Assembly (NCBI RefSeq): GCF_022811645.1
Contig: NZ_CP094534.1
Span: 3,224,001 to 3,288,000 of the forward strand
Source: Hymenobacter monticola
GTDB lineage: Bacteria > Bacteroidota > Bacteroidia > Cytophagales > Hymenobacteraceae
Direction of reading: 5' to 3'
DNA: 64,000 nucleotides
Shown: positions 1 through 64,000 of the stretch, in pieces
Layout: each line of letters opens with the position of its first letter
How positions within the stretch are numbered: the stretch's first letter is position 1
Translations under genes and position numbers: made by a program
Notes under the pieces: model-generated
The model's input: only the letters and a program-made list of their open reading frames with translations
What the model was told of the DNA's origin: nothing
Databases searched by the model: none

Positions 1-411
1 CGTGACGTCCGTCGTTCCATCGCGAGGGTCGCCGAAGGCCACAGTCACCTGAAGGTCGGTGTAAGTCTGGGTGTTGCTGATGCCCCGGAGGGTGAGCGTG
101 CCCGGCCCTACGGTGCTGGTAGACCCCGAGCTAGTGCCCCGCACGCCCTCGCAGGCCCAGAAATACGTGCTGTCCTCGAGGGCCATTTGCACCGAGCCGC
201 TGTTTCCGAATGTCGCGGCACCATTATACATCACCGGGTCTTTAGCGCGGAAAAAGTAGCGGTTGACGGAAACGGTATTGACGGTGGTCGTCGACGTGTA
301 GCGCGTGCCCTCGCCATCGGTTTCGAAGCTTTCCTTGCGCAGGGTTTGGGTCTGCGCCCACGCGCTGCCACTACACAGCAGCAGGAGCCAAAGTAATAAT
401 TTTGATTTCAT
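1..411 (-). CDS. Secreted protein, C-terminus beyond the window edge
   Basis: An open frame starts at the ATG at 411 and runs out of the window in frame, giving 137 visible residues without a stop. The first 20 residues form a clear signal peptide (MKSKLLLWLLLLCSGSAWAQ). The mature part begins with a stretch reading ESFETDGEGTRY and later YFWACEGV, rich in Ser, Thr and Gly. I recognise this style from large secreted Bacteroidota proteins that often carry lamin-tail or type IX secretion sorting domains, but neither domain is visible here. It lies 56 bp after the formyltransferase-like gene on the same strand and is probably the last gene of the tail-collar unit. The secreted nature is firm. 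The function is unknown. Confidence 0.75.
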   Translation of the reverse strand, partial: MKSKLLLWLLLLCSGSAWAQTQTLRKESFETDGEGTRYTSTTTVNTVSVNRYFFRAKDPVMYNGAATFGNSGSVQMALEDSTYFWACEGVRGTSSGSTSTVGPGTLTLRGISNTQTYTDLQVTVAFGDPRDGTTDVT

Positions 412-466
412 ACAGAAGGAATTAATGGGAAGAATTGACAAGAAAACAAATTTAAGAATCAGGGAC

Positions 467-1405
467 TTAGCAAACCGTTGCTTGGGCCAGTACTTCGCCC
501 ACGCCCAGCTGCAGCAGCTGCCAGCCCGTGAAGTAGCCCTCGTCGAGGGCCACCATGTCGAGGCGCACAGCCTCGCCCGCGCCGCAGGCCACCCATAGGC
601 CGGTGGCCGCGTCGGCGTGGAGGACAGTGCCGGGCGTGGTGGGCCCGGTTGCCGCGTTGGGGTGGGGCGTCACGCCCAGCAGGCGCAGGGGCTGCCCGCG
701 CAGGGTGGTCAGGGCCCCGCGGTTCCAGGGGTTGGTGGCCCGCACCAAGCAGTCGATGGCCGCGGCCGGCTCGGCCCAGCGCACGCACACATCGGCCAGG
801 CCGGGGCGCGGCCAATAACGGGCCGGGGCACCGGCCTGGTCGACGGGGGTGAGGGGCGGCGCTTCGCCGCGCAGGCTGGCCAGCAGGCGCAGCGCCACGG
901 GGGCGGCCCGGCCGGCCAGTTGGGCGCGGTGCAGGCCGTGGGTGTCGGCGGGCCCCACGGGCACCGGCTCGGACAGCAGCACGGGGCCGGTGTCAAAATC
1001 GGCATCCATGCGGTGCACCGTCACGGCGCCGGCGGTTTCGCCGTTGCGGAGCAGCCAGAACAGCGGCTCGGGGCCGCGGTAGGCCGGCAAGGGGGCGAGG
1101 TGAAAGTTGAGAAAACCCAGCGGCGGCAGGGTGAGCACGGCCGCCGGCACGCGCCAGGGCAGGGTAAACACCAGCACGGCTGGCACCGCTAGGGGCGCCA
1201 GCCAGGCGGCCAGCTCGGCCCCCAGCCGGGCGCGCGTCAGGCGCGTCACGGGCAGGCCCAGCGCGGCGGCTTGTTGCGCCAGTTCGTCGGTTTCAGCCTC
1301 GGGCGGGCAGTGCGGCACGGCCACGGCCGCCACGCCGCCCTGGGCAGCCAGGGCGTGCAGGGCGGGCCAGCCCAGCGCATTGCTAATAATAACGGCGACT
1401 TGCAT
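467..1405 (-). CDS. Formyltransferase-fold protein (methionyl-tRNA formyltransferase-like)
   Basis: The protein has 312 residues from the ATG at 1405. A longer frame to 1456 would read through the GC-rich hairpin at 1420-1471, so I prefer the inner ATG. Residues 98-110 read FLNFHLAPLPAYR. This is the formyl-transfer signature, with Asn100 and His102, and Asp138 in HRMDADFDTG completes the usual Asn-His-Asp triad. Such enzymes move a formyl group from 10-formyltetrahydrofolate to an amine. It is unlikely to be the housekeeping Fmt, because the sequence is divergent and it sits beside three tail-collar genes and a secreted protein. A sugar or peptide N-formyltransferase role is possible but is only inference. 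The C-terminal 110 residues resemble the Fmt C-terminal domain in length only. Confidence 0.7.
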   Translation of the reverse strand: MQVAVIISNALGWPALHALAAQGGVAAVAVPHCPPEAETDELAQQAAALGLPVTRLTRARLGAELAAWLAPLAVPAVLVFTLPWRVPAAVLTLPPLGFLNFHLAPLPAYRGPEPLFWLLRNGETAGAVTVHRMDADFDTGPVLLSEPVPVGPADTHGLHRAQLAGRAAPVALRLLASLRGEAPPLTPVDQAGAPARYWPRPGLADVCVRWAEPAAAIDCLVRATNPWNRGALTTLRGQPLRLLGVTPHPNAATGPTTPGTVLHADAATGLWVACGAGEAVRLDMVALDEGYFTGWQLLQLGVGEVLAQATVC

Positions 1406-1410
1406 CTGCA

Positions 1411-1471
1411 ATAAAAATACCCGCCCCACCCCGGCCGGCAGCCGGGCGGCGGCCAAATGGGGTGGGGCGGG
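1411..1471 (-). terminator. GC-rich hairpin plus T-run on the minus strand
   Basis: A perfect 13-bp stem pairs 1420-1432 with 1459-1471 around a 26-nt loop. On the minus strand it is followed by TATTTTTATT, just before the ATG at 1405. It lies between the last tail-collar gene and the formyltransferase gene, so it could end transcription there or act as a partial terminator that lowers expression of the downstream genes. Confidence 0.5.
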
Positions 1472-1485
1472 CGGTAGGCCGGGCC

Positions 1486-2028
1486 TTAGCCACGCGAAGG
1501 GAAAATGCCCGTGAGGGCAATGGCGTAGTTGAGCGTCAGATAGGGCTGTTGGTTAGTGTGGGGCTGGCTGGCGCCAGCTGCTTGCAGCACGGGCGAGCCC
1601 AGCGCCGCACCCATCAGCACAGGCGTGCCGCCGGTGGTGTAAGCGTTGTTGGCCGGGTCGGTGGCGGTGGCGGGGTAGGAATCTCTGGGCGTGGCGGTGT
1701 CCGCATCGCCCCCGACGTTCAGTGTAGCGCTGAGGGTATGCTTGTGCGCGGGCATCTGTTCGCCCGACAACGCGACCTGTTCTTGGCCGTTCACCTGGCC
1801 CATTGTGTAGCCGGTGCCACTCGGGGCCTTGCCCTGGCCCACGAGGGTCCGGCCGCGCAAGTCGGGCAGGCCAAAAGTCGTCCTGCCATCGCCGCCGAAG
1901 CTGGTGCCAATTAGGGAGAACAGGGCGTTGTTTTGATTAATCTGCAACAGTTGGCCCTGGCAGAAAGCCCATCCTTTTGGGGCACGGGGGAAGCTCATCA
2001 GACGGAGTTCGCCGAGAAAATTTTCCAT
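1486..2028 (-). CDS. Phage tail collar domain protein (MdpB type), copy 3
   Basis: This is a 180-residue protein of the tail-collar (Collar, COG4675, microcystin-dependent MdpB-like) family. It begins MENFLGELRLMSF, and the collar core is in the first 75 residues: GWAFCQGQLL, the NNALFSLIGTSFGGDGRTTF block and LPDLRGR. A variable Thr/Ala-rich middle follows, then the conserved ending QPYLTLNYAIALTGIFPSRG. No signal peptide is present. It is the third of three adjacent paralogues in the direction of transcription, 33 bp after its neighbour. The family is named after phage tail fibres, but free-standing copies are widespread in bacterial chromosomes and no other phage gene is nearby. Its role here is unknown. 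Confidence 0.85.
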   Translation of the reverse strand: MENFLGELRLMSFPRAPKGWAFCQGQLLQINQNNALFSLIGTSFGGDGRTTFGLPDLRGRTLVGQGKAPSGTGYTMGQVNGQEQVALSGEQMPAHKHTLSATLNVGGDADTATPRDSYPATATDPANNAYTTGGTPVLMGAALGSPVLQAAGASQPHTNQQPYLTLNYAIALTGIFPSRG

Positions 2029-2061
2029 GAGTTGGGAAGCTAAAAGAGAAAGAAGGAAGCG

Positions 2062-2604
2062 TTAATCAAACGACGGGTAGATGCCCTGCATGGCAATGAT
2101 GTAATTGCAGGCCACCACTGGCTGAATGTTGGAGTGGGCGGTGCTGCTGCCCACCACCGACGAGCTGCCCGACACCGCGCTGGCGTTCAGGTTCACCCCC
2201 GACCCCTCGTTCTTGTAGATGGTGCCTCCCGCGTTGCCGAAGTAGGCGTTCTGCGCGCTGGCCTGGGGCGTGCCGCCCGTCTGGGCCGTCACGGCGCTCA
2301 GGTTGGCAATCGGGTGCTGGTGAATGGGCATTTGCGCGCTCGTGAGTGTCACGTTTTCCTGGCCGCCCACCTGGCCCATGGCATAAGGCGAACCGCTGGT
2401 GCTCGTGCCCTGAGACACCACTACCCGGCTCCGCAGGTCGGGCAGGGCAAACGTGTTCTGCCCGTCGCCGCCATACGCGGTGCCGATGAGCGAATACAAG
2501 GTCTCGTTTTCGCTGATTTGCACAAGGGCACCGTTGCAAAACTGCCAGCCCTCTGGCGCATAAGTGCCGCCAAAAATGCGGATTTCTCCGATGTAATTTT
2601 CCAT
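2062..2604 (-). CDS. Phage tail collar domain protein (MdpB type), copy 2
   Basis: A 180-residue paralogue of its two neighbours. It starts MENYIGEIRIFGGTYAPEGW and keeps the collar core (FCNGALVQISENETLYSLIG, YGGDGQNTF, LPDLRSRVVV), the QEN-x-TLTSAQMPIHQHP segment and the ending CNYIIAMQGIYPSFD. The variable region around residues 105-155 is unrelated in sequence to the other copies and rich in Ser, Thr, Asn and Ala. Such a pattern suggests a conserved scaffold with a changing exposed face. The gene is 29 bp from copy 1 and 33 bp from copy 3, so all three are probably co-transcribed. Confidence 0.85.
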   Translation of the reverse strand: MENYIGEIRIFGGTYAPEGWQFCNGALVQISENETLYSLIGTAYGGDGQNTFALPDLRSRVVVSQGTSTSGSPYAMGQVGGQENVTLTSAQMPIHQHPIANLSAVTAQTGGTPQASAQNAYFGNAGGTIYKNEGSGVNLNASAVSGSSSVVGSSTAHSNIQPVVACNYIIAMQGIYPSFD

Positions 2605-2633
2605 GATTAACGAGGATTAAAAAGGCCCGATGC

Positions 2634-3173
2634 TTAGGAACGCGGCGGGAAAATGCCGCTCACGCAAATGATGTAGTTAATGCACAGCGAAGGCATCATG
2701 TTGGAGTGTGGCTGGCTGCCCCCTGCCACGCCGGCAGCTCCTTGCACCAGATTGGCAGCCATGGTGCCGCTGCCGGGCCCCTCGCTGTACTGGTTATTTT
2801 CGCCGGTGCTCGCCGGAAAGCCGCCCGCCGGCTCGGCAGAGTTAGCCGGGCCATCCTGCACCGGGAACGTGCCGCCGAAGGCGTGCACGTGCGCCGGCAA
2901 CTGGTCCATGGTCAGCGTCACGGTTTCGGTGCCGGCCACTTGGCCGGGCTTGTATAGCGACAGCCCCGGGCCCTGCCCCACGCCCACCACGGCCTGACCG
3001 CAGAGGTTGGGCAGGTTAAACGTCGTCCTGCCATCGCCCCCGTAGCTGGTGCCGAGAATGGAAAACAGGGCGGTGTTCTGGGCGATGGACAAGGTCTGGC
3101 CTTGGCACAACATCCAGTTGCGCGGGGCAAAATTGAAGCCGACGGGCCGGATTTCTCCAACGAAAGCGTCCAT
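2634..3173 (-). CDS. Phage tail collar domain protein (MdpB type), copy 1
   Basis: A 179-residue tail-collar protein starting MDAFVGEIRPVGFNF at the ATG at 3173. A longer frame to 3242 adds 23 residues that match nothing in the paralogues, so I reject it. Core motifs are WMLCQGQTLSI, NTALFSILGTSYGGDGRTTF and LPNLCGQAVVG. The ending is CINYIICVSGIFPPRS. It is the first and slightly more divergent member of the trio. The cysteines in the core (LCGQ, LCINY) are not shared by the others. Function is unknown, as for the neighbours. Confidence 0.85.
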   Translation of the reverse strand: MDAFVGEIRPVGFNFAPRNWMLCQGQTLSIAQNTALFSILGTSYGGDGRTTFNLPNLCGQAVVGVGQGPGLSLYKPGQVAGTETVTLTMDQLPAHVHAFGGTFPVQDGPANSAEPAGGFPASTGENNQYSEGPGSGTMAANLVQGAAGVAGGSQPHSNMMPSLCINYIICVSGIFPPRS

Positions 3174-3352
3174 AAAAAAGAAAGGTGAAAAAAGGTGAAG
3201 GTGAAAAAAGCGAGCCCTCGCAGCCGCGCCGGCCCGTAACAAAGCATTGGTGTTATTCAGGAAGCAGGGGGAGTAGCCGGCGAGTGGCCCGGGCCGTGCC
3301 CGGCATCCGCAATGCGGCGGGACTTCTTACACTCGGCCACCATCGCGGCAAA

Positions 3353-3541
3353 TTATTCTTCCTCGCCCAGGCTGTCCATCCGCGTAGCAATCGGCTCGAA
3401 GGCCGTGCGCAGCAGCCCCGGCCCCAGCTGGTAGGCCGGCAGCAGGCGCGGCGCGGCCGGCTCCCACTGCTTGCGGTGGTCCGTTAGCTGCTGCACGGCC
3501 CGGCGGGCCATTGCCCGGTAGTTAACCTCTTCGTCGGTCAT
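3353..3541 (-). CDS. Small hypothetical protein, 62 residues
   Basis: From the ATG at 3541 the frame encodes 62 residues beginning MTDEEVNYRAMARRAV and ending in an acidic GEEE tail. The frame stays open upstream to 3709, but that extension only translates the 21-bp repeat array, so the short start is preferred. The composition (charged, Arg/Gln/Leu-rich, no membrane segment) suits a small soluble helical protein. It is the first gene of the minus-strand unit leading into the three tail-collar genes, 180 bp upstream of the first. I do not recognise the family. Confidence 0.5.
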   Translation of the reverse strand: MTDEEVNYRAMARRAVQQLTDHRKQWEPAAPRLLPAYQLGPGLLRTAFEPIATRMDSLGEEE

Positions 3542-3607
3542 GGGAAGGAAAAAAGAAACGGTTACACTCAGCAGCTTGCTCCTCCCACCCGGTTTCGTGC
3601 CCATCCA

Positions 3608-3691
3608 CAGGATTTGCGCGAGAGGAAGTAGGGTTTGCGGGATGGCCGGTAGGATTTGCGCGGTAGCCAGCAGGATTGCGGCGGAAGGAAG
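3608..3691. repeat. Four tandem imperfect 21-bp repeats
   Basis: Units start at 3608, 3629, 3650 and 3671, each built on (C/T)AGGATTTGCGCG plus a more variable 9-bp tail. The period is exactly 21 bp, two helical turns. Minus-strand frames across it stay open and translate as heptapeptide repeats of the form NPxxxxA, but no good start or family supports a protein. Confidence 0.75.
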
Positions 3692-4024
3692 CACCTTTGC
3701 GGACCGCACCTATTGCATTGCGGCGGCCCGCCCCGCCGAACGGGACGCCCCGGCACCGCACCCGCGCCGGCTCACTTATTTGGAAGGACGACGCAAAAGC
3801 TGAAGGAAGGGAAAAGGACCCGTGGCCGGGCCGGTGGTAGAATAAAACCTTTGGTTCGCCCGGGGTGGCACGCCGCCGCCGGCCTTGGAGGCCACCGGTT
3901 AGCTCTCAGGCACCCAAAGGGGAAAGGAACCCCTGAGCACCACCGCAAAAAAGCGTGTCACCGCCCCGTTTGCGTTAGCAAAGAAACGAACCGGCGGCCC
4001 CGGCTTTTAGCGTAGATATACCTG

Positions 4025-4055
4025 CTTTTAAAACCACGTAGAAATACGGGGGTAA
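4025..4055 (-). promoter_or_regulatory. Shared element upstream of the tail-collar unit
   Basis: Bases 4031-4055 match 7181-7205 except that the central decamer GTAGAAATAC is replaced there by its exact reverse complement. The GTA-N4-TAC half-site arrangement is what a NarL/FixJ-type response regulator dimer would bind. Both copies lie upstream of minus-strand units that flank the response regulator gene. Regulation by that protein is inference. Confidence 0.5.
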
Positions 4056-4077
4056 GCCGTGGCCCTACCCCCTGGAC

Positions 4078-4746
4078 CTATGCTTCCAGCAAGCCGTGCT
4101 TCACGGCAAATACCACGAGGCCCGCCACGTTGGGCGCGCCGGTTTTTTCCAGCAGCTTTTGCCAGTGGCCTTCCACCGTGCGCCGGCTGATGCACAGCAG
4201 GGCCGCGATGTCAGAAGCCTTGTGCCCTTCGCAAATGAGCCGCAGCACTTCCTGCTCGCGCGGCGTGAAATGCTCCTGTTCGTTGAGCTTGGCCGAGGCC
4301 GGCCGGGAGGGTTGCTGCAAGCCCCGCATCAGCGCCCGCGAAATGCGCGCCGTGAAGTGGTAGCCGGTGGTGAGCACCGCTTCCAACGCCTGAATGAGCT
4401 CGTCCTGGTTGACGTCTTTGGGCAGGTAGCTGCGCACGCCAAGCTTCATCATCTGGGTGATGTACTTATCGGCCGAAAACATCGACAGCACGATGATTTT
4501 TAGGTCGGGGTGTTGGCCGAGCAACTGCTGGGCCACCTCGGCGCCGTCGGCCACGGGCATTTGCATGTCGAGCAGCAGCACATCGGGCAGCTGCTGCGCG
4601 CAAATGGCCCGGAGTTCGGGCAGGGTGGTGGCTTCGTCTATGGCAGCCACGTACGGCAACGATTGCAGGATGAAGCGAAGGCCCTGCCGGAACAGCGGGT
4701 GGTCGTCGAGCAGGGCGATGTGGACGGGGTGGGAAGGGACAGCCAT
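4078..4746 (-). CDS. NarL/LuxR-type response regulator
   Basis: A 222-residue two-domain response regulator. The receiver domain (about 8-130) shows the acidic pair Asp14-Asp15, the phosphoacceptor Asp60 in LLLDMQMP, and Lys110 in SYLPKD. The C-terminal part (about 155-220) is a LuxR-type helix-turn-helix with the signature FTPREQEVLRLICEGHKASD and ISRRTVEGHWQKLLEKTGA. It is encoded directly downstream of a histidine kinase of the family that normally partners NarL-type regulators, 63 bp away. It should therefore be a DNA-binding output protein, and the shared GTA-N4-TAC elements at 4031 and 7161-7205 are its most likely targets. Confidence 0.92.
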   Translation of the reverse strand: MAVPSHPVHIALLDDHPLFRQGLRFILQSLPYVAAIDEATTLPELRAICAQQLPDVLLLDMQMPVADGAEVAQQLLGQHPDLKIIVLSMFSADKYITQMMKLGVRSYLPKDVNQDELIQALEAVLTTGYHFTARISRALMRGLQQPSRPASAKLNEQEHFTPREQEVLRLICEGHKASDIAALLCISRRTVEGHWQKLLEKTGAPNVAGLVVFAVKHGLLEA

Positions 4747-4809
4747 GTACAGTGGGGGTAGCCAATGATGGGCGAAGGTAGGTGTTAATAATCTGGGAAT
4801 AACCAGGAG

Positions 4810-5604
4810 TTAAGCTGGGGCTTTTAGCTGAATCACGAAGCGGCTGCCCTGGCCCGGGGCCGAGTGCTGCTGCAGGTGCGCGCCCAGCATTTGCACCCGC
4901 ACGTCGATGTTGCGCAGCCCCGCTCCGGTGGGGGCGGGCACCGGGGCCGCTGGAAAGCCGCAGCCGTCGTCGGCTACTTCCAGCGTGAGCTGCGGGCCGT
5001 GCTGGAGCAGCTGCACCTGCAGGCAAGAGGCCCCTTTGGCGTGCTTGAGGGCGTTGTGAATGAGTTCCTGGCAAATGCGGTAAAGGGCCAGCTCCTGGGC
5101 CAGGGCCAGCGGCTCGGTGTAGTCCAGCTCCAGCTCAATGGCCAGGGCTCCGGTTTCGTTGCACACATCCACCAGGTGCTGCAGGGCTTCGGCCAGGCCG
5201 AAGCGGGCCAGCACGGCGGGGTAGAGGCTGTGCGAGATGCTGCGCGCGTCGTGCACGGCGGCGGCCATCAGCTCTTCGACCAAGGCCAGTAACTCGGCCG
5301 AATTTTCGGGCGTGGGCTGGCTGCTGAGGCGGTTGACGAGCAGCTTGGCGGTGGCAATGGTGGAGCCAATGCCGTCGTGCAAATCCTGGCCGATGCGCTC
5401 CCGTTCGCCCTCCTGCGCCTCAATGATGGCGGCCAGTAGCGCCTGCTGGTGCGCGGCCTCGGCGGTGCGCAGCCGGAGCTGCTGCTGCAACAGGCGCTTC
5501 TGGTAGGTGAACAAAAACATGAGCAGGCACCCGGCGGCGACCACCATCATGCCGATGCTCCAGAAGAGTAAAGGACCGAACGTTACTTCTTCTGGGGTAG
5601 GCAT
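4810..5604 (-). CDS. Membrane-anchored histidine kinase, HisKA_3 type
   Basis: From the ATG at 5604 the product is 264 residues. It has one transmembrane helix (about 10-33), a short coiled linker, then the HisKA_3 dimerisation helix with ERERIGQDLHDGIGS, where His76 is the phosphorylated residue. The ATPase domain follows, with ICQELIHNALKHAKG (N box), DDGCGFP (G1) and GAGLRNIDVR (G2). The frame is open to 6105, but those extra codons are the shadow of the overlapping upstream gene and are rejected. No sensor domain is present. The start overlaps the end of the membrane-protein gene by 22 bp, so that protein may supply the sensing part. The output partner is the downstream response regulator. 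Confidence 0.9.
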   Translation of the reverse strand: MPTPEEVTFGPLLFWSIGMMVVAAGCLLMFLFTYQKRLLQQQLRLRTAEAAHQQALLAAIIEAQEGERERIGQDLHDGIGSTIATAKLLVNRLSSQPTPENSAELLALVEELMAAAVHDARSISHSLYPAVLARFGLAEALQHLVDVCNETGALAIELELDYTEPLALAQELALYRICQELIHNALKHAKGASCLQVQLLQHGPQLTLEVADDGCGFPAAPVPAPTGAGLRNIDVRVQMLGAHLQQHSAPGQGSRFVIQLKAPA

Positions 5605-6230
5605 AGCGCCACGCTGTAGCAGCAATAGAGCATAATAAACAGCAGCGAATGTACCATCCAGACGTTCATATTCAACTGTTCGGAATAGCGCAGCAGATAG
5701 CTGCTGAACAAGGCAATTTGTAAATAGCCGAGGCAGTAGATGGTGAGGCCCGCCGATACCCAAAACATAGGTTCGCGCTTGAGTTGCTGCACGTGCAGCT
5801 CTTGTAGCAGCTTGCGAAAATACAGGCCCACCAGCACCAGCACCAGCAGGTTTTGCAATACCTGCTGGCCGGGCCGAAATTGCGTGAGTGCGCCCACGTA
5901 CAGGCTGTCGAAAAGGGCATACGCTGCAAAGCCCCCCACCACCCAGGGCAGGGCGCGCGTGAGGGGCTTCGACTGTAGCGTGTGGCTGTACACCAGGGCC
6001 AGCAGCGAGAATTCGCCGATGTTCCAGATGGGCATCACAAACAGGTTGTTGCGCTGCAGCAGCATCAGCACGAACGCCAATATCTGCAGGGGCATCACAA
6101 ACCACAGCAGCCCGGCCAGATAGCGCAGGTTGACCGGTAGCTGACGGAAACGCAGGGTGCCAATCACCGTGGCCACGGCTATCGGCACCAGCGACAGCCG
6201 CAACATAATTTCTTGTAACGAAAGGTGCAT
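5583..6230 (-). CDS. Multi-pass membrane protein paired with the histidine kinase
   Basis: A 215-residue protein from the ATG at 6230 with about six or seven predicted membrane helices separated by short loops (for example LVPIAVATVIGTL, LLWFVMPLQILAFVLMLL, ALPWVVGGFAAYALF, LLVLVLVGLYF, IALFSSYLL and a final LLFIMLYCCYSVAL). The frame continues upstream to 6662, but that part overlaps the preceding gene in another frame and is not used. It overlaps the kinase start by 22 bp, indicating translational coupling. I do not recognise a named family. I infer that it is the membrane sensor or a topology partner of the sensorless kinase. Confidence 0.75.
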   Translation of the reverse strand: MHLSLQEIMLRLSLVPIAVATVIGTLRFRQLPVNLRYLAGLLWFVMPLQILAFVLMLLQRNNLFVMPIWNIGEFSLLALVYSHTLQSKPLTRALPWVVGGFAAYALFDSLYVGALTQFRPGQQVLQNLLVLVLVGLYFRKLLQELHVQQLKREPMFWVSAGLTIYCLGYLQIALFSSYLLRYSEQLNMNVWMVHSLLFIMLYCCYSVALCLPQKK

Positions 6231-6248
6231 CAGAGGGGCTTCCTTGGG

Positions 6249-6284
6249 CCCGCCCCGGGCGCGCCGGAGAGGGCCCGGGGCGGG
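6249..6284. other. Perfect 12-bp GC hairpin between cassette genes
   Basis: Bases 6249-6260 pair perfectly with 6273-6284 around a 12-nt loop. It sits between the stop of the upstream unknown gene and the start of the membrane protein. There is no T-run, so it is more likely an attenuator or an mRNA-processing barrier than a full terminator. Confidence 0.45.
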
Positions 6285-6292
6285 TTGCGGGC

Positions 6293-6991
6293 TTAGTGCG
6301 TGGGCGGGCAGGGGGTGGACATGTCGTAGTACATCTCGCCGATGCTCCGTTGGGCCGTCTGCTGCGGGTCGAAGCGGCGCACCACCAGTCCGAAAGTCTG
6401 GGTCGGGCTGTTGAGGATGGTGGGCGAATAGTAGCTGTGCAAGCCCAGCCACACGCGGATTTCCTGCTGGTCGTAAGGCTGGTCGGTGAACAACGGATTC
6501 AGAAAGTCCTTGAGGTCGAAGTTGTAGCCCTCCAGCGGCCCGTCGGGGGTGGCAAACATAGCGGAAGTCACGCTGGGCGCGGTTTTCCAGCCGGCCAGCC
6601 AAATAGCGGCCAAGTTGTCCGGCACCGTCTCGCCCAGCACCGGGGAGGTTGCCTGCGTCCACGACGGCTCGGCCAGGTAGTAAGCCGATTTGCGGCCTTC
6701 GGGCTCCTGGGTGGCGTCGGCCGCGAACAGCACGAGCGAGAACTTCTGCTGCCCGCCGTCCGGCACCAGCACAAAGCGGGCTTTTATCTGCTTGGCCCCC
6801 ACCGCCGACACCAGCTCGGCCACGCGCAGAATGGGAAAGCTCACGTACAGCACCCGGTCGCCCGATTCGGCCTGGAAGCTGCCGGGCAGCGACGGGCTAT
6901 CGGACTGGCTGACGAGGCTCAGCCAGGCGGCTGAATACTGGTTGAATTCTTCTTGCGTCAGAAAAGAGGAGGTGCTGGAGGTGTTTTGCAT
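6293..6991 (-). CDS. Conserved-looking protein of unknown function, first gene of the sensory cassette
   Basis: A 232-residue soluble protein without a signal peptide. It begins MQNTSSTSSFLTQEEFNQY. The body contains a segment reading SFPILRVAELVSAVGAK and KFSLVLFAADA, which looks like an alternating helix/strand fold. The end is striking: MYYDMSTPCPPTH. The Tyr-Tyr-Asp ... Cys-Pro-Pro tail resembles a C-terminal signature I associate with several uncharacterised Bacteroidota proteins, although I cannot confirm this here. It lies 63 bp upstream of the membrane protein and is the first gene behind the 7161-7205 element. It may be the ligand-handling or signalling component, but no function is assigned. 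Confidence 0.65.
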   Translation of the reverse strand: MQNTSSTSSFLTQEEFNQYSAAWLSLVSQSDSPSLPGSFQAESGDRVLYVSFPILRVAELVSAVGAKQIKARFVLVPDGGQQKFSLVLFAADATQEPEGRKSAYYLAEPSWTQATSPVLGETVPDNLAAIWLAGWKTAPSVTSAMFATPDGPLEGYNFDLKDFLNPLFTDQPYDQQEIRVWLGLHSYYSPTILNSPTQTFGLVVRRFDPQQTAQRSIGEMYYDMSTPCPPTH

Positions 6992-7160
6992 AATGGAAGA
7001 GAAGAAGGAAGATAATGAAAGCAGCTACCTAGCTGCAGCAAAGCAAATAAACGGCCTGCACGGAAATGCCAATGCAAGCGCAGCCTGGTTTTAGGGCACT
7101 AAGCAGTTGCCACCCCAGTTGCAAGGGCAAAGGACAGAGATAAGCAGAAGAGTGGCGCGG

Positions 7161-7205
7161 GTAGAAATACGCGGTTTTAAAAACCACGTATTTCTACGGG
7201 GGTAA
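7161..7205 (-). promoter_or_regulatory. Inverted repeat and shared element upstream of the sensory cassette
   Basis: Bases 7161-7197 form an almost perfect inverted repeat: GTAGAAATAC at 7161-7170 and its reverse complement at 7188-7197, with matching GGTTTT/AAAACC arms inside. The right half continues into CGGGGGTAA, giving the 25-bp match to 4031-4055. It lies 170 bp upstream of the unknown cassette gene and contains two GTA-N4-TAC sites. It is a good candidate for autoregulation by the response regulator. Confidence 0.55.
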
Positions 7206-7237
7206 ATGGTGCCGACAGGGTGTCGCGCAAGCTGGAC

Positions 7238-8254
7238 CTAGTCCAGCACCACCATTGCCTTAATGACGCCGGTGGCCGGGTCGAGCCAGCTTTCAAATTC
7301 ACTGCCGACGGCCCCGAACGGCACGCGGTGGGTGATGTAGGTGGTGGGCTGCACCTGGCCCTGCTTCATGCACTCAACGACGTGCTCGAAATCCTGGCGG
7401 GTGGCGTTGCGGCTGCTCATGAGCGTGGCCTCGCGCTTGTGAAACTCGGGGTGCGAAAAGCTGATGTCGCCCTTCTGCAGGCCCACCAACACAAAGCGGC
7501 CGCCCGGCGCCAGGTAAGCAAACGCGTTCAGAATGGCTTTCTGGCTGCCCGTGGCGTCTATCACCACCGTGGGCATGTCGCCGTGGGTGAGGGCCGCCAG
7601 CTGCGCCGCCACGTCGGGCGCCAGCGCGTTGATGGTGTGGGCCACGCCCAGCTTTTCCCGGCAGAAAGCCAGGCGCTGCTCGTTGATGTCCAAGGCAATG
7701 ACGTGGGCCCCGGCAATGCGGGCAAACTCCATCACGCCCAGCCCGATGGGGCCGGCGCCCACCACCAGCACAAATTCGCCGGGCTCCACGGCGGCCCGGC
7801 GCACGCCGTGGGCGCCAATGGCCAGCGGCTCCACCAGGGCCAGCTCGTCGAAGCTCAGGCCGTCGCCGTGCACCAGCTTGTCGGCCGGCACGGCCACCAC
7901 GTCGGTCATGCCGCCGTTCATGTGCACGCCGAATACCCGGATGCTGGCGCAGCAGTTGGGCAGCCCGCGCCGACAGGCAATGCAATGGCCGCAGTTGAAG
8001 TAAGGAATGAACGTGACGGCTTCGCCCACGGCAAAGCCCTCGGCACCGCCAGCGTCGAGCAGCTCGCCGGCCAGCTCGTGGCCCAGCACGCGCGGGTAGC
8101 TGAAGAAGGGCTGCGTGCCCTGAAAAGCGTGCAAATCGGTGCCGCAGATGCCGATGCGCCGGATGCGAATCAGGGCCTCGCCCGGCTGGGCGGTGGGGTG
8201 GGAGTGCTGCTGGTAGGCAAACTGGCCGGGCTCAAGGCAAACGAGGGTGTTCAC
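7238..8254 (-). CDS. Zinc-dependent alcohol dehydrogenase (MDR family)
   Basis: A 338-residue medium-chain dehydrogenase. The catalytic zinc site is visible as Cys37 in GICGTD and His59-Glu60 in LGHE. The structural zinc loop has Cys88, Cys91, Cys94 and Cys102 (CGHCIACRRGLPNCC). The NAD-binding Rossmann motif is VVGAGPIGLGV. It should oxidise a secondary alcohol or sugar hydroxyl with NAD. It is the last gene of an operon with two SDR dehydrogenases, a sugar lactonase and an FAH-type hydrolase, so its substrate is probably a deoxysugar (L-fucose or L-rhamnose) or a breakdown intermediate such as lactaldehyde. The exact step cannot be told from the sequence. Confidence 0.88.
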   Translation of the reverse strand: MNTLVCLEPGQFAYQQHSHPTAQPGEALIRIRRIGICGTDLHAFQGTQPFFSYPRVLGHELAGELLDAGGAEGFAVGEAVTFIPYFNCGHCIACRRGLPNCCASIRVFGVHMNGGMTDVVAVPADKLVHGDGLSFDELALVEPLAIGAHGVRRAAVEPGEFVLVVGAGPIGLGVMEFARIAGAHVIALDINEQRLAFCREKLGVAHTINALAPDVAAQLAALTHGDMPTVVIDATGSQKAILNAFAYLAPGGRFVLVGLQKGDISFSHPEFHKREATLMSSRNATRQDFEHVVECMKQGQVQPTTYITHRVPFGAVGSEFESWLDPATGVIKAMVVLD

Positions 8255-8366
8255 TAGTGGATTGGTGAATTGGTGGAATTGTGGATTGGTGGAATTGTGG
8301 ATTGGTGGAATTGTGGATTAGGCAGGAAGCTAACCCACCAATCCACCAACCCTCTAATCCACCATC
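8254..8366. repeat. Short tandem and inverted repeats between dehydrogenase genes
   Basis: Three copies of a 16-bp unit (GGTGGAATTGTGGATT) follow one another at about 8269-8320. The same core returns in inverted orientation (CCACCAATCCACC) at about 8335-8362. It fills the gap between the Zn-dehydrogenase and SDR genes and can fold into a long imperfect hairpin. It is not a CRISPR: the units are contiguous, with no spacers. Confidence 0.7.
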
Positions 8367-9153
8367 ATGCGTTGGCCAGGGCGCGGTCGAGGTGCACGTA
8401 ACCGCCGTCGACGTGGATGATTTGGCCGGTGGTGTGGCTGCTGCGATTGGAGAGGAGAAAGGCCGTGGTGTTGGCCAGCTCCTCGGCCGTGGTCATGCGG
8501 TTGCCAAGCGGGATTTTGCTGGTGATTTCGCGCAGCTTTTCCTCGGGGTTGGGCAGGGTCTGAATCCAGGTTTCGTAGGCGGGCGTCCAGCTTTCGGCCA
8601 CCATCACGGCGTTCACCCGGATGCCGTACTTGAGCAGCTCCACGGCCCACTCGCGGGTGAGGGCGTTGCGCCCGCCGTTGGCCGCGGCGTAGGCCGAGGT
8701 GTTGCCCTGGCCGGTTTCGGCCGTTTTGGAGGTGATGTTGACGATGGCGCCCTGCGATTTTTTCAGCTCGGGCAGGGCGTGGTGGGCCATGAGGTAGTAG
8801 TGCACCACGTTGCGGTGCAGGCTCTGCATGAAGCCTTCGTAGGTGCCGGTTTCGAGGCCCACGCCGTCATTCACCCCGGCGTTATTCACCAGACCGTCGA
8901 TGCGGCCAAACTGGCTGATAACTGCCTGCACGGCGCGGGCGCACTCCTCGGGCTCGGCCAGCTCGGCGGCCACCTGTCCGGCCCGGCCGCCAGCGGCTTC
9001 AATGGCGGCCACGGTTTGCCGGTTGTCGGCCTCGTTGCGGCCCACGATGACCGGAATGGCGCCCTCCTGGGCCAACACCCGCACAATGCCTTCGCCGATG
9101 CCCTTGGCGCCGCCCGTTACGATGATGACTTTGTCCTGAAGCTGTAAATCCAT
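8365..9153 (-). CDS. SDR-family dehydrogenase, candidate L-fucose dehydrogenase; YxxxN active site
   Basis: A 262-residue short-chain dehydrogenase with the cofactor loop TGGAKGIGEG at about 14-23, NNAG at about 90, and the active-site Tyr155 in TSAYAAANGG. The usual catalytic Lys four residues later is replaced by Asn159, clear in the DNA as AAC. The nearby ALTREWAVELLKYGIRVN block is typical of L-fucose dehydrogenase-like SDRs, which oxidise the pyranose to a lactone. In the oxidative pathway this product feeds the lactonase encoded next to it. L-rhamnose is an equally possible substrate. The Asn substitution may be a subfamily trait or may point to altered chemistry. Confidence 0.78.
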   Translation of the reverse strand: MDLQLQDKVIIVTGGAKGIGEGIVRVLAQEGAIPVIVGRNEADNRQTVAAIEAAGGRAGQVAAELAEPEECARAVQAVISQFGRIDGLVNNAGVNDGVGLETGTYEGFMQSLHRNVVHYYLMAHHALPELKKSQGAIVNITSKTAETGQGNTSAYAAANGGRNALTREWAVELLKYGIRVNAVMVAESWTPAYETWIQTLPNPEEKLREITSKIPLGNRMTTAEELANTTAFLLSNRSSHTTGQIIHVDGGYVHLDRALANA

Positions 9154-9154
9154 G

Positions 9155-9296
9155 GGTTAGGTGTTCGGTTTTAGGCGTTGGGTGTTCGGTATCAGGCGTT
9201 GGGTTTTAGGCGTTTTATTGGAAGTTTTTTCAGTCTTTAGAGCTTTCGCCTTAAATTGACAGCACCGAATACCCAACACCTAAAACCGAACACCGA
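9155..9296. repeat. Palindromic intergenic repeat between SDR and lactonase genes
   Basis: The left arm carries GGTGTTCGGTTTTAGGCGTT and a near repeat of it. The right arm carries the reverse complement (CACCTAAAACCGAACACC) at about 9278-9296. The arms enclose about 80 bp. It is one of several unrelated palindromic fillers at gene junctions in this window. Confidence 0.7.
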
Positions 9297-9300
9297 CGAA

Positions 9301-10131
9301 TCAAAGCCGATAAAAAGCGGTAACGTTGTCGCCCCAGAAGCCGGCTTGCTCGTCGGGCGAGAGCCGGGCCACGTAGTCGGCCACCAGCGCGTGCATGCGG
9401 CCGTAGCCGCCGGCCACGTTGCATACCGGCCAGTCGGAGCCGAACATGACGCGACCAGGCCCAAAGGCTTCAAACACCACGTCGAGGTAGGGGCGGAAAT
9501 CGTCTGGCTGCCAGCGCTGCCAGTCGGCTTCCGTCACCATGCCCGATACTTTGCAGAGCACGTTTCCGTGCCCGGCCAGGGCCTGCATGTGGCGCCGCCA
9601 GGGCTCCAGCTCGCCGGCTTTGATGAGCGGTTTGGCGAGGTGGTCGAGCACGAAGGGCTGCGTTGGGAAGGCAGCTGCTAGTAGCCTTGCGTAACCCAGC
9701 TGGTCGGGCAGCACCAGCAGGTCGTAAGTAAAGCCGTGCTGGTTCAGCGACGCCACGCCGCGTTGAAATTCGGGCTTCAGCATCATCGCGCGGTCGGCCT
9801 CACCTTGCAGCACGTGCCGGAAGCCTTTCAGCTTTTCGAACTGCGCGTAGTGTGCCAGCCGCTCACCCACGTTTTCAGCCCGCAAATCGACCCAGCCCAC
9901 TACGCCTTTGATAAAGTCGTGCTCGGCCGCCAAGCTCAGCAGCCAGTCGGTTTCGGCCTCACTTTGGCTGGCCTGCACCGCCACGCAGCCGTCGAGGCCG
10001 TGCTGCTGCAGGATGGGCGCTAAATCCGCAGGCAGGAAGTCGCGCTGAATAACCGCCATGTCGTCGGTTATCCAGGCGTCGCGCCCAGCATCGAACTGCC
10101 AGAAGTGCTGGTGCGAATCAATTCTGGCCAT
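9301..10131 (-). CDS. Amidohydrolase-family sugar lactonase (L-fuconolactonase type)
   Basis: A 276-residue amidohydrolase of the COG3618 type. Metal ligands are visible in the N-terminal DSHQHFWQF. VGWVDLRA, LKGFRHVLQGE, FVLDHLAKP and the late MFGSDWPVC, which carries the active-site Asp, follow the family pattern. Enzymes of this group open L-fucono-1,4-lactone or L-rhamnono-lactone to the free acid. It overlaps the FAH-hydrolase gene upstream by 14 bp, so they are translated together. In context it performs step 2 of an oxidative fucose/rhamnose route, between the SDR dehydrogenase and an unseen dehydratase. Confidence 0.85.
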   Translation of the reverse strand: MARIDSHQHFWQFDAGRDAWITDDMAVIQRDFLPADLAPILQQHGLDGCVAVQASQSEAETDWLLSLAAEHDFIKGVVGWVDLRAENVGERLAHYAQFEKLKGFRHVLQGEADRAMMLKPEFQRGVASLNQHGFTYDLLVLPDQLGYARLLAAAFPTQPFVLDHLAKPLIKAGELEPWRRHMQALAGHGNVLCKVSGMVTEADWQRWQPDDFRPYLDVVFEAFGPGRVMFGSDWPVCNVAGGYGRMHALVADYVARLSPDEQAGFWGDNVTAFYRL

Positions 10132-10975
10132 ACGCTTTCACGGTTTGACGCGAAACGCCCAGGCCGTCGATGCCCAGCTCTACCACGTCGCCGGGCTTGA
10201 GGTACACGGGCGGCTGCATGCCCAGGCCCACGCCGGCGGGCGTGCCCGTCGAGATGATGTCGCCGGGCAGCAGGGTCATGAACTGGCTGAGGTAAGAAAT
10301 CAGGAAGGGAATCTTGAAAATGAGGTTGGCCGTGGTGCCGTCCTGCATCATCTGGCCATTCACCGTTAGCCAGAGGCGCAGGTTGTCTACATCACCAATT
10401 TCATCGGTCGTGGCCAGGAAAGGGCCCACCGGCGCGAAGGTGTCGCAGCCCTTGCCCTTGTCCCAGGTGCCGCTGCGTTCCAGCTGAAACTCGCGCTCCG
10501 ATACGTCGTTGTGCAGGGCGTAGCCGGCGATGTACTCGTGGGCGTCGGCCTCCTCCACGTAGGAAGCTTTCTTGCCGATGACTACGGCCAGCTCCACTTC
10601 CCAGTCGGTTTTTACCGAGTTTTTGGGAATCACGAGGTCGTCGTTCGGGCCCACGTAGGCCGTGGTCGATTTCATGAACAGCACCGGTTCGGGCGGGGGC
10701 GTGGCGCCGGTTTCGCGGGCGTGGTCGGCGTAGTTCAGGCCGATGCACAGGATTTTAGACGGCCGCGCCACGGGCGGGCCCAGGCGCTCGGTGTCAGCAA
10801 TGGGCGAAAGCCGGCCCTCGTTTTCTTGCAGGAACTGCGCGAGGCGGCCCAGGCCGTCATTGGCAAAGAAGGCTTCGTTGTAGTCTTCGCCGAAAGCCGA
10901 GGCGTCGTAGCGCTGGTCGTGCAGGATAACGCCGGGTTTTTCCTGGCCGGGCTGGCCGTAGCGGATGAGTTTCAT
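10118..10975 (-). CDS. Fumarylacetoacetate hydrolase-family diketo-acid hydrolase
   Basis: A 285-residue FAH-fold enzyme. Family motifs are ILCIGLNYADHARETG, the metal-binding DWEVELAVVIGK, NDVSEREFQ and GDIISTGTPAGVG. In the oxidative L-fucose and L-rhamnose pathways an enzyme of this type cleaves 2,4-diketo-3-deoxy-fuconate (or -rhamnonate) to pyruvate and L-lactate. The neighbours fit: an SDR that would make the diketo acid lies upstream, and the lactonase gene overlaps its end by 14 bp. FAH-fold enzymes are versatile, so the substrate rests on context. Confidence 0.85.
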   Translation of the reverse strand: MKLIRYGQPGQEKPGVILHDQRYDASAFGEDYNEAFFANDGLGRLAQFLQENEGRLSPIADTERLGPPVARPSKILCIGLNYADHARETGATPPPEPVLFMKSTTAYVGPNDDLVIPKNSVKTDWEVELAVVIGKKASYVEEADAHEYIAGYALHNDVSEREFQLERSGTWDKGKGCDTFAPVGPFLATTDEIGDVDNLRLWLTVNGQMMQDGTTANLIFKIPFLISYLSQFMTLLPGDIISTGTPAGVGLGMQPPVYLKPGDVVELGIDGLGVSRQTVKAYGQN

Positions 10976-11012
10976 AGGGGTTTGGTTTTGTGTAAGAGGT
11001 CGTGCTGGCGCG

Positions 11013-11061
11013 GCGCCTCACCCCCCGGCCCCCTCTCCGAAGGGAGAGGGGGCCAGGCGCC
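11013..11061. repeat. GC-rich palindromic intergenic repeat
   Basis: GGCGCC ends flank an inner perfect CCCTCTCC/GGAGAGGG hairpin with a GAA loop. It lies between two co-directional operon genes. The C-rich start resembles the larger element at 49526-49654. Confidence 0.6.
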
Positions 11062-11121
11062 TTGGTAAAGATGCTTCGCTGCGCGCGGCATGACCGTTCT
11101 GGAGTGTCCTGTAATTTCTAC

Positions 11122-11886
11122 TCAGCTGTTCAGCTTGATGAAGCCGCCGTCCAGCGGGTAGTCGCAGCCGGTCACGAAGCCGGCCTCGTCGGAGGCCAGG
11201 TAGAGGGCCAGGGCGGCCACTTCGTCGGGCTGGCCCATGCGGCCGATGGGCTGGCTCTTGGAGAGCTTGTTGAAGATTTCGTCTTCCTTGCCCGCGTAGT
11301 TTTTGGCGATGAAGCCGTCCACAAAGGGCGTGTGCACGCGGGCCGGCGAGATGCTGTTGCAGCGGATGTTGCTGCCGAGGTAGTCGCGCGCCACCGAGAG
11401 CGTCATGGCAAACACGGCGCCCTTGCTCATGGAGTAGGCCAGGCGGTCCGTCAGGCCCACGTGGGCGGCAATGGAGGCCATGTTCACGATGGCGCCGCCG
11501 CCCTGCGCCTTCATCAGGGGCACGGCCGCAAACAGGCAGTTGTAGGCGCCCTTCACGTTCACCTGGTATACGCGCTCGAAGTCGGCTTCGGAGGTGGTTT
11601 CCACGTTGCCCACGTGCGCAATGCCCGCATTGTTCACCAGCACATCGACCCGGCCGATGGCCTGGAACACGGCCACCACGGCCGCCTGCTGGCTCACGTC
11701 GGCGGCGTGCACCTGGGCCTGCCCGCCGGCCTGCTCTATTTCGGCCAGCACCTCCCGGCCGGCGTCGGCGTTCAATTCGATGATGTGCACGCGGGCGCCC
11801 TGCTGGGCAAAAAGCCGCGCAATGGCCCGGCCAATGCCGCTGCCGCCGCCGGTGATGACGGCCGTTTTTCCGGATAAACTGAACAT
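11122..11886 (-). CDS. SDR-family dehydrogenase, candidate 2-keto-3-deoxy-fuconate dehydrogenase
   Basis: A 254-residue classical SDR with [10 protein letters not shown] (residues 12-21), NNAGIAHVG and an intact YSMSKGA active site. The late segment [17 protein letters not shown] is like the 2-keto-3-deoxy-L-fuconate dehydrogenase/BDH2 group. Such an enzyme oxidises the 4-hydroxyl of the keto-deoxy acid to give the substrate of the FAH hydrolase encoded 146 bp downstream. It follows SusD in the same direction, tying sugar import to catabolism. An L-rhamnose version of the same step cannot be excluded. Confidence 0.82.
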
Positions 11887-12056
11887 GTTTCTGAAGGTGC
11901 TGATGGGTGGAGAAGGGGTGAATCAGGGGCGCAAACCGGTTCGGTTCTGGCCGGCCGGGCGGCATTGCGGTACTGCCAAACACGCCAATGCGCCGCCATC
12001 CTTTCGGAATAGCGACGCATTGGTTTTTAATTGGTTAGGCTAATGGGCTTGGTGGC

Positions 12057-13868
12057 TTACTGCCTGGGCTCGAAGTTGCCGCCCCAGTCAATGTTCTGCT
12101 TAATCTGGGGGTTGTTGTCGATGGCGGCCTGCGGGATGGGGAAGAAGTAGTACTTCGCATCCCAGCGGATGCCATTCGTTGAGATGGGCGTGGCTTCCAG
12201 CGCCTTCGAAGTCAGCGTGAAGAAGTTGGTGTACACGTCGTCCAAGTTGCGGGTATCGCGGGTGGTGGCAAAGTCTGACGGCGCGGTGGTCTTCAGCGTC
12301 ACGGTCAGGCCCGTGCGCTTGAGGCCGTTGAGGCTCTCCATCTTGCGCCAGCGGCGCAAGTCCCAGAAACGCTTGCCCTCGAAGGCCAGCTCCAACTGCC
12401 GCTCGTAGAGGATGGCGTCGAACATCTCGGCGCGGGTCATGTTGGCTTTCAGGCCGTAGAGCTGGTCGGAGCCGGGCTCGATGCCGGCGCGCTGCCGGAT
12501 GGCTTTCAGCTCGGTGTAGGCTTCGTTGAGCTTGTTCACGCCGCAGGCGCTTTCGGCCAGGTTCAGCAGCACCTCGGCGAAGCGGATTTCAATCCAGTCG
12601 GTGCCCAGGAACTGCACCTCGCTGGCCGAGGCCGTGGGGTTGATGGCCTTGCGGCAGTAGAAGCCCGTGTTGGAAGCGCTGCCGGTTTCCACCGAGGTGG
12701 TGCCGCGCAGGTAGGTCCAGAGGCGGTAGCCGGTGTTGCCGTTCAGCGGCCAGGTGCTGCCGTTGTAGGCAATGGTTTTGTCGAAGCGCGGGTCGCGGTT
12801 CTTGTAAAACAGCTGGTCGGTGTAGGTGTAGCGGCCCGTTTCGGTGCGCTTCTTGCCGTCGAGCATGGGGAAGGCCTGCACCATTTCCCAGGTGGGCTGG
12901 TTGCCGCCGCCGCCGGTGCCATTGGCGGCCGGGCGGGTGGAGTTGTCGTACTGGTTGTTGCGCTTCAGCTGGTCGCCGGTCGCCGTGTTGTAGCTCGTTA
13001 CCATCACCGCCTCGGGGTTGCCCACTTCCTGGAACCAGAGCTGGTCGAAGGAATTGTGCAGGCGGAAGCCATTGGCCAGCAGCGTGGCTTTGGCTTGCAC
13101 GTTGGCGTCGTAGGCGGCCTGCCACTTGTCGGCGGTGGTGAACTGCGGGCTGGCGGCATACATCAGCACGCGGCCCTTGAAGGCCATGGCGGTGCCTCTG
13201 TTGATGCGGCCCCAGTCCGAGTTGGACGTCCATTTGCCCGGCAGGGTCTGAATGGCCGAATCCAGGTCGGCCACGATGGCCGCGAAGGTTTCGTTGGTGG
13301 TGTTGCGCGGGATGTAGGTCAGGTCGCGGGCTTCCTGGCCCACGCCGTTGAGCGGGCTCATCACCAGCGGCACGCCGCCGTACTGGCGCACCAGCTCGAA
13401 GTAGCGCCAGGCGCGGAAAAACTGGGCCTGGCCCCGCAGGCGGCCCTTGGCGCCGCTGGGGAGTGGGCCGTTTTTCACGTTGCTCAGGAACATGTTGATG
13501 GTCCTGATTTTGCCGTAGTTGTTGGTGGCGCTCAGGCCCGTGCCAAACTCCCCGCCCAGGTCCGACACCAGCAGCGTACCGGCCAGCAGGCGGTTGGCGG
13601 AGTACGCCTCATCCGTCAGGCCCGACACGTTGAAGTTGGTCGAGTTGTTGTTGGACGTGTTGATGGTGGCGTTAATGATGGGGTCGCCCCACTCCGGCAG
13701 GTTCTGGTTGTAAATGAAGCTCAGGTTGAGGTTGGCCAGCGTCGAGTCTTTGAAAACAAGCTCTGTCGTGGACTGACCCAGGTTCTCCTTATCCAGCACT
13801 TTCTCGCAGCTGCTCAGCCCGAAAGCGGAGCCGATGGTGGCGAGGGCGATGTAGTGAAATGGTTTCAT
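12057..13868 (-). CDS. susD: SusD/RagB-family outer-membrane glycan-binding lipoprotein
   Basis: A 603-residue lipoprotein. The signal peptide ends in the lipobox GLSSC, so the mature protein is anchored at the outer membrane, where SusD-type proteins form the lid of the SusC transporter. The RagB/SusD C-terminal domain is recognisable by ERQLELAFEGKRFWDLRRWR near residue 490 and by the ending with DWGGNF. Four or more TPR-like helices occupy the first half. It is encoded 19 bp after SusC. The long Asn/Thr-rich loops around 315-330 probably contact the glycan. Ligand identity is not visible, but the surrounding enzymes point to pectin oligosaccharides. Confidence 0.95.
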   Translation of the reverse strand: MKPFHYIALATIGSAFGLSSCEKVLDKENLGQSTTELVFKDSTLANLNLSFIYNQNLPEWGDPIINATINTSNNNSTNFNVSGLTDEAYSANRLLAGTLLVSDLGGEFGTGLSATNNYGKIRTINMFLSNVKNGPLPSGAKGRLRGQAQFFRAWRYFELVRQYGGVPLVMSPLNGVGQEARDLTYIPRNTTNETFAAIVADLDSAIQTLPGKWTSNSDWGRINRGTAMAFKGRVLMYAASPQFTTADKWQAAYDANVQAKATLLANGFRLHNSFDQLWFQEVGNPEAVMVTSYNTATGDQLKRNNQYDNSTRPAANGTGGGGNQPTWEMVQAFPMLDGKKRTETGRYTYTDQLFYKNRDPRFDKTIAYNGSTWPLNGNTGYRLWTYLRGTTSVETGSASNTGFYCRKAINPTASASEVQFLGTDWIEIRFAEVLLNLAESACGVNKLNEAYTELKAIRQRAGIEPGSDQLYGLKANMTRAEMFDAILYERQLELAFEGKRFWDLRRWRKMESLNGLKRTGLTVTLKTTAPSDFATTRDTRNLDDVYTNFFTLTSKALEATPISTNGIRWDAKYYFFPIPQAAIDNNPQIKQNIDWGGNFEPRQ

Positions 13869-13887
13869 GTGGCTGAGGGGGTGGGAA

Positions 13888-16800
13888 TTAGAAGCCTACG
13901 TTCAAACCAAACGAGAGCGAGCGCAGCGTGGGATATGCGTCGTAGGAGCCCGAGTAGGTCTTGTAGCTGTAAGGATTGTAAAAGTTGAGGGGGTTGATGG
14001 CCGTGAAGAACACGCGCACCGAGCCGATGCCCACGCGGTTGGTGAGGGTGGCGGGCAGGCTGTAGGAGATGTTGGCGTTGCGCATGCCCGCCGAGAACGA
14101 GTTGCGGAACCAGAACGACGAGGCCACGTCGTAGGTCGAGCCGAAGGCCGGGGCCGGGTAAGTGGCGTCCGGGGTTTCGGGCGTCCAGTGGTCGGCCCAG
14201 AACTCGGGGCGGTTCGAGGTGGCCGTGCCCTGCTTGCGGGCTGCCGACTCTACCATGGCCTGGCCGCCCCACGAGAGGCCCATCGTGGCCGAAACGCTCA
14301 GCGACTTGTAGGTGATGGTGGGGTTGAAGCCGATGCTGTAGTGGTTGTCCTGCTTGGGGGTCAGGAAGGTCTGGTCCACCTCCGTGATGAGGCCGTCGGG
14401 GGCCGTGTAGTTGCCGTTGGCGTCTTTGGGGCCGCGGATATCTTCGTAGTACAGCATGCCGGGCCGGGGGGCCGAGCCAAAAATCTTGTAGTTGGGGTTG
14501 CCTTGCAGCAGGGCGTCCACGTCGGCCTGAGAGCGCAGCATGCCCAGGTACTTGTAGCCCACCACGCCTTGGTCGGTCGAGCGGCCCGTCGGGTCGTCCC
14601 ACTGGCCGAGCTGGCCGCGGCTCACGTCCACTTTGATTTGCTTGTTGTCGTTCCAGGCAAAGAAGGTGTTCACGCGGAAGCTGAGGTCCTTGGTGATTTT
14701 GTCGCCGTAACCCACCGACACTTCGTAGCCGAAGCCGTCCACCGACGAGAAGTTTTCCGAGGGCAGCGCCGCGCCAATCACCTGCGGGGCCGAGTTCACC
14801 AGCGCCGTGAGCATGTTGTAGCGGTGGTCGTAGAAGCCGTCCATGGTGAACGACAGGCGGTTGTTCAGGAACTGGGCGTCGATGCCGGCGTTGTACTTGG
14901 TGTTGTCGTCCCAGCGGGCAGCGCGGTTGGCCATGGCGTTGTTGGCCGCAAACACCAGCGACCGGTCGCCGTTGCCGCCGAACACGGCGCCCTGGCCGGT
15001 TTTCAGGCCGTAGCTCGTTTGCCAGTTGAAGGCCTTGGTGGCGTCGCCGCCCAGGAAGCCCACCGAGGCGCGCAGCTTGAGCAGGTTCACGAAGCTCACG
15101 TTGTCGCGGAAGAAGTTTTCCTGCGACAGTACCCAGCCCACCGACACCGACGGGAACAAGCCCCAGCGGTACTCCGGTGCGAAGTTGGTGGAAGCGTCGT
15201 AGCGCAGCGTGGTTTCGAGCAGGTACTTGCCGTCGTAGTCGTAGTTGAAGCGGCCGGCGTAGGAGAGCGTGCCGGCTTCGCTGGCCGTTTCGGTGGTGGT
15301 TTGGGCGCCGGTGGCGAAGTTCTGGTAGTCGAGGTTGGGCACGCCGGGGGCCACAATGGCGCCTTCGGCCATGGCGGCCACGCCGTCCTGCATGGTTTCC
15401 GACTGCTCGAAGAAGGCAATGGCGGCCACGTGGTGCTTGCCAAACTGCCGGTCGTACGTGAGGTAGCCGTTCAGCTGGTAGCTGTCGAAAGTGGTCGGGT
15501 TCAGGCGCACCCGGTCGCCGTTGTTCAACACCACCGGGTTGCCGGTCACGTTGCCGCCGTAGATGTGCTTGTTGGTGCCCTGCATGGTCAGGCGGTACAC
15601 GTTGTACTTCGTGCCGTACTGCTTGCCGAAGCCGTTGTCCATGGTTTTGCCAAACAGCACGCGGGCTTTCAGGCCCTTGATGAACGGCAGCTCGTACTCG
15701 GCGCTGGCCGTCACGTTCAGGCCGGTGTTGCGCGTCGAAGTGTAGTTGTCCGAATTCTGCACCTCGAAGAAGTGGAAGGCGTCCACCGTATTCAGGTTGG
15801 CGCCATTGGCGTTGGTGAGCAGGGTGGGCAGGCCGTTCACGTACATGGGCACCCACTGCGGGGTGTAGAGCAAGCTCCTCATGTCGTTTTCCGCGTTTTC
15901 ACCGCCCTGCTTGAGGTAGTACATGCGCTTGTTCGACAAGTCGCCGCTCACCGACAACGCCACCTTCAGGCCGCGGGCCACCTTCACGTCGGTGCTGGCG
16001 CGGTAGGTCCACTTGTTGGCGTTGATGTTGTCGAAGTTGGCGTTCTGGTAGTTGTAGCTCACGCCGGCGAAGTAGGTCACCCGGTCGGTGCCGCCGCTCA
16101 TGTTCAGGGCGTGGCGCGTTACAATGGCGGGTTTCCAGGCCGTGCGCAGCCAGTCGTAGTTGCTGCCGGCGAAGCTGTCCAGCTCGTCCTGCGTGTAGTA
16201 GTTCGTGCTGGTGGGCGCCACGTTGTTGGCGCGGTTGATGTCGTTGAGGTAAGTGGCCTGCTGCAGGCCCGACATCATGCGGGGCAGCATCACGGCGTCG
16301 GAGGAGCCCACCGAGCCGCTGTAGCTGAACTTGGGCGCGCCCAGCTGGCCGCGCCGGGTGGCCACCAGCACCACACCCTGGGCCCCCCGGGCGCCGTAGA
16401 TGGCGGCCGAGGCGTCCTTCAAAATCGAGATGGATTCGACTTCCGACTGGTCGAGCACGTTGAAGTCGTCTTCGGTGCGCACCACGCCGTCAATCACGAA
16501 CAGGGGGCGCAGCGAGCCGCCGTCCTTCGAGAGGATGATGGGGTTGCGCACCGTGATGGCGCCGGCCTCGCCGGGGCGGCCCGTGCCGCCGCTCACGCCC
16601 ACGCCCGGCAGCTGTCCGGCCAGCGTGGCCGAAAGGCTGCCCGTGGGCAGGTCCTGAATTTTCTGCATGTCCACCGTGGCCACGGCCCCGGTCAGGCTGG
16701 CCCGGGTCTGGGTGCCGTAGCCCACCACCACCACTTCTTCGAGCGCGGCGTTGTCGTCTTCGAGGGCCACCTCCAGCGTGGTGCGGCCGTTCACCGCAAT

Positions 16801-17142
16801 TTCCTGCGTCTTAAAGCCGATGAAGCTGAAAATCAGCGTCTCGTTGCCGGTAGGCAGGTTGAAGTGGAAGGTGCCGTCGGGGCCCGAGCTGGTGCCGCTC
16901 TTGGTGCCCTTGATGAGCACCGTCACGCCCGGCAGCGGGTTGCCTTTCGCGTCCTTCACGATGCCCGTGAAGCCCACCTTGATGCCTTTCAGCGCCTTGG
17001 GCAGTTTGGGATTGACGGGCGGGCCGGCCACAGCCGCCAGGGCCGGGTTAGTGGCCAGCAGCGTGCCGCCCACGAGCAGCGCGCAGGCCAGCCGCGGGGC
17101 CACCGCCGACAGCGGCAGGGATTTGGGTAAGGAGTGGGCCAT
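13888..17142 (-). CDS. susC: SusC/RagA-family TonB-dependent outer-membrane transporter
   Basis: A 1084-residue outer-membrane transporter. After an N-terminal signal region (cleavage near NPALA) comes a carboxypeptidase-like beta-sandwich (about 57-130, GIVKDAKGNPLPGVTVLIKG). The SusC signature LEEVVVVGYGTQTRASLTGA and the plug with VDMQKIQDLP follow, then a long beta-barrel ending in a terminal Phe (SFGLNVGF). It works with SusD to import oligosaccharides in a TonB-driven way. It sits 42 bp downstream of the DUF3826 gene, which is first behind the motif at 17958-17972. This is the only SusC/D pair in the window, so other pairs may lie outside or serve the same locus. Confidence 0.96.
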   Translation of the reverse strand: MAHSLPKSLPLSAVAPRLACALLVGGTLLATNPALAAVAGPPVNPKLPKALKGIKVGFTGIVKDAKGNPLPGVTVLIKGTKSGTSSGPDGTFHFNLPTGNETLIFSFIGFKTQEIAVNGRTTLEVALEDDNAALEEVVVVGYGTQTRASLTGAVATVDMQKIQDLPTGSLSATLAGQLPGVGVSGGTGRPGEAGAITVRNPIILSKDGGSLRPLFVIDGVVRTEDDFNVLDQSEVESISILKDASAAIYGARGAQGVVLVATRRGQLGAPKFSYSGSVGSSDAVMLPRMMSGLQQATYLNDINRANNVAPTSTNYYTQDELDSFAGSNYDWLRTAWKPAIVTRHALNMSGGTDRVTYFAGVSYNYQNANFDNINANKWTYRASTDVKVARGLKVALSVSGDLSNKRMYYLKQGGENAENDMRSLLYTPQWVPMYVNGLPTLLTNANGANLNTVDAFHFFEVQNSDNYTSTRNTGLNVTASAEYELPFIKGLKARVLFGKTMDNGFGKQYGTKYNVYRLTMQGTNKHIYGGNVTGNPVVLNNGDRVRLNPTTFDSYQLNGYLTYDRQFGKHHVAAIAFFEQSETMQDGVAAMAEGAIVAPGVPNLDYQNFATGAQTTTETASEAGTLSYAGRFNYDYDGKYLLETTLRYDASTNFAPEYRWGLFPSVSVGWVLSQENFFRDNVSFVNLLKLRASVGFLGGDATKAFNWQTSYGLKTGQGAVFGGNGDRSLVFAANNAMANRAARWDDNTKYNAGIDAQFLNNRLSFTMDGFYDHRYNMLTALVNSAPQVIGAALPSENFSSVDGFGYEVSVGYGDKITKDLSFRVNTFFAWNDNKQIKVDVSRGQLGQWDDPTGRSTDQGVVGYKYLGMLRSQADVDALLQGNPNYKIFGSAPRPGMLYYEDIRGPKDANGNYTAPDGLITEVDQTFLTPKQDNHYSIGFNPTITYKSLSVSATMGLSWGGQAMVESAARKQGTATSNRPEFWADHWTPETPDATYPAPAFGSTYDVASSFWFRNSFSAGMRNANISYSLPATLTNRVGIGSVRVFFTAINPLNFYNPYSYKTYSGSYDAYPTLRSLSFGLNVGF

Positions 17143-17184
17143 AACAGTTTGGTGGGTTAAACTGAGAAAAAGGGTGTTGATGAG

Positions 17185-17880
17185 TTATTGGGGGGTGCCA
17201 GCAGCGGCGGCTTTACGGGCCGCGATGCGGGCCTGCCAGTCCTTGCCGGCCTGGTTCATGTCGATGCCGGCGGCCGAGAGGTAGTTGTTGATGCGGCCTT
17301 TGTATTTGCCAAACCAAGCGTGCTTCTGCTCGGAGGTGCCGCCGTCCATGGCGTGCTCGCGGGCCTCCGTCAGCCAGGCCAGCATCTGGGCTTTTTGCTC
17401 GGCCGTGAGGTTGGGCAGCATGTCGTTGTAGGCCGTCATCGTGATGGGCAGCACGCCGTAGGTCATGCCATCTTTCACCTGTTCCACCTGGGCGGGGGTG
17501 AGGCGGCGGCTCAGCTTCTTAAGGAACTGGGGGTGCAGCTTGTCGAGGGCGGCGGTGGTTTCGGTTTCCACCTTGGCCAGCTCTGCCTTGGTGGCGTCGG
17601 TCTGGGGCTGGGCTTTGAGGGCCGCCTTGCGCGTCTTTTGCTGCTCGTAGATGTCGTTGAGGGCCCGGTACTGGTCGGCAATAACGTCGCGCACCTGCAC
17701 CGAATCCTTGGCTTTCAGGCCGTCAATCTTGCCCACAATTTTGGCCGCCCGCTCCGTGATGGTGCGGGTGTAGGCGGCCTCCTTGGTTTCGGTGGGCGCG
17801 GGCGCCTGAGCCGAGGCCTGACCGAGGGTGGTTGCAGCGAGCAAACCTGTTAAAAACAGGCCTAGCAATGATTTATTCAT
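17185..17880 (-). CDS. Secreted DUF3826-family protein
   Basis: A 231-residue exported protein with signal peptide MNKSLLGLFLTGLLAATTLG and cleavage near ASAQA. The mature part is highly helical and charged. The residues around LTPAQVEQVKDGMTYGVLP and HAWFGKYKGRINNYLSAAGI match my memory of the DUF3826 family, which recurs beside SusC/D genes in pectin loci of Bacteroidota. Its biochemical role is not known to me. It is first in the operon that runs through SusC, SusD and the fucose/rhamnose genes, and its start is about 80 bp from the candidate AraC-type operator. Confidence 0.8.
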   Translation of the reverse strand: MNKSLLGLFLTGLLAATTLGQASAQAPAPTETKEAAYTRTITERAAKIVGKIDGLKAKDSVQVRDVIADQYRALNDIYEQQKTRKAALKAQPQTDATKAELAKVETETTAALDKLHPQFLKKLSRRLTPAQVEQVKDGMTYGVLPITMTAYNDMLPNLTAEQKAQMLAWLTEAREHAMDGGTSEQKHAWFGKYKGRINNYLSAAGIDMNQAGKDWQARIAARKAAAAGTPQ

Positions 17881-17906
17881 GTTTCACGGGTAGTGCTAGA
17901 ATAGGA

Positions 17907-17972
17907 GCAAGTTACCCGTGTTTTGAAGGCCCGCACTGTAACTTTTAACTAACTTATTGTACGATGTTAGCA
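17907..17972 (-). promoter_or_regulatory. Operator motif A and -7-like box upstream of the DUF3826-SusC operon
   Basis: On the minus strand 17972-17958 reads TGCTAACATCGTACA, matching the motif found at five other sites. A TAACTTG box (17913-17907), close to the Bacteroidota -7 consensus TAnnTTTG, lies 45 bp further on, and the start codon is about 27 bp beyond that. The same spacing occurs at sites B and E. Confidence 0.55.
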
Positions 17973-17998
17973 TGAGTATGAAGTTTAGATTAAGCCAA

Positions 17999-18039
17999 CT
18001 TCAGACCGTGCTAAAAAGTGCCTTTACAATAGTCTGAAG
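17999..18039. other. Small inverted repeat
   Basis: CTTCAGAC at 17999-18006 pairs with GTCTGAAG at 18032-18039 across a 25-nt loop, in the gap between the BASS transporter and the DUF3826 gene. It may be part of the terminator for the upstream minus-strand operon or part of the regulatory region. The signal is weak. Confidence 0.3.
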
Positions 18040-18163
18040 GGTGTTTTGGTAAGCCTGTCAGTCTGCGCAGTCATCAATAAAAAAGGGCCTAGATGGCTCA
18101 AAAACGCCACGCAATCGTTCCCGGAAATTTGTGATATATCGTATAATCAGGGGCCGGAATTCT

Positions 18164-19489
18164 CTACACCTCAGGCAATGCAACCGGGCTATATAGACCT
18201 TCTGGGGTAGGTGAGGGCCTCATCACCGGTCGCTTGCGCCAGTAGTTGGCCAGTATGGAACCCGAGATATTCATCCAGGGGCTGAACACCGCCGCGGGCA
18301 GCCCCACGGTGCCCAGCTTGCCCATGCTGCCGGCCAGGCCCGAGGCCATGCCGCCGTTTTGCAGCCCCACCTCAAAAGCCACCGTGCGGGCCGAATTCAC
18401 GTCGAGCCCGAACAGCCGGCTCAGCCAGTAGCCGAAGAAATACCCCGCCGCGTTGTGCAGCACCGAAGCCAGGAACAGCAGGAAGCCCACGCGCAGCAGG
18501 TTGTCGTGCCCCGCCGCCGTAGTCACCGCCGTGAAGTAAATGATGCCAAACATAGACAGATAAGGCATCACCTTATCGGTAGCGGGCAGCTTCTTCGCCA
18601 ATTGATGGTACAGCACACCCACCCCCACGGCCGCCCACAGGAAACTGAAAATCTCCAGCATCTGCAGCAGCTCGGGGCTGGCAAGGCTGCGCTCAAAGAA
18701 GGCCCACACGCCCAGCGGCAGCGCCGCCAGCCACAGCACCCCCGCGCCGGCCAGCAGCCCCACCACGCGCCGGCCTTGCAGCGGGGCGGTTTTCAAATAG
18801 TCGTGCAGCAGGGCGGCCATGATGGGCACCAGCACGATTTTGATGATTTCCATCATCATGCTCACAAACTTCACCTCGATGAGCGTGCCCGCCAGCAGCT
18901 TCAGCAAAAGCGGCGTGAGAAACGGCGCTGCCAGGGTAGCCATGGCCGTGACCACTACCGACAGCACCATGTTGGCCCGCGCCAGGTACACCATCACATT
19001 CGAAGCCAGCCCGCTGGAACAGGAACCAATGAGGATGATGCCGGCCGCAATTTCGGGCTCGAAATGGAACACCTTGGTGAGCAGCAGGCCCATGAGCGGC
19101 ATCACCGAAAAGTGGCAGAGCAAACCAATGAGCACGCCCTTGCCCGTGCTGCCCAGCCCCGAGAAGTCCCGGATGGTCATCTGAATGCCCATCCCGAACA
19201 TCACCAGCTGCACCACCACCAGAATCAACCATTTGTGGCGCAGGTCTACGCCGCCCCACTGCCGGAAGGCTTCGGGGTACACCATGCCGGCCACTACGGC
19301 CACAATAATCCAGGCGGTGTACTGGTAGCTTCGCAGCAGCGGCAGCGCCTTCAGGCCCAGGGCCAGGCCGACGGCAGCAACCACCGCGGCCGGCCGCCAC
19401 AGGGCGGCGTTTTGTTGGCTAATACCAAAAAGCAAGGCCACGCCCGCGAGGCCGGCAACAAGCAAGCAAAGTTGGAAGAGGCGATTCAT
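18164..19489 (-). CDS. BASS-family (bile acid:sodium symporter-like) membrane transporter
   Basis: From the ATG at 19489 the protein has 441 residues and about ten hydrophobic helices. The upstream open frame to 19639 is the shadow of the racemase-like gene and is not used. The segment TVAFEVGLQNGGMASGLAG is the BASS core signature, carrying the sodium-site residues, and GSCSSGLASNVMVYLA is the second crossover region. BASS proteins import organic acids with sodium. Here it closes an operon with an acid-sugar kinase and a RuBisCO-like decarboxylase, so uptake of an acid sugar is a reasonable guess. Confidence 0.85.
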   Translation of the reverse strand: MNRLFQLCLLVAGLAGVALLFGISQQNAALWRPAAVVAAVGLALGLKALPLLRSYQYTAWIIVAVVAGMVYPEAFRQWGGVDLRHKWLILVVVQLVMFGMGIQMTIRDFSGLGSTGKGVLIGLLCHFSVMPLMGLLLTKVFHFEPEIAAGIILIGSCSSGLASNVMVYLARANMVLSVVVTAMATLAAPFLTPLLLKLLAGTLIEVKFVSMMMEIIKIVLVPIMAALLHDYLKTAPLQGRRVVGLLAGAGVLWLAALPLGVWAFFERSLASPELLQMLEIFSFLWAAVGVGVLYHQLAKKLPATDKVMPYLSMFGIIYFTAVTTAAGHDNLLRVGFLLFLASVLHNAAGYFFGYWLSRLFGLDVNSARTVAFEVGLQNGGMASGLAGSMGKLGTVGLPAAVFSPWMNISGSILANYWRKRPVMRPSPTPEGLYSPVALPEV

Positions 19490-19550
19490 GGGGCGCGGTA
19501 ATTGGGGATGGCTGGTCCGTTTAATGATGGGCGGGGGGCAGGCCCCGCGC

Positions 19551-20213
19551 CTACAGCAGCTCGGTGGCCAGCTGGCGGATGGCGATGCCGGGGCTGGCCA
19601 GAATGGGCACCGGGCGGTCGGCCGCGTCCAGCGCATCAACCACCCGGGCCATGCTGGCCTGGGCCAGCACCACCACGTCCACTTTCGTCACCAGCTCCTT
19701 GAGGGCCGCGGCTACAATGGCGTCGTGCCGGGCCCCGTCTCCGTTCATCAGGGCTTCGAAGGCGCCTTCGCAGAGCACGGAGGTCAGCTCGATTTCCCGG
19801 CCGGCGAGTGCGGCGCGGCGCTGCACCAGGTCGGCGGTGGGGCCGAGGGTGGTGGGCAGCGTGGCGATGACGCCGATGCGCCGGCCGGCGCGCACGGCTT
19901 CGTCGGCCATGGGCTGGTCGACGCGCAGCACGGGCACCCCGGCCAGGCCGGCGGCCTGCTCCACCGCCGCGCCGATGGACGAGCAGGTGACCAGTACATA
20001 ATCGGCCCCGCCGGCCTCGGCCGAGTTCACGTAGCCCACCACGCGGCGGGCCACGGCGGGCGTCAGCGCGCCCTCGCGGTTGATGGTGCGCACCAGGCTG
20101 TCGTCAACAATATTAAAGGTTTGCACGCCCGGCAGGTGCTCGGCGCAAAGCTGCTGAAACACGGGCACCAGCGTGGCAGAGGTGTGAACGAGGGCGAGGG
20201 TTTTGGTTGACAT
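19551..20213 (-). CDS. Aspartate/glutamate racemase-superfamily protein
   Basis: A 220-residue protein with the Asp/Glu/hydantoin-racemase fold. The first catalytic Cys appears in VLVTCSSIGAA (about residue 80). At the second position the sequence reads VVVLAQASMARV, without the usual Cys: an Ala-Gln-Ala replaces it. That pattern belongs to family members that are not simple amino-acid racemases, some of which act as isomerases or decarboxylases on small acids. It lies 61 bp upstream of the BASS transporter and 174 bp downstream of the DUF1537 kinase. A role in handling an acid-sugar intermediate is inferred only from this position. Confidence 0.75.
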   Translation of the reverse strand: MSTKTLALVHTSATLVPVFQQLCAEHLPGVQTFNIVDDSLVRTINREGALTPAVARRVVGYVNSAEAGGADYVLVTCSSIGAAVEQAAGLAGVPVLRVDQPMADEAVRAGRRIGVIATLPTTLGPTADLVQRRAALAGREIELTSVLCEGAFEALMNGDGARHDAIVAAALKELVTKVDVVVLAQASMARVVDALDAADRPVPILASPGIAIRQLATELL

Positions 20214-20387
20214 AGAAACAGACTATTTATCGTGGTGAATGAAAATCCAGCCGGCGCGGCTGGGAGACCTCACCCCCGGCCCCGGTTCGCTTGAAGCTCG
20301 AAGCCTTGGGGAGAGGGGTGCCATACGACGGCTTGTGTTTGCGGGCGTCTGGCTCCCTTCTTTTCGGAAAGGGCCAGGGGTGAAGTT

Positions 20388-21725
20388 TTAAGGCATTCGG
20401 CCTTCGAGCAGCACGCCGAAGTATTCCGGCGCGCCCACCTGCCCGCCTTTGAAATTGACTTCGACGCCGTGCAAGGCAGAGCCCGGCGCGCTGGCGCGGC
20501 ACAGCGGCGCGCCGGGGTAGAAGGGCGCTATCATTTCCACCGCTTCGATGCCCATAGCGCGGGCGGCGTAGCTGGAGGTGTCGCCGCCGGCCACCACCAC
20601 GCGGCGCACTCCGGTTTGTCGCACGGCTTCGCGAGCGATGAGGCCCAGGGCAGTGCCGAGGGCTTCGGCCGGGATGCTTTGCGAGGGTGCGGTAGTCCCA
20701 CCATTGGTGTGCACGATGACGCTCCGGCCTTCGCTCAGCAGCGCAACGGCCTGTTGCCCGTAAGAATCCAAAGAAGCCGCTTGGTTGCCGCCCGCCGCCA
20801 GCGCTTCGGCATTCAGCACCACTTCAGAAAAACCGTTGGCTTTGGCCCAGCCAATCTGCCCGGCCGTGACCGGTGAGCAACTGCCCGATACCACCAGCAG
20901 CGGCGCGGCGCGGCCGGAGTTGGGCCAGGCTGTCACCGGCTTCAACGTGTCGTTTTGCTGCCAGAGCTGCCCCAGCGCCATTTCAATGCTCGAGGACCCC
21001 ACCGAAAACAGGGGCCCGGTTTTGCCAGCGGAGCCATCGATAACTGCACCGATACCTAACAGTTGCTCCGCGTAAAGCGCATCAAACAGGATAACTTCAG
21101 CTCCTGCCTTCACCTGTGCGTCAATGGCTGCCTGCATTTCGGACAGCGGCCGCGTGATTTGCAGGATGTCGAGCAGCCCAGTTTGAAGGTCGGTTTGCCG
21201 GGCCAAGTGCAAGCGCAGGTCGCTTTCGTCGGCGGGCGTGGTGGGGTGCCGGCTCATCGAGGGGTGCCGGTCGAGGCGGAAGATGCCGCCGTCGCTGCCG
21301 ATGCCCAAGCGCGCAAACAGGTTGCCGAAGGCACAGTAGCGGCCCAGCGGCGGCGCGGCCACCAGCAGCGGCACGAAGGCACCCGGAAACACGCCGCGCC
21401 CCACCTCAGTGGCCCGGCCAATGCTGCCGATGGTGGGCGACGAATCGAACGTGGAGCACACCTTATAATGCACGTGCCGCGGCCGCAGCTCTCGTAGCTT
21501 TTCAAAAGCTGGCTTTAGCACTGCCTGCATGGCATCGGGCGGCATGGCGCGGGTGAGACCGGCCACGCCAATGGCATCCAGGCCAGGGTAGGCGGCCAGC
21601 TGGGCGGCCGTGGGCGGCTCGATGAACAGCGCCGTGCGCGCCCCGGCCCGGCTCAGGAATTCGAGCGCGTCGGTGCTGCCGGTGAAGTCGTCGCCGTAAT
21701 AGGCGAGGAGTAGCGGCTTGCTCAT
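20388..21725 (-). CDS. DUF1537 four-carbon acid-sugar kinase, OiaK-like
   Basis: A 445-residue member of the acid-sugar kinase family once called DUF1537. The substrate domain opens with LLLAYYGDDFTGSTDALEF (Asp12-Asp13, Thr15-Gly16), and the C-terminal nucleotide domain has HTNGG near residue 343 and VVVAGGDTSSYAARAMGI. Family members phosphorylate erythronate, threonate, or 3-oxo-isoapionate in the D-apiose pathways. Its start overlaps the stop of the RuBisCO-like gene by 4 bp (ATGA). Kinase plus RuBisCO-like decarboxylase is the pairing described for 3-oxo-isoapionate, which makes this an OiaK candidate. The GH140 apiosidase elsewhere in the window supports that reading. Confidence 0.85.
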   Translation of the reverse strand: MSKPLLLAYYGDDFTGSTDALEFLSRAGARTALFIEPPTAAQLAAYPGLDAIGVAGLTRAMPPDAMQAVLKPAFEKLRELRPRHVHYKVCSTFDSSPTIGSIGRATEVGRGVFPGAFVPLLVAAPPLGRYCAFGNLFARLGIGSDGGIFRLDRHPSMSRHPTTPADESDLRLHLARQTDLQTGLLDILQITRPLSEMQAAIDAQVKAGAEVILFDALYAEQLLGIGAVIDGSAGKTGPLFSVGSSSIEMALGQLWQQNDTLKPVTAWPNSGRAAPLLVVSGSCSPVTAGQIGWAKANGFSEVVLNAEALAAGGNQAASLDSYGQQAVALLSEGRSVIVHTNGGTTAPSQSIPAEALGTALGLIAREAVRQTGVRRVVVAGGDTSSYAARAMGIEAVEMIAPFYPGAPLCRASAPGSALHGVEVNFKGGQVGAPEYFGVLLEGRMP

Positions 21726-22966
21726 TTGCTACCGAATTTTTCAACCGCCGCCGCAAATTCCGGATGTTGCGCGGCGGTTTCCATCAGACTGCGGCCGTCC
21801 ACGGCACCTTGCCAGGCTTGTTGCAGGGCTTGCACACCGGCGGCCGGGCCCATGGGGTGGGCGAGGATGCCGCCGCCGGCCATGTAAAGCAAATCGGTGG
21901 TGCGAGTGCGGCGGTAGGTTTCGAACGCCTGCCCGCCCCACTGGCCCGACGACACCACGGGCAGTACCGAGTAGCCGCCCAGCAGTGGCGCCTGGCAGGC
22001 CTCAATGGAGGCCACCACGCTGTCGTCCGACTCCCAAAACTTGTTCTGAATACCGTTGACGTGCAACTGGTCGACGCCCGCCAGCCGCCACAGCTTCTGG
22101 TAGGCGCGGAAGTCGATGCCCAGCAGCGGGTGGCGCGTCAGCATGCCCCAGCCGTTGCGGTGCCCGTGAATGGCCAGGGCCCGCTGCTCGCAGATTTTGC
22201 GGGTGCCGGCCAGGCCCACGCTGTTGATGCTCACCATGGCGCAGCTGCCGCCGGCGCGCACCACGTACTCGTAGCGGCGCAGCATGTCGTCAATTTCCCC
22301 GCTGATGTTGAAGGCGTACATCACCTTTTTGCCGTTGCGGTCGGCGTGGCGGTTGACAGCAGCCATCACGGCATCGACGCGCGCCTCGAAGGGCGAGTTG
22401 GCGGCGGCCATCTGCAGCTCGTCGTCCTTCACGAAATCGATGCCGGCCTCGGCCAGCGTATGCACCAGTCCGGCCGTTTGCTCCGGCGTGAGGCCGATGC
22501 TGGGCTTGATGATGGTGCCGATGAGCGGCCGGCCCTGCACGCCGGTCAGCGCCCGACAGCCCACCACCCCAAACGCCGGCCCGGCAAAGTGCGTCGCATA
22601 CGAAGCCGGCACGTCAATGTCCATCAGCTTCAGACCCGTAAACTGCCGGATTTCATACAGATTCCCTTGCAGCGTGGACACCAGCAAGGGTAGGTTGTAG
22701 CCAAAATTCTCCACCGACCACGACACCCGCACCCTTGCCCGATGATAGAGCCCGCTGCTGCTCGTCGCGCCCGGAATAGCGGGCTCACGCACCGTTTCCA
22801 ACTCCTCCACCGACTCTACGCGGGCGGCGAAGCGCTGCTTCAGCTCCGCCGTTTCGCCCGGTACGGCCACGAAGGTGCCGGACGACTGCTCGCCGGCCAG
22901 CACGGCCGCCGCGGCGGCAGGGTCGAAGGGTGTTTCGATGTAGTAAGTGGCGGTGATGCGTTCCAT
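21722..22966 (-). CDS. RuBisCO-like protein (RLP), candidate 3-oxo-isoapionate-4-phosphate decarboxylase
   Basis: From the ATG at 22966 the protein has 414 residues. The frame extends upstream only through a palindromic repeat, so that part is dropped. RuBisCO large-subunit hallmarks are kept: Lys154 in GTIIKPSIGL and the metal-site block FVKDDELQ with Lys180, Asp182 and Glu183. Loop 6 reads HVNGIQNKFWES rather than the carboxylase form, and the phosphate-binding end is GGGILAHPMGPAAG. It is therefore not a carbon-fixing RuBisCO. RLPs coupled to a DUF1537 kinase decarboxylate 3-oxo-isoapionate 4-phosphate to an erythrulose phosphate in D-apiose breakdown (OiaX). The 4-bp overlap with the kinase gene supports that role. 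Confidence 0.85.
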   Translation of the reverse strand: MERITATYYIETPFDPAAAAAVLAGEQSSGTFVAVPGETAELKQRFAARVESVEELETVREPAIPGATSSSGLYHRARVRVSWSVENFGYNLPLLVSTLQGNLYEIRQFTGLKLMDIDVPASYATHFAGPAFGVVGCRALTGVQGRPLIGTIIKPSIGLTPEQTAGLVHTLAEAGIDFVKDDELQMAAANSPFEARVDAVMAAVNRHADRNGKKVMYAFNISGEIDDMLRRYEYVVRAGGSCAMVSINSVGLAGTRKICEQRALAIHGHRNGWGMLTRHPLLGIDFRAYQKLWRLAGVDQLHVNGIQNKFWESDDSVVASIEACQAPLLGGYSVLPVVSSGQWGGQAFETYRRTRTTDLLYMAGGGILAHPMGPAAGVQALQQAWQGAVDGRSLMETAAQHPEFAAAVEKFGSK

Positions 22967-22976
22967 ATGGTAAGGT

Positions 22977-23059
22977 GTAGCGAGGACTCTGAAAGTCCGC
23001 GCATGGGCGTTCTGAATGGTGCGGGCGGGCAGGCGCGGACTCGCAGAGTCCACGCTACA
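22977..23059. repeat. Palindromic repeat R1, degenerate copy
   Basis: The right arm (GCGCGGACTCGCAGAGTCCA, ending at about 23058) is intact. The left arm is mutated (CGAGGACTCTGAAAGTCCGC). It fills the junction between the TIM-barrel gene and the RLP gene. Confidence 0.85.
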
Positions 23060-23962
23060 TCAGCTCTGAAAAACCGACTTTAAATAGGCCGTATTTGCCC
23101 CAAAATTCTTCTTCACGTTGCGCGGGTCGGCGGCGTCGCGGGAGCGTTCAATCACCAGCCAGCCTTCCCAGCCGATATCGGCCAGGGTTTGCTTTACCTT
23201 GTTCATGTCGAGGCGGGTGTTGTTTTGCAGCCACACGCCGTCCTCGTCGGTGGCGTGCATCTGGCAGATGTGCCTGCGGCCCAGGATGCGCAGTTCCTCG
23301 TTCAGGTCGCGGCCCTCCTTTAGCGGGTTCGAGAAGTTGAAGTAAATCTGGATGTTTTTCGAGCCGATTTCCTTCAGCAATTCCACTTCGCCTTTGGCAT
23401 CCAGCGCGGTTTCGATGCCGACGATGACGCCCGCTTTCTTGGCCATTTCGCCCACCACCTTCAGCCGCTCCACGATGGCGGGGCGCAACTCGGGATTCTT
23501 GCGCAAGTCGCCTTGCGTGCCGAGGGGCAGAAAGGCCACCTTCACGTTCAACTGCTTCATGGTGTCGAGGCAGTCCTGAATCATGCGCTGGTAGGTGGGA
23601 CGCGTGGCGAAAGACTGGGCGTAAAAGCCCGTCATCGCCAGCGAACAGATTTCCAGGTTCAGCTCCTTGGCCTTATCGATAAACTGCTGGCGGATTTCGG
23701 GTTTGGCGAGCTGATTGTCGAAGGTTTCGCGCTGGCCCAGGCCGCCCATGTCGATTTCCACACCATCGGCTCCAATGTCTTTGGTGAGTTGAAGGGCGCC
23801 GAGCTTCTGCCGCTTCAGAATCATCAAGTCAACCACCGCTACTTTATAGGTCAGCTTCTTTTTAGTAGGCGCAAGGGCGCTGGCCCAACCGGGCAGGAGC
23901 AGGCCGCCGGTGAGCAAGGCGCTGGCGGAGAGGAAATCGCGGCGGGAAAAGGACTGACTCAT
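23060..23962 (-). CDS. Tat-exported sugar isomerase/epimerase-like TIM-barrel protein
   Basis: A 300-residue protein. The N-terminus MSQSFSRRDFLSASALLTGG is a twin-arginine signal, so the folded enzyme should be exported. The mature part follows the AP-endonuclease-2/xylose-isomerase-like TIM barrel: DGVEIDMGGLGQ, the metal-ligand region VIVGIETALDAKG, FNFSNPLKEGRD, HICQMHATDEDG and WLVIERSRDAADPR. Relatives are often labelled sugar phosphate isomerase/epimerase, but periplasmic ones act on free sugars or acids. It lies between the acetylesterase and the RLP-kinase pair. In other apiose loci a protein of this fold decarboxylates 3-oxo-isoapionate, but the Tat signal argues for a different, periplasmic step. 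Confidence 0.8.
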   Translation of the reverse strand: MSQSFSRRDFLSASALLTGGLLLPGWASALAPTKKKLTYKVAVVDLMILKRQKLGALQLTKDIGADGVEIDMGGLGQRETFDNQLAKPEIRQQFIDKAKELNLEICSLAMTGFYAQSFATRPTYQRMIQDCLDTMKQLNVKVAFLPLGTQGDLRKNPELRPAIVERLKVVGEMAKKAGVIVGIETALDAKGEVELLKEIGSKNIQIYFNFSNPLKEGRDLNEELRILGRRHICQMHATDEDGVWLQNNTRLDMNKVKQTLADIGWEGWLVIERSRDAADPRNVKKNFGANTAYLKSVFQS

Positions 23963-23973
23963 GACGGGTTAGA

Positions 23974-24063
23974 GGTAGGGGCGGGGCTTGCCCCCGCCCG
24001 TCGTTGGACGAAATCGTTGTGAGAGTGCGAACGCCCGGGCGGGGACGAGCCCCGCCCCTACGG
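23974..24063. repeat. Palindromic repeat R4, copy 1
   Basis: GTAGGGGCGGGGCTTG on the left and its reverse complement (CGAGCCCCGCCCCTAC) on the right enclose about 50 bp. The stop codon of the acetylesterase gene lies inside the right arm. A second copy is at 39927-40037. Confidence 0.85.
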
Positions 24064-25566
24064 ACTGACGTGGTCGGTGCGGAAAGGGCGGGCCGGCAGG
24101 CCAGCTTCGGAAAACAGGTTGGGTTGCGCCACTTCGTCCCAGCCGAAGCGAACGGCCGTGGGCCGCTTCACGCCCGGGGCCGTCACCAGCACCTGCGGAC
24201 CCTGGATGCGGGCCTGCGCGGGTATAAATACCCCATCGGCTCCGGCAATGGTGAAGTCCGTCAGCGCCTTGCCATCTTTGCTGACCAGCGGCGCGGCCGA
24301 GACAAACGAAATCGTGGCTACATCGCCCTTCACTTTCAGGCTACGGAAAACCGGCCCTTCGGCCACCACGCCAGACATTTTATAAGTCTTGGCCAAAGCC
24401 AGCAAAGCCAGTCGCCGCCCAATTTCCCATTTGAAGCCGGGGTGAATGCCGCCCTCGGTGTTGGCCAAATCGGTGGTTTCTATCATGCCCGTGTGCGGCA
24501 CTTGCAACACGGCCGCCTGCGCCTCGCGAAACAGCGACAGCGTTTCGCGCGTCAGCACCACTTTGTCGTGGGTGTCGGAGTACTTGAACGGGGCCAGCGA
24601 CACGTAGTAGAACGGCAGATTGGCGTCGCCCCAGGCCGCGCGCCAACTGCTGATGAGCGTGTGCATTTTTTGGGTATACGTCGTGGTTTCGGCCAGAAAG
24701 CAGTTGCTTTCGCCTTGGTACCAGAGGAAACCACGGGCCGCCAGCGGCGCCAGCGGCTTCACCATCGTCTCCCAGAACTTGCCGGGGTCGCCGTCTACTT
24801 TCTTGCCCGCGAAGGCCGGGTCTTTGGCAAAAGCTTCTTCCGAAATCCAGGGCTCGATGCGGCTGCCGGGTACCGATGTGGCCACCATGCCCACCGGCAC
24901 GTTGAGGCGCTTGTTAAGCTCCTTGGCGAAGAAATAAGCGGCGGCCGAGAACGAGCGCAGGGCCGAATCCTGGGCCACGGCCCAGTCGCGGTGCAGGGTA
25001 TCGGGCTTGGGCAGCGTCTTGCGGTTGACCAGGAAAATGCGGATGGCGGGGTTGTGGGCCACGTTCAGCTCGTCTACCGGGTTGGGGCCGGGCACGTCGG
25101 GACGCGTCACCTTGCTGTTTTTACGCATGGTGTACTCCATGTTCGACTGCCCCGAGCACACCCACACTTCGCCCACCAGAATGTTGCGCAGCCGAATGGT
25201 ATTGCTGCCGCTGATAACCAGCTCGGCGGGAGTGGCCGAGGCTTTGAGCGGCTTCAGCAGCACCTGCCACTTGCCCGCAGCATCGGCCTTGGTGCTGGGG
25301 CGCTGGCCCGCAAACTGTACCGTCACCACTTCGCCCGGCGCGGCCGTGCCCCAGATGGGCACGGGCTTCTCGCGCTGCAGCACCATGTCGTGCCCCAGAA
25401 TGCGTGGCAAAGTGATGGTGGCGTGGGCGGGAATGGTTAAAAAAAGTGCCAGCACAATGTAGAGCCGCGACACTTCGCGTCTCGGCGTCTGCGCCATTTG
25501 GAGAGCGTCGTTCAACGCCGAGACGCGAAGTGTCGCGGCTCTACACAGTTCTATTGCTTTCCTCAT
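24058..25566 (-). CDS. Sialate O-acetylesterase-like SGNH esterase with a repeat inside its signal peptide
   Basis: A 502-residue secreted esterase if it starts at the ATG at 25566, whose ATGA overlaps the stop of the upstream gene. SGNH/sialate-O-acetylesterase motifs are clear: VWVCSGQSNMEYTM (the Ser nucleophile), GFLWYQGESN and the late GGIHPGFKWEIGRR (catalytic His). It should remove acetyl groups from sugars; pectin and RG-II are acetylated. The frame between the n-region MRKAIEL and the hydrophobic IVLALFLTIPAHA is entirely the R2 palindrome (25458-25545). Other starts, 25497 (ATG) and 25473 (GTG), would lie within that repeat. The frame continues to 25785 inside the neighbouring gene and that part is rejected. 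Confidence 0.85.
   Translation of the reverse strand: MRKAIELCRAATLRVSALNDALQMAQTPRREVSRLYIVLALFLTIPAHATITLPRILGHDMVLQREKPVPIWGTAAPGEVVTVQFAGQRPSTKADAAGKWQVLLKPLKASATPAELVISGSNTIRLRNILVGEVWVCSGQSNMEYTMRKNSKVTRPDVPGPNPVDELNVAHNPAIRIFLVNRKTLPKPDTLHRDWAVAQDSALRSFSAAAYFFAKELNKRLNVPVGMVATSVPGSRIEPWISEEAFAKDPAFAGKKVDGDPGKFWETMVKPLAPLAARGFLWYQGESNCFLAETTTYTQKMHTLISSWRAAWGDANLPFYYVSLAPFKYSDTHDKVVLTRETLSLFREAQAAVLQVPHTGMIETTDLANTEGGIHPGFKWEIGRRLALLALAKTYKMSGVVAEGPVFRSLKVKGDVATISFVSAAPLVSKDGKALTDFTIAGADGVFIPAQARIQGPQVLVTAPGVKRPTAVRFGWDEVAQPNLFSEAGLPARPFRTDHVSP
25458..25545. repeat. Palindromic repeat R2, copy 1, inside a signal-peptide coding region
   Basis: TGTAGAGCCGCGACACTTCG and the inverse arm (CGAAGTGTCGCGGCTCTACA) enclose about 30 bp. 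It lies between the start codon and the hydrophobic core of the acetylesterase signal peptide and is free of stops in that frame. Related copies are at 35376-35470 and 55779-55886. Confidence 0.85.
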
Positions 25567-28500
25567 TTCTTCACCAGCCAAATGACTTCCGAGCCCGTTG
25601 CCGTGCTGTTCAGGGTAATGGATTTTCCACCTTTCACCGTCTCCTTCGGGTCGGTCAACGCACCGGTTTTCGGGTTGATGTGACGCACCGCAAATGTGCC
25701 GCTCATCCCCGATAAATCGACCTGCACCGGCGACTGGCCCTCGCGGTACAGCAGCAAACTGGTTTTGCCGTCGCTCATCGCCCACTGGTTGGCGGGCTTG
25801 CCGGGCAATTCTATCGGTTTCATATCCGAAATGGCCGAGGCAAAACGGGCATCGGCCACGCGGGGCAGGCTGGCCATTGAGCCGCCCGCCAGCAGCACCG
25901 CCCAGCCGAAAGCGTCGTAGCCATCGGCCGAGTAGAGCACCGCTTTGTCGGGGAATTGCTGACGGTACTCGCGCACGGCCCGATATACCTGCTCGAACGA
26001 ACTGCGCTTGGGCGGCGTGAGGCGGGCGTGCTGGCGCGGGGCCAGGTTCTGGCCACCGGCCGGGGCGTAGGCCTGGCCGTTGAACTGGTAGTGCCAGTAG
26101 TTGATGTCGATGACATCGACCACTTTAGCCCGCACCGGGTCGGCCAGAATGGCGTCCTGCACGTCTTTGGTGGTGCTCAGGGCAATGGTGGCGTGCTGGC
26201 CGGTTTCGGTTTCCCACTCTTTGATAGTGTCGAGCCAGAACTGCACGAAGGCCAGCGGACCGGTGAATTCGGCCCCGATAAGATGAATGACGCCGGTCTG
26301 GCCCTTGAAATTGTCGAGGCACTGGCGGATGTAGGCGCGGTGCAGCGGTCGGCGCGTGACATCGGTCACGTCGTAAAACTGCTCGGCCATGAAAATGCGC
26401 TTGTCGCCGGCGTAGGGCGGCGGCTCCGGGAAGCCGGTGTTGTTCACATTGTTCACCGGTCGCCAGGGAAAGTCGGCGTAGTGCGCCCCGGCCTCGATGA
26501 TGTTGTGCTGGAAGTAGTGCTGATTGAGCAGCACGAGGCCTTTTTGGTCGGCCAGGTCGGCAAACTGGTGCAGGCGGCTCCAGTACCAGGCGTTGTACTT
26601 GGTGAGGTCGTAACGGCTGAGGCCGTCCCAGGCCAAATCCTTGCCGCTGCGGGCAAAGGGCAATTCGTAGAACGGCGCCCACACCTCGCCGTCCATGCGG
26701 CGAATGCGCTCGTGGTCGTCGCGCCGGCGCTCGTACCACAGGCCGTAGTTGTGGTGCAGGGCTACCACGTTTTGCGCCCGCATCGAGTCGGTCAGTTCCG
26801 GCAAGTCATCGGTCAGCCCGCGCCCAATCTGGCCCGGCACAAAGCGCGTGATGTGGGGCTTGGGGTTGAGCAGGCCGTAGGGACGGGCGCTGCCGTTCCA
26901 CCACGGCACCTCCTGGCGGCGGCCCAGCACGAGGGCGTTGCCGCGCACCAGCACGCCCTGCGCCACGTGCAGCGGAGCCGCATAGGTGGGCGCCGGGGCT
27001 GCCTTCACCTTCAGCTTGTCGATGCTGGGGGCCGAGTTTTGCGTGGCAATGGGCTGGCGCGTGGTCGCCGCTTTCACCAGCTCCAGCACGGTAGGCGCGG
27101 GGTTCACTGAGAGGCGCGTCAATTCCTGCGCCACGGCCACTTTGGGGCTGCTGCTGGCCTCGGTGGGCACGGGCAGCAGGATGGCGCGGGTCTTGGCGGC
27201 GTCGCCGAGCCGCTCCTGTAGCTGCGCGTAGTAGAGGCTGCGCGGGTTGATATTTTCGTTGGACTGGTCCCAGAAGCCGTTACCGGCGAACTGCGCCCAG
27301 GTGCCAAAGGCCCAGTTCTGCGCCGTGGGCGGGCGGTAGCAGTCCACGCGGGAGGCGGTGCATTGCCAAAACACGCTGTTGGCCACGGCCCAACCGGCGC
27401 CCTGCCCGTCCTGCTCGCGGTTGCCGAAGCGCAGGGCCTGGCCGTATTCCTTCACAATGTCGAACAGCACGCCCGAAGCCCAGCTGTCCACGCCGCCGCT
27501 GAAGCTCAGGGCCTGTTCGGCGTCGCACTGCACAAAGGCATTGGGGCCGGGCGCGCAAAAGCCCAGCGCAAAATCGTGGTAGCCATTCTCCGCATACAGC
27601 CGCTGAAACAGCGTTTGCGAGCCCAGCGTGTAGAAGGTGTTGCGCCGCTCGTTGCCGATTTCTGACACCGGCGCCGTCGAAATACAGTCTTCCACCGTCA
27701 GGCGCCGGGCCGTGGCCTGCGCCAGCACGGCCGAGCCCGCGAAGTGCCGGAAGCTGACCTGCCGCACCCAAGCATCCTGCGCGTTTTCAATATCAATAGC
27801 TACCCAGCGGTGGTTTTCGTCTCTGGGGTTGGCGGCGTCAAAGGTTGATTTGAGCCGCAGGTTCTCTACGCCTACCTGCGAAACCAGGCCCGGCCAGGTA
27901 TAGCGGGCCACGGTGCCGCCGCCATAGGCTTGGTCGAGCGCGGTAGTTAGCGGCGCATCCAGTGTGATGCCGTTGGCATCCACGGCCACTATCTGCCGGT
28001 CCCAGGCCAGGTCGCGCTGGCCGGGTTTCCAGCCTAGTGAGGACAGGCCGCCACCGAAGGTTTCCATGCCCAGCCGGTGTACCCAGGCGGCCGTGCTGGG
28101 CCGCCGCACCTGCACCCGGTCGCCCACCTTGAAGGCGCTGGCATTGGCAATTTTAACAGTACGAGCATTTACCGGCACGTACTTATCAGCGACAGCGACG
28201 GCGGTTTCAAACTTGCGGTCGTTGCGCCCACCCATGGTCAGCAGGTGGTCGCGGCTTACGCCCGTGCCGATGACGACGGTTCCCCCGTCGCTCATGCAGC
28301 TGCCGCGCAGCACCACGCCCGAAGCGCGGATAAACAGCCGCCCTGCTACCTCGTAAGTGCCTTTATCCAACAACACCGCGCCGCGCAGCCCATCCTTGCC
28401 CAGCGGTAAACCGGCCACGTAGTCCAGCGCCGCTTGAATGCGCGCCGTGGCATCGCCTGCCTTCACCGGCACCGTTACCTTAATAGCCGCCATTGGAATA

Positions 28501-28706
28501 GCCGCCTCGCCCGCCCGGTAGCCCGCATAGGAAAAATCGGGCACCCGATTGCCTAGCGAATCCGGCGCGTAGCTCAGCTTGCCATCCTTGTACTCAATGG
28601 GGCCGGGCGGCGGCACGGGCTTAGCGGGCTTCTGCGCAGCGGCCGGGCCGGCGGCGAGCAGGCCGGAGAGGAGCAGGAAGTAAACGGTGCGGGTGGGGAG
28701 GGGCAC
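25563..28706 (-). CDS. Large secreted protein: beta-helix domain joined to a TIM-barrel-like DUF6298-type domain
   Basis: About 1047 residues from the GTG at 28706, giving a good signal peptide (PTRTVYFLLLSGLLAAGPA). An ATG at 28766 also exists, but it lies within a palindromic hairpin. Residues about 70-520 look like a right-handed parallel beta-helix (DATARIQAALDYVAGLP, LLDKGTYEVAGRLFIRASGV, VVLRGSCM), the fold of pectate lyases and GH28. Residues about 590-950 look like a TIM barrel: VVALHHNYGLWYERRRDD, YNAWYWSRLHQFADLADQ, IHLIGAEFTGPLAFVQFWLD and DVIDINYWHYQFNG. I recall similar Bacteroidota proteins under DUF6298. A pectin lyase or glycosidase is likely, but no activity can be named. It precedes the acetylesterase with an ATGA overlap. 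Confidence 0.75.
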   Translation of the reverse strand: MPLPTRTVYFLLLSGLLAAGPAAAQKPAKPVPPPGPIEYKDGKLSYAPDSLGNRVPDFSYAGYRAGEAAIPMAAIKVTVPVKAGDATARIQAALDYVAGLPLGKDGLRGAVLLDKGTYEVAGRLFIRASGVVLRGSCMSDGGTVVIGTGVSRDHLLTMGGRNDRKFETAVAVADKYVPVNARTVKIANASAFKVGDRVQVRRPSTAAWVHRLGMETFGGGLSSLGWKPGQRDLAWDRQIVAVDANGITLDAPLTTALDQAYGGGTVARYTWPGLVSQVGVENLRLKSTFDAANPRDENHRWVAIDIENAQDAWVRQVSFRHFAGSAVLAQATARRLTVEDCISTAPVSEIGNERRNTFYTLGSQTLFQRLYAENGYHDFALGFCAPGPNAFVQCDAEQALSFSGGVDSWASGVLFDIVKEYGQALRFGNREQDGQGAGWAVANSVFWQCTASRVDCYRPPTAQNWAFGTWAQFAGNGFWDQSNENINPRSLYYAQLQERLGDAAKTRAILLPVPTEASSSPKVAVAQELTRLSVNPAPTVLELVKAATTRQPIATQNSAPSIDKLKVKAAPAPTYAAPLHVAQGVLVRGNALVLGRRQEVPWWNGSARPYGLLNPKPHITRFVPGQIGRGLTDDLPELTDSMRAQNVVALHHNYGLWYERRRDDHERIRRMDGEVWAPFYELPFARSGKDLAWDGLSRYDLTKYNAWYWSRLHQFADLADQKGLVLLNQHYFQHNIIEAGAHYADFPWRPVNNVNNTGFPEPPPYAGDKRIFMAEQFYDVTDVTRRPLHRAYIRQCLDNFKGQTGVIHLIGAEFTGPLAFVQFWLDTIKEWETETGQHATIALSTTKDVQDAILADPVRAKVVDVIDINYWHYQFNGQAYAPAGGQNLAPRQHARLTPPKRSSFEQVYRAVREYRQQFPDKAVLYSADGYDAFGWAVLLAGGSMASLPRVADARFASAISDMKPIELPGKPANQWAMSDGKTSLLLYREGQSPVQVDLSGMSGTFAVRHINPKTGALTDPKETVKGGKSITLNSTATGSEVIWLVKK

Positions 28707-28737
28707 AGGGGAAGTTGTTTTCAAGCAGCAACCTAAA

Positions 28738-28781
28738 AGCACGTCATGCTTCGCTACGCTCGGCATGACGTGCTTTTTTTT
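28738..28781 (+). terminator. Hairpin repeat R3 with a T-run
   Basis: A 12-bp perfect stem (AGCACGTCATGC, with its complement ending at 28774) is followed on the plus strand by eight T. It has terminator form in the plus direction but lies between two minus-strand genes, so it may be a repeat rather than a working terminator. An ATG within it extends the frame of the gene ending at 25563. Confidence 0.45.
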
Positions 28782-28827
28782 ACAAGTCGTCAGAATTTCC
28801 CCTCCTCTGGAGGGGCGGCGGGCGCCC

Positions 28828-30459
28828 TTACGGTTTCACCGTATTCAGTGCCACCAGGCTATTGAGGTAGTTCTCAATGTTGGCGTAGCCGTTTTTGGCA
28901 ATGGCTGCTGCGTCGGCTGCGTTCTTGGGGTCGAAGCCGTTCTTCTTTTCGTAGTCGTCGGGCATGCCGTCCTTATCGGCGTCGGCGTAGGGCTTGCCGG
29001 CGTAGGTGGGGTAGCCGCCCACCTGCACGGGGTCAGTGATGATGCCGTTTTTGTATGAATCAATCGGCAGGCGGCGGTGCTCAAACTGCGTGGTGGGCAG
29101 CTTCACGTTTTTGATGTAATCGATTTTGCCGGTGCGCACCTGCTGAATCACGCGGGTGTCCACCGGGTCGCGCTTGGGTAGGGTGGCACCGGCGTTGTCG
29201 AGCACGTAGCTGTAGGCTTTATCGGCCGGGATGATGGTGATTTCCGGCATCGGCAGTGGCTTGTCCACCTTCATGTCAGCCTGATACTTGCCGGCATTGG
29301 GCTGCTCTTCCACCTGCACGCCGCCGTTCCAGTTGTCCTTGGTGATGTCGGGGAAACCTTCCACGATGTTGCCGGCCACGTAGGCGCGGCCATACACCTG
29401 GTATTTCAGCTTGCTGCGGCCCGATTCGGGCTTCAGGATGCGGTGGCCGATGTTGGTGTCCTTGGGCGTTTCGGGGCCGGGCTTGTAGTAGTTGTTGATG
29501 ATGTTGTAGAGGGCACGGTAGTCGCCGCCATCCACGGAGCGGTGCACCCAGTTGAACATCACGTTGTTGGCGAAGTTGAACACGCCGTTCCAGCCGATGG
29601 ACGGGTTGCGGCCCGCGTTGTCGGCCCACAGGTTGCGCATGAACGTGCAGTTCTCGCCGCCCAGCGTGCTGCCGAAAGCGTGGTTCCAGGTATCGAGCGC
29701 TTCCGAGAAGATGGAGTTCTGAATGGTGATGTTCACCGTGCCCAGCTTCTGTTCCGGAATGCCGGTGCTGTCGTTGTACATGTGGCGGTACATCGACATG
29801 TTCTCGTCCAGCCCCCAGCTCGCCGATACGTGGTCAATCATGATGTTGCCAATCGGGTTGCCGCCGATGGAGTCATCGCGCCGGCCCACGTTCGTCTCGC
29901 CACGGCGGAAGCGCATGAAGCGCACCAACACGTCGTGCGTGTTCAGCCACACCGATTCGCCAGCCACGCAGATGCCGTCGCCGGGCGCGCTCTGGCCCTC
30001 AATGGTGATGTAGGGCGCCCGAATCATGAGCGGCGTTTTGAGGCGGATGATACCGGCCACGTTGAACACTACAATGCGCGCGCCGCCCTGCTCGCATGCC
30101 TCGCGCAGGCTGCCGGGGCCGCTGTCGGCCAGACTGGTCACCACAATCACGCGGCCGCCGCGCCCGCCAAACGTGTAGGCCCCGCCGCCCTCCGCGCCCG
30201 GAAACGCCGGGATGGTGGCTTGCGGCAAGTCAATTGGCCGGGCCGCCCACGGAATATAGGGTTTGCCCTCGCGCTGCTCCTTCTGCACGATGGGGTAGGC
30301 CTTGTTCCAGGCAATATCGGATTGCCGGTAGGCATCCTTCATCATGGCCTCGCTGGCCTTCTGCACGTCCTGCGGAATCTTCGGATATTGGGCGTGGGCC
30401 GCGAATTGCGTCGAGAAAAAGAGTCCGAGCGCGCAGAGGGAAGCAACTGGTTTGTTCAT
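28828..30459 (-). CDS. Secreted pectate lyase-like protein (PL1 type), copy 1
   Basis: A 543-residue exported protein from the ATG at 30459, with signal peptide ending near FAAHAQ. After a helical stretch (about 25-65), the beta-helix domain starts at IPAFPGAEGGGAYTFGGRGG and shows the PL1-like blocks SLREACEQGGARIVVFNVAG, MIDHVSASWGLDENMS and the GGNPIGN loop. Ca-binding Asp residues are expected in that SASWGLDEN region. The C-terminal 70 residues carry a DADKDGMPDDYE Ca-binding repeat and end GYANIENYLNSL. It cleaves pectic galacturonan by beta-elimination. Its paralogue is at 49696. It is the first gene behind motif B. Confidence 0.9.
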   Translation of the reverse strand: MNKPVASLCALGLFFSTQFAAHAQYPKIPQDVQKASEAMMKDAYRQSDIAWNKAYPIVQKEQREGKPYIPWAARPIDLPQATIPAFPGAEGGGAYTFGGRGGRVIVVTSLADSGPGSLREACEQGGARIVVFNVAGIIRLKTPLMIRAPYITIEGQSAPGDGICVAGESVWLNTHDVLVRFMRFRRGETNVGRRDDSIGGNPIGNIMIDHVSASWGLDENMSMYRHMYNDSTGIPEQKLGTVNITIQNSIFSEALDTWNHAFGSTLGGENCTFMRNLWADNAGRNPSIGWNGVFNFANNVMFNWVHRSVDGGDYRALYNIINNYYKPGPETPKDTNIGHRILKPESGRSKLKYQVYGRAYVAGNIVEGFPDITKDNWNGGVQVEEQPNAGKYQADMKVDKPLPMPEITIIPADKAYSYVLDNAGATLPKRDPVDTRVIQQVRTGKIDYIKNVKLPTTQFEHRRLPIDSYKNGIITDPVQVGGYPTYAGKPYADADKDGMPDDYEKKNGFDPKNAADAAAIAKNGYANIENYLNSLVALNTVKP

Positions 30460-30904
30460 AAGCGGGGTGGGGAGTTTGGATAAAGCGAAATAACAGGACA
30501 AAATTCCCTGGCACCTATACCATTTTCTCGACCCTGTGTAGGATGTTATCATTCGCTTTCTGTAAAGAGGCCGCTACTCAGTATGGCTAAGTAAATGCTC
30601 ACCCCGCCTCCAATAATCTACTTATTTACCAATGCTGATTTAAGCTGATTAACTACTGCAAAAAGAACGTAAAGAGGGATTTAGTGCAGCTAAGGCCAGC
30701 CAGGCCCCACTGCGTAGTAAAGGACTTAGGGCACGAATGAACAGTTTGTGACGCCTCACCCGCCTAAAATCCGATGGTAACTGAAGCTGCTTCCACTCCT
30801 AATTTATCGATTGTGTAAACCCCGCTTTTGCGATGGCAACATGCTATAACAGCCGGCGAACATGGTACACAGAACCAGCCCACGTGCCCGATAATTTTGA
30901 CCTG
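30460..30904. promoter_or_regulatory. Divergent promoter region with operator motif B (445 bp)
   Basis: This gap separates the large minus-strand and plus-strand enzyme operons. On the minus strand 30551-30537 reads TGATAACATCCTACA, and a TATTTCG box follows 45 bp later at 30492-30486, about 27 bp before the pectate lyase start. The remainder toward the plus-strand gene (30552-30904) is AT-richer than the genes. I see no second clear copy of the motif there and no RNA gene. Confidence 0.6.
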
Positions 30905-33742
30905 ATGCCATTCGCCCATTTTGCTTCCTCGTCAAGTAGATTGCCAGCGCGCCGAAACCGCTGGAATCAGTTGGTTTGTTGTGCTGCCCTCTTGGTTGGG
31001 CTGTTGCTGGGCGTGGCCCCGGTAGTCTCGGCCACTAATCCAGTGGAACGTCGTGCAGCCGCCCAGACGCGCACAATCTTGTTGGCCAAAACCGCCCACG
31101 CCCGTCTGCAATACGGCGCGGAACGACTGGCTACGGCCCTGCGCACCGCGGGCTACCAAGTGCAGATTCAGAGGGCTGATAAACTTCCGAAATCTAAAGG
31201 CATGATTGTGGTAGGCCAGGCCAAAGATGCGTTGGTGCAGCAAGCCGCCACGGCCTTGCGCACCGCCGCTGAAAAAGCGCCCGGCAAGGAAGGCTTCGCC
31301 ATTTCCTCGGCCAAAGACGACGCCATTCTCATCAGCGGAGCTGATAATTCGGGGGCGCTCTACGGCTGCCTGGAACTGGCCGAGCAGGTGAAAACCCAGG
31401 GCAAGCTCAGCAATAACCTGCACCTCACCGACCAGCCCGAAATGGTGCTACGCGGCACCTGCATCGGCGTGCAGAAGCCCACTTACTTGCCCGGCCGCAA
31501 CGTGTACGAGTACCCCTACACGCCCGAGACGTTTCCGTGGCTCTACGATAAGGCGCTCTGGGTGAAGTACCTCGACATGATGGTCGATAACCGATACAAC
31601 TCGCTCTACCTCTGGAACGGCCACCCGTTTGCCTCGCTGGTGCGGCTCAAGGACTACCCGTTTGCGGTGGAAGTGGACGATGCTACCTTCAAAAAGAACG
31701 AGGAGATGTACCGCTTTCTGACCGAGGAAGCCGACAAGCGCGGCATCTGGGTGATTCAGATGTTTTACAACATCATCGTATCCAAGCCCTTTGCCGAGCA
31801 CTACAACATCAAAACCCAGGACCGCGCCCGGCCCATCGTGCCGCTCATTGCCGACTACACGCGCAAGTCCATCGCCGCTTTCGTGGAGAAATACCCCAAT
31901 GTGGGCCTGATGGTGGCGCTGGGCGAAGCCATGGAAGGCGCCGGCCAGGACGACGTGGACTGGTTCACGAAAACCATCATCCCCGGCGTACAGGACGGCC
32001 TCAAGGCCCTGGGCACCACCGAGCTACCACCCATCGTGCTACGCGCCCACGACACCGACGCGCCCCGCGTGATTACCGAAGCGCTGCTGCTTTACAAGAA
32101 CCTCTACACCGAAGCCAAATTCAACGGCGAGGCGCTGACGACTTACACGCCGCGCGGCTCCTGGGCCGAGCTGCACCGCAAGCTGAGCGGCATGAATTCG
32201 GTGCACATTGAGAACGTGCACATCCTGGCCAACCTGGAGCCGTTCCGTTACGGCTCGGCCGATTTCATCCAGAAATCGGTGCAGGCCATGCACAACATCT
32301 ACGGCGCCAACGGCTTGCACCTCTACCCGGAGTCATCGTACTGGGACTGGCCCTACACCGCCGACAACGTGGCCGGCCGCCAGTTGCAGGTGGACCGCGA
32401 CTGGCTCTGGTACGCCGAATGGGCCCGCTACGCCTGGCGCGCCAACCGCCCCCGCCCGGCCGAAGTCACCTACTGGAGCCAGAAACTGGCCGCCCAGTTC
32501 GGCTGCGACGAACAGGCTGGCCAGCAGATACTGACGGCCTACGAGGAAGCTGGCGAAATCGAGCCCAAGCTGCTGCGCCGCTACGGCATCACCGACGGCA
32601 ACCGGCAGACGCTCACGCTGGGCATGCTGATGAACCAGCTGATAGACCCCAAGCGCTACGGCTTGTTTACGTTGCTTTATGAATCGGAATCGCCGGAGGG
32701 TGAGATGATTATTGAGTACGCCGAGAAGGAGTCGAAAGGGGAGAAGCATATGGGCGAAACTCCGCCGCAGATAGCCAATGAGGTGGTGGAGCACGGCGAG
32801 AAAGCGGTGGCCGCCATCGAGCGCGCCGCGCCAGCCATCAAGCAGAATCAGGCCGAATTTGCCCGCGTCCGCAACGACATGTACTGCCAGGATGCGCTGG
32901 CCAATTTCTACGCCGAAAAGGCTCGGGCGGCGTTGCAGGTGCTGAAGTATAAGTATTCGCACAACGTGCAGGACCTCACGGCCGCCGTGCCCTTGCTGCA
33001 AAGCAGCGTGGCGCACTGGCAAAAGCTGGTTGACCTCACCAAAGACAGCTACCTCTACGCCAACAGCATGCAAACCGCCCAGCGCAAAATCCCAATGCGC
33101 GGCGTGGACGGCACCTACAAAACCTGGGCAGAAATGCTGCCCGTGTATAAAAAGGAGTTAGCCGATTTCCAGCACAACATCGACTCGCTGAAAACGGCGA
33201 AAACCAGCATCTCCGCCCCGAAAATCGAGGTGCTACGCAACGCCCCGGTCAAGCTGCTGAGCAAAGCCGGCACCTATCCTGTCGCCATCGGCCAGACCAT
33301 TTTCGCCGATACCACGGCGCGTATCACGGCCCTCGCACCGGAGCTGGCGAAGCTGCAAGGGCTACGCCTCGGTAAGGCGCAGCAGGTGGCGCAGGGCACC
33401 GAAATTCGCTTCACGACCACCAAGCCGGTGCGGCTGTTGGTCGGCTTCTTCAACCAGAAAAGCCCGCGCTTCCTGCCCATTCCAACCCTGGAAATCGACG
33501 CCAGCGCCAACGACTACGGCCAGGCAGAAAGCAAGATTTTGAACGCACTAACCATTCCCGGCCTGCCGCCCGTGAACGTGCATGCCTACTCCTTCAAAGC
33601 CGGCACGCACACGCTGAATCTGGCCCGCGGGGCCTGTGTGGTGTTGGGCTTTATTGACGCCAACCAGCCGTTGCGCACCTACGATGCCGGGCTAGGCGAG
33701 GGGGTGCGCAAGGTGGGAGAGCTGGATTGGTTGTTTGAGTAA
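30905..33742 (+). CDS. Secreted alpha-glucuronidase-like glycoside hydrolase (GH67/GH115-like)
   Basis: A 945-residue exported protein from the ATG at 30905; an in-frame ATG at 30833 would give a poor signal peptide. Residues about 50-165 form the small alpha/beta domain that precedes the barrel in GH67, GH115 and GH20 enzymes (YGAERLATALRTAGYQVQI, SGALYGCLELAEQ). The barrel runs from about 190 to 480, with YNSLYLWNGHPFASLV, VGLMVALGEAMEGAG (Glu candidates), VHIENVHILANLEPF and YPESSYWDWPYTADN. A helical region and a C-terminal beta-domain follow. It probably releases an acidic sugar (glucuronate or galacturonate) from a pectin side chain. The family is a best guess from domain layout. Confidence 0.65.
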   Translation: MPFAHFASSSSRLPARRNRWNQLVCCAALLVGLLLGVAPVVSATNPVERRAAAQTRTILLAKTAHARLQYGAERLATALRTAGYQVQIQRADKLPKSKGMIVVGQAKDALVQQAATALRTAAEKAPGKEGFAISSAKDDAILISGADNSGALYGCLELAEQVKTQGKLSNNLHLTDQPEMVLRGTCIGVQKPTYLPGRNVYEYPYTPETFPWLYDKALWVKYLDMMVDNRYNSLYLWNGHPFASLVRLKDYPFAVEVDDATFKKNEEMYRFLTEEADKRGIWVIQMFYNIIVSKPFAEHYNIKTQDRARPIVPLIADYTRKSIAAFVEKYPNVGLMVALGEAMEGAGQDDVDWFTKTIIPGVQDGLKALGTTELPPIVLRAHDTDAPRVITEALLLYKNLYTEAKFNGEALTTYTPRGSWAELHRKLSGMNSVHIENVHILANLEPFRYGSADFIQKSVQAMHNIYGANGLHLYPESSYWDWPYTADNVAGRQLQVDRDWLWYAEWARYAWRANRPRPAEVTYWSQKLAAQFGCDEQAGQQILTAYEEAGEIEPKLLRRYGITDGNRQTLTLGMLMNQLIDPKRYGLFTLLYESESPEGEMIIEYAEKESKGEKHMGETPPQIANEVVEHGEKAVAAIERAAPAIKQNQAEFARVRNDMYCQDALANFYAEKARAALQVLKYKYSHNVQDLTAAVPLLQSSVAHWQKLVDLTKDSYLYANSMQTAQRKIPMRGVDGTYKTWAEMLPVYKKELADFQHNIDSLKTAKTSISAPKIEVLRNAPVKLLSKAGTYPVAIGQTIFADTTARITALAPELAKLQGLRLGKAQQVAQGTEIRFTTTKPVRLLVGFFNQKSPRFLPIPTLEIDASANDYGQAESKILNALTIPGLPPVNVHAYSFKAGTHTLNLARGACVVLGFIDANQPLRTYDAGLGEGVRKVGELDWLFE

Positions 33743-33745
33743 ATA

Positions 33746-33816
33746 TGTAGCGTGGACTCTGCGAGTCCGCGCATCCAACATTCCGCCCATGCGCGGACTC
33801 GCAGAGTCCACGCTAC
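33746..33816. repeat. Palindromic repeat R1, copy 2
   Basis: TGTAGCGTGGACTCTGCGAG and its exact inverse at the right end, with about 20 bp between the arms. It is located between the GH67/115-like and MGH1-like genes, ending 10 bp before the ATG. Confidence 0.9.
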
Positions 33817-33826
33817 TTTCTCTGCT

Positions 33827-35371
33827 ATGAAACCCACCCGCCTGCTTTTTTCCCTCAGCTTACTCAGCGCTACTGCCGCGCTTGCCCAGCAGCCCGTGCT
33901 CACGTCGGAGCACTTGCGCGCCAGCGTGGCCCGCTTTAATGCGCTGGACAAGGAGGACGTCATCAACCTCGTGCCCAATGCCCAGGCCGCCGACTGGCTG
34001 GCCCGCGAGGTGCCGCTGTTTGAGTGCCCTGATTCGGCCATTCAGGAGACGTACTACTACCGCTGGTGGACCTTCCGCAAGCACCTCAAGCAAACGCCCG
34101 ATGGCTACGTGTTTACGGAGTTCATCACGCCGATGAAGCACGCCGGGCCCTACAATACCATCAGCAGCGCGCTCGGGCACCATCTTAATGAGGGGCGCTG
34201 GCTGCACGACCCGCAATACATCGACCAGTACACGCGCTTCTGGTTGACGGCCAAGCAGCCGCAGGTGAACACCAAGCTGCACAGCTTCAGCAGCTGGCTG
34301 CAGGATGCGGTGTATAGCTTGTATCAGGTCAATAACAATCAGGCCTTTGTGCAGGAAATGCTGCCCGCCCTCAATGCCGACTACCGGCAGTGGGAAAAGG
34401 AGCGGATGCTGCCTAGCGGCCTGTTCTGGCAGTACGACGTGCGCGATGCCATGGAAGAGTCCATCAGCGGCGGGCGCAAGGAAAAGAACGTGCGCCCCAC
34501 CATCAACAGCTACATGTACGGCAACGCCAAAGCCCTGGCCGCCATGTACAAGCTGACCAAAAACGACAGCCTCGAACGCAAGTACGCCGCCAAAGCCAAG
34601 CAGCTCCGCGCCGACGTGCAGAAAACGCTCTGGGACCCGAAGGCCAGCTTTTTCAAGGTGCAGTATGAGAAAGGTGGCCTTTGCGAGGCGCGGGAGGAAC
34701 TGGGCTACATTCCCTGGTACTTCTCGCTGCCGGCCGATAAGGCCGCGTATGCCAAGCAGTGGGAGCAACTAACGGATGAAGGCGGCTTCAAGGCGCCCTG
34801 GGGCCTGACCACGGCCGAGCGGCGCGCGCCAGGCTTCCGTACCCACGGTTCCGGCCACGGCTGCGAGTGGGATGGTGCGGTGTGGCCCTACGCCACCACG
34901 CAGACGCTGAAAGGCTTAGCCAACTTGCTCACCGACTACAAGCACCACGATGGCATGAGCGCGCAGGTGTACTACGACGAGCTGCGCAAATATGCTCTCT
35001 CGCACCAGAAAAACGGCGTGCCCTACCTGGGTGAATACCAGGACGAAAAGAACGGCGAATGGCTGAAGGGCGACAACCCGCGCAGCAGCTACTACAACCA
35101 CTCCGGCTTCGCCGATTTGGTGATAACCGGCCTCGTAGGCCTCAAGCCGCGCGCCGATAACGTGGTGGAAGTATTCCCGCTGGTGCCCGCTGGCAAGTGG
35201 GATTGGTTCGCGCTGGACCAGGTGCGCTACCACGGCCGCATGATTTCCGTGATTTGGGACAAAACCGGCCAGAAATACGGCAAAGGCCAGGGGCTCCGCA
35301 TTTTTGCTGATGGCAAGGAAATAGCTCGCGCCACAGAATTGAAACAGTTGAAGGCCAAGCTGCCTGGCTGA
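33827..35371 (+). CDS. Secreted MGH1/GH63-like (alpha/alpha)6-barrel glycosidase
   Basis: A 514-residue exported protein from the ATG at 33827. The longer open frame to 33752 only translates repeat R1. The signal peptide is MKPTRLLFSLSLLSATAALA. The (alpha/alpha)6 barrel of clan GH-G (trehalase, GH63, mannosylglycerate hydrolase-like) is suggested by YYYRWWTFRKHLKQT, GLFWQYDVRDAMEESISGG, NSYMYGNAKALAAMYKL and CEWDGAVWPYATTQT. Candidate catalytic carboxylates are in DVRDAMEE and in CEWDGAVWPY. The glycan it acts on cannot be read from sequence. The neighbours make a pectin side chain likely. Confidence 0.75.
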   Translation: MKPTRLLFSLSLLSATAALAQQPVLTSEHLRASVARFNALDKEDVINLVPNAQAADWLAREVPLFECPDSAIQETYYYRWWTFRKHLKQTPDGYVFTEFITPMKHAGPYNTISSALGHHLNEGRWLHDPQYIDQYTRFWLTAKQPQVNTKLHSFSSWLQDAVYSLYQVNNNQAFVQEMLPALNADYRQWEKERMLPSGLFWQYDVRDAMEESISGGRKEKNVRPTINSYMYGNAKALAAMYKLTKNDSLERKYAAKAKQLRADVQKTLWDPKASFFKVQYEKGGLCEAREELGYIPWYFSLPADKAAYAKQWEQLTDEGGFKAPWGLTTAERRAPGFRTHGSGHGCEWDGAVWPYATTQTLKGLANLLTDYKHHDGMSAQVYYDELRKYALSHQKNGVPYLGEYQDEKNGEWLKGDNPRSSYYNHSGFADLVITGLVGLKPRADNVVEVFPLVPAGKWDWFALDQVRYHGRMISVIWDKTGQKYGKGQGLRIFADGKEIARATELKQLKAKLPG

Positions 35372-35375
35372 ACGA

Positions 35376-35470
35376 TGTAGAGACGCGACACTTCGCGTCT
35401 CCCGTCGAACAACTGCCGTGAATGACTTAATGGCGCAGACGTCGAGACGCGAAGTGTCGCGTCTCGACGT
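35376..35470. repeat. Palindromic repeat R2, copy 2
   Basis: The arms GTAGAGACGCGACACTTCGC and GCGAAGTGTCGCGTCTCGAC enclose about 45 bp between the MGH1-like and GH28 genes. Confidence 0.9.
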
Positions 35471-35487
35471 CGTTTGAACTAGCTCCT

Positions 35488-37041
35488 ATGAAAAACTTCC
35501 TCTCCGCCCTTCTCCTGCTCCTCACCGTCTCGGCCGCCCGCGCCCAGGACTATTACAACGTCCTGAAATACGGCGCGAAAAACGACAGTACGAAGCTTTC
35601 GACCGTTGCCATTGCCAAGGCCATTGACGCGGCGAGCAAGGCGGGCGGCGGCACGGTGTACTTCCCGGCGGGCCGCTACCGTACGGGCCCCATTCACCTC
35701 AAAAGCAACATCACCATTGAAATAGGCGCGGGCGCCGTCCTCTATTTCAGCGACAATTTCGACGATTACCTGCCCATGGTGCCCTCGCGCTACGAGGGCA
35801 TCGACGTGACCAGCTTCTCGCCGCTATTTTATGCTTACAAGGCTGAAAACATCACCATCAAAGGCCGCGGCATCATCGACGGGCAGGGGAAAAAGTGGTG
35901 GGACTACGCCGAAGGGCAGTCGCGCAAAAGCCAGGACTCGAAGTGGCAGCAGGAATTCAAGCGGCTCAATGCCAATATTATCAGGCCCGACGAGCAGGGC
36001 GGGGTGATTGACCGGGCCTTTCTGCGGCCGCCGTTCATTCAGCCCATGTTTTGCAAGAATGTGCATATCGAAGGCATCACCATCCGCAACTCACCGTTCT
36101 GGACGGTGAACCCGGAATTCTGTGAGAATGTGACCATTACAGGCGTCACCATCAACAACCCCAAGTCGCCGAACACCGACGGCATCAACCCCGAGTCGTG
36201 CCGCTACGTGCACATCTCGAACTGCCACATCAGCGTGGGCGACGACTGCATCACCATCAAATCGGGCAAGGACGCGGCCGGGCGCAAGATGAACGTGCCG
36301 GCCGAAAACTACACCATCACCAACTGCACCATGCTCAGCGGGCACGGCGGCGTGGTGATTGGCAGCGAGATGTCGGGCGGGGTGAAGAAAATCGTGATTT
36401 CGAACTGCGTCTTTGATGGCACCGACCGCGGCATTCGCATCAAGACGGCCCGCGGCCGGGGCGGCGTGGTGGAAGACATCCGGGTCGATAACATCGTGAT
36501 GAAGAACATTCGCGACCAGATGATTGTGCTCGACATGCAGTACGCCAAAACCACGCCCGAGCCGGTGTCGGAGCGCACGCCGCGCTTCCGCAACATCCAT
36601 TTCAGCAACATTACCGCCGAGGGTAACCAGGCTGGCCTGCTGAACGGCCTGAGCGAAATGCCCATCGAAAACGTCTCGTTTTCCAACCTGAACTTCGACG
36701 CCAAGCAGGGCTTCACCATCCGCGAAGCGCGCAACATCGCCTTTCACAACGTGCAGGTAAACACCACCATCGGTCCGGCCGTGCGCGCCGAGAGCGTGCA
36801 GTTGCTCCGCCTCGACGGCGTGGGCAGTAGCACCCCGTTGGCCGGCACCCCGCAGATAGAGCTGAACGAGGTGCAGGATGCCTTCATTTACAACTCCTTC
36901 CCGGCCGTGGGAACCGAAACCTACCTCAAGCTGAAAGGTGCTAAAACCCGTAGCATCGTGCTGCAGAACAACAACTTCAAGTACGTGAAAGCGCCCGTGT
37001 CGCAAGACGAGGCCGTGACGGAGCGGGTAGTCGGGCCGTAA
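35488..37041 (+). CDS. Secreted GH28 polygalacturonase-family enzyme
   Basis: A 517-residue exported GH28 beta-helix enzyme with signal peptide MKNFLSALLLLLTVSAARA. All four family motifs are present: NTDGI (about 229), GDDC (about 251, two catalytic Asp with the previous one), GHGG (about 285) and RIK (about 317). It hydrolyses alpha-1,4 linkages of galacturonic acid, or the related rhamnogalacturonan bond, by inversion. The long insertion at about 145-175 and the extra C-terminal 100 residues suggest an exo-acting or side-chain-tolerant form. It is the third gene in the plus-strand enzyme operon. Confidence 0.94.
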   Translation: MKNFLSALLLLLTVSAARAQDYYNVLKYGAKNDSTKLSTVAIAKAIDAASKAGGGTVYFPAGRYRTGPIHLKSNITIEIGAGAVLYFSDNFDDYLPMVPSRYEGIDVTSFSPLFYAYKAENITIKGRGIIDGQGKKWWDYAEGQSRKSQDSKWQQEFKRLNANIIRPDEQGGVIDRAFLRPPFIQPMFCKNVHIEGITIRNSPFWTVNPEFCENVTITGVTINNPKSPNTDGINPESCRYVHISNCHISVGDDCITIKSGKDAAGRKMNVPAENYTITNCTMLSGHGGVVIGSEMSGGVKKIVISNCVFDGTDRGIRIKTARGRGGVVEDIRVDNIVMKNIRDQMIVLDMQYAKTTPEPVSERTPRFRNIHFSNITAEGNQAGLLNGLSEMPIENVSFSNLNFDAKQGFTIREARNIAFHNVQVNTTIGPAVRAESVQLLRLDGVGSSTPLAGTPQIELNEVQDAFIYNSFPAVGTETYLKLKGAKTRSIVLQNNNFKYVKAPVSQDEAVTERVVGP

Positions 37042-37044
37042 GGC

Positions 37045-37125
37045 TGTAGCGTGGACTCTGCGAGTCCGCGCTTGCCAGAACTTCAAGTCTTTCGCTCCGG
37101 CGCGGACTCGCAGAGTCCACGCTAC
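37045..37125. repeat. Palindromic repeat R1, copy 3
   Basis: Both 27-bp arms are intact (TGTAGCGTGGACTCTGCGAG ... CTCGCAGAGTCCACGCTACA) around a 27-bp loop, between the GH28 and GH95 genes. Confidence 0.9.
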
Positions 37126-37136
37126 AATTTCCGCTA

Positions 37137-39959
37137 ATGCCGCGCTTTCTCTTTTTCCTTCTGCTGCTTACCATCCCCGTTGCTGCCCAGCAGCCGCTGA
37201 AACTCTGGTATGCCCAGCCAGCCGCGAAGTGGACCGACGCGTTGCCCATCGGCAACGGCCGGCTGGGCGGCATGGTGTACGGCGGGGTGGAGCAGGAGCA
37301 CATTCAGTTCAACGAAGCCACGCTCTGGACCGGCCGGCCGCGCGCCTACGCCCGGCCCGGCGCCGCGCAGTACCTGCCCCAGATTCGCCAGTTGCTGGCT
37401 GAGGGCAAGCAGGCCGAAGCCGAGGCGCTGGCCGAGCAGCATTTCATGGGCCTGAAGGACCACGAGGAAACCTACACGGCCAACAAAGCCGCTTGGCTGC
37501 AGAAAACACGGGCTATGAGCGTGGCGCAGGCCCTGGCCCAGCCGGGCTGGAAACCGCTGGCTGTCCCGACGCCGAACGGCTGGGAAAGCGCCGGCCTGGA
37601 AGGGCTGGACGGCGCCGTGTGGTTCCGAACTACTTTCGACCTGCCCGCAGCCTGGGCCGGCAAAGACCTCACCCTGAGCCTGGGCCGCATCCGCGACGCG
37701 GACGTGACCTACGTGAACGGCCAGCCGGTGGGCACCGACGAAGGCATTAGCAAGAAGCGGCGCTACCGGGTGCCAGCGGCTGCGCTCCGGCCGGGCCGCA
37801 ACGAAGTAGTGGTGCAGGTTATCAACTACTTTGACAAAGGTGGCCTGATTGGGGTGAAGGAAAAACAGCCGGTGTTTGTGGCCTACCCCGAAGGCGCCGC
37901 GCCCGAAACCGGCGTGGCGCTGAGTTCCGATTGGCAGTATTGGGTGCAGGATGCCAACCCGCCGCTGGCGCCCAGCTACCAGGCCTCGTACCAGCCGTTT
38001 GGGGACTTGCTGTTGGATTTTCCGCAGGCCGGAAAGACAGCGCTGTACCAGCGTGGTTTAGATATCACCCAAGCCGTGGCCCGGACGACTTACATGCAGG
38101 ATGGCATTCCGTTCATCCGCGAGTACTTCGCCAGCGCACCCGCGCAGGCCTTGGTTTGCCATTTAGGCGCGGGCATGGAGAGAAAGCTCAGCTTTACGGC
38201 CCGCTTCGGCAGCGCCCACGCAAACCGCAAAACCTATCGGGTGGACGACCACACGCTGGCGCTGGCCGTGGAGGTGCGCGACGGCGTGCTGCGCGGCGTG
38301 AGCTATCTGCGGGCAGAAGGAAGTCATGGCAAAATCACCGTCACCGACGACCAGATTCAGATTGAAAATTCGGATGAGGTAACACTTTACCTGACGGCTG
38401 CCACCAATTTTAAAAGCTGCCAGGACGTTTCTGGGCAGCCCGAGAAACTAGCGAAACAAGCACTTGACAAGGCTTCCAAGCGTAATTACGAAGACCTGAA
38501 AGCCGAACACGTCCGGGATTACCAAAAGCTCTTCAACACCTTTGCCATCGACCTAGGCCAGGGCACGGGCAAGGCACCATCCTTTTACACCGACGAGCGA
38601 ATCCAACAATTCAACCCTGCCTCCGACCCCGGGCTGCTGGCGCTGTATCTGCAATTCGGCCGCTACCTGCTGATTTCCTCCTCGCGGGCCGGTGGGCCGC
38701 CGGCCAACCTGCAGGGCATCTGGAACGAGTCGTTGACGCCGTCGTGGGGCAGCAAATACACCACTAATATCAACCTGGAAATGAACTACTGGCCGGCCGA
38801 GGTGCTGAATCTGTCGGCCTGCACCACGCCGCTGTTTAACTTCATCGACCAACTTGCCCAAACCGGCCGAGCCACGGCCCAGGCCAACTACAACGCCCCT
38901 GGCTGGGTGCTGCACCACAACACCGACCTCTGGGCCGGGACCGCGCCCATCAATGCCGCCAACCACGGCATTTGGGTGACAGGGGCGGCCTGGCTCTGCC
39001 AGCCCATCTGGGAGCACTACCAGTTCACACAGGACCGGAAGTTTCTGAGCCAGCAGTACCCCGTGCTGAAGGAAGCTGCCCGGTTCTACGACGCTTTTCT
39101 GGTGAAGGACCCGCGCACCGGCTGGCTCATCAGCACGCCATCGAACTCGCCCGAGCACGGCGGGCTGGTGGCCGGCCCCACCATGGACCACCAGATTATC
39201 CGGGAGTTGTTCAAAACCACCAGCGCCGCGGCCAAAGTCTTGGGCGTAGATGCCGACTTGCAACAGGAGTGGACCACCAAAGCCGGCCAGTTGGCCCCGA
39301 ACCAAATCGGCAAGCACGGCCAGCTGCAGGAGTGGCTCGAAGATAAGGACGACCCTGCCGACACGCACCGCCACGTGTCGCACCTCTGGGGCGTGTTTCC
39401 GGGCTCCGAAATCAGCCCTGCCGCGCCCAAGCTGCTGCAAGCCGCCCGCACCTCGCTCACCCAGCGCGGCGACGGCGGCACCGGCTGGAGCCTGGCCTGG
39501 AAAGTGAACCTTTGGGCCCGTTTCCGCGACGGCAACCACGCCCTGCGCATCCTCGAAAACCTGCTTTCGCCTGCCGAAAACGGCACCGGCCCTGAGCAGG
39601 GCGGCGTTTACAAAAACCTCTTTGATGCCCACCCGCCCTTCCAGATTGACGGCAACTTCGGCGGCGCGGCCGGCATGGCCGAAATGCTGCTGCAAAGCCA
39701 GACCGGCGCGCTTGACCTACTGCCCGCCCTGCCCACGGCCTGGGCCAGCGGCAACGTGCGTGGCCTGCGCGCGCGCGGCGGCTTCGTAGTGGATATGAAG
39801 TGGGACGTAGGCAAGCTGCAAGCCGTTGAGATTAAGTCGGAAGCCGGGCGGGAATGCGTGGTGAAATACGCTGGAAAAGAAGTGCGCTTTGCGACTAAAG
39901 CAGGCGGGATTTATAAACTGACGGACGTAGGGGCGGGGCTTGTCCCCGCTCGTCGTTGA
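37137..39959 (+). CDS. Secreted GH95 alpha-L-fucosidase/L-galactosidase with an inserted jelly-roll domain
   Basis: A 940-residue exported enzyme. It starts with the GH95 N-terminal domain ([24 protein letters not shown]). At about residues 108-280 a domain like the sugar-binding part of GH2 or sialate esterases is inserted ([23 protein letters not shown]), after which GH95 resumes at [13 protein letters not shown]. Catalytic motifs are kept: [23 protein letters not shown] (acid Glu) and [11 protein letters not shown] (Asp). GH95 enzymes remove alpha-1,2-L-fucose or the equivalent L-galactose, both found in RG-II and xyloglucan. The last residues, [10 protein letters not shown], are encoded by palindromic repeat R4, not by native sequence. 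Confidence 0.92.
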
Positions 39960-40037
39960 ACGAAAAGAGGATGATGATTTTACGGCTGATGCAACGATTT
40001 TGGGCCACGACGGACGGGGGCAAGCCCCGCCCGTACA
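39927..40037. repeat. Palindromic repeat R4, copy 2, across a stop/start junction
   Basis: GTAGGGGCGGGGCTTGTCCC and the inverse arm GGGGCAAGCCCCGCCCGTAC enclose about 70 bp. The left arm encodes the last residues of GH95 and the right arm encodes the n-region of the next signal peptide. Confidence 0.9.
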
Positions 40038-43000
40038 TCGTGCTGCTTTTACTCCTGCTCACAGCCCAAGCCCCCGCCCAAACCCGCACCACCATCCCGC
40101 TGCTCGATAACTGGCGCACCGCCGTCGACGACCACAACCAGCAGGCCCACCCCCACTTCGAGCGCCCCGATTTCAAAGACCAGACTTGGCAAACCGTGGC
40201 CGTGCCCCACAACTGGGACGCTTACGAAGGCTACCGCCGCCAGCGCCACGGCAACCGCCACGGCTACGCCTGGTACCGCAAAACTTTCCTCACGCCTGCT
40301 GCTAAAAGTGACGCCCGCTACTTCCTATTTTTCGAGGGCGTGGGCTCTTACGCCACGGTGTGGCTGAATGGCCAGAAGGTGGGCTACCATGCCGGCGGCC
40401 GCACCACATTCACCCTCGACGTGACGGCCGCCCTCAGCCTCGCCGGCCGCCCCAACGTGCTGGCCGTGCGCGCCGACCACCCCGCCAACATCCAGGATTT
40501 GCCTTGGGTGTGCGGCGGCTGCTCCGAAGAGCGCGGCTTCTCGGAAGGCTCGCAGCCGATGGGCATTTTCCGGCCGGTGTCGCTGGTGGTCACCAGCCCG
40601 GTGCGGGTCGAGCCCTTCGGCGTGCACGTCTGGGCCGATTCTACGGTGTCGGCCCAAGCGGCGCAGCTGCGGGTTGATACGGAACTGAAAAACTACGGGA
40701 CCCAGGCGCAAACGCTGACTATTAGCAGCCAATTGCTGGACCGGCAGGGGAGGAGCGTGGCCGAAACCAGCACCAAGCAGAAGCTGGCGGCCGGGGCTGG
40801 TGTGCAGCTTCACCAGCAGCTGCCGGTGCTCAAGCAGCCGCATTTGTGGTCGCTGGCGGACCCTTATTTGTATCGGCTGGTTACAAAAATCAGCGCCAAG
40901 GGCAAGCTGCTCGATGAGCAGGAAACGCCCTACGGCATTCGCTGGGTGAGCTGGCCGATTGGCCAGGCCGCCGCAGCCGGGCAGAAGCAGTTTCTGCTCA
41001 ATGGCCAGCCCGTTTTCATTAACGGCATTGCCGAGTACGAGCACCTGCTGGGCCAGAGCCACGCCTTCACGCCGGAGCAGATTCGCACCCGCGTACAAAT
41101 GGTGAAGGCCACCGGCTTCAACGCCTTCCGCGACGCCCACCAGCCGCACAACCTGCGCTACCAGGCCAACTGGGACTCGCTGGGGCTGCTGTGGTGGCCG
41201 CAACTGGCCGCCCACGTGTGGTACGACACACCGGCCTTCCGGCAGAACTTCAAAACCCTGCTCACCGACTGGGTGAAGGAGCGCCGCAACAGCCCCTCGG
41301 TGGTGCTCTGGGGGCTCGAAAACGAAAGCACGCTGCCGGCCGACTTCGCCCGCGAGTGCAGCGCCCTCATCCGCCAGCTCGACCCCACGGCCTCCCGCGA
41401 GCGCAAAATCACGACCTGCAACGGCGGCCAGGGCACCGACTGGGACGTGCCCCAGAACTGGACCGGCACCTACGGCGGCGACCCCAACCAGTACGGCGCC
41501 GACGTGGCCCGTCAGGTCCTCATCGGCGAGTACGGCGCCTGGCGCACCCTTGACCTGCACCAGTCCGGCCCGCCCGCCCTCAACAGCGGCCCGTTCAGCG
41601 AAGACCGGTTTGCCCAGCTCATGGAGCTGAAAGTCCGCCTCGCCGAAGCCGCCAAAGACCAGACCGCCGGCCACTTTTTCTGGCTGCTGACCTCGCATGA
41701 CAACCCCGGCCGGGTGCAAGGCGGCGAAGGCCAGCGCGAGCTCGACCGCATCGGGCCCGTCAACTACAAGGGCCTGCTCACGCCCTGGGAAGAGCCCACG
41801 GATGCGTTCTGTATGTTCCGGGCCAACTACGCACCCAAAGCCACGGAGCCAATGGTCTACGTGGCTTCGCACACCTGGCCTGACCGTTGGCGTATGCCCG
41901 GCCGGAAGGACAGCATTACCGTCTATTCCAACTGCGACGAAGTCGAGCTTTTCAACGACGTGAACGCCGCCTCGCTGGGCCGCAAAACCCGCCCGACGGG
42001 CATTGGCACCCATTTTCAGTGGGATGATGTCGATGTCAAATACAACGTGCTCTATGCTGTGGGCTACGTGGGCGGCAAGGCCGTGGCGAAGGATTATATC
42101 GTGCTGCACCACTTGCCGAAAGCACCCAACTTCGACCAGTTCCTGGCCGATGCCCAGCCCATCACCCAGCCGCAGCCGGGCCTGAACTACCTCTACCGCG
42201 TGAACTGCGGCGGCCCAGTCTACCAGGACCAGCACGGCAGCATCTGGCAGGCCGACCAGCCCCGCACCGACCCCAAAACTTGGGGTTCAGAGTCGTGGAC
42301 GCAGGACTTTCCCGGCATCACGCCCTTCTTCGCCAGCCAGCGCCGCACCCACGACCCCATCCACGGTACCCGTGACTGGCCGCTGTTCCAAAGCTTCCGC
42401 TACGGCCGCGAGAAGCTGCGTTACGCCTTCCCCGTGCCCAACGGCGAGTACACCGTGGAGCTGTATTTCACCGAGCCATGGCTAGGCACCGGCGGCGGGC
42501 TGGACTGCACCGGCTGGCGCCTGTTCGACGTGGCCGTGAACGGTGAAACGGTGCTGCATAACCTCGATATCTGGAAAGAATCTGGCCATGACAAAGCCCT
42601 GAAAAAGACGGTGCGAGTCCGCGTGACCGACGGCCAGCTCGTGGTTTCCTTCCCACATGTTGCCTCCGGCCAGGCTCTCATTTCCGCCATTGCCGTTGCT
42701 ACCGCCGATGCCCGCGCCCAGCCGGCCCCCGCGCCGCAGTCTGTCATCGGCGGCCTGAAAATCAGTAACCCGGCCCAGGCCGCGCAGTGGTCGGCCCAAA
42801 CCTGGCTCGACACGGGCACCCCAAGCTTCAGCGACGCTTCGGCTACTTTCAGCGCCCTACCTTCCGCGCTCTACGGCGCCGAATGGCTGCGCGGGCCGAG
42901 CAAGGCCGGTGCCAGCGGGGGCACGTTTAGCGTCACTACTACGGCCGATGTGTACGTGGCTCTCGACGCGAAGCAGCCGACCCATCCCGCTTGGCTCAAA

Positions 43001-43564
43001 GACTACGAAGACACCAAAACGACCCTCGAAACCGCTGGTCCTGCTGCCCTCGCTTTCCGCTTGTATCGCAAACGCCAGCCAGCCAATTCCACGGTTTCCT
43101 TTGGTCCCAGTAGCTTGCCTTACATCGTGGCCGTGAACCGGGCCAGCACCATCGAACCAGCTTACGACCTAAAGCCCACTACCGGCTACAAGCCCGCTAC
43201 CGCCCGCCTCAGCGGCCCCGGCCTGGTGAAGGAAACGGTGAACACCAAGGAAAGCATCACCTTCAAAGCACCTACCGGCAACGCCATCGAGTGGACCATC
43301 CAGACTGGGGTAGCCGACACCTATTCGCTCACCTTCCGCTACGCCAACCCGGGTACTGCGCCGCTCACCGCCCTGTTCGCCCTGGCCCTGGCCGATGGCA
43401 CGGTCCTTAAATCCGAAACGGTAGAACTCGTGCCTTCTAAGCCCGGCAAGTGGAACTACCTGACCACTTCCACCGGCGGCATGATAAACGCGGGGAGCTA
43501 CCGAGTTAAACTTAGCGGCACCAATGCAGCGGGGCTGAGCGTGTCGGGGCTGGATGTGCAGTAG
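39971..43564 (+). CDS. Secreted multi-domain GH2 enzyme with malectin-like domain
   Basis: About 1197 residues from the ATG at 39971. Starts at 39974, 39989 or the TTG at 39956 are alternatives. GH2 sugar-binding, immunoglobulin-like and TIM-barrel domains fill residues 40-620. The acid/base is Glu452 in WGLENEST and the nucleophile is Glu520 in IGEYGAW. A malectin-like domain follows (about 720-900: YRVNCGGPVYQD, YTVELYFTEPWLG, WRLFDVAVNGE). Two further beta-domains end the protein (about 920-1040 and 1070-1197), the last resembling a carbohydrate-binding module. The hydrophobic core YIVLLLLLLTAQAPA is preceded by residues from the repeat arm (GGKPRP). Substrate is likely a beta-galactoside, -glucuronide or arabinoside of a pectin side chain. 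Confidence 0.9.
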   Translation: MMILRLMQRFWATTDGGKPRPYIVLLLLLLTAQAPAQTRTTIPLLDNWRTAVDDHNQQAHPHFERPDFKDQTWQTVAVPHNWDAYEGYRRQRHGNRHGYAWYRKTFLTPAAKSDARYFLFFEGVGSYATVWLNGQKVGYHAGGRTTFTLDVTAALSLAGRPNVLAVRADHPANIQDLPWVCGGCSEERGFSEGSQPMGIFRPVSLVVTSPVRVEPFGVHVWADSTVSAQAAQLRVDTELKNYGTQAQTLTISSQLLDRQGRSVAETSTKQKLAAGAGVQLHQQLPVLKQPHLWSLADPYLYRLVTKISAKGKLLDEQETPYGIRWVSWPIGQAAAAGQKQFLLNGQPVFINGIAEYEHLLGQSHAFTPEQIRTRVQMVKATGFNAFRDAHQPHNLRYQANWDSLGLLWWPQLAAHVWYDTPAFRQNFKTLLTDWVKERRNSPSVVLWGLENESTLPADFARECSALIRQLDPTASRERKITTCNGGQGTDWDVPQNWTGTYGGDPNQYGADVARQVLIGEYGAWRTLDLHQSGPPALNSGPFSEDRFAQLMELKVRLAEAAKDQTAGHFFWLLTSHDNPGRVQGGEGQRELDRIGPVNYKGLLTPWEEPTDAFCMFRANYAPKATEPMVYVASHTWPDRWRMPGRKDSITVYSNCDEVELFNDVNAASLGRKTRPTGIGTHFQWDDVDVKYNVLYAVGYVGGKAVAKDYIVLHHLPKAPNFDQFLADAQPITQPQPGLNYLYRVNCGGPVYQDQHGSIWQADQPRTDPKTWGSESWTQDFPGITPFFASQRRTHDPIHGTRDWPLFQSFRYGREKLRYAFPVPNGEYTVELYFTEPWLGTGGGLDCTGWRLFDVAVNGETVLHNLDIWKESGHDKALKKTVRVRVTDGQLVVSFPHVASGQALISAIAVATADARAQPAPAPQSVIGGLKISNPAQAAQWSAQTWLDTGTPSFSDASATFSALPSALYGAEWLRGPSKAGASGGTFSVTTTADVYVALDAKQPTHPAWLKDYEDTKTTLETAGPAALAFRLYRKRQPANSTVSFGPSSLPYIVAVNRASTIEPAYDLKPTTGYKPATARLSGPGLVKETVNTKESITFKAPTGNAIEWTIQTGVADTYSLTFRYANPGTAPLTALFALALADGTVLKSETVELVPSKPGKWNYLTTSTGGMINAGSYRVKLSGTNAAGLSVSGLDVQ

Positions 43565-43595
43565 GCCGGGTTAGGAGTGAGGTTCCGCTGTCCGC

Positions 43596-43660
43596 GCTAA
43601 GATGTTACAATAGGAAGCTAACAAGCTACACGGCCCCCGCCTGCCACGCCGGTAAATTTG
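43596..43660 (+). promoter_or_regulatory. Operator motif C and -7 box upstream of the symporter
   Basis: The minus strand of 43596-43610 reads TTGTAACATCTTAGC, a weaker and reversed match to the shared motif. A perfect -7 box TAAATTTG lies at 43653-43660, 43 bp downstream on the plus strand and 61 bp before the symporter ATG. Confidence 0.5.
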
Positions 43661-43721
43661 CTGACAGTACCAGCAGCCCGGTTTGCGACTCAATGTCGCG
43701 GCAATTTGGTAATATGGCCTC

Positions 43722-45320
43722 ATGAGCAATTTGCGAGTTCTTGACCTTGTTATCATCGCGCTGTATCTGGCGGCCATGATTGCCGTGGGCGCCTGGTTTG
43801 CCCGAAAAAACGACAGCGCCGAACAGTATTCCAGCGCCTCCGGCCTGATTCCGGGCTGGGCCATCGGCATGTCCATCTACGCTACCTTTTTGAGTAGCAA
43901 TACCTTCCTGGGTGTGCCTGGCAAAGCTTTCGGCACCAACTGGAACGCCTTTGTTTTCAGCATCTCCATGCCGCTGGCGGCCTGGGTGGCCACGCGCTAC
44001 TTCGTGCCGTTCTACCGTAGTACCGGCGAAATATCGGCCTACACGCATCTGGAGCACCGTTTCGGTAGTTGGGCGCGCACCTACGCGGTGGCTTGTTTCC
44101 TGCTCACGCAGCTGGCCCGCATCGGGTCCATCTTCTTCGGCATTGCCCTCACGCTGCAGGCCCTCACCGGCTTCTCGATGGAGTGGATTATGCTCATCAC
44201 TGGCAGCTGCATTATCGTCTACACGGTTCTGGGCGGCATCGAAGCCGTCATCTGGACCGAGGTGGTGCAGGGCATGGTCAAGACCTTCGGCGCGCTGCTG
44301 ATTCTGTACCTGATTGTGACCAACATGCCGGGCGGCATCTCCAAGATTGTCGCTATCGGCGAGCAGCAGCACAAGTTCAGCCTCGGCGGTTTCTCGCCCG
44401 ATTTTACCCAGTCTACCTTTTGGGTGGTATTGCTCTACGGCTTCTTTATTAATCTCAATAATTTCGGGGTCGACCAGAACTACGTGCAGCGCTACCACAC
44501 CGCTACTTCGGCCAAGCAGGCGGCCAAGTCCATCTGGCTCTGCGTGTTAATTTATGTACCGGCCTCGCTGCTGTTCTTCATTATCGGCTCGGCGCTGTTT
44601 GCCTACTACCAGGTGCACCCCGAGCTGATTGAGGCCGTGAAGCTGAAAGTGGCCGCCGAAAAATTGCCCCTCACCGCCACGGCCGGCCAGATTGCCCAGG
44701 CCGCCGCTGCCCTGCAGCCCTCCGACTACGGCGACAAGGTGATGCCGCATTTTATGGTGACGAAAATCCCGCCCGGCTTCGTTGGCCTCATCGTGTCGGC
44801 CATCCTGTCGGCCGCCATGAGCACCATCAGCTCGGGCATGAACGCCTCGGCCACCGTCTTCACCGTCGACATCTACCAGCGCTACTTCAAGCCCCAACTC
44901 AGCGTGAAGCAAACCATGCGCAGCCTGCACGTCGGCACCGTGCTGGTGGGCCTGCTGGGCATGGGCGTGGGCATCGCCATGATTGGCGTTAAAAGTGTGC
45001 TCGACGTGTGGTGGGAGCTCTCGGGCATCTTCGCGGCCGGCATGCTGGGCTTGTTCCTGCTGGGCATCATCAGCCGCCAGACCCGCAACGCCGAAGCCCT
45101 CACCGCCACCATCATCGGCGTGCTGGTCATCGTTTGGCTCACGCTTTCGCCCAAGCTGCCCGAAACCCTGGCTGGCCTGCGCAATCCGCTGCATAAGAGT
45201 ATGGTCATCGTGGTGGGCACGCTCACCATTTTCCTGCTGGGCCTGCTGCTCACGCGCTTTCGCCAGCGCCGCGCCGCGCCCGTCGTTCCCGAAGAAGTCT
45301 TAACCCAGTCCGTCCACTAG
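43722..45320 (+). CDS. Sodium:solute symporter (SSS family)
   Basis: A 532-residue inner-membrane transporter with about 13-14 helices. SSS features include the N-terminal ALYLAAMIAVGAWFARK, the first-helix region FLSSNTFLGVPGKAFGTNWN, FGVDQNYVQRYHTA and the sodium-site helix VSAILSAAMSTISSGMNASATVF. SSS members import sugars, sialic acid or other organic solutes with sodium. It is followed 49 bp later by a NanA/DapA-family lyase, the same pairing that sialic-acid loci use. In this pectin locus a keto-deoxy acid sugar such as Kdo or DHA is the natural counterpart, which is inference. Confidence 0.92.
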   Translation: MSNLRVLDLVIIALYLAAMIAVGAWFARKNDSAEQYSSASGLIPGWAIGMSIYATFLSSNTFLGVPGKAFGTNWNAFVFSISMPLAAWVATRYFVPFYRSTGEISAYTHLEHRFGSWARTYAVACFLLTQLARIGSIFFGIALTLQALTGFSMEWIMLITGSCIIVYTVLGGIEAVIWTEVVQGMVKTFGALLILYLIVTNMPGGISKIVAIGEQQHKFSLGGFSPDFTQSTFWVVLLYGFFINLNNFGVDQNYVQRYHTATSAKQAAKSIWLCVLIYVPASLLFFIIGSALFAYYQVHPELIEAVKLKVAAEKLPLTATAGQIAQAAAALQPSDYGDKVMPHFMVTKIPPGFVGLIVSAILSAAMSTISSGMNASATVFTVDIYQRYFKPQLSVKQTMRSLHVGTVLVGLLGMGVGIAMIGVKSVLDVWWELSGIFAAGMLGLFLLGIISRQTRNAEALTATIIGVLVIVWLTLSPKLPETLAGLRNPLHKSMVIVVGTLTIFLLGLLLTRFRQRRAAPVVPEEVLTQSVH

Positions 45321-45369
45321 CCGGCTCACTTTTACAACTCTACGGCTCACCCGCCCAGCCCCTATCCTT

Positions 45370-46302
45370 ATGAAAAACGCATCCAAGGGATTTATCCCCG
45401 TTATGCTCACGCCCTTTCAGAACGACGGGCGCATCGACTACCCGGCCCTTACTCGCCTCACGGAGATGTACTTAAAGGCCGGGGCGGCCGGTCTGTTCGC
45501 CAATTGCCTGTCCAGTGAGATGTTTGAACTGAGCGCCGAGGAGCGCCTGCAAAGCATCCGCCACGTGGTGGATGTGGCCGGCGGGGCCGTGCCCGTGGTG
45601 GCCACCGGCACCTTCGCCGGCGCCCTTTCTGAGCAAGCCGATTTTGTGAAACAGGTGTACGAAGCCGGCACCGAAGCCGTCATTGTCATCACCGGCCTGC
45701 TGGCCGCGCAGGACGAATCCGACGTCGTGTTCAACGAGCGTTTTCACGGCCTGCTGGCCCAGACCAGCGGCGTGCCCCTGGGCTTCTACGAGTGCCCCGA
45801 GCCATACAAGCGCGTGCTCACGGCCGAGCAGTTGGGCCAGTTCGTGGCCACCGGCCGTGTCACTTACCACAAAGACACCTGTCTCGACCTCAACCAAATC
45901 AAAGCCAAGCTTGCCGCTACTGAAGGCCATAAGTTTGGCCTTTATGATGCTTACATGGTGCACGCCGTGGAGTCGCTGAAAGCCGGGGCCGCCGGCCTCT
46001 CCTGCATCCAGGGCAACTTCTTTCCTGAGCTCATCGTGTGGCTCTGCCAGAACTACGACAACGCCCTGCTGCAGCGCGAGGTAGCCGAGGTGCAGGAGTT
46101 TTTCATCCGGAACATGGGCGTGATGCACGACGTGTACCCCACGGTAGCCAAATACTCACTCAAACAGCGTGGGGTGGACATTTCCACCTTCACCCGTCGC
46201 AAGGTGGGCAACTTCACCGGCACCGTGCGCGCTGGCGTGGAGGCCCTGTATGGCGACTACAGCGTCCTAAGCCGGCAGTTGGAGCTTGCGCTGGTGGCGT
46301 AA
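45370..46302 (+). CDS. DapA/NanA-family Schiff-base lyase or aldolase
   Basis: A 310-residue TIM-barrel enzyme of the dihydrodipicolinate synthase/N-acetylneuraminate lyase family. It opens with GFIPVMLTPFQNDGRIDY. The Schiff-base lysine is Lys168 in VTYHKDTCLD and the catalytic tyrosine Tyr140 in GFYECPEPY. GAAGLFANCLSSEMFELSAEE matches the pyruvate-pocket region, although the usual GTTGE is altered to NCLSSE, so it is not a housekeeping DapA. Members cleave or form pyruvate-containing keto-deoxy acids: sialate, KDG, Kdo. The symporter upstream and the FucI-like isomerase downstream suit Kdo cleavage to pyruvate and D-arabinose. Confidence 0.88.
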   Translation: MKNASKGFIPVMLTPFQNDGRIDYPALTRLTEMYLKAGAAGLFANCLSSEMFELSAEERLQSIRHVVDVAGGAVPVVATGTFAGALSEQADFVKQVYEAGTEAVIVITGLLAAQDESDVVFNERFHGLLAQTSGVPLGFYECPEPYKRVLTAEQLGQFVATGRVTYHKDTCLDLNQIKAKLAATEGHKFGLYDAYMVHAVESLKAGAAGLSCIQGNFFPELIVWLCQNYDNALLQREVAEVQEFFIRNMGVMHDVYPTVAKYSLKQRGVDISTFTRRKVGNFTGTVRAGVEALYGDYSVLSRQLELALVA

Positions 46303-46323
46303 CGAGTTGCCAAGTCTAAAAGC

Positions 46324-46365
46324 AGAACGTCATGCTAAGCGAAAGCAAAGCATGACGTTCTTTTT
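46324..46365 (+). terminator. Rho-independent terminator after the lyase gene
   Basis: A 13-bp perfect stem (AGAACGTCATGCT with its inverse at 46349-46361) is followed by TTTTT, 22 bp after the stop codon. The stem core CGTCATGC is shared with the hairpin at 28738, so it belongs to repeat family R3. Confidence 0.8.
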
Positions 46366-46382
46366 GTTTCCGACCTGAACAA

Positions 46383-46409
46383 GCGCGGACTCGCAGAGTC
46401 CACGCTACA
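46383..46409. repeat. Half of palindromic repeat R1
   Basis: Only the right arm GCGCGGACTCGCAGAGTCCA and its end CGCTAC are present. No left arm is found nearby. It sits 3 bp from the AraC stop. Confidence 0.8.
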
Positions 46410-46412
46410 GTC

Positions 46413-47309
46413 CTACGCCGCCAGCGCCAGCTCCTTGTGGCTGTGCAGGTATTTCTTCTTGTATTCCAACGGCGTCATCTTCGTGATTTTCTTGAAGTGC
46501 CGGTAGAAATTAGACACGTTATTGAACCCGCATTCGAAGCAGACCACCTCCGTCGGCAGCTTGTCCTCAATCAGCTGCCGGCAGGCCTGGCTGATGCGGA
46601 TTTCGATGAGGAAGTCGTAATAGGTTTTCTTGGTGATGAGCTTGAAATAGCGGCAGAACGACGTGACGCTCAGGTTGCTGATGGAAGCAATTTCATCGAG
46701 CGTAATTTCCTTTTTGTAGTTCGACAGCGTGTAGTTGCACACCTTGTTGATGCGCTGCACGTCCGATTCGTTGCTCTGCTTGAAGGCGTGGTGCTCCGAG
46801 GCAATAGTCTGGGTTTCCGACGTTTCAGACAGCACTTTCAAGATGGACAGGAAAATGATGATGCGGTCCAAATCGGTGGCGTGCACGGCCTGGCGCATGA
46901 GGGGCGCCAGCTTGGCCTTGGCCTTGCCGGTGATGAGCAGGCCGCTCTTGGCTTTCTCAAACAGCTTGGGAATAAGGTAGGCCTCGGGCAGGCCGAAGAG
47001 GTAGCGGCCCAGGCACTCGGGCAAAAACTGAATCACGATGGCCTCTACCTGCTTGTCGGGGTTGCCCTGGAAATACTCCTCGTTGCAGCGCCACACGTGC
47101 GGCAGGTTGGCTCCCACCAGCACCATCTCATCGTCCGAAAAATTGCTGATGTTGTCGCCAATCAGACGCACGCCTTCGCCTTTAATCGTGTACACCAGCT
47201 CCAGCTCGGGGTGGTAGTGCCAGGTGGTGCCGAAGTACGATTTCACGTCGTGGCGAATGCTGAACGAGCTCTGCGGGGCAACCGGAACTTTGTGGAAATG
47301 GGCTTTCAT
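46413..47309 (-). CDS. AraC-family transcriptional regulator
   Basis: A 298-residue regulator. The N-terminal half is a cupin-like ligand domain (WHYHPELELVYTIKGEGVRLIGD, VLVGANLPHVW). The C-terminal AraC/XylS domain shows both helix-turn-helix units: ITLDEIASISNLSVTSFCRYF and VVCFECGFNNVSNFYRHFKK, ending PLEYKKKYL. It is the only one-component regulator inside the pectin locus and lies between two enzyme operons. The repeated motif TGNTAACATCNTANA, including two copies in its own upstream region, is the best candidate for its binding site. The inducer is probably a monosaccharide or acid sugar released from pectin. Confidence 0.93.
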   Translation of the reverse strand: MKAHFHKVPVAPQSSFSIRHDVKSYFGTTWHYHPELELVYTIKGEGVRLIGDNISNFSDDEMVLVGANLPHVWRCNEEYFQGNPDKQVEAIVIQFLPECLGRYLFGLPEAYLIPKLFEKAKSGLLITGKAKAKLAPLMRQAVHATDLDRIIIFLSILKVLSETSETQTIASEHHAFKQSNESDVQRINKVCNYTLSNYKKEITLDEIASISNLSVTSFCRYFKLITKKTYYDFLIEIRISQACRQLIEDKLPTEVVCFECGFNNVSNFYRHFKKITKMTPLEYKKKYLHSHKELALAA

Positions 47310-47867
47310 GAGGGATGAGAATTTGGTGGGAATTGTGAGTAAGAGGTCAACCAGTTAGGTAGAGCTGGCGCGACGCTATGGTTTCGAAATCGATTGTGTG
47401 GAAGAGCAAAACACGAATCGGTAGAAAGCTAGGTAGGACGGCAAAGCACGATGGATGGCTGGCTTCTCTAGGATATTATCCTGAGCTCGAACAAGCCTGA
47501 AACCGACTGAGAAATGATAAGATTCGTCAGTAAGTAGTCACTAAACTATAGCCTTCGAAAACCCGAACTCTCCTGTACCTGCCTGCTCAGGCTTCTTTCT
47601 GGGCTCGATGAGGCTGAAAAGCATGACCCTGAATGAGCAAGAGTGGCCATTTTTTTCTTCGGGCAACAGAAGCGCTTCCAATGAGCAGGCGTGGAGGCAA
47701 TGGTAACATCCTACACTAAGTAGGCAAAAAGCCGGAGGCCTTGCGGGGAATATGCTGGCAAATTTGTCTGCCCACTCAACCCGGATTTTTTCTGCCCACC
47801 CGCGCGTCCATCAGGCCCTAATGGAGCCAGTGCAGCGGGGGCGGCGCCACTTTTACCCTATCAGCGC
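47310..47867. promoter_or_regulatory. AraC/isomerase divergent region with operator motifs D and E (558 bp)
   Basis: No gene is visible. Site D at 47467-47481 (TCTAGGATATTATCC) is the most symmetric copy. Site E at 47701-47715 reads TGGTAACATCCTACA on the plus strand and is followed 44 bp later by a CAAATTTG -7-like box (47759-47766) about 100 bp before the isomerase start. The region is AT-richer than the coding DNA around it. Two sites between divergent genes suit autoregulation. Confidence 0.6.
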
Positions 47868-49532
47868 GTGACGACTTTCCCTACCAACGAAGTACTCCTG
47901 CTTGCCAGCGGCGATTTGCGCCTGGCCGCCAACCAAAACTGCTGGCCCGCCCAGCAGGCCATTGAAGCCCAGCTCACCGCCGCCCTCGAAAAACAGGGCT
48001 GGACGGTGAAACGCGCCCACGCCTACGACGCCGAGAAGCAGCACGGCTTCCTCGATTCGCAGAAGATGGGCCTGGAGGTGTTCCGGCATATTCACCCCGC
48101 GCAGCCGCTCATCGTGGCCGAAAGCGTGTGGCAGTACTCGCACCACGTGCTGGCCGGTCTCACCACCCACCAGGGCCCCATCTTGACGGTGGCCAACTGG
48201 AGCGGGCAGTGGCCCGGCCTGGTGGGCATGCTCAACCTGAACGGCTGCCTCACCAAAGCCGGCGTGACCTACAGCACGCTCTGGAGCGAGGATTTTACGG
48301 ATGCATTTTTTGAGCAGGGCCTGCGGCAGTGGCTCTCCCAGGGCCACATCACGCAGGACGAGCGTCATGTGAAGGACTTCGCCGACGCGACCTTGCCCGC
48401 TAGTGAGGAGCACACCGGCCGCACGTTTGGCCGCAAGCTTAAGCAACACAAGGCCATCATGGGCGTGTTTGACGAGGGCTGCATGGGCATGTACAACGCC
48501 ATTGTGCCCGACGAGCTGCTGCACGCCACTGGCATTTTCAAAGAGCGCCTGAGCCAGGCCAGCCTCTACGCGGCCATGCGCCTCGTGACGGAGGCCGAAG
48601 CCCAAGCCGTGCTCGACTGGCTGCTGGCCCGCGGCATGAAGTTCAACTGGGGCACCGACGAAGCCACCCAGCTCACCAAAAACCAGACGCTGGAGCAGTG
48701 CAAGATGTACATCGCCGCCGTGCGCATCGCCGACGAATTTGGCTGCGATACCATCGGCATTCAGTACCAGCAGGGCCTCAAGGACCTGACCGTGGCCAGC
48801 GACCTGGCCGAAGGACTCCTTAATAACGCCGACCGTCCGCCCGTATTCTCCACCACCGGCGAGGAGCTTTACGCCGGCCAGGCCCTGCCGCACTTCAACG
48901 AAGTGGACGAGTGCGCCGGCCTCGACGCCCTGCTCACTTACCGCCTCTGGAACGAGCTGGGTTTGAGCGGCGAAACCACCTTGCACGACCTGCGCTGGGG
49001 CCAAAGCTTCGACACCGGCGACGGCGACGAGTTTGTGTGGGTGTTCCTGATTTCGGGCGCCGCGCCGCCGGCTCACTTCGTGGATGGCTACGCGGGCACC
49101 AGCAGCGAGCGGCAGCCCGCCATGTACTTCCGCCTGGGCGGCGGCAGCGTGAAGGGCGTGAGCCGCCCCGGTTCCATCGTGTGGAGCCGCGTGTACGTGA
49201 TGGACGGCAAGCTGCACTGCGACATGGGCGTGGGCGAGGCCGTGGCCCTGCCCGCTGCCGAAACCCAGCGCCGCTGGCAGGAAACCACCCCCGAATGGCC
49301 CATCATGCACGCCGTGCTCTGCGGCGTGACCCGCGACCAGATGATGGCCCGCCACAAGGCCAACCACATCCAAGTGGTGTACGCGCCCTACGCCGCCAAG
49401 GCCCACCAGCTTTGCCGCATCAAGGCCGCTGCGATGGCCGAGATGGGCATCGAGGTGCATTTCTGCGGCGATGTGAAAGGGCTGGAAAAAGTGGCAGAGG
49501 CAGCGGTTGCCTACGCGGTGCAACCGGCTTAA
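47868..49532 (+). CDS. L-fucose/D-arabinose isomerase-family protein
   Basis: A 554-residue cytoplasmic protein starting at the GTG at 47868; no ATG fits the frame upstream. It resembles the FucI/AraA isomerase fold: an N-terminal alpha/beta domain (LIVAESVWQYSHHVLAGL, VANWSGQWPGLVGMLNLNG), a central metal region with CDTIGIQYQQGLKDL and HFNEVDECAGLDALL, and a C-terminal beta-domain with EWPIMHAVLCGVTRDQMMARHKANH. The Glu and Asp residues around DECAGLDA and the late His-rich block are probable metal ligands. L-fucose isomerases also convert D-arabinose to D-ribulose, and D-arabinose is what Kdo cleavage yields. Direct isomerisation of L-fucose is an alternative, but this window already has an oxidative fucose route. 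Confidence 0.8.
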   Translation: MTTFPTNEVLLLASGDLRLAANQNCWPAQQAIEAQLTAALEKQGWTVKRAHAYDAEKQHGFLDSQKMGLEVFRHIHPAQPLIVAESVWQYSHHVLAGLTTHQGPILTVANWSGQWPGLVGMLNLNGCLTKAGVTYSTLWSEDFTDAFFEQGLRQWLSQGHITQDERHVKDFADATLPASEEHTGRTFGRKLKQHKAIMGVFDEGCMGMYNAIVPDELLHATGIFKERLSQASLYAAMRLVTEAEAQAVLDWLLARGMKFNWGTDEATQLTKNQTLEQCKMYIAAVRIADEFGCDTIGIQYQQGLKDLTVASDLAEGLLNNADRPPVFSTTGEELYAGQALPHFNEVDECAGLDALLTYRLWNELGLSGETTLHDLRWGQSFDTGDGDEFVWVFLISGAAPPAHFVDGYAGTSSERQPAMYFRLGGGSVKGVSRPGSIVWSRVYVMDGKLHCDMGVGEAVALPAAETQRRWQETTPEWPIMHAVLCGVTRDQMMARHKANHIQVVYAPYAAKAHQLCRIKAAAMAEMGIEVHFCGDVKGLEKVAEAAVAYAVQPA

Positions 49533-49654
49533 CCCCACCCCCGGCCCCTCCCCTCGTGGGGAGGGGAGCCGAAGGATTATGAACAAGAATTATCGTCTGT
49601 GTCGCCGTGGCTCCCCCTCCCCACGAGGGGAGGGGCTGGGGGTGGGGTTAAGCC
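49526..49654. repeat. Long GC-rich palindromic intergenic repeat
   Basis: GGCTTAACCCCACCCCCGGC begins the left arm and its complement ends the right arm. Each arm also contains an inner CCCCTC/GAGGGG hairpin. The isomerase stop codon (49530-49532) lies in the left arm. Confidence 0.85.
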
Positions 49655-49695
49655 ACCAGAGCGACGTCAAATGAAACCCATACCAATTCCTTAAA

Positions 49696-51357
49696 ATGTC
49701 CCACCGCCGCGCCTTACTCGCCGTTCTTTTTGCTTCCGCCTGCGCCGCGCCCGCCGCTCGCGCCCAGTACCCCACCATTCCGCCCGACGTACAGGCCAAG
49801 GCCGATGCCGCCCTGGCCGAAGAAGAAAAACGCTCCGACGAAGCTTGGCAGAAGGCCCAGCCCATCATGCAGGCCGAAGCCAAGGCCGGCAAGCCCTACG
49901 TGCCCTGGGCTGCCAAGCCTTCGGATTTGCCCCAGTCGAAACGGCTGGCCTTTCCCGGCGCTGAGGGTGGGGGAGCCTACGTTTTCGGCGGGCAGGGCGG
50001 CAAGGTTTACGTGGTGAAGAGCTTGGCCGACCGCGGCACCGGCACCCTGCGCGAGGCCCTGGAGCAGGGCGGCGCGCGCATCATCGTGTTCAACGTGGCC
50101 GGCATCATTCGCCTGCAAACCCCCATTATCATCCGGGCCCCTTACGTCACTATTGCGGGCCAGACGGCGCCCGGCGACGGCATCTGCGTGGCGGGTGAGT
50201 CGATTTGGATTAACACCCACGACGTGGTGGTCCGCTACCTGCGCTTCCGGCGCGGCGCCACCGAGGTGGCTCGCCGCGACGACGGTCTGGGCGGCAACCC
50301 GGTGGGCAACATCATCATCGACCACGTGTCGGCCTCGTGGGGACTGGACGAGAACATGTCCATCTACCGCCACGTGTACCACAACCCCGAAACGGGCAAG
50401 GCTGACAAGCTGCCCACGGTGAACGTGACCATTCAGAACTCCATTTTCTCGGAGGGCTTGGACACCTACAACCACGCCTTCGGCAGCACTATTGGCGGTT
50501 TGAACAGCCTGTTTACCCGCAACCTCTGGGCCAACAACATTGCCCGCAACCCCTCGGTGGGCATGTACGGCGACTTCAATTTTGCCAACAACGTGGTGTT
50601 CAACTGGTGGAACCGCTCAGCCGACGGCGGCGACAACCACTCGGAGTACAACTTCGTGAACAACTACTACAAGCCCGGCCCCATCACCCCGGCCGACCAG
50701 CCCATCAGCTACCGCATTCTGAAGCCCGAATCGGGCCGCGACAAGAACGCGAAGAACCTGTTCGGCAAGGCTTACGTGGCCGGCAACGTGGTGGCCGGCA
50801 ACGACAAAGTGACCCAGGACAACTGGGCCGGCGGCGTGCAGGTGGAGGACCAGCCCGACGCAGCGAAAACCGTGGCCGAAATCCGAACCGATAAGCCTTT
50901 CACATTGCCCAACATGAACACCGTGCTGCCCGCCCAGGAGGCTTACCAGTACGTGCTGGCCAACGTGGGCTGCACCCTGCCCCGGCGCGACGCCGTGGAC
51001 GCCCGCATCGTGGAAGACGTGCGCACTGGCAAAATCAGCTACGCCAAAAACGCCCAGCCTACGCCGAAAAGTCCTTACATCAAGCGCCGCTTGCCGGAGG
51101 ACTCCTATAAGAACGGCATCATCACTGACCCCGCACAGGTGGGCGGCTACCCCGACTACAAAGGCACGCCCTACGCCGACGCCGACAACGACGGCATGCC
51201 CGACAAGTGGGAAACCGCCCACGGCCTCAACCCCAAAAGCGCCGCCGACGCCACCCAAGACCGCGACAAAGACGGCTACGCCAACATCGAAGAATACCTC
51301 AACAGCGTGGTGCCGCTGCAGAATGTGCGGCCCAACGCCAGCAAGGTGAAGTCATGA
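49696..51357 (+). CDS. Secreted pectate lyase-like protein (PL1 type), copy 2
   Basis: A 553-residue exported paralogue of the enzyme at 28828-30459, with the same layout: signal peptide (ending ARAQ), a short helical stretch, the beta-helix from LAFPGAEGGGAYVFGGQGG, the block LREALEQGGARIIVFNVAG, the IIDHVSASWGLDENMS region and YNHAFGSTIGG. The C-terminal Ca-binding tail (DADNDGMPDKWE, DRDKDGYANIEEYLN) is like thrombospondin type 3 or dockerin repeats. Two diverged copies in one locus suggest different methylation or size preferences for the galacturonan backbone. It follows the isomerase by 163 bp, across a palindrome. Confidence 0.9.
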   Translation: MSHRRALLAVLFASACAAPAARAQYPTIPPDVQAKADAALAEEEKRSDEAWQKAQPIMQAEAKAGKPYVPWAAKPSDLPQSKRLAFPGAEGGGAYVFGGQGGKVYVVKSLADRGTGTLREALEQGGARIIVFNVAGIIRLQTPIIIRAPYVTIAGQTAPGDGICVAGESIWINTHDVVVRYLRFRRGATEVARRDDGLGGNPVGNIIIDHVSASWGLDENMSIYRHVYHNPETGKADKLPTVNVTIQNSIFSEGLDTYNHAFGSTIGGLNSLFTRNLWANNIARNPSVGMYGDFNFANNVVFNWWNRSADGGDNHSEYNFVNNYYKPGPITPADQPISYRILKPESGRDKNAKNLFGKAYVAGNVVAGNDKVTQDNWAGGVQVEDQPDAAKTVAEIRTDKPFTLPNMNTVLPAQEAYQYVLANVGCTLPRRDAVDARIVEDVRTGKISYAKNAQPTPKSPYIKRRLPEDSYKNGIITDPAQVGGYPDYKGTPYADADNDGMPDKWETAHGLNPKSAADATQDRDKDGYANIEEYLNSVVPLQNVRPNASKVKS

Positions 51358-51428
51358 TGTAGCGTGGACTCTGCGAGTCCGCGCCCGCACGAATCCCCAA
51401 CGCGCGGACTCGCAGAGTCCACGCTACA
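51358..51428. repeat. Palindromic repeat R1, copy 4
   Basis: Both arms are intact (TGTAGCGTGGACTCTGCGAG and inverse) around about 18 bp, ending 10 bp before the apiosidase-like gene start. Confidence 0.9.
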
Positions 51429-51438
51429 TTTCTCCTGC

Positions 51439-52830
51439 ATGATTTCCAAAGCCCGTCTTTTCCTTTCCCTGCTCACCCTCGCCGCCTTCATCCCGGCGGC
51501 CGAGCCCACTGGCCCGCTCAAAGTATCGTCCAACGGCCGCTTCCTGATGACGGGCAGCGGCAAGCCGTTTTTCTGGCTGGGTGATACCGGCTGGCTGCTG
51601 TTCAACAAGCTCAAGCGCGAGGAAGCCGAAACCTACCTCGAAGACCGCCGCAGGAAAGGCTTCAACGTGATCCAGGTGATGGTGCTGCACCAAGTGCCCA
51701 GCGCGAACGTGTACGGCGACTCGGCCCTGACGCATGCCAACGTGGCCCGGCCGCTCACCTCGCCCGGCAGCTCGCCCACCGACGCCGCCCAATATGACTA
51801 CTGGGACCACGTCGACTACATCGTGGACCTGGCCGCCAAAAAGGGCCTCTACATGGGCATGGTGCCGGTGTGGGGTACCAATGTGAAGAACGGCAAGGTG
51901 AACCAGAAGCAGGCCAAAACTTACGCCACCTTCCTGGCCGAGCGGTATCGAAACCGCCCCAACATCATCTGGCTGAATGGCGGCGATATTGCCGGCTCTG
52001 ATTCGCTGAAAGTGTGGAACACCATCGGGGCTACGCTAAAAGCGGTGGACCCGAACCATCTGGAAACCTATCACCCGCGCGGCCGCACGCAGTCGTCGGA
52101 TTGGTTTCACAAGGCCAGCTGGTTGGATTTCAACATGTACCAGTCGGGCCACCGCCGCTACGAGCAGGACACGTCGAAGAACGAAACCAACCACTACGGC
52201 CAGGACAACTGGCGCTACCAGCAAGCCGACTACGCTCTGAAACCGGCTAAGCCTTCGCTCGACGGGGAGCCTTCTTATGAAGGCATCCCACACGGCCTGC
52301 ACGACATTACCCAGCCCCGCTGGACCGATGCCGACGTGCGCCGCTACGGCTACTGGTCGGTGTTCGCCGGCGCCTTTGGCTACACCTACGGGCAGAACTC
52401 GGTGATGCAAATGCACAGCAGCTTCGACAAGGGCAGCGCCTACGGCTCGTCGGAGCTGTGGTCGTCGGCCATTAATGCACCCGGTTCGGCCCAAATGCAG
52501 TACCTGAAGCAGTTGATGCTCTCGCGCCCCTTCTTCGAGCGGATACCCGACCAGTCGCTGATTGCCGGCGAAGTGGGGGAGAAGTACAACCGCCAGTTTG
52601 CCACGCGGGGCAAGAATTACGCCTTCGTTTACACTTACAACGGGCGGAATATGAAGGTGAACCTAGGCAAAATTGGCGGCGCGAAAGTGAAAGCCTCCTG
52701 GTACAGCCCGCGCGATGGCAAAACCACGGCCATTGGTACCTTTCCGAATAAAGGCACCCAGGAATTCAACCCGCCCGGCGAACAGAAGGACGGCAACGAC
52801 TGGGTGCTGATTTTGGATTCCATCAGCTAA
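51439..52830 (+). CDS. GH140-type apiosidase (DUF4038 plus C-terminal collagen-binding-like domain)
   Basis: A 463-residue exported protein from the ATG at 51439; the frame above it is repeat R1. The DUF4038 barrel opens with GKPFFWLGDTGWLLFNKL and includes GFNVIQVMVLHQ and NIIWLNGGDIAGSD. Asp183 there and Glu277 in LDGEPSYEGIPHG are placed like the two catalytic carboxylates of GH140. The C-terminal beta-domain (about 370-463: YAFVYTYNGRNMKVNLGK, WYSPRDGKT) is the usual partner. GH140 was defined by the Bacteroides thetaiotaomicron enzyme that cuts the apiose-to-galacturonan bond and frees RG-II side chains. This is the main sequence pointer to RG-II as the target. Confidence 0.82.
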   Translation: MISKARLFLSLLTLAAFIPAAEPTGPLKVSSNGRFLMTGSGKPFFWLGDTGWLLFNKLKREEAETYLEDRRRKGFNVIQVMVLHQVPSANVYGDSALTHANVARPLTSPGSSPTDAAQYDYWDHVDYIVDLAAKKGLYMGMVPVWGTNVKNGKVNQKQAKTYATFLAERYRNRPNIIWLNGGDIAGSDSLKVWNTIGATLKAVDPNHLETYHPRGRTQSSDWFHKASWLDFNMYQSGHRRYEQDTSKNETNHYGQDNWRYQQADYALKPAKPSLDGEPSYEGIPHGLHDITQPRWTDADVRRYGYWSVFAGAFGYTYGQNSVMQMHSSFDKGSAYGSSELWSSAINAPGSAQMQYLKQLMLSRPFFERIPDQSLIAGEVGEKYNRQFATRGKNYAFVYTYNGRNMKVNLGKIGGAKVKASWYSPRDGKTTAIGTFPNKGTQEFNPPGEQKDGNDWVLILDSIS

Positions 52831-52836
52831 CGTACC

Positions 52837-53802
52837 GTGGTCAACACCCTCACCAAAACCTTCCTAATACTCGGCGGCACCGCGCTGCTGAGCTCCTGCG
52901 CCAAAGAGGCGTACCTGTTCACCTCCTTCCGCGAGCCGGCCACCGATGGGCTGCACTTCCTCTACAGCTACGACGGCTACAAGTGGCAGGACGCGGGCAA
53001 GTCGTTTCTGACGCCGCAGGTGGGCCCCAGCAAGCTCATGCGTGACCCCAGCATTGCGCAAGGACCGGATGGCACCTACCACCTCGTTTGGACCTGCGGC
53101 TGGAAGGGCGACAAGGGGTTTGGCTACGCCAGCTCGAAGGATTTGGTACACTGGTCGGAGCAGCGCTTCATCGACGTGATGAGCCACGAGCCCAGCACCG
53201 TGAACGTGTGGGCCCCGGAAATCTTTTTCGACCCGCCCACGCAGCAGTTCCTCATCGTGTGGGCCAGCACCATCCCGCTGCGCTTCCCGAAGGGCCAGGA
53301 AGAAGAAGACAACAACCACCGCCTCTATTACACCACGACCAAGGATTTCAAGACCTTCTCAGCCACCAAACTCTACCTCAACCCCGGCTTCAGTGCCATC
53401 GACTCGGAAGTGTTGCGTCGCGGCGTGGATGACTACGTGCTGGTGGTAAAGGACAATACCCGCCCCGAGCGCGATATCAAAGTGGCATTCGGTCCTACGG
53501 CCACCGGGCCGTTTCCGAAGGTTTCGGCGCCCTTCACGGCCAACTTCACCGAAGGCCCGAGCGTGGCCAAGCTGCCGCACAATCAGTGGCTTATTTATTA
53601 CGACGCTTATCGCGAGAAGAAATACGGCGCGGCCAAAACCAGCGACTTCCTAACCTTCACCGACGTTTCGGCTAAGGTGAGCGTGCCGGCGGGCCACAAG
53701 CACGGCACCATCTTCATGGTACCGCGCAAGACGCTCAAGAACTTGTTGCAAACCGCACCGGCAGGAGGAGCGGGTGCCACATCAGCTACTGGAAAACAAT
53801 GA
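52837..53802 (+). CDS. GH43-like five-bladed propeller lipoprotein
   Basis: A 321-residue lipoprotein starting at GTG 52837, with lipobox LLSSC at Cys21, so it is anchored to a membrane surface. The five-bladed propeller of GH43-like enzymes is suggested by MRDPSIAQGPDGTYHLVWT (base Asp70), WAPEIFFDP (Glu128), AIDSEVL and FTEGPSVAKL (acid Glu239). GH43 enzymes usually remove arabinofuranose, xylose or galactose. It follows the apiosidase-like gene by 6 bp, and its stop overlaps the start of the next gene (ATGA), so the three are likely translated as a unit on the same side chain. Confidence 0.85.
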   Translation: MVNTLTKTFLILGGTALLSSCAKEAYLFTSFREPATDGLHFLYSYDGYKWQDAGKSFLTPQVGPSKLMRDPSIAQGPDGTYHLVWTCGWKGDKGFGYASSKDLVHWSEQRFIDVMSHEPSTVNVWAPEIFFDPPTQQFLIVWASTIPLRFPKGQEEEDNNHRLYYTTTKDFKTFSATKLYLNPGFSAIDSEVLRRGVDDYVLVVKDNTRPERDIKVAFGPTATGPFPKVSAPFTANFTEGPSVAKLPHNQWLIYYDAYREKKYGAAKTSDFLTFTDVSAKVSVPAGHKHGTIFMVPRKTLKNLLQTAPAGGAGATSATGKQ

Positions 53803-55760
53803 GTAAATCCCAATTGCCGGCAGGATGTAGCGTGGACTCTGCGAGTCCGCGCCCGAACGAACTTTCTAATAGGGCGCGAACTCGCAGAGTCCACGCTACG
53901 CTGCTGGCGATGCTGCTACCCGTTCTCGCCCAAGCCCAAACCACGCCCGCCGAAACCATCCGCTACACCGGCACCACGCTCAGCAACGTGGACTACCACC
54001 ACGGCCAGCTGCGGCCGGCTATCGGCACGCATGCCCGGCAGGTGCTGCGCGCCAATCGCGAGCAGCCTAGTGCCGCCAATGGCGAAGGGTGGACATACAA
54101 CCATGCCCCCATGCTGGCCTATTGGCAAGGGCAGTTCTACTACCAGTACCTCAGCAACCCCGTAGGCGAGCACGTGCCGCCCGGCCGCACGCTGCTGCTG
54201 ACGAGCAAGGACGGCTACAACTGGACCAACCCCACCGTCATATTCCCGCCCTACCAGGTGCCCGACGGCTTCACCAAGCCCGACCAGCCCGGCAAAGTGG
54301 CTAAAAACCTGGTGGCCGTGATGCACCAGCGCATCGGCTTCTACACCTCGAAGAAAAACCGTCTGCTAACGCTGGGCTACTACGGCGTGGCCCTCGACGC
54401 CAAAGACGACCCGAACGACGGGCAAGGCATTGGCCGGGTGGTGCGCGAGGTGCTGCCGGGCGGCAAGTTTGGCCCGATTTATTTCCTGCGGAACAACAAG
54501 ACCTGGGATAAGTCGAAATCCACTTATCCCTTCTACACCGCCAGCAAGGACAAGGGCTTCGTAGCCGCCTGCGAGGAAATCCTGGCCAACCCGCTGATGA
54601 TGCAGCAGATGGTGGAAGAGCAGGACAAGGACGACCCGCTCATTCCCATTCACAAGGACTACAAAGCCTTCAGCTACTACCACTTGCCCAACGGCCAGCG
54701 CGTGGTAGGCCTATGGAAGCACGCCCTCACCACCATCAGTCCCGACGGCGGCAAAACCTGGCCCAACCCAGTCATCCGGGCGCCGCATTTCGTGAACAGC
54801 AACGCTAAAATCTGGGGCCAGCGCACCTCCGATGGCCGCTACGCCACGGTGTACAACCCGTCGGAATTTCGCTGGCCGCTGGCTATTTCGACCAGCGAAA
54901 ACGGCCTTGACTATACCGACCTGTGGCTGGTGCACGGCGAAATCACGCCCATGCGCTACGGCGGCAATTACAAGTCGTACGGCCCGCAGTACGTGCGCGG
55001 CATTCAGGAAGGCGACGGCCTGCCGCCCGATAAAAAGCTGTGGGTGAGCTACAGCGTGAACAAGGAGGACCTGTGGGTGGCCTCGGTGCCGGTGCCCGTA
55101 CGCGCCACCGCCAGCAGCCATGCCAACGAGGTTTTCGCGCAGCTGCCCGTCGGGCAGGAACTGGACCAGTGGAACACCTACAGCCTCGTGCAAGCGCCGG
55201 TGGAAATCGGCAAGCTGCCCGATGGCTCGAAGGGCCTTGTGCTCAAAGACTCCGATAAATTCGACTACGCCAAAGCCGAGCGCATTATTCCCGAAAGCAA
55301 GCAACTGGTGGCCGAACTCTCAGTAGTGACCGGCCAAAACGACCACGGCCTGCTGCAAATCGAGTTTCAGGATGCCAAGGGGCAGCCCGCCGTGCAGCTT
55401 TCTTTCGATTCCACCGGCACGCTGAGCTACAAAGCCGGCGCCCGCTTCAAGGGCGTGACTAAGTACCAGCCCAACCAGCCGCTCGACCTGAGAGTGACCT
55501 TGGACGCACCCAACCGCACCTGCACCATCACGGCCAACGGCAAGACCAGCACCTTCATCTTCTTCGCCCCGGTGGCTGCCTTCGAGCGGGTGATGCTGCG
55601 CACCGGCCCGGGCCGCCACTTCCCCACGCCCGACACCCCCGCAGACCAAGCCTACGACCTGCCCAAAGCCGGCGAGTCGGAGCCGCTGGCGGTTTTTTAC
55701 CTGAAGTCACTGAAGACGTCAGCGCCGGAGCCGGCAGCAAAAGGGCTGGGTAGAAATTAA
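53799..55760 (+). CDS. Secreted Asp-box (sialidase-like) propeller with C-terminal beta-domain
   Basis: A 653-residue protein starting at the ATG that overlaps the upstream stop. Sialidase Asp-box motifs are visible: TSKDGYNWTNP (about 135), SPDGGKTWPNP (about 314) and a degenerate STSENGLDYTD (about 366). They imply a six-bladed propeller over residues 60-420. A jelly-roll or LamG-like domain follows (about 440-640). Sialic acid is not expected in pectin, but RG-II carries the related keto-deoxy acids Kdo and DHA, and GH33-type enzymes are known to release such residues. The signal peptide is unusual: about residues 10-35 ([10 protein letters not shown] ... RRVHAT) are palindromic repeat R1, ahead of LLAMLLPVLAQA. 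Confidence 0.75.
   Translation: MSKSQLPAGCSVDSASPRPNELSNRARTRRVHATLLAMLLPVLAQAQTTPAETIRYTGTTLSNVDYHHGQLRPAIGTHARQVLRANREQPSAANGEGWTYNHAPMLAYWQGQFYYQYLSNPVGEHVPPGRTLLLTSKDGYNWTNPTVIFPPYQVPDGFTKPDQPGKVAKNLVAVMHQRIGFYTSKKNRLLTLGYYGVALDAKDDPNDGQGIGRVVREVLPGGKFGPIYFLRNNKTWDKSKSTYPFYTASKDKGFVAACEEILANPLMMQQMVEEQDKDDPLIPIHKDYKAFSYYHLPNGQRVVGLWKHALTTISPDGGKTWPNPVIRAPHFVNSNAKIWGQRTSDGRYATVYNPSEFRWPLAISTSENGLDYTDLWLVHGEITPMRYGGNYKSYGPQYVRGIQEGDGLPPDKKLWVSYSVNKEDLWVASVPVPVRATASSHANEVFAQLPVGQELDQWNTYSLVQAPVEIGKLPDGSKGLVLKDSDKFDYAKAERIIPESKQLVAELSVVTGQNDHGLLQIEFQDAKGQPAVQLSFDSTGTLSYKAGARFKGVTKYQPNQPLDLRVTLDAPNRTCTITANGKTSTFIFFAPVAAFERVMLRTGPGRHFPTPDTPADQAYDLPKAGESEPLAVFYLKSLKTSAPEPAAKGLGRN
53826..53899. 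repeat. Palindromic repeat R1, copy 5, inside a coding region
   Basis: TGTAGCGTGGACTCTGCGAG and its inverse enclose about 22 bp. The element lies wholly between codon 9 and the hydrophobic core of the signal peptide of the Asp-box protein and is open in that frame. Confidence 0.9.
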
Positions 55761-55778
55761 GAGGCCAGCACGAACGAA

Positions 55779-55886
55779 GAGACGCGACACTTCGCGTCTC
55801 TTCTTTGAACAGACGGAGCCGCACATCCTGAATCAGCACACGACTAGCAACATCAGCAACGATTGAGACGCGAAGTGTCGCGTCTC
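55779..55886. repeat. Palindromic repeat R2, copy 3
   Basis: GAGACGCGACACTTCGCGTC and the inverse arm enclose about 60 bp, between the Asp-box gene and the second GH2 gene, ending 16 bp before the start codon. Confidence 0.9.
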
Positions 55887-55901
55887 CACATCCCGAACCG
55901 C

Positions 55902-58748
55902 ATGTCCTTTCGATTACCCCAGATTTCCCCCGTGTCCAAGCTCGCCGCACTGCTACTTCTGCTGCTTTCCTTCACGGCGCACGCGCAGCGCACCGAAACC
56001 CAGATGTTATCCGGCACGGGCAACGACAAAACCGTGAAGTGGCAGTTCTACTGCACCGCTGGCCGCAACTCGGGCAAGTGGACTACCATTCCGGTACCAT
56101 CAAACTGGGAGTTACAGGGTTTCGGCAAGTACAACTACGGGCACCAGAAAGACACAGCGCGAGGTAAGGAAAAGGGCCTCTACAAATACCAGTTCAAGGT
56201 GCCGGCCAGCTGGCAGGGCAAGGTCGTGAACATCGTGTTCGACGGCTCGATGACTGATACCGAGGTAAAAATCAACGGCCAGTCGGCTGGCCCCGTGCAC
56301 CAAGGCTCGTACTACCGCTTCAAGTACGACATTTCGAAGCTGCTGAAGTACGGCAAAACCAACATGCTCGAAGCCACCGTGGCCAAGCACTCGGCCAACG
56401 AATCGGTGAACGACGCCGAGCGGCGCGGCGACTTCTGGATTTTCGGCGGCATTTTCCGGCCCGTGTTTCTGGAGGCGCTGCCGGTGAGTCATATCAGCCG
56501 CGTCGCGCTGGATGCGCGGGCCGATGGCTCGTTTAAAGCCGACGTGTACACGGGCGGCGAGGCGGATGAAGTAGTAGGGCAATTGTACTCGCTTGATGGG
56601 CAGAAAGTAGGAGGAGAGGTTAAAGCTGCAGTAGCAGCTGGCGGTGCAGTCACGCGCTTGCAAACCACCGTTTCCAACCCGCAGCTCTGGACGCCCGAAA
56701 CGCCCAACCGCTACCGCCTGGCTCTCACCCTGCGCAAGGGCGGTCAGACTGTGCACACGCTCAGCCAACGCTTCGGCTTTCGCACCGTGGAACTGCGCGA
56801 GCGCGAGGGCTACTACGTCAACGGCGTGAAAATCAAGTTTAAGGGCGTGAACCGACACTCGTTCTGGCCTAGTTCGGGGCGCGCCACCAGCAAGGCGCTG
56901 AGCATCATGGACGTGAACCTGATGAAGGACATGAACATGAACGCCGTGCGTATGTCGCACTATCCGCCCGACGACCATTTTCTGGAAGCCTGCGACTCGT
57001 TGGGCCTCTTCGTGTTCGATGAAGTGGCCGGCTGGCATGCCGCCTACAACACGCCCACCGGCACCAAGCTCACCGAGGAAATGGTGGTGAAGGACGAAAC
57101 CCACCCCAGCATCATCGGCTGGATAAACGGCAACGAGGGCGGCCACAACTTCGACCTCGACCCCGTGCTCGACCGCATGGACCTGCAAAAACGCCCCGTG
57201 GTGCACGCCTGGCAGGTGTTCCGCGGCACCGATACTCAGCACTACATCAACTACGACTACGGCAACGGCACCCACCTGCACGGCCACAACATCGTGTTCC
57301 CCACTGAGTTTCTGCACGGCCTCTACGACGGCGGCCACGGCGCGGGCCTCGAAGACTACTGGGAACAGATGTGGCGCGAGCCGCTCTCGGCCGGCGGTTT
57401 CCTCTGGGACTTTTCCGACGCCGCCGTGGTCCGCACCGACAAAGGCGGCATCCTCGACACCGACGGCGACCACGGCCCCGACGGCATCCTGGGGCCCTAC
57501 CGCGAGAAGGAGGGCAGCTACTTCACCATCAAGGAAGTATGGAGCCCCGTGTTCTTCGAGCGTCGCGAAATCACGCCTGCCTTCGACGGCACCTTCCGCA
57601 TTCAAAACCGCTTCACCTACACCAACCTCAGCGCCTGCCGCTTCATCTGGAAGCTAGCCCAGCTGCCCACGCCCGGCGGCACCGCCGCGCCCGCCGTCCG
57701 CACCGGCACCATTGCGGTGCCCAGCATCGCGCCCACCGAGTATGGCCCCCTCAAACTGGCGCTGCCCGCCGATTGGGCGCAGGCCGACGTGCTCTACATC
57801 ACGGCCACCGACCCTACCGGCCGCGAAATCTACACCTGGAGCTGGCCCATTGCCCGCCCCGCGCAGGTGGCCCAAAAGCTGGCTATCACCACTGGCTCCG
57901 GCTCGGTCACCCTCACCGAAACCGATTCGCTCTACACCGCCAACGCCCACGGCGTCACGCTAACCTTCAGCCGCAAAACCGGCCTGCTGCGCCAGGTGCG
58001 CAATGCCAAAGGCCTCATCCCGCTCACCAACGGACCCGTGCTGGCCGAGGGCGAAACTGCCTTCGAAGGCCTCAAGCAGCACCAGGACGGCGCCAACGTG
58101 GTCATCGATGCCACCTTCGGCAAGGCTAGCCGCTACCAGTCGCTGCAATGGACGGTATACCCCTCGGGCTGGGTCCGCATGACGGCCAAATACTTCCCCA
58201 AAGACTACGATTTTGCCCTGGCCGGCCTCAGCTTCAACTACCCCGAAAAGGAGGTGCGCGGCATCCAGTGGCGCGGCGACGGCCCCTACCGCGTCTGGAA
58301 AGACCGGATGAAAGGCACCAACCTAGGCGTGTGGACCAAGGCCTACAACAACACCAGCACCGGCGAGCCCGACGGCACTAAGAGCCCGCTCTACCCCGAG
58401 TTCAAGGGCTACTACTCCAACTTCTACTGGCTCACGCTCCAAACCACCGGCCAGCCCCTCACCATCGTATGCGACCAGGAAGACGTGTACCTACGCCTCT
58501 TCACGCCTCGCTTCGCCGCCAAGCCCTACAACACAGCTCCTGCCTTCCCCAGCGGCAACCTCTCGTTCATGCACGGCATCACGCCCATCGGCACCAAATC
58601 GCAAAAAGCCGAAAACATGGGCCCCATGGGCAAAACCAACATGTACTACGACTACAGCAAAGACCCGTCCTACGCCAAGGAAATCACGCTGTACTTCGAT
58701 TTCTCGGGAGATGGAGCACCCGCGCAAAAGGCGGTGGGGAAGAAGTAG
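55902..58748 (+). CDS. Secreted GH2 family glycosidase
   Basis: A 948-residue exported enzyme from the ATG at 55902; the in-frame 13 codons before it are repeat R2. Signal: SKLAALLLLLLSFTAHAQ. The GH2 order is sugar-binding jelly roll (about 50-200: GLYKYQFKVPASWQGK, DTEVKINGQSAG), immunoglobulin-like domain, and TIM barrel (about 300-560: GVNRHSFWPSSGR, NAVRMSHYPPDDHFLEACD). The acid/base is Glu412 in INGNEGGHN, and Glu469 in FPTEFLHGL is the likely nucleophile. A large beta-rich C-terminal region (about 580-948) completes it. Substrate may be a beta-galactosyl, -glucuronyl or related residue of the pectin side chain. Confidence 0.9.
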   Translation: MSFRLPQISPVSKLAALLLLLLSFTAHAQRTETQMLSGTGNDKTVKWQFYCTAGRNSGKWTTIPVPSNWELQGFGKYNYGHQKDTARGKEKGLYKYQFKVPASWQGKVVNIVFDGSMTDTEVKINGQSAGPVHQGSYYRFKYDISKLLKYGKTNMLEATVAKHSANESVNDAERRGDFWIFGGIFRPVFLEALPVSHISRVALDARADGSFKADVYTGGEADEVVGQLYSLDGQKVGGEVKAAVAAGGAVTRLQTTVSNPQLWTPETPNRYRLALTLRKGGQTVHTLSQRFGFRTVELREREGYYVNGVKIKFKGVNRHSFWPSSGRATSKALSIMDVNLMKDMNMNAVRMSHYPPDDHFLEACDSLGLFVFDEVAGWHAAYNTPTGTKLTEEMVVKDETHPSIIGWINGNEGGHNFDLDPVLDRMDLQKRPVVHAWQVFRGTDTQHYINYDYGNGTHLHGHNIVFPTEFLHGLYDGGHGAGLEDYWEQMWREPLSAGGFLWDFSDAAVVRTDKGGILDTDGDHGPDGILGPYREKEGSYFTIKEVWSPVFFERREITPAFDGTFRIQNRFTYTNLSACRFIWKLAQLPTPGGTAAPAVRTGTIAVPSIAPTEYGPLKLALPADWAQADVLYITATDPTGREIYTWSWPIARPAQVAQKLAITTGSGSVTLTETDSLYTANAHGVTLTFSRKTGLLRQVRNAKGLIPLTNGPVLAEGETAFEGLKQHQDGANVVIDATFGKASRYQSLQWTVYPSGWVRMTAKYFPKDYDFALAGLSFNYPEKEVRGIQWRGDGPYRVWKDRMKGTNLGVWTKAYNNTSTGEPDGTKSPLYPEFKGYYSNFYWLTLQTTGQPLTIVCDQEDVYLRLFTPRFAAKPYNTAPAFPSGNLSFMHGITPIGTKSQKAENMGPMGKTNMYYDYSKDPSYAKEITLYFDFSGDGAPAQKAVGKK

Positions 58749-58780
58749 TAGGGAATTCGCTTTAGAAGCTTCCTAGGTGG

Positions 58781-58862
58781 TCATGCTGAGCGCAGCTGAG
58801 CATCTCTACCGAACCGCTGAGGTATCGTTCAATAGAGATGCTTCGGCTGCGCTCAGCATGAC
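58781..58862. repeat. Palindromic hairpin repeat at the end of the enzyme operon
   Basis: GTCATGCTGAGCGCAGCTGA and its near-inverse (CTGCGCTCAGCATGAC) form a 28-bp imperfect stem with a loop of about 25 bp. The core GTCATGC is shared with repeat family R3. It lies between GH2 and the antitoxin gene, in line with an operon boundary. Confidence 0.8.
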
Positions 58863-58926
58863 TGCCTTTTTCGTAGCTTCGTTAATTGGGCACAAGGAAA
58901 TTCACCTCCCCCAAAGTTTACCTGCT

Positions 58927-59172
58927 ATGCAACCTACAACCCCACATACCAGCGTTGCCGATTACTACTACGGGGTATTAAGCAACCTAAGTGCCGATAG
59001 TAAGCTAGACCTCATTTCACGGCTTTCGCAGTCGCTTAAGCAGCATCAGGAACCAGCATATCCAAGCCTGGAATCCCTTTTTGGCGCCTACAAAGGCGAG
59101 GAAACAGCAGAGGAATTGATAGCCGATATTCGGAATTCCAGAGTTTCCACCCGAGACATTGAGCCGCTTTGA
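58927..59172 (+). CDS. Putative antitoxin of a VapBC-like pair
   Basis: An 81-residue protein from the ATG at 58927. The frame upstream to 58777 translates the palindromic repeat and is rejected. It is acidic at the C-terminus (EETAEELIADIRNSR) and helical around YYYGVLSNLSADSKLDLISRL, which resembles small antitoxins that pair with PIN toxins. No clear DNA-binding fold is visible. Its stop codon overlaps the TTG start of the PIN-domain gene by 4 bp. That coupling is the main support for an antitoxin role. Confidence 0.7.
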   Translation: MQPTTPHTSVADYYYGVLSNLSADSKLDLISRLSQSLKQHQEPAYPSLESLFGAYKGEETAEELIADIRNSRVSTRDIEPL

Positions 59173-59579
59173 AAACGTACCTGCTCGATACGAACATCTG
59201 CATCTACTTCATCAAGGGCTTGTATGAGCTTAACCGGAAGATTGAAGCAGTCGGAACAACTAATTGTTTCATCTCCGAAATGACGGTGGCAGAACTCAAA
59301 TACGGCGTTGAGAACAGTAAAACACCGGAGTTAATGCGGCCAATTGTGGAGGCATTCATTCCCAAATTTGCCGTTATTCCCGTGTACGATGCGCTGGATG
59401 TGTATGCGGCTGAAAAGGCTCGGTTACGCCGGCAAGGGCTGATGCTCGATGATTTTGATATCCTGATTGGAGCAACGGCTATTGTCAACAATATGACGCT
59501 GGTGTCCAATAATCAAAAGCATATGAGCCGGCTAGCTAACATAAATCTGCAGGACTGGACGACAGCAGAGCCTGCATAG
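59169..59579 (+). CDS. vapC: PIN-domain ribonuclease toxin (VapC type)
   Basis: A 136-residue PIN-domain protein starting at TTG 59169. Acidic catalytic residues are visible: Asp7 in YLLDTNICIYF, Glu in ISEMTVAELKYGVE, and the Asp pair in MLDDFDILIGATA. The end NMTLVSNNQKHMSRL matches the final PIN strand region. VapC toxins cut tRNA or rRNA when not bound by their antitoxin. GC content is lower than in the flanking pectin genes, suggesting later arrival. Confidence 0.9.
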   Translation: MKTYLLDTNICIYFIKGLYELNRKIEAVGTTNCFISEMTVAELKYGVENSKTPELMRPIVEAFIPKFAVIPVYDALDVYAAEKARLRRQGLMLDDFDILIGATAIVNNMTLVSNNQKHMSRLANINLQDWTTAEPA

Positions 59580-59588
59580 AAACTCCGC

Positions 59589-60710
59589 ATGCAGCCCACC
59601 CCGCTACCCACCAAGCCCCATTACCCCATCCTCGACGGCCTGCGGGGCGTGGCGGCGCTCATGGTAGTGGCCTTCCATTTGTGCGAGGCCCACGCCACCA
59701 GCCACCTCGACCAGGTGATTAACCACGGCTACCTGGCGGTGGATTTCTTCTTTTTGCTGTCGGGGTTCGTGATTGGCTACGCCTACGACGACCGGTGGGG
59801 CCGCCTCACGGTGGGCGGTTTCTTCAAGCGGCGGCTGGTGCGGCTGCAACCCATGGTGGTGCTGGGCATGGTGATAGGGGCGGGGCTGTACTACTTCCAG
59901 GCGTCGGCGCTGTTCCCCATCATCGGCCAGACGCCGGTGTGGAAGATGCTGCTCGTGATGCTCATCGGCTGCTTCATGGTGCCGGTGCCGGTGTCGCTCG
60001 ACGTGCGGGGCTGGCACGAAACCTTTCCGCTCAACGGGCCGGGCTGGTCGCTGTTTTTCGAGTACGTGGCCAACGTGCTGTACGCGACGGTGGTGCGCCG
60101 CTTCTCCAACGTGGCGCTGGGCATCCTGGTGGTGCTGGCGGCAGGGGCGCTGCTGCACCTGGGCCTCACCAGTCCCCAGGGCGATGTCATTGGGGGCTGG
60201 TCGCTGGAGCCTGAGCAGCTGCACATTGGCTTCGCCCGCATGACGTACCCGTTTTTTGCGGGGCTGCTGCTGTTTCGGCTGGCGCGGCTGCGGCCGGTGC
60301 CGCAGGCCTTTGGGTGGTGCAGCCTGGCGGTGGTGGCGGTGCTGGCCATGCCCCGCGTTGGCAGCCCCGCGCAGCTGTGGCAAAATGGGCTCTACGATGC
60401 GCTCTGCATCATTTTCGTCTTCCCCGCCGTCATCTTCTTCGGGGCCAGCGGGGCGGTGCGCTCGGGCGCGGCCCAGCGGCTATGCCGCTTCCTGGGCGAT
60501 ATTTCGTATCCGATTTACATCACGCACTACCCGCTCATCTATACCTACACGGCCTGGGTCGCGACCCATAAAGTGTCCTTGCGCGAGGGTTTGCCCGTGG
60601 CGGCGCTGGTCTATCTGGCGGCGGTGGCGCTGGCGTATGGGTGCTTGAAGTTTTACGATGAACCGGTGCGGGAGTGGTTGAGGAAGAAGGTGTTGATGGA
60701 AGTCAGATGA
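59589..60710 (+). CDS. Acyltransferase family 3 membrane protein
   Basis: A 373-residue membrane protein with about ten helices. The acyltransferase-3 (OatA/OafA-like) signature appears at the start: YPILDGLRGVAALMVVAFHLCE, followed by YLAVDFFFLLSGFVIGYAY and later FLGDISYPIYITHYPLIY. Such proteins move acyl groups across the inner membrane onto surface sugars or peptidoglycan. It begins 10 bp after the VapC gene but is functionally unlinked to it. Its role in pectin use is doubtful. It seems part of the insert between the GH2 and GH78 genes. Confidence 0.9.
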   Translation: MQPTPLPTKPHYPILDGLRGVAALMVVAFHLCEAHATSHLDQVINHGYLAVDFFFLLSGFVIGYAYDDRWGRLTVGGFFKRRLVRLQPMVVLGMVIGAGLYYFQASALFPIIGQTPVWKMLLVMLIGCFMVPVPVSLDVRGWHETFPLNGPGWSLFFEYVANVLYATVVRRFSNVALGILVVLAAGALLHLGLTSPQGDVIGGWSLEPEQLHIGFARMTYPFFAGLLLFRLARLRPVPQAFGWCSLAVVAVLAMPRVGSPAQLWQNGLYDALCIIFVFPAVIFFGASGAVRSGAAQRLCRFLGDISYPIYITHYPLIYTYTAWVATHKVSLREGLPVAALVYLAAVALAYGCLKFYDEPVREWLRKKVLMEVR

Positions 60711-60780
60711 AGGGAGCAGCCGCAGCTCTTATAGAATCAGAAGTGTTGGTGTAACTTGGTGTTGGTAACCAGAGGCATAG

Positions 60781-62385
60781 ATGAAATACTTAATTTTTTC
60801 ATTGTTTTTCTTTTTGCTTTTTGCATGCAATAGGAAAATCAGTAGTGAATCAAGTAGTGGACTATTTCCAATTAAGGAGTTTGGTAAGTGGGGTTATATT
60901 GATTCTAAAGGCAAGACTGTTGTGAAGTGCCAGTTTGATGGAGCTTCACCATTTTCAGAGGGACTGGCAGCCATTCGTATAGATTCGGCGTTTGGCTTTA
61001 TCGACACAATGGGCAATGTGGTAATCAAGCCAAGGTTCTATGAGACGTCAGAATTCTCCGATAGTCTTTGTAAGGTTGTTATAAAAAAGAATGGATTGTT
61101 TAAAATTGCTTTCATTCGTCCAAATGGAAATACTGCATTCACTACGAATTATGATAACGTGGCTTCATTTAGTTATGGAAGAGCGGCGGTTGAAATAAAT
61201 AATGAGGTGTGCTTTATTGACAAAAAAGGCAAAGTAGTAATCAATACTCACTTTCCTTATGGCGGAAACGCTTTATTTCACGAAGGTCTAGCAATGGTTT
61301 GGGGTGGGACATCCAAATGGGTTGACCAGCCAGATGGCTCGCGCATCATGCAGGGAGATACAACTAAATATATTGATACTTCTGGTAAGGAAGTAATAAT
61401 ACTCGAAGGAATGGGCTATGACGACTTCGCGGAAGGGGTTGCGTTAGCTAGAATTAAAGACAGACCATGTTACTTAGATAGAAAAGGAAAACCCCGGATT
61501 ATACCTGAACGAGAAGATTTGACCTATTTTAGTTTTTCAGATGGAATGGCTCAGGCTGTTATCGCTGGCGTTGACCATAGAGCAGGTTTTATTGATACGA
61601 CAGGTAAAGTAGTTATTCCTATCAAATACGCTCAGATAAGAGATTTTAAGGAGGGGCTTGCTGCATATCAGGATAAGGGTATTTGGGGCTTTATAAATAA
61701 GAAAGGAGTAGTGTCAATCTCGCCTCAGTTTGAACAAGTTGAATATGGGGGTTTTAAGAATGGTCTTTGCAAGGTAATGCGTGCCCATCAATGGGGATAT
61801 ATAAACCATACGGGCAAATTCGTTTGGAAAGAGCAGATTGGAATAGAGTATGGAAAGTTAGATTTGGTAAAATGGAAGCTTGATACATTGAACATTGCTA
61901 AACCGTTGTACACTGAAAAGCTTGCTGGTAATGACAACTTTCCAAGAAAGAGGCATTTCCCTTTATATCACCAGCTTGCGTTGAATGTTGACACAACGGA
62001 TATGACTGTTTTTGCAGATAGGTACTTTGCTTATAAGTTGTATCTCATTAATGCTTCAAAAGATACTTCAAAAATCCCTGCGCAAGACGGCAGGATAAAG
62101 ATTATTCAGCAAGCAATAAATAAGAATGGTGTGTGGCAGGATATTGAAAATTTTGTCAATAGCTTTTGTGGGAATAGTTATCATGTTCTATTACTTGCGC
62201 CCGATGAATTTCAGATATTTGCATCACCAATATACAAAGGCACTTATAAGACTAAACTTCGCTATAGATTGAAGACAGGAGGAAAAGAGATTTATTCGAA
62301 TGTCTTCACGGGAACAATTAATCCAGAACAGTTTCTGCAAACACGAGATAAGCCAAAATCTGAAATATCGTTATGGGTGAATTAA
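60781..62385 (+). CDS. AT-rich WG-repeat lipoprotein
   Basis: A 534-residue lipoprotein: MKYLIFSLFFFLLFAC gives the lipobox at Cys16. Residues about 30-350 hold a run of WG beta-hairpin repeats (GKWGYIDSKGKTVVK, AFGFIDTMGNVVIKPRF, HRAGFIDTTGKVVIPIKY, GIWGFINKKGVVSISPQF, HQWGYINHTGKF). The last 150 residues are a separate domain without a family I know. WG-repeat proteins are common extracellular binding proteins of unknown role. The gene is far richer in A+T than everything around it, with codons such as AAA, TTT and ATA frequent, which indicates recent acquisition. Confidence 0.85.
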   Translation: MKYLIFSLFFFLLFACNRKISSESSSGLFPIKEFGKWGYIDSKGKTVVKCQFDGASPFSEGLAAIRIDSAFGFIDTMGNVVIKPRFYETSEFSDSLCKVVIKKNGLFKIAFIRPNGNTAFTTNYDNVASFSYGRAAVEINNEVCFIDKKGKVVINTHFPYGGNALFHEGLAMVWGGTSKWVDQPDGSRIMQGDTTKYIDTSGKEVIILEGMGYDDFAEGVALARIKDRPCYLDRKGKPRIIPEREDLTYFSFSDGMAQAVIAGVDHRAGFIDTTGKVVIPIKYAQIRDFKEGLAAYQDKGIWGFINKKGVVSISPQFEQVEYGGFKNGLCKVMRAHQWGYINHTGKFVWKEQIGIEYGKLDLVKWKLDTLNIAKPLYTEKLAGNDNFPRKRHFPLYHQLALNVDTTDMTVFADRYFAYKLYLINASKDTSKIPAQDGRIKIIQQAINKNGVWQDIENFVNSFCGNSYHVLLLAPDEFQIFASPIYKGTYKTKLRYRLKTGGKEIYSNVFTGTINPEQFLQTRDKPKSEISLWVN

Positions 62386-62467
62386 TTCTGTTGACGCGAA
62401 TTCAGTTGCGAATACTTACCCCCATTCCACCATCCTCCCCACACCATGCATAAATCGACCAGATTCG

Positions 62468-62482
62468 TGCTAACATCCTAGA
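62468..62482 (+). promoter_or_regulatory. Operator motif F upstream of the GH78 gene
   Basis: The plus strand reads TGCTAACATCCTAGA, a close match to the motif at sites A, B and E, in the same orientation relative to its gene. It is about 126 bp before the GH78 ATG. I see no -7 box at the 43-45 bp spacing found elsewhere. Confidence 0.5.
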
Positions 62483-62607
62483 ATAACGGGAAGCAAAAAA
62501 GTCCGAACTATGTGGGTGCCGAACTGCGCCCCGCGCACCCCCCAGCCGGCCCGGTGGCCGAGGCGCTTGCTCTACGCTGGGGCGGGCGCAGGGGGGAGGC
62601 TCCGACT

Positions 62608-64000
62608 ATGACTGCCCGACTCCTGTTACTTCTGCTTACTTGTTTGTCGCTCACGGCGTTGGGGGCTGTGCCGCCCGCCGCCGTGCAGCTTCAGCGGCTG
62701 CGCTGCGAGCTGCTGACCAACCCCGAAGGCATCGACGCCACCGCCCCGCGCCTGAGCTGGGAATTGCGCAGTGCCGCGCGTGGCCTCACCCAAACCGCCT
62801 ACCAGGTGCTGGTGGCCTCGACCCCCGAAAAGCTGGCCGCCGACGAAGGCGACCTCTGGAACTCGGGTAAGGTGGCGTCGGGCCAATCGGTGCACGTGGC
62901 CTACGCCGGGGCGCCGCTCCGCAGCCGTGCCCGCTGCTACTGGAAGGTGCGCACCTGGACCGACCAGGGCGAAACCGCCTGGAGCCCGCCCGCTCGCTGG
63001 AGCATGGGCCTGCTCAACTACCTCGACTGGAAAGGCCGCTGGATTGGCCTGGACCGCGCCTTTCCCTGGGACGATGAATCGACCCACGCCCGGCTGTCGG
63101 CCCGCTATTTCCGCAAGGAGTTCAAGGCCGACAAGCCCGTGAAGCAGGCCACCGCGTCCATTATCGGGCTGGGGCTGTACGAGCTCTACCTCAACGGCCA
63201 GCGCGTGGGCGACCAGGTGCTGGCGCCCGGCCCCACCGACTACACCCAGGGCGTGAAGTACAACACCTTCGACGTGACCGCGCTGCTGCGGCCCGGCGCC
63301 AACGCCCTCGGTACGGTGCTAGGAAACGGCCGCTTCTACGCCATGCGGCAAAACTATAAGCCGTACAAAATCAAGACCTTCGGCTACCCCAAGCTGCTGA
63401 TGCAGCTCGACGTGACCTACGCCGATGGCAGCCACGAGGTCATCAAAACCGACGAAACCTGGCAGGCCACCGCCGACGGCCCCATCCGGGCCAACAACGA
63501 GTACGACGGCGAAGAATACGACGCCACCAAGGAAATGCCGGGCTGGGCCACCGCCGGCTTCGACGCTAAAAAGTGGCTGAAAGCCGAGCTGGTGCAGGAG
63601 CCCGGCGGCGCCTTCGAGGCCCAGATGAACGAGAACATGAAGGTGATGGAAACCCTGAAACCGGTGGCCCTCAAACCGCTGGCGGGCGGCAAGTTCATCC
63701 TCGACATGGGCCAGAACATGGCCGGCTGGCTGCGGCTGCGCGCCACCGGCAAGCGGGGCGACAAAATCACGCTGCGCTTTGCCGAGACGCTGCAAAAAAC
63801 CGGCGAGCTGTACGTGGCCAACCTGCGCGACGCCCGCGTGACCGACGTGTACACGCTGCGCGGCGGCGCCCGCGAAACCTGGGAGCCGACGTTTGTGTAC
63901 CACGGCTTCCGCTACGTCGAAATCAGCGGCTACCCCGGCACGCCCACGCTGGCCGATTTCGACGGCCGCGTGGTGTACGACGACCTGGCCACGACGGGCG
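62608..64000 (+). CDS. Secreted GH78 alpha-L-rhamnosidase, C-terminus beyond the window
   Basis: The frame begins at the ATG at 62608 and leaves the window open after 464 codons. The signal peptide is MTARLLLLLLTCLSLTALGA. Domains seen are an N-terminal fibronectin-like part (LTNPEGIDATAPRLSWELR, the usual GH78 opening), the Bac_rhamnosid_N jelly roll (about 165-335: SARYFRKEFKADKP, GLYELYLNGQRVGDQ) and the start of the next beta-domain (FILDMGQNMAGWLRLR). The catalytic (alpha/alpha)6 barrel lies beyond the edge. GH78 removes alpha-L-rhamnose from rhamnogalacturonans. It restarts the pectin locus after the inserted genes and has its own motif F. Confidence 0.93.
   Translation, partial: MTARLLLLLLTCLSLTALGAVPPAAVQLQRLRCELLTNPEGIDATAPRLSWELRSAARGLTQTAYQVLVASTPEKLAADEGDLWNSGKVASGQSVHVAYAGAPLRSRARCYWKVRTWTDQGETAWSPPARWSMGLLNYLDWKGRWIGLDRAFPWDDESTHARLSARYFRKEFKADKPVKQATASIIGLGLYELYLNGQRVGDQVLAPGPTDYTQGVKYNTFDVTALLRPGANALGTVLGNGRFYAMRQNYKPYKIKTFGYPKLLMQLDVTYADGSHEVIKTDETWQATADGPIRANNEYDGEEYDATKEMPGWATAGFDAKKWLKAELVQEPGGAFEAQMNENMKVMETLKPVALKPLAGGKFILDMGQNMAGWLRLRATGKRGDKITLRFAETLQKTGELYVANLRDARVTDVYTLRGGARETWEPTFVYHGFRYVEISGYPGTPTLADFDGRVVYDDLATTG

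Follow-up and report, generated by a model that had tools for sequence, protein, structure and literature searches.

A RuBisCO-like protein and kinase cassette in an RG-II-type pectin locus of Hymenobacter monticola, with aceric acid as candidate substrate

The breakdown of RG-II to its monosaccharides is known, and Bacteroides thetaiotaomicron is reported to cleave all but one of its linkages (PMC12282258). The GH127 enzyme BT1003 of this organism is named as an aceric acid hydrolase in two further papers (PMC5698469; PMC10850190). Among the papers listed in searches of the open-access literature, none was found to describe a catabolic route for aceric acid after its release. Within RG-II, this sugar is located in side chain B. 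The closest described relatives of the proteins considered here are OiaK and OiaX of D-apiose catabolism, a 3-oxo-isoapionate kinase and a 3-oxo-isoapionate-4-phosphate decarboxylase. The 3-oxo-tetronate kinase OtnK and decarboxylase OtnC share with them the kinase superfamily and the logic of phosphorylating and then decarboxylating a 3-oxo acid, but OtnC is not known to be a RuBisCO-like protein (RLP). A transketolase-type route for D-apiose employs AplK, AptA and AptB (PMC13001218), which are enzymes other than those of the cassette described below.

Hymenobacter monticola is a soil bacterium. The window analysed, a stretch of 64,000 nucleotides of its genome, contains a very large RG-II-type pectin breakdown region that holds an RLP, an adjoining DUF1537 kinase and an apiosidase (Table 1). 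The pectin setting proposed in the earlier note on this DNA was correct, and the GH140-type apiosidase that it placed some 30 kb away is real, a PF13204 match about 28 kb from the pair. We take PF13204 to correspond to GH140 and PF24067 to GH143. Both the RLP and the kinase reading frames are open and exactly placed, and their junction reads GGTAGCAAATGAGC, in which ATGA is common to the RLP stop codon TGA and the kinase start codon ATG. The 4-bp overlap claimed earlier is thus confirmed by the junction and the frame ends, while the label ‘fused’ has to be dropped: a gene fusion was rejected in favour of two overlapping genes. The H. monticola genome has one RuBisCO_large gene. A promoter and terminator scan gave a result at chance level, and Rfam returned no match within window positions 17000-31000.

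Table 1. Features of the H. monticola window (positions counted from its first nucleotide).
Feature	Position	Strand	Evidence and remarks
DUF3826, SusC-like and SusD-like genes	12057..17880	-	PF12875, PF13715/PF07715, PF07980; downstream of cassette
BASS-family carboxylate transporter, PanS-like	18164..19489	-	First Met codon 19489; PF01758 107 bits; PanS 208.6 bits (cut-off 400)
Asp/Glu-racemase-fold protein	19551..20213	-	PF01177 E 2e-21, 77.2 bits (gathering score 31); single invariant Cys C77
DUF1537 acid-sugar kinase	20388..21725	-	445 aa; SBD_N and NBD_C (PF07005, PF17042); ATGA overlap with RLP
RuBisCO-like protein (RLP)	21722..22966	-	414 aa; ATG at 22966; PF02788 and PF00016; putatively decarboxylates a branched 3-oxo-acid sugar phosphate
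Sugar phosphate isomerase/epimerase-type protein, Tat-signal-like	23060..23962	-	PF01261 89 bits; N-terminal RR motif; directly upstream of RLP
SASA-type carbohydrate esterase	24058..25785	-	PF03629; start uncertain
DUF6298 protein	25563..28766	-	PF19815 819 bits; member of the cassette's minus-strand run
PelZ-like pectate lyase	28828..30552	-	NF041900 144.5 bits (below cut-off 840); opens the minus-strand run
L-fucose-isomerase-like protein	47868..49532	+	PF02952 30.9 bits; divergent; candidate aldose-ketose isomerase
GH140-type apiosidase	51364..52830	+	PF13204 390 bits; divergent operon
BT_1020-like protein	53799..55760	+	PF24067 398 bits; presumably GH143-type and an RG-II Dha hydrolase

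As the earlier note had suggested, the nearest curated families of the pair are OiaX and OiaK, ahead of MtnW or the tetronate kinases. The RLP scores 516.8 bits against NF042437 (OiaX) and the kinase 395.3 bits against NF042436 (OiaK), neither reaching the cut-off of 700; next come type III RuBisCO (rubisco_III) for the RLP, at 230 bits (cut-off 497.45), and OxoTetrKin for the kinase, at 166 of 350 bits. MtnW gives 119.8 bits with the RLP (cut-off 513.6), and the nearest PDB chain is 3nwr at 412.7 bits. Compared with R. etli, the RLP is approximately 52% identical to OiaX and the kinase 42% identical to the kinase adjoining OiaX, and the likeness extends to the adjacency of the two genes and to the RLP catalytic residues. 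However, the H. monticola pair falls below both equivalog cut-offs, lies on the opposite side of a supported tree branch and keeps different company: it has no adjoining ApnO, ApnL, TPI or RpiB, and has instead the racemase-fold protein and the BASS carrier. Membership in OiaX and OiaK was therefore rejected. The OiaX cut-off was passed in none of the 395 Bacteroidota genomes searched.

The first RLP tree comprised 70 rows, the window together with 69 of the 104 RLP-positive loci, and left out close relatives, short ends and the loci of the whole-genome search other than L013; a second tree of 68 rows dropped L013, which had fallen outside the cassette clade, and L092, which had fallen inside it. 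A single branch (SH-aLRT 95) splits 53 cassette-clade RLPs from 15 others that include those in an ApnO/ApnL context, a grouping that was named once the first tree was known and whose 53 rows include four without the full cassette (L018, L081, L086 and L091). The kinase tree is likewise split by one branch, 50 rows against 14, with a support of 97. The RLP rows in an ApnO/ApnL context do not form one clade, and the only row annotated as OiaX (R. etli, L095) has a long branch, which the first tree sets beside the cassette clade, its exact place being unsure. The names ApsD and ApnO, and their assignment to genes of this R. etli locus, are our assumption.

Residues K154, K180-D181-D182-E183, H267, H269, H302 and K309 are kept in all 53 aligned RLPs of the cassette clade, in agreement with the earlier claim that Lys154 and the KDDE metal block are retained. 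The 15 non-clade RLPs also carry K154, K180, D182, E183, H302 and K309, save for one in which H302 is replaced. The earlier description of loop 6 as non-carboxylase held for the residues around K309, which differ, but not for the loop-6 lysine itself, since K309, which we take to be equivalent to K334 of RuBisCO, is kept (residue equivalences are presumed throughout). Position 344 is glycine in 53 of 53 cassette-clade RLPs versus alanine, valine or isoleucine in 11 of the 15 others; this would be compatible with a bulkier side group on the substrate.

The RLP and kinase belong to a conserved cassette of four genes, completed by the racemase-fold protein and the BASS carrier. All four were found in 69 of 80 related loci (66 of 85 when the ORF set was overlap-filtered), and these and the other neighbour counts over the 80 loci are lower bounds, as several loci lie on short contigs. 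The kinase is present in 75 loci, and in 74 it directly follows the RLP on the same strand, which shows that the two are not paired by chance. The racemase-fold protein occurs in 73 loci (68 in the overlap-filtered set) and the transporter in 70, whereas the PF01261 epimerase-type protein occurs in only eight and is thus not part of the core. Gfo/Idh oxidoreductases lie near the RLP in 18 loci, and also in the H. monticola flank. Homologues of the L-fucose-isomerase-like protein were found in two RLP loci (L023, 74%; L080, 59%); its predicted structure, with a pLDDT of 55, was too poor for interpretation. The racemase-fold protein has a confident AlphaFold model (pLDDT 95), whose best Foldseek matches are glutamate/aspartate racemases (E 2.9e-8), and C77 is present in 38 of 38 aligned sequences. 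At the presumed position of the second catalytic cysteine of two-cysteine Asp/Glu racemases, the sequence is LAQASM, and all 38 aligned proteins have Q185-A186-S187-M188. It is possible that this protein is an isomerase or epimerase of the route, although no sugar isomerase with a racemase fold is known to us.

The commonest glycosidase neighbour of the RLP is GH127. In 20 of the 80 loci it lies directly upstream on the same strand, the gap ranging from -30 to 118 bp. Within 10 kb of the RLP, GH127 was found in 37 loci, GH2 in 23, GH106 in 16, GH141 in nine, GH143 in seven and GH140 in three (all but GH2 by BLAST with one query per family). Among the 34 GH127 proteins that were clustered, as against the 37 loci found by BLAST, 27 reach E <= 1e-285 with the NF049879 model (‘aceric acid hydrolase’), a limit close to its 950-bit cut-off, and seven miss this limit. 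All 45 genomes tested, which represent 45 of the 80 loci and are mostly isolates, carry an aceric-type GH127 (>= 660 bits and >= 46% identity with the one at L043), including the six with a weaker PF13204 match or none; PF13204 is strong (> 340 bits) in the other 39. Since both GH127 and GH140 are markers of RG-II degradation, their presence across whole genomes does not by itself tell aceric acid from apiose. In the genus, one set of 20 genomes carries both GH127 and GH143; nine of these are without the RLP and 11 have it, and all 11 have both GH143 and the aceric-type GH127. The control genome of Bacteroides ihuae has GH127 and GH143 family matches and no RLP match. GH127 was found within 10 kb in none of the three Hymenobacteraceae loci; the H. 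monticola enzyme (contig positions 3305971-3308289, minus strand) passes the NF049879 cut-off with 1152.8 bits and lies 59 kb from the RLP on another gene run, farther than the apiosidase. In Croceibacterium (L097), a gene of the GH127 family directly adjoins an RLP; it was dropped as an independent second case, as its best PDB match is 5opj and 5mqo, which we take to be BT1003, is last of six, so that it is not of the aceric type.

The cassette most likely degrades L-aceric acid from RG-II, a substrate assignment to which we give slightly better than even chances. This sugar is 3-C-carboxy-5-deoxy-L-xylose. The BT1003-type GH127, present by its family match, would free the sugar, which the BASS carrier would import and the cassette degrade. 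An aldose-ketose isomerase would convert it to the 2-ketose HOCH2-C(=O)-C(OH)(COO-)-CH(OH)-CH3, a beta-keto acid; the racemase-fold protein, or else some other isomerase, may fill this role. By analogy with OiaK, the kinase would phosphorylate the CH2OH adjoining the ketone and, by analogy with OiaX, the RLP would remove the branch carboxylate to give a 5-deoxypentulose 1-phosphate, which an aldolase may then cleave to dihydroxyacetone phosphate and acetaldehyde. The OiaK/OiaX chemistry would carry over because the aceric ketose differs from 3-oxo-isoapionate in the side group only (CHOH-CH3 in place of CH2OH).

The earlier note had instead proposed a D-apiose branch, in which the pair would act on 3-oxo-isoapionate and other enzymes would replace apiose dehydrogenase, ApnL and ApnO. 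OiaK and OiaX are indeed the nearest curated families, catalytic residues are shared with RLPs in an ApnO/ApnL context, and a GH140 apiosidase lies in the window, as it does, by strong PF13204 matches, in 39 of the 45 genomes. In some genomes a role of the cassette in apiose breakdown is conceivable in principle, given that 19 of 46 (the 45 and H. monticola, itself among the 19) are without an AptA-type protein and that Gfo/Idh oxidoreductases occur near the RLP. Against this, an AptA-type protein is present in the other 27, where the cassette would be redundant, and AptA, AptB and AplK homologues adjoin the cassette in L079, L084, L085 and L087; where the set is complete, the cassette would be redundant for apiose. 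The note had remarked that the upstream enzymes are not visible in the window; two diagnostic ones, ApnL and ApnO, have no match in the whole H. monticola genome either, and among the 46 genomes ApnL was found once, below its cut-off, and ApnO as one unconvincing 21.5-bit fragment. Together with the scores well below the equivalog cut-offs, the position across the supported branch, a carboxylate carrier ill-suited to importing neutral apiose, and the fact that GH127 (37 of 80 loci) and not the apiosidase (three of 80) tracks the cassette, this leaves the apiose branch unsupported, and we consider it rather unlikely.

Less probable still is a role of the cassette in breaking down a different branched hydroxy acid from plant walls or soil, for instance an apionate- or pantoate-like one imported ready-made, its placement with RG-II genes being a by-product of pectin co-regulation. 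The carrier is nearest to the ketopantoate/pantoate carrier PanS, albeit below the cut-off, and related RLP-kinase pairs elsewhere have SDR dehydrogenases and carriers of the TRAP or another type as neighbours, but no ApnO or ApnL. However, the cassette is physically linked to the aceric acid hydrolase, and within the genus the RLP occurs only where GH143 and the aceric-type GH127 do. A role of the RLP as a genuine carboxylase or as an enolase of the MtnW type is hardly credible: the protein is of the RuBisCO family and has the KDDE block and the loop-6 lysine, yet it reaches 230 of 497 bits for type III RuBisCO and 120 of 514 for MtnW against 517 for OiaX, and an acid-sugar kinase follows it in nearly all loci. 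Both identities were rejected.

We see about an even chance that the RLP carries out the key decarboxylation in the first route by which bacteria catabolise aceric acid, and that this route evolved from an apiose-type OiaK/OiaX pair through the acquisition of a racemase-fold isomerase and a carboxylate carrier, and spread in Bacteroidota, Verrucomicrobiota and Planctomycetota. If so, the fate of aceric acid could be assayed directly with a handful of purified proteins. RuBisCO-like proteins would gain a further substrate, and a function could be assigned to many of the genes that at present carry the name ‘ribulose-bisphosphate carboxylase large subunit family protein’.

As the earlier note had claimed, the RLP and DUF1537 kinase genes overlap by 4 bp (ATGA), and the nearest NCBIfam models of the pair are indeed OiaX (516.8 bits) and OiaK (395.3 bits). 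These are far ahead of the type III RuBisCO (230 bits) and MtnW (120 bits) models for the RLP and of the oxo-tetronate kinase model (166 bits) for the kinase, leaving well behind the tetronate-kinase or MtnW kinship that the note had raised against its own reading; both proteins fall under the 700-bit equivalog cut-offs of OiaX and OiaK. Given this kinship and the retention of all RLP catalytic residues in the alignment, the loop-6 lysine included, homology provides good support for the reaction type: the pair would phosphorylate, then decarboxylate, a branched 3-oxo acid. PMC6302742 describes how RLPs act on 3-oxo-isoapionate-4-phosphate.

The window (G000:C1:3224001-3288000) lies within a 6.12-Mb genome, and the closest named relatives of its RLP are Hymenobacter proteins (95-96% identity). 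The minus-strand run begins with a PelZ-like lyase, DUF6298, SASA esterase and Tat-type isomerase-like protein, followed by the RLP, kinase, Asp/Glu-racemase-family protein, BASS carrier, DUF3826, SusC and SusD. A run on the plus strand has GH28, GH95, GH2, SSF, DHDPS-type, GH43-like and fucose-isomerase-like genes and also encodes an apiosidase (PF13204) and a BT_1020-type protein. GH78, GH88, GH141, DUF5703, GH106 and GH127 genes and transporters occupy the right flank beyond the window. From this gene content, the region, of at least about 90 kb, looks to be built for rhamnogalacturonan II (RG-II).

Features of the Hymenobacter monticola region, with putative roles
Position	Strand	Feature	Observation	Putative role
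7238-10975	-	Zn-alcohol dehydrogenase, SDR, amidohydrolase, FAA hydrolase	Downstream of SusCD; nearest models L-fucono-1,5-lactonase (amidohydrolase, 294 bits, cut-off 400) and 2,4-didehydro-3-deoxy-L-rhamnonate hydrolase (FAA hydrolase, 343 bits, cut-off 500)	Probably breakdown of L-rhamnose or L-fucose by a non-phosphorylating route
20388-21725	-	DUF1537 kinase		
21722-22966	-	RLP		
25563-28766		DUF6298 protein	Family recurs near RLP in 5/80 loci	Possible RG-II enzyme of yet unassigned role
47868-49532	+	554-aa protein	Weak L-fucose isomerase likeness (PF02952, 30.9 bits); closely related proteins encoded at RLP loci L023 and L080	Candidate isomerase
L101 16036-18411		DUF5703 protein	Family recurs near RLP in 14/80 loci	Possible RG-II enzyme of yet unassigned role

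Among 80 related loci gathered by a search with the RLP alignment, the kinase is found at 75, the racemase-fold protein at 73 and the BASS carrier at 70; 69 have the complete four-gene cassette (75, 68 and 70 for the three partners under stricter overlap filtering). With five plasmid loci added to the overlap-filtered set, the complete cassette was found in 66/85. An RLP of this kind (> 490 bits) occurs in 8 of 395 evenly drawn Bacteroidota genomes, and is therefore widespread but uncommon. A 235-kb Rufibacter tibetensis plasmid typed as mobilizable (L094) carries the whole cassette with pectin genes (identities of 75% for the RLP, 60% for the kinase, 66% for the racemase-fold protein and 67% for the carrier). 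On five Pseudomonadota plasmids (L098, L120, L123, L124, L125), RLP-kinase pairs are accompanied by SDR dehydrogenases and by carriers of TRAP or KDG type, with no ApnO or ApnL inside the stretch examined; perhaps these pairs serve a third substrate or entry point. The cassette of L045, recorded as Williamsia sp. (Actinomycetota), sits among SusC/SusD genes and its RLP groups with Bacteroidota, so the taxon label looks wrong. At L013, in a genome (G141) that is without the GH127 and GH143 markers and belongs to another family of the same order, the RLP is of another type (∼50% identical, on a long branch), with no racemase-fold protein or carrier within the 4 kb examined.

The racemase-fold protein is predicted to adopt the Asp/Glu-racemase fold (pLDDT 95; Foldseek E 2.9e-8). 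Its Cys77 is invariant, and LAQASM stands where we take the second racemase cysteine to lie. A single acid-base residue would be more in keeping with an isomerase or decarboxylase than with a racemase of the two-base kind.

The earlier note had proposed a D-apiose branch. An apiosidase is present in the locus, but neither ApnL nor ApnO was found in the whole H. monticola genome. In the Rhizobium etli cluster annotated oiaX (L095), OiaX and the kinase are accompanied by TPI, RpiB, an ABC carrier, Gfo/Idh, ApnL and a dehydrogenase-like protein that we take to be ApnO. Across 46 genomes (H. monticola and those of 45 of the 80 loci), ApnL was matched in a single genome, at 268 bits and so short of its 750-bit cut-off, and ApnO gave no convincing match, only a 21.5-bit fragment; neither occurs in any of the 66 complete-cassette loci of the overlap-filtered set. 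In the RLP tree, one branch (SH-aLRT 95) splits the cassette clade (53 rows) from 15 others in ApnO/ApnL, TRAP or other gene contexts, and the kinase tree is likewise split (50 versus 14 rows, support 97). A first RLP tree (70 rows) gave the same split (support 96); there the ApnO/ApnL-context rows did not form a single clade, and the R. etli row (L095), which has a long branch, stood beside the cassette clade.

This separation argues against D-apiose, as do the BASS carrier, which fits an acid sugar rather than neutral apiose, and the frequency of another apiose route: 27 of the 46 genomes encode an AptA-type protein (≥ 58% identity, ≥ 366 bits; next match 280 bits). Since the remaining 19, H. 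monticola among them, are without it, and Gfo/Idh genes lie near the RLP in 18/80 loci, apiose may still be the cassette substrate in some such genomes. Apiose use in the phylum is not in itself new, as degradation of apiose by Bacteroides has been demonstrated according to PMC13001218, also the source of the route names AptA/AptB/AplK.

Aceric acid is suggested instead by the neighbouring glycosidases. GH127 is the commonest within 10 kb of the RLP (37/80 loci), ahead of GH2 (23), GH106 (16), GH78-type (12 and 10), GH141 (9), GH143 (7) and GH140 (3), with one query per family for all but GH2. At 20/80 loci it directly precedes the RLP on the same strand (gaps of -30 to 118 bp); these loci belong to Chitinophagaceae, Sphingobacteriaceae, Flectobacillaceae, Flavobacteriaceae, Balneolaceae and unplaced Bacteroidota. 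The model NF049879, ‘aceric acid hydrolase’, is matched by 27/34 clustered GH127 proteins at E ≤ 1e-285 (about its cut-off) and by the H. monticola GH127, 59 kb from the RLP, at 1152.8 bits (cut-off 950). All 45 genomes tested encode this type (≥ 660 bits, ≥ 46% identity to the L043 copy); their remaining GH127 relatives reach at most 349 bits, except two second copies (569 and 552 bits). Of the 45, 39 give a strong PF13204 match (> 340 bits), five a weaker one (67-254 bits) and one (L080) none, and those last six all keep GH127. Among same-genus relatives, the 11 genomes with the RLP all fall within the 20 carrying GH127 and GH143. BT1003, a B. thetaiotaomicron GH127, is reported to be an aceric acid hydrolase of RG-II (PMC5698469, PMC10850190).

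Aceric acid is 3-C-carboxy-5-deoxy-L-xylose (PMC5698469). In its 2-ketose form the branch carboxylate sits beta to the ketone, just as in 3-oxo-isoapionate, except that CHOH-CH3 replaces CH2OH; the kinase and RLP could then act as OiaK and OiaX do, yielding a 5-deoxypentulose 1-phosphate. For the related 5-deoxyribulose 1-phosphate, PMC6302742 proposes a split into DHAP and acetaldehyde, and similar end products, following transport and isomerisation, may apply here. Among the matches listed from the open-access literature, a scope outside which most subscription papers fall, no paper was found that deals with the catabolism of aceric acid or with RLPs at pectin loci. At four loci (L079, L084, L085, L087), genes for relatives of the E. 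coli proteins AptA, AptB and AplK directly adjoin the cassette, an arrangement that would fit the joint handling of two RG-II sugars.
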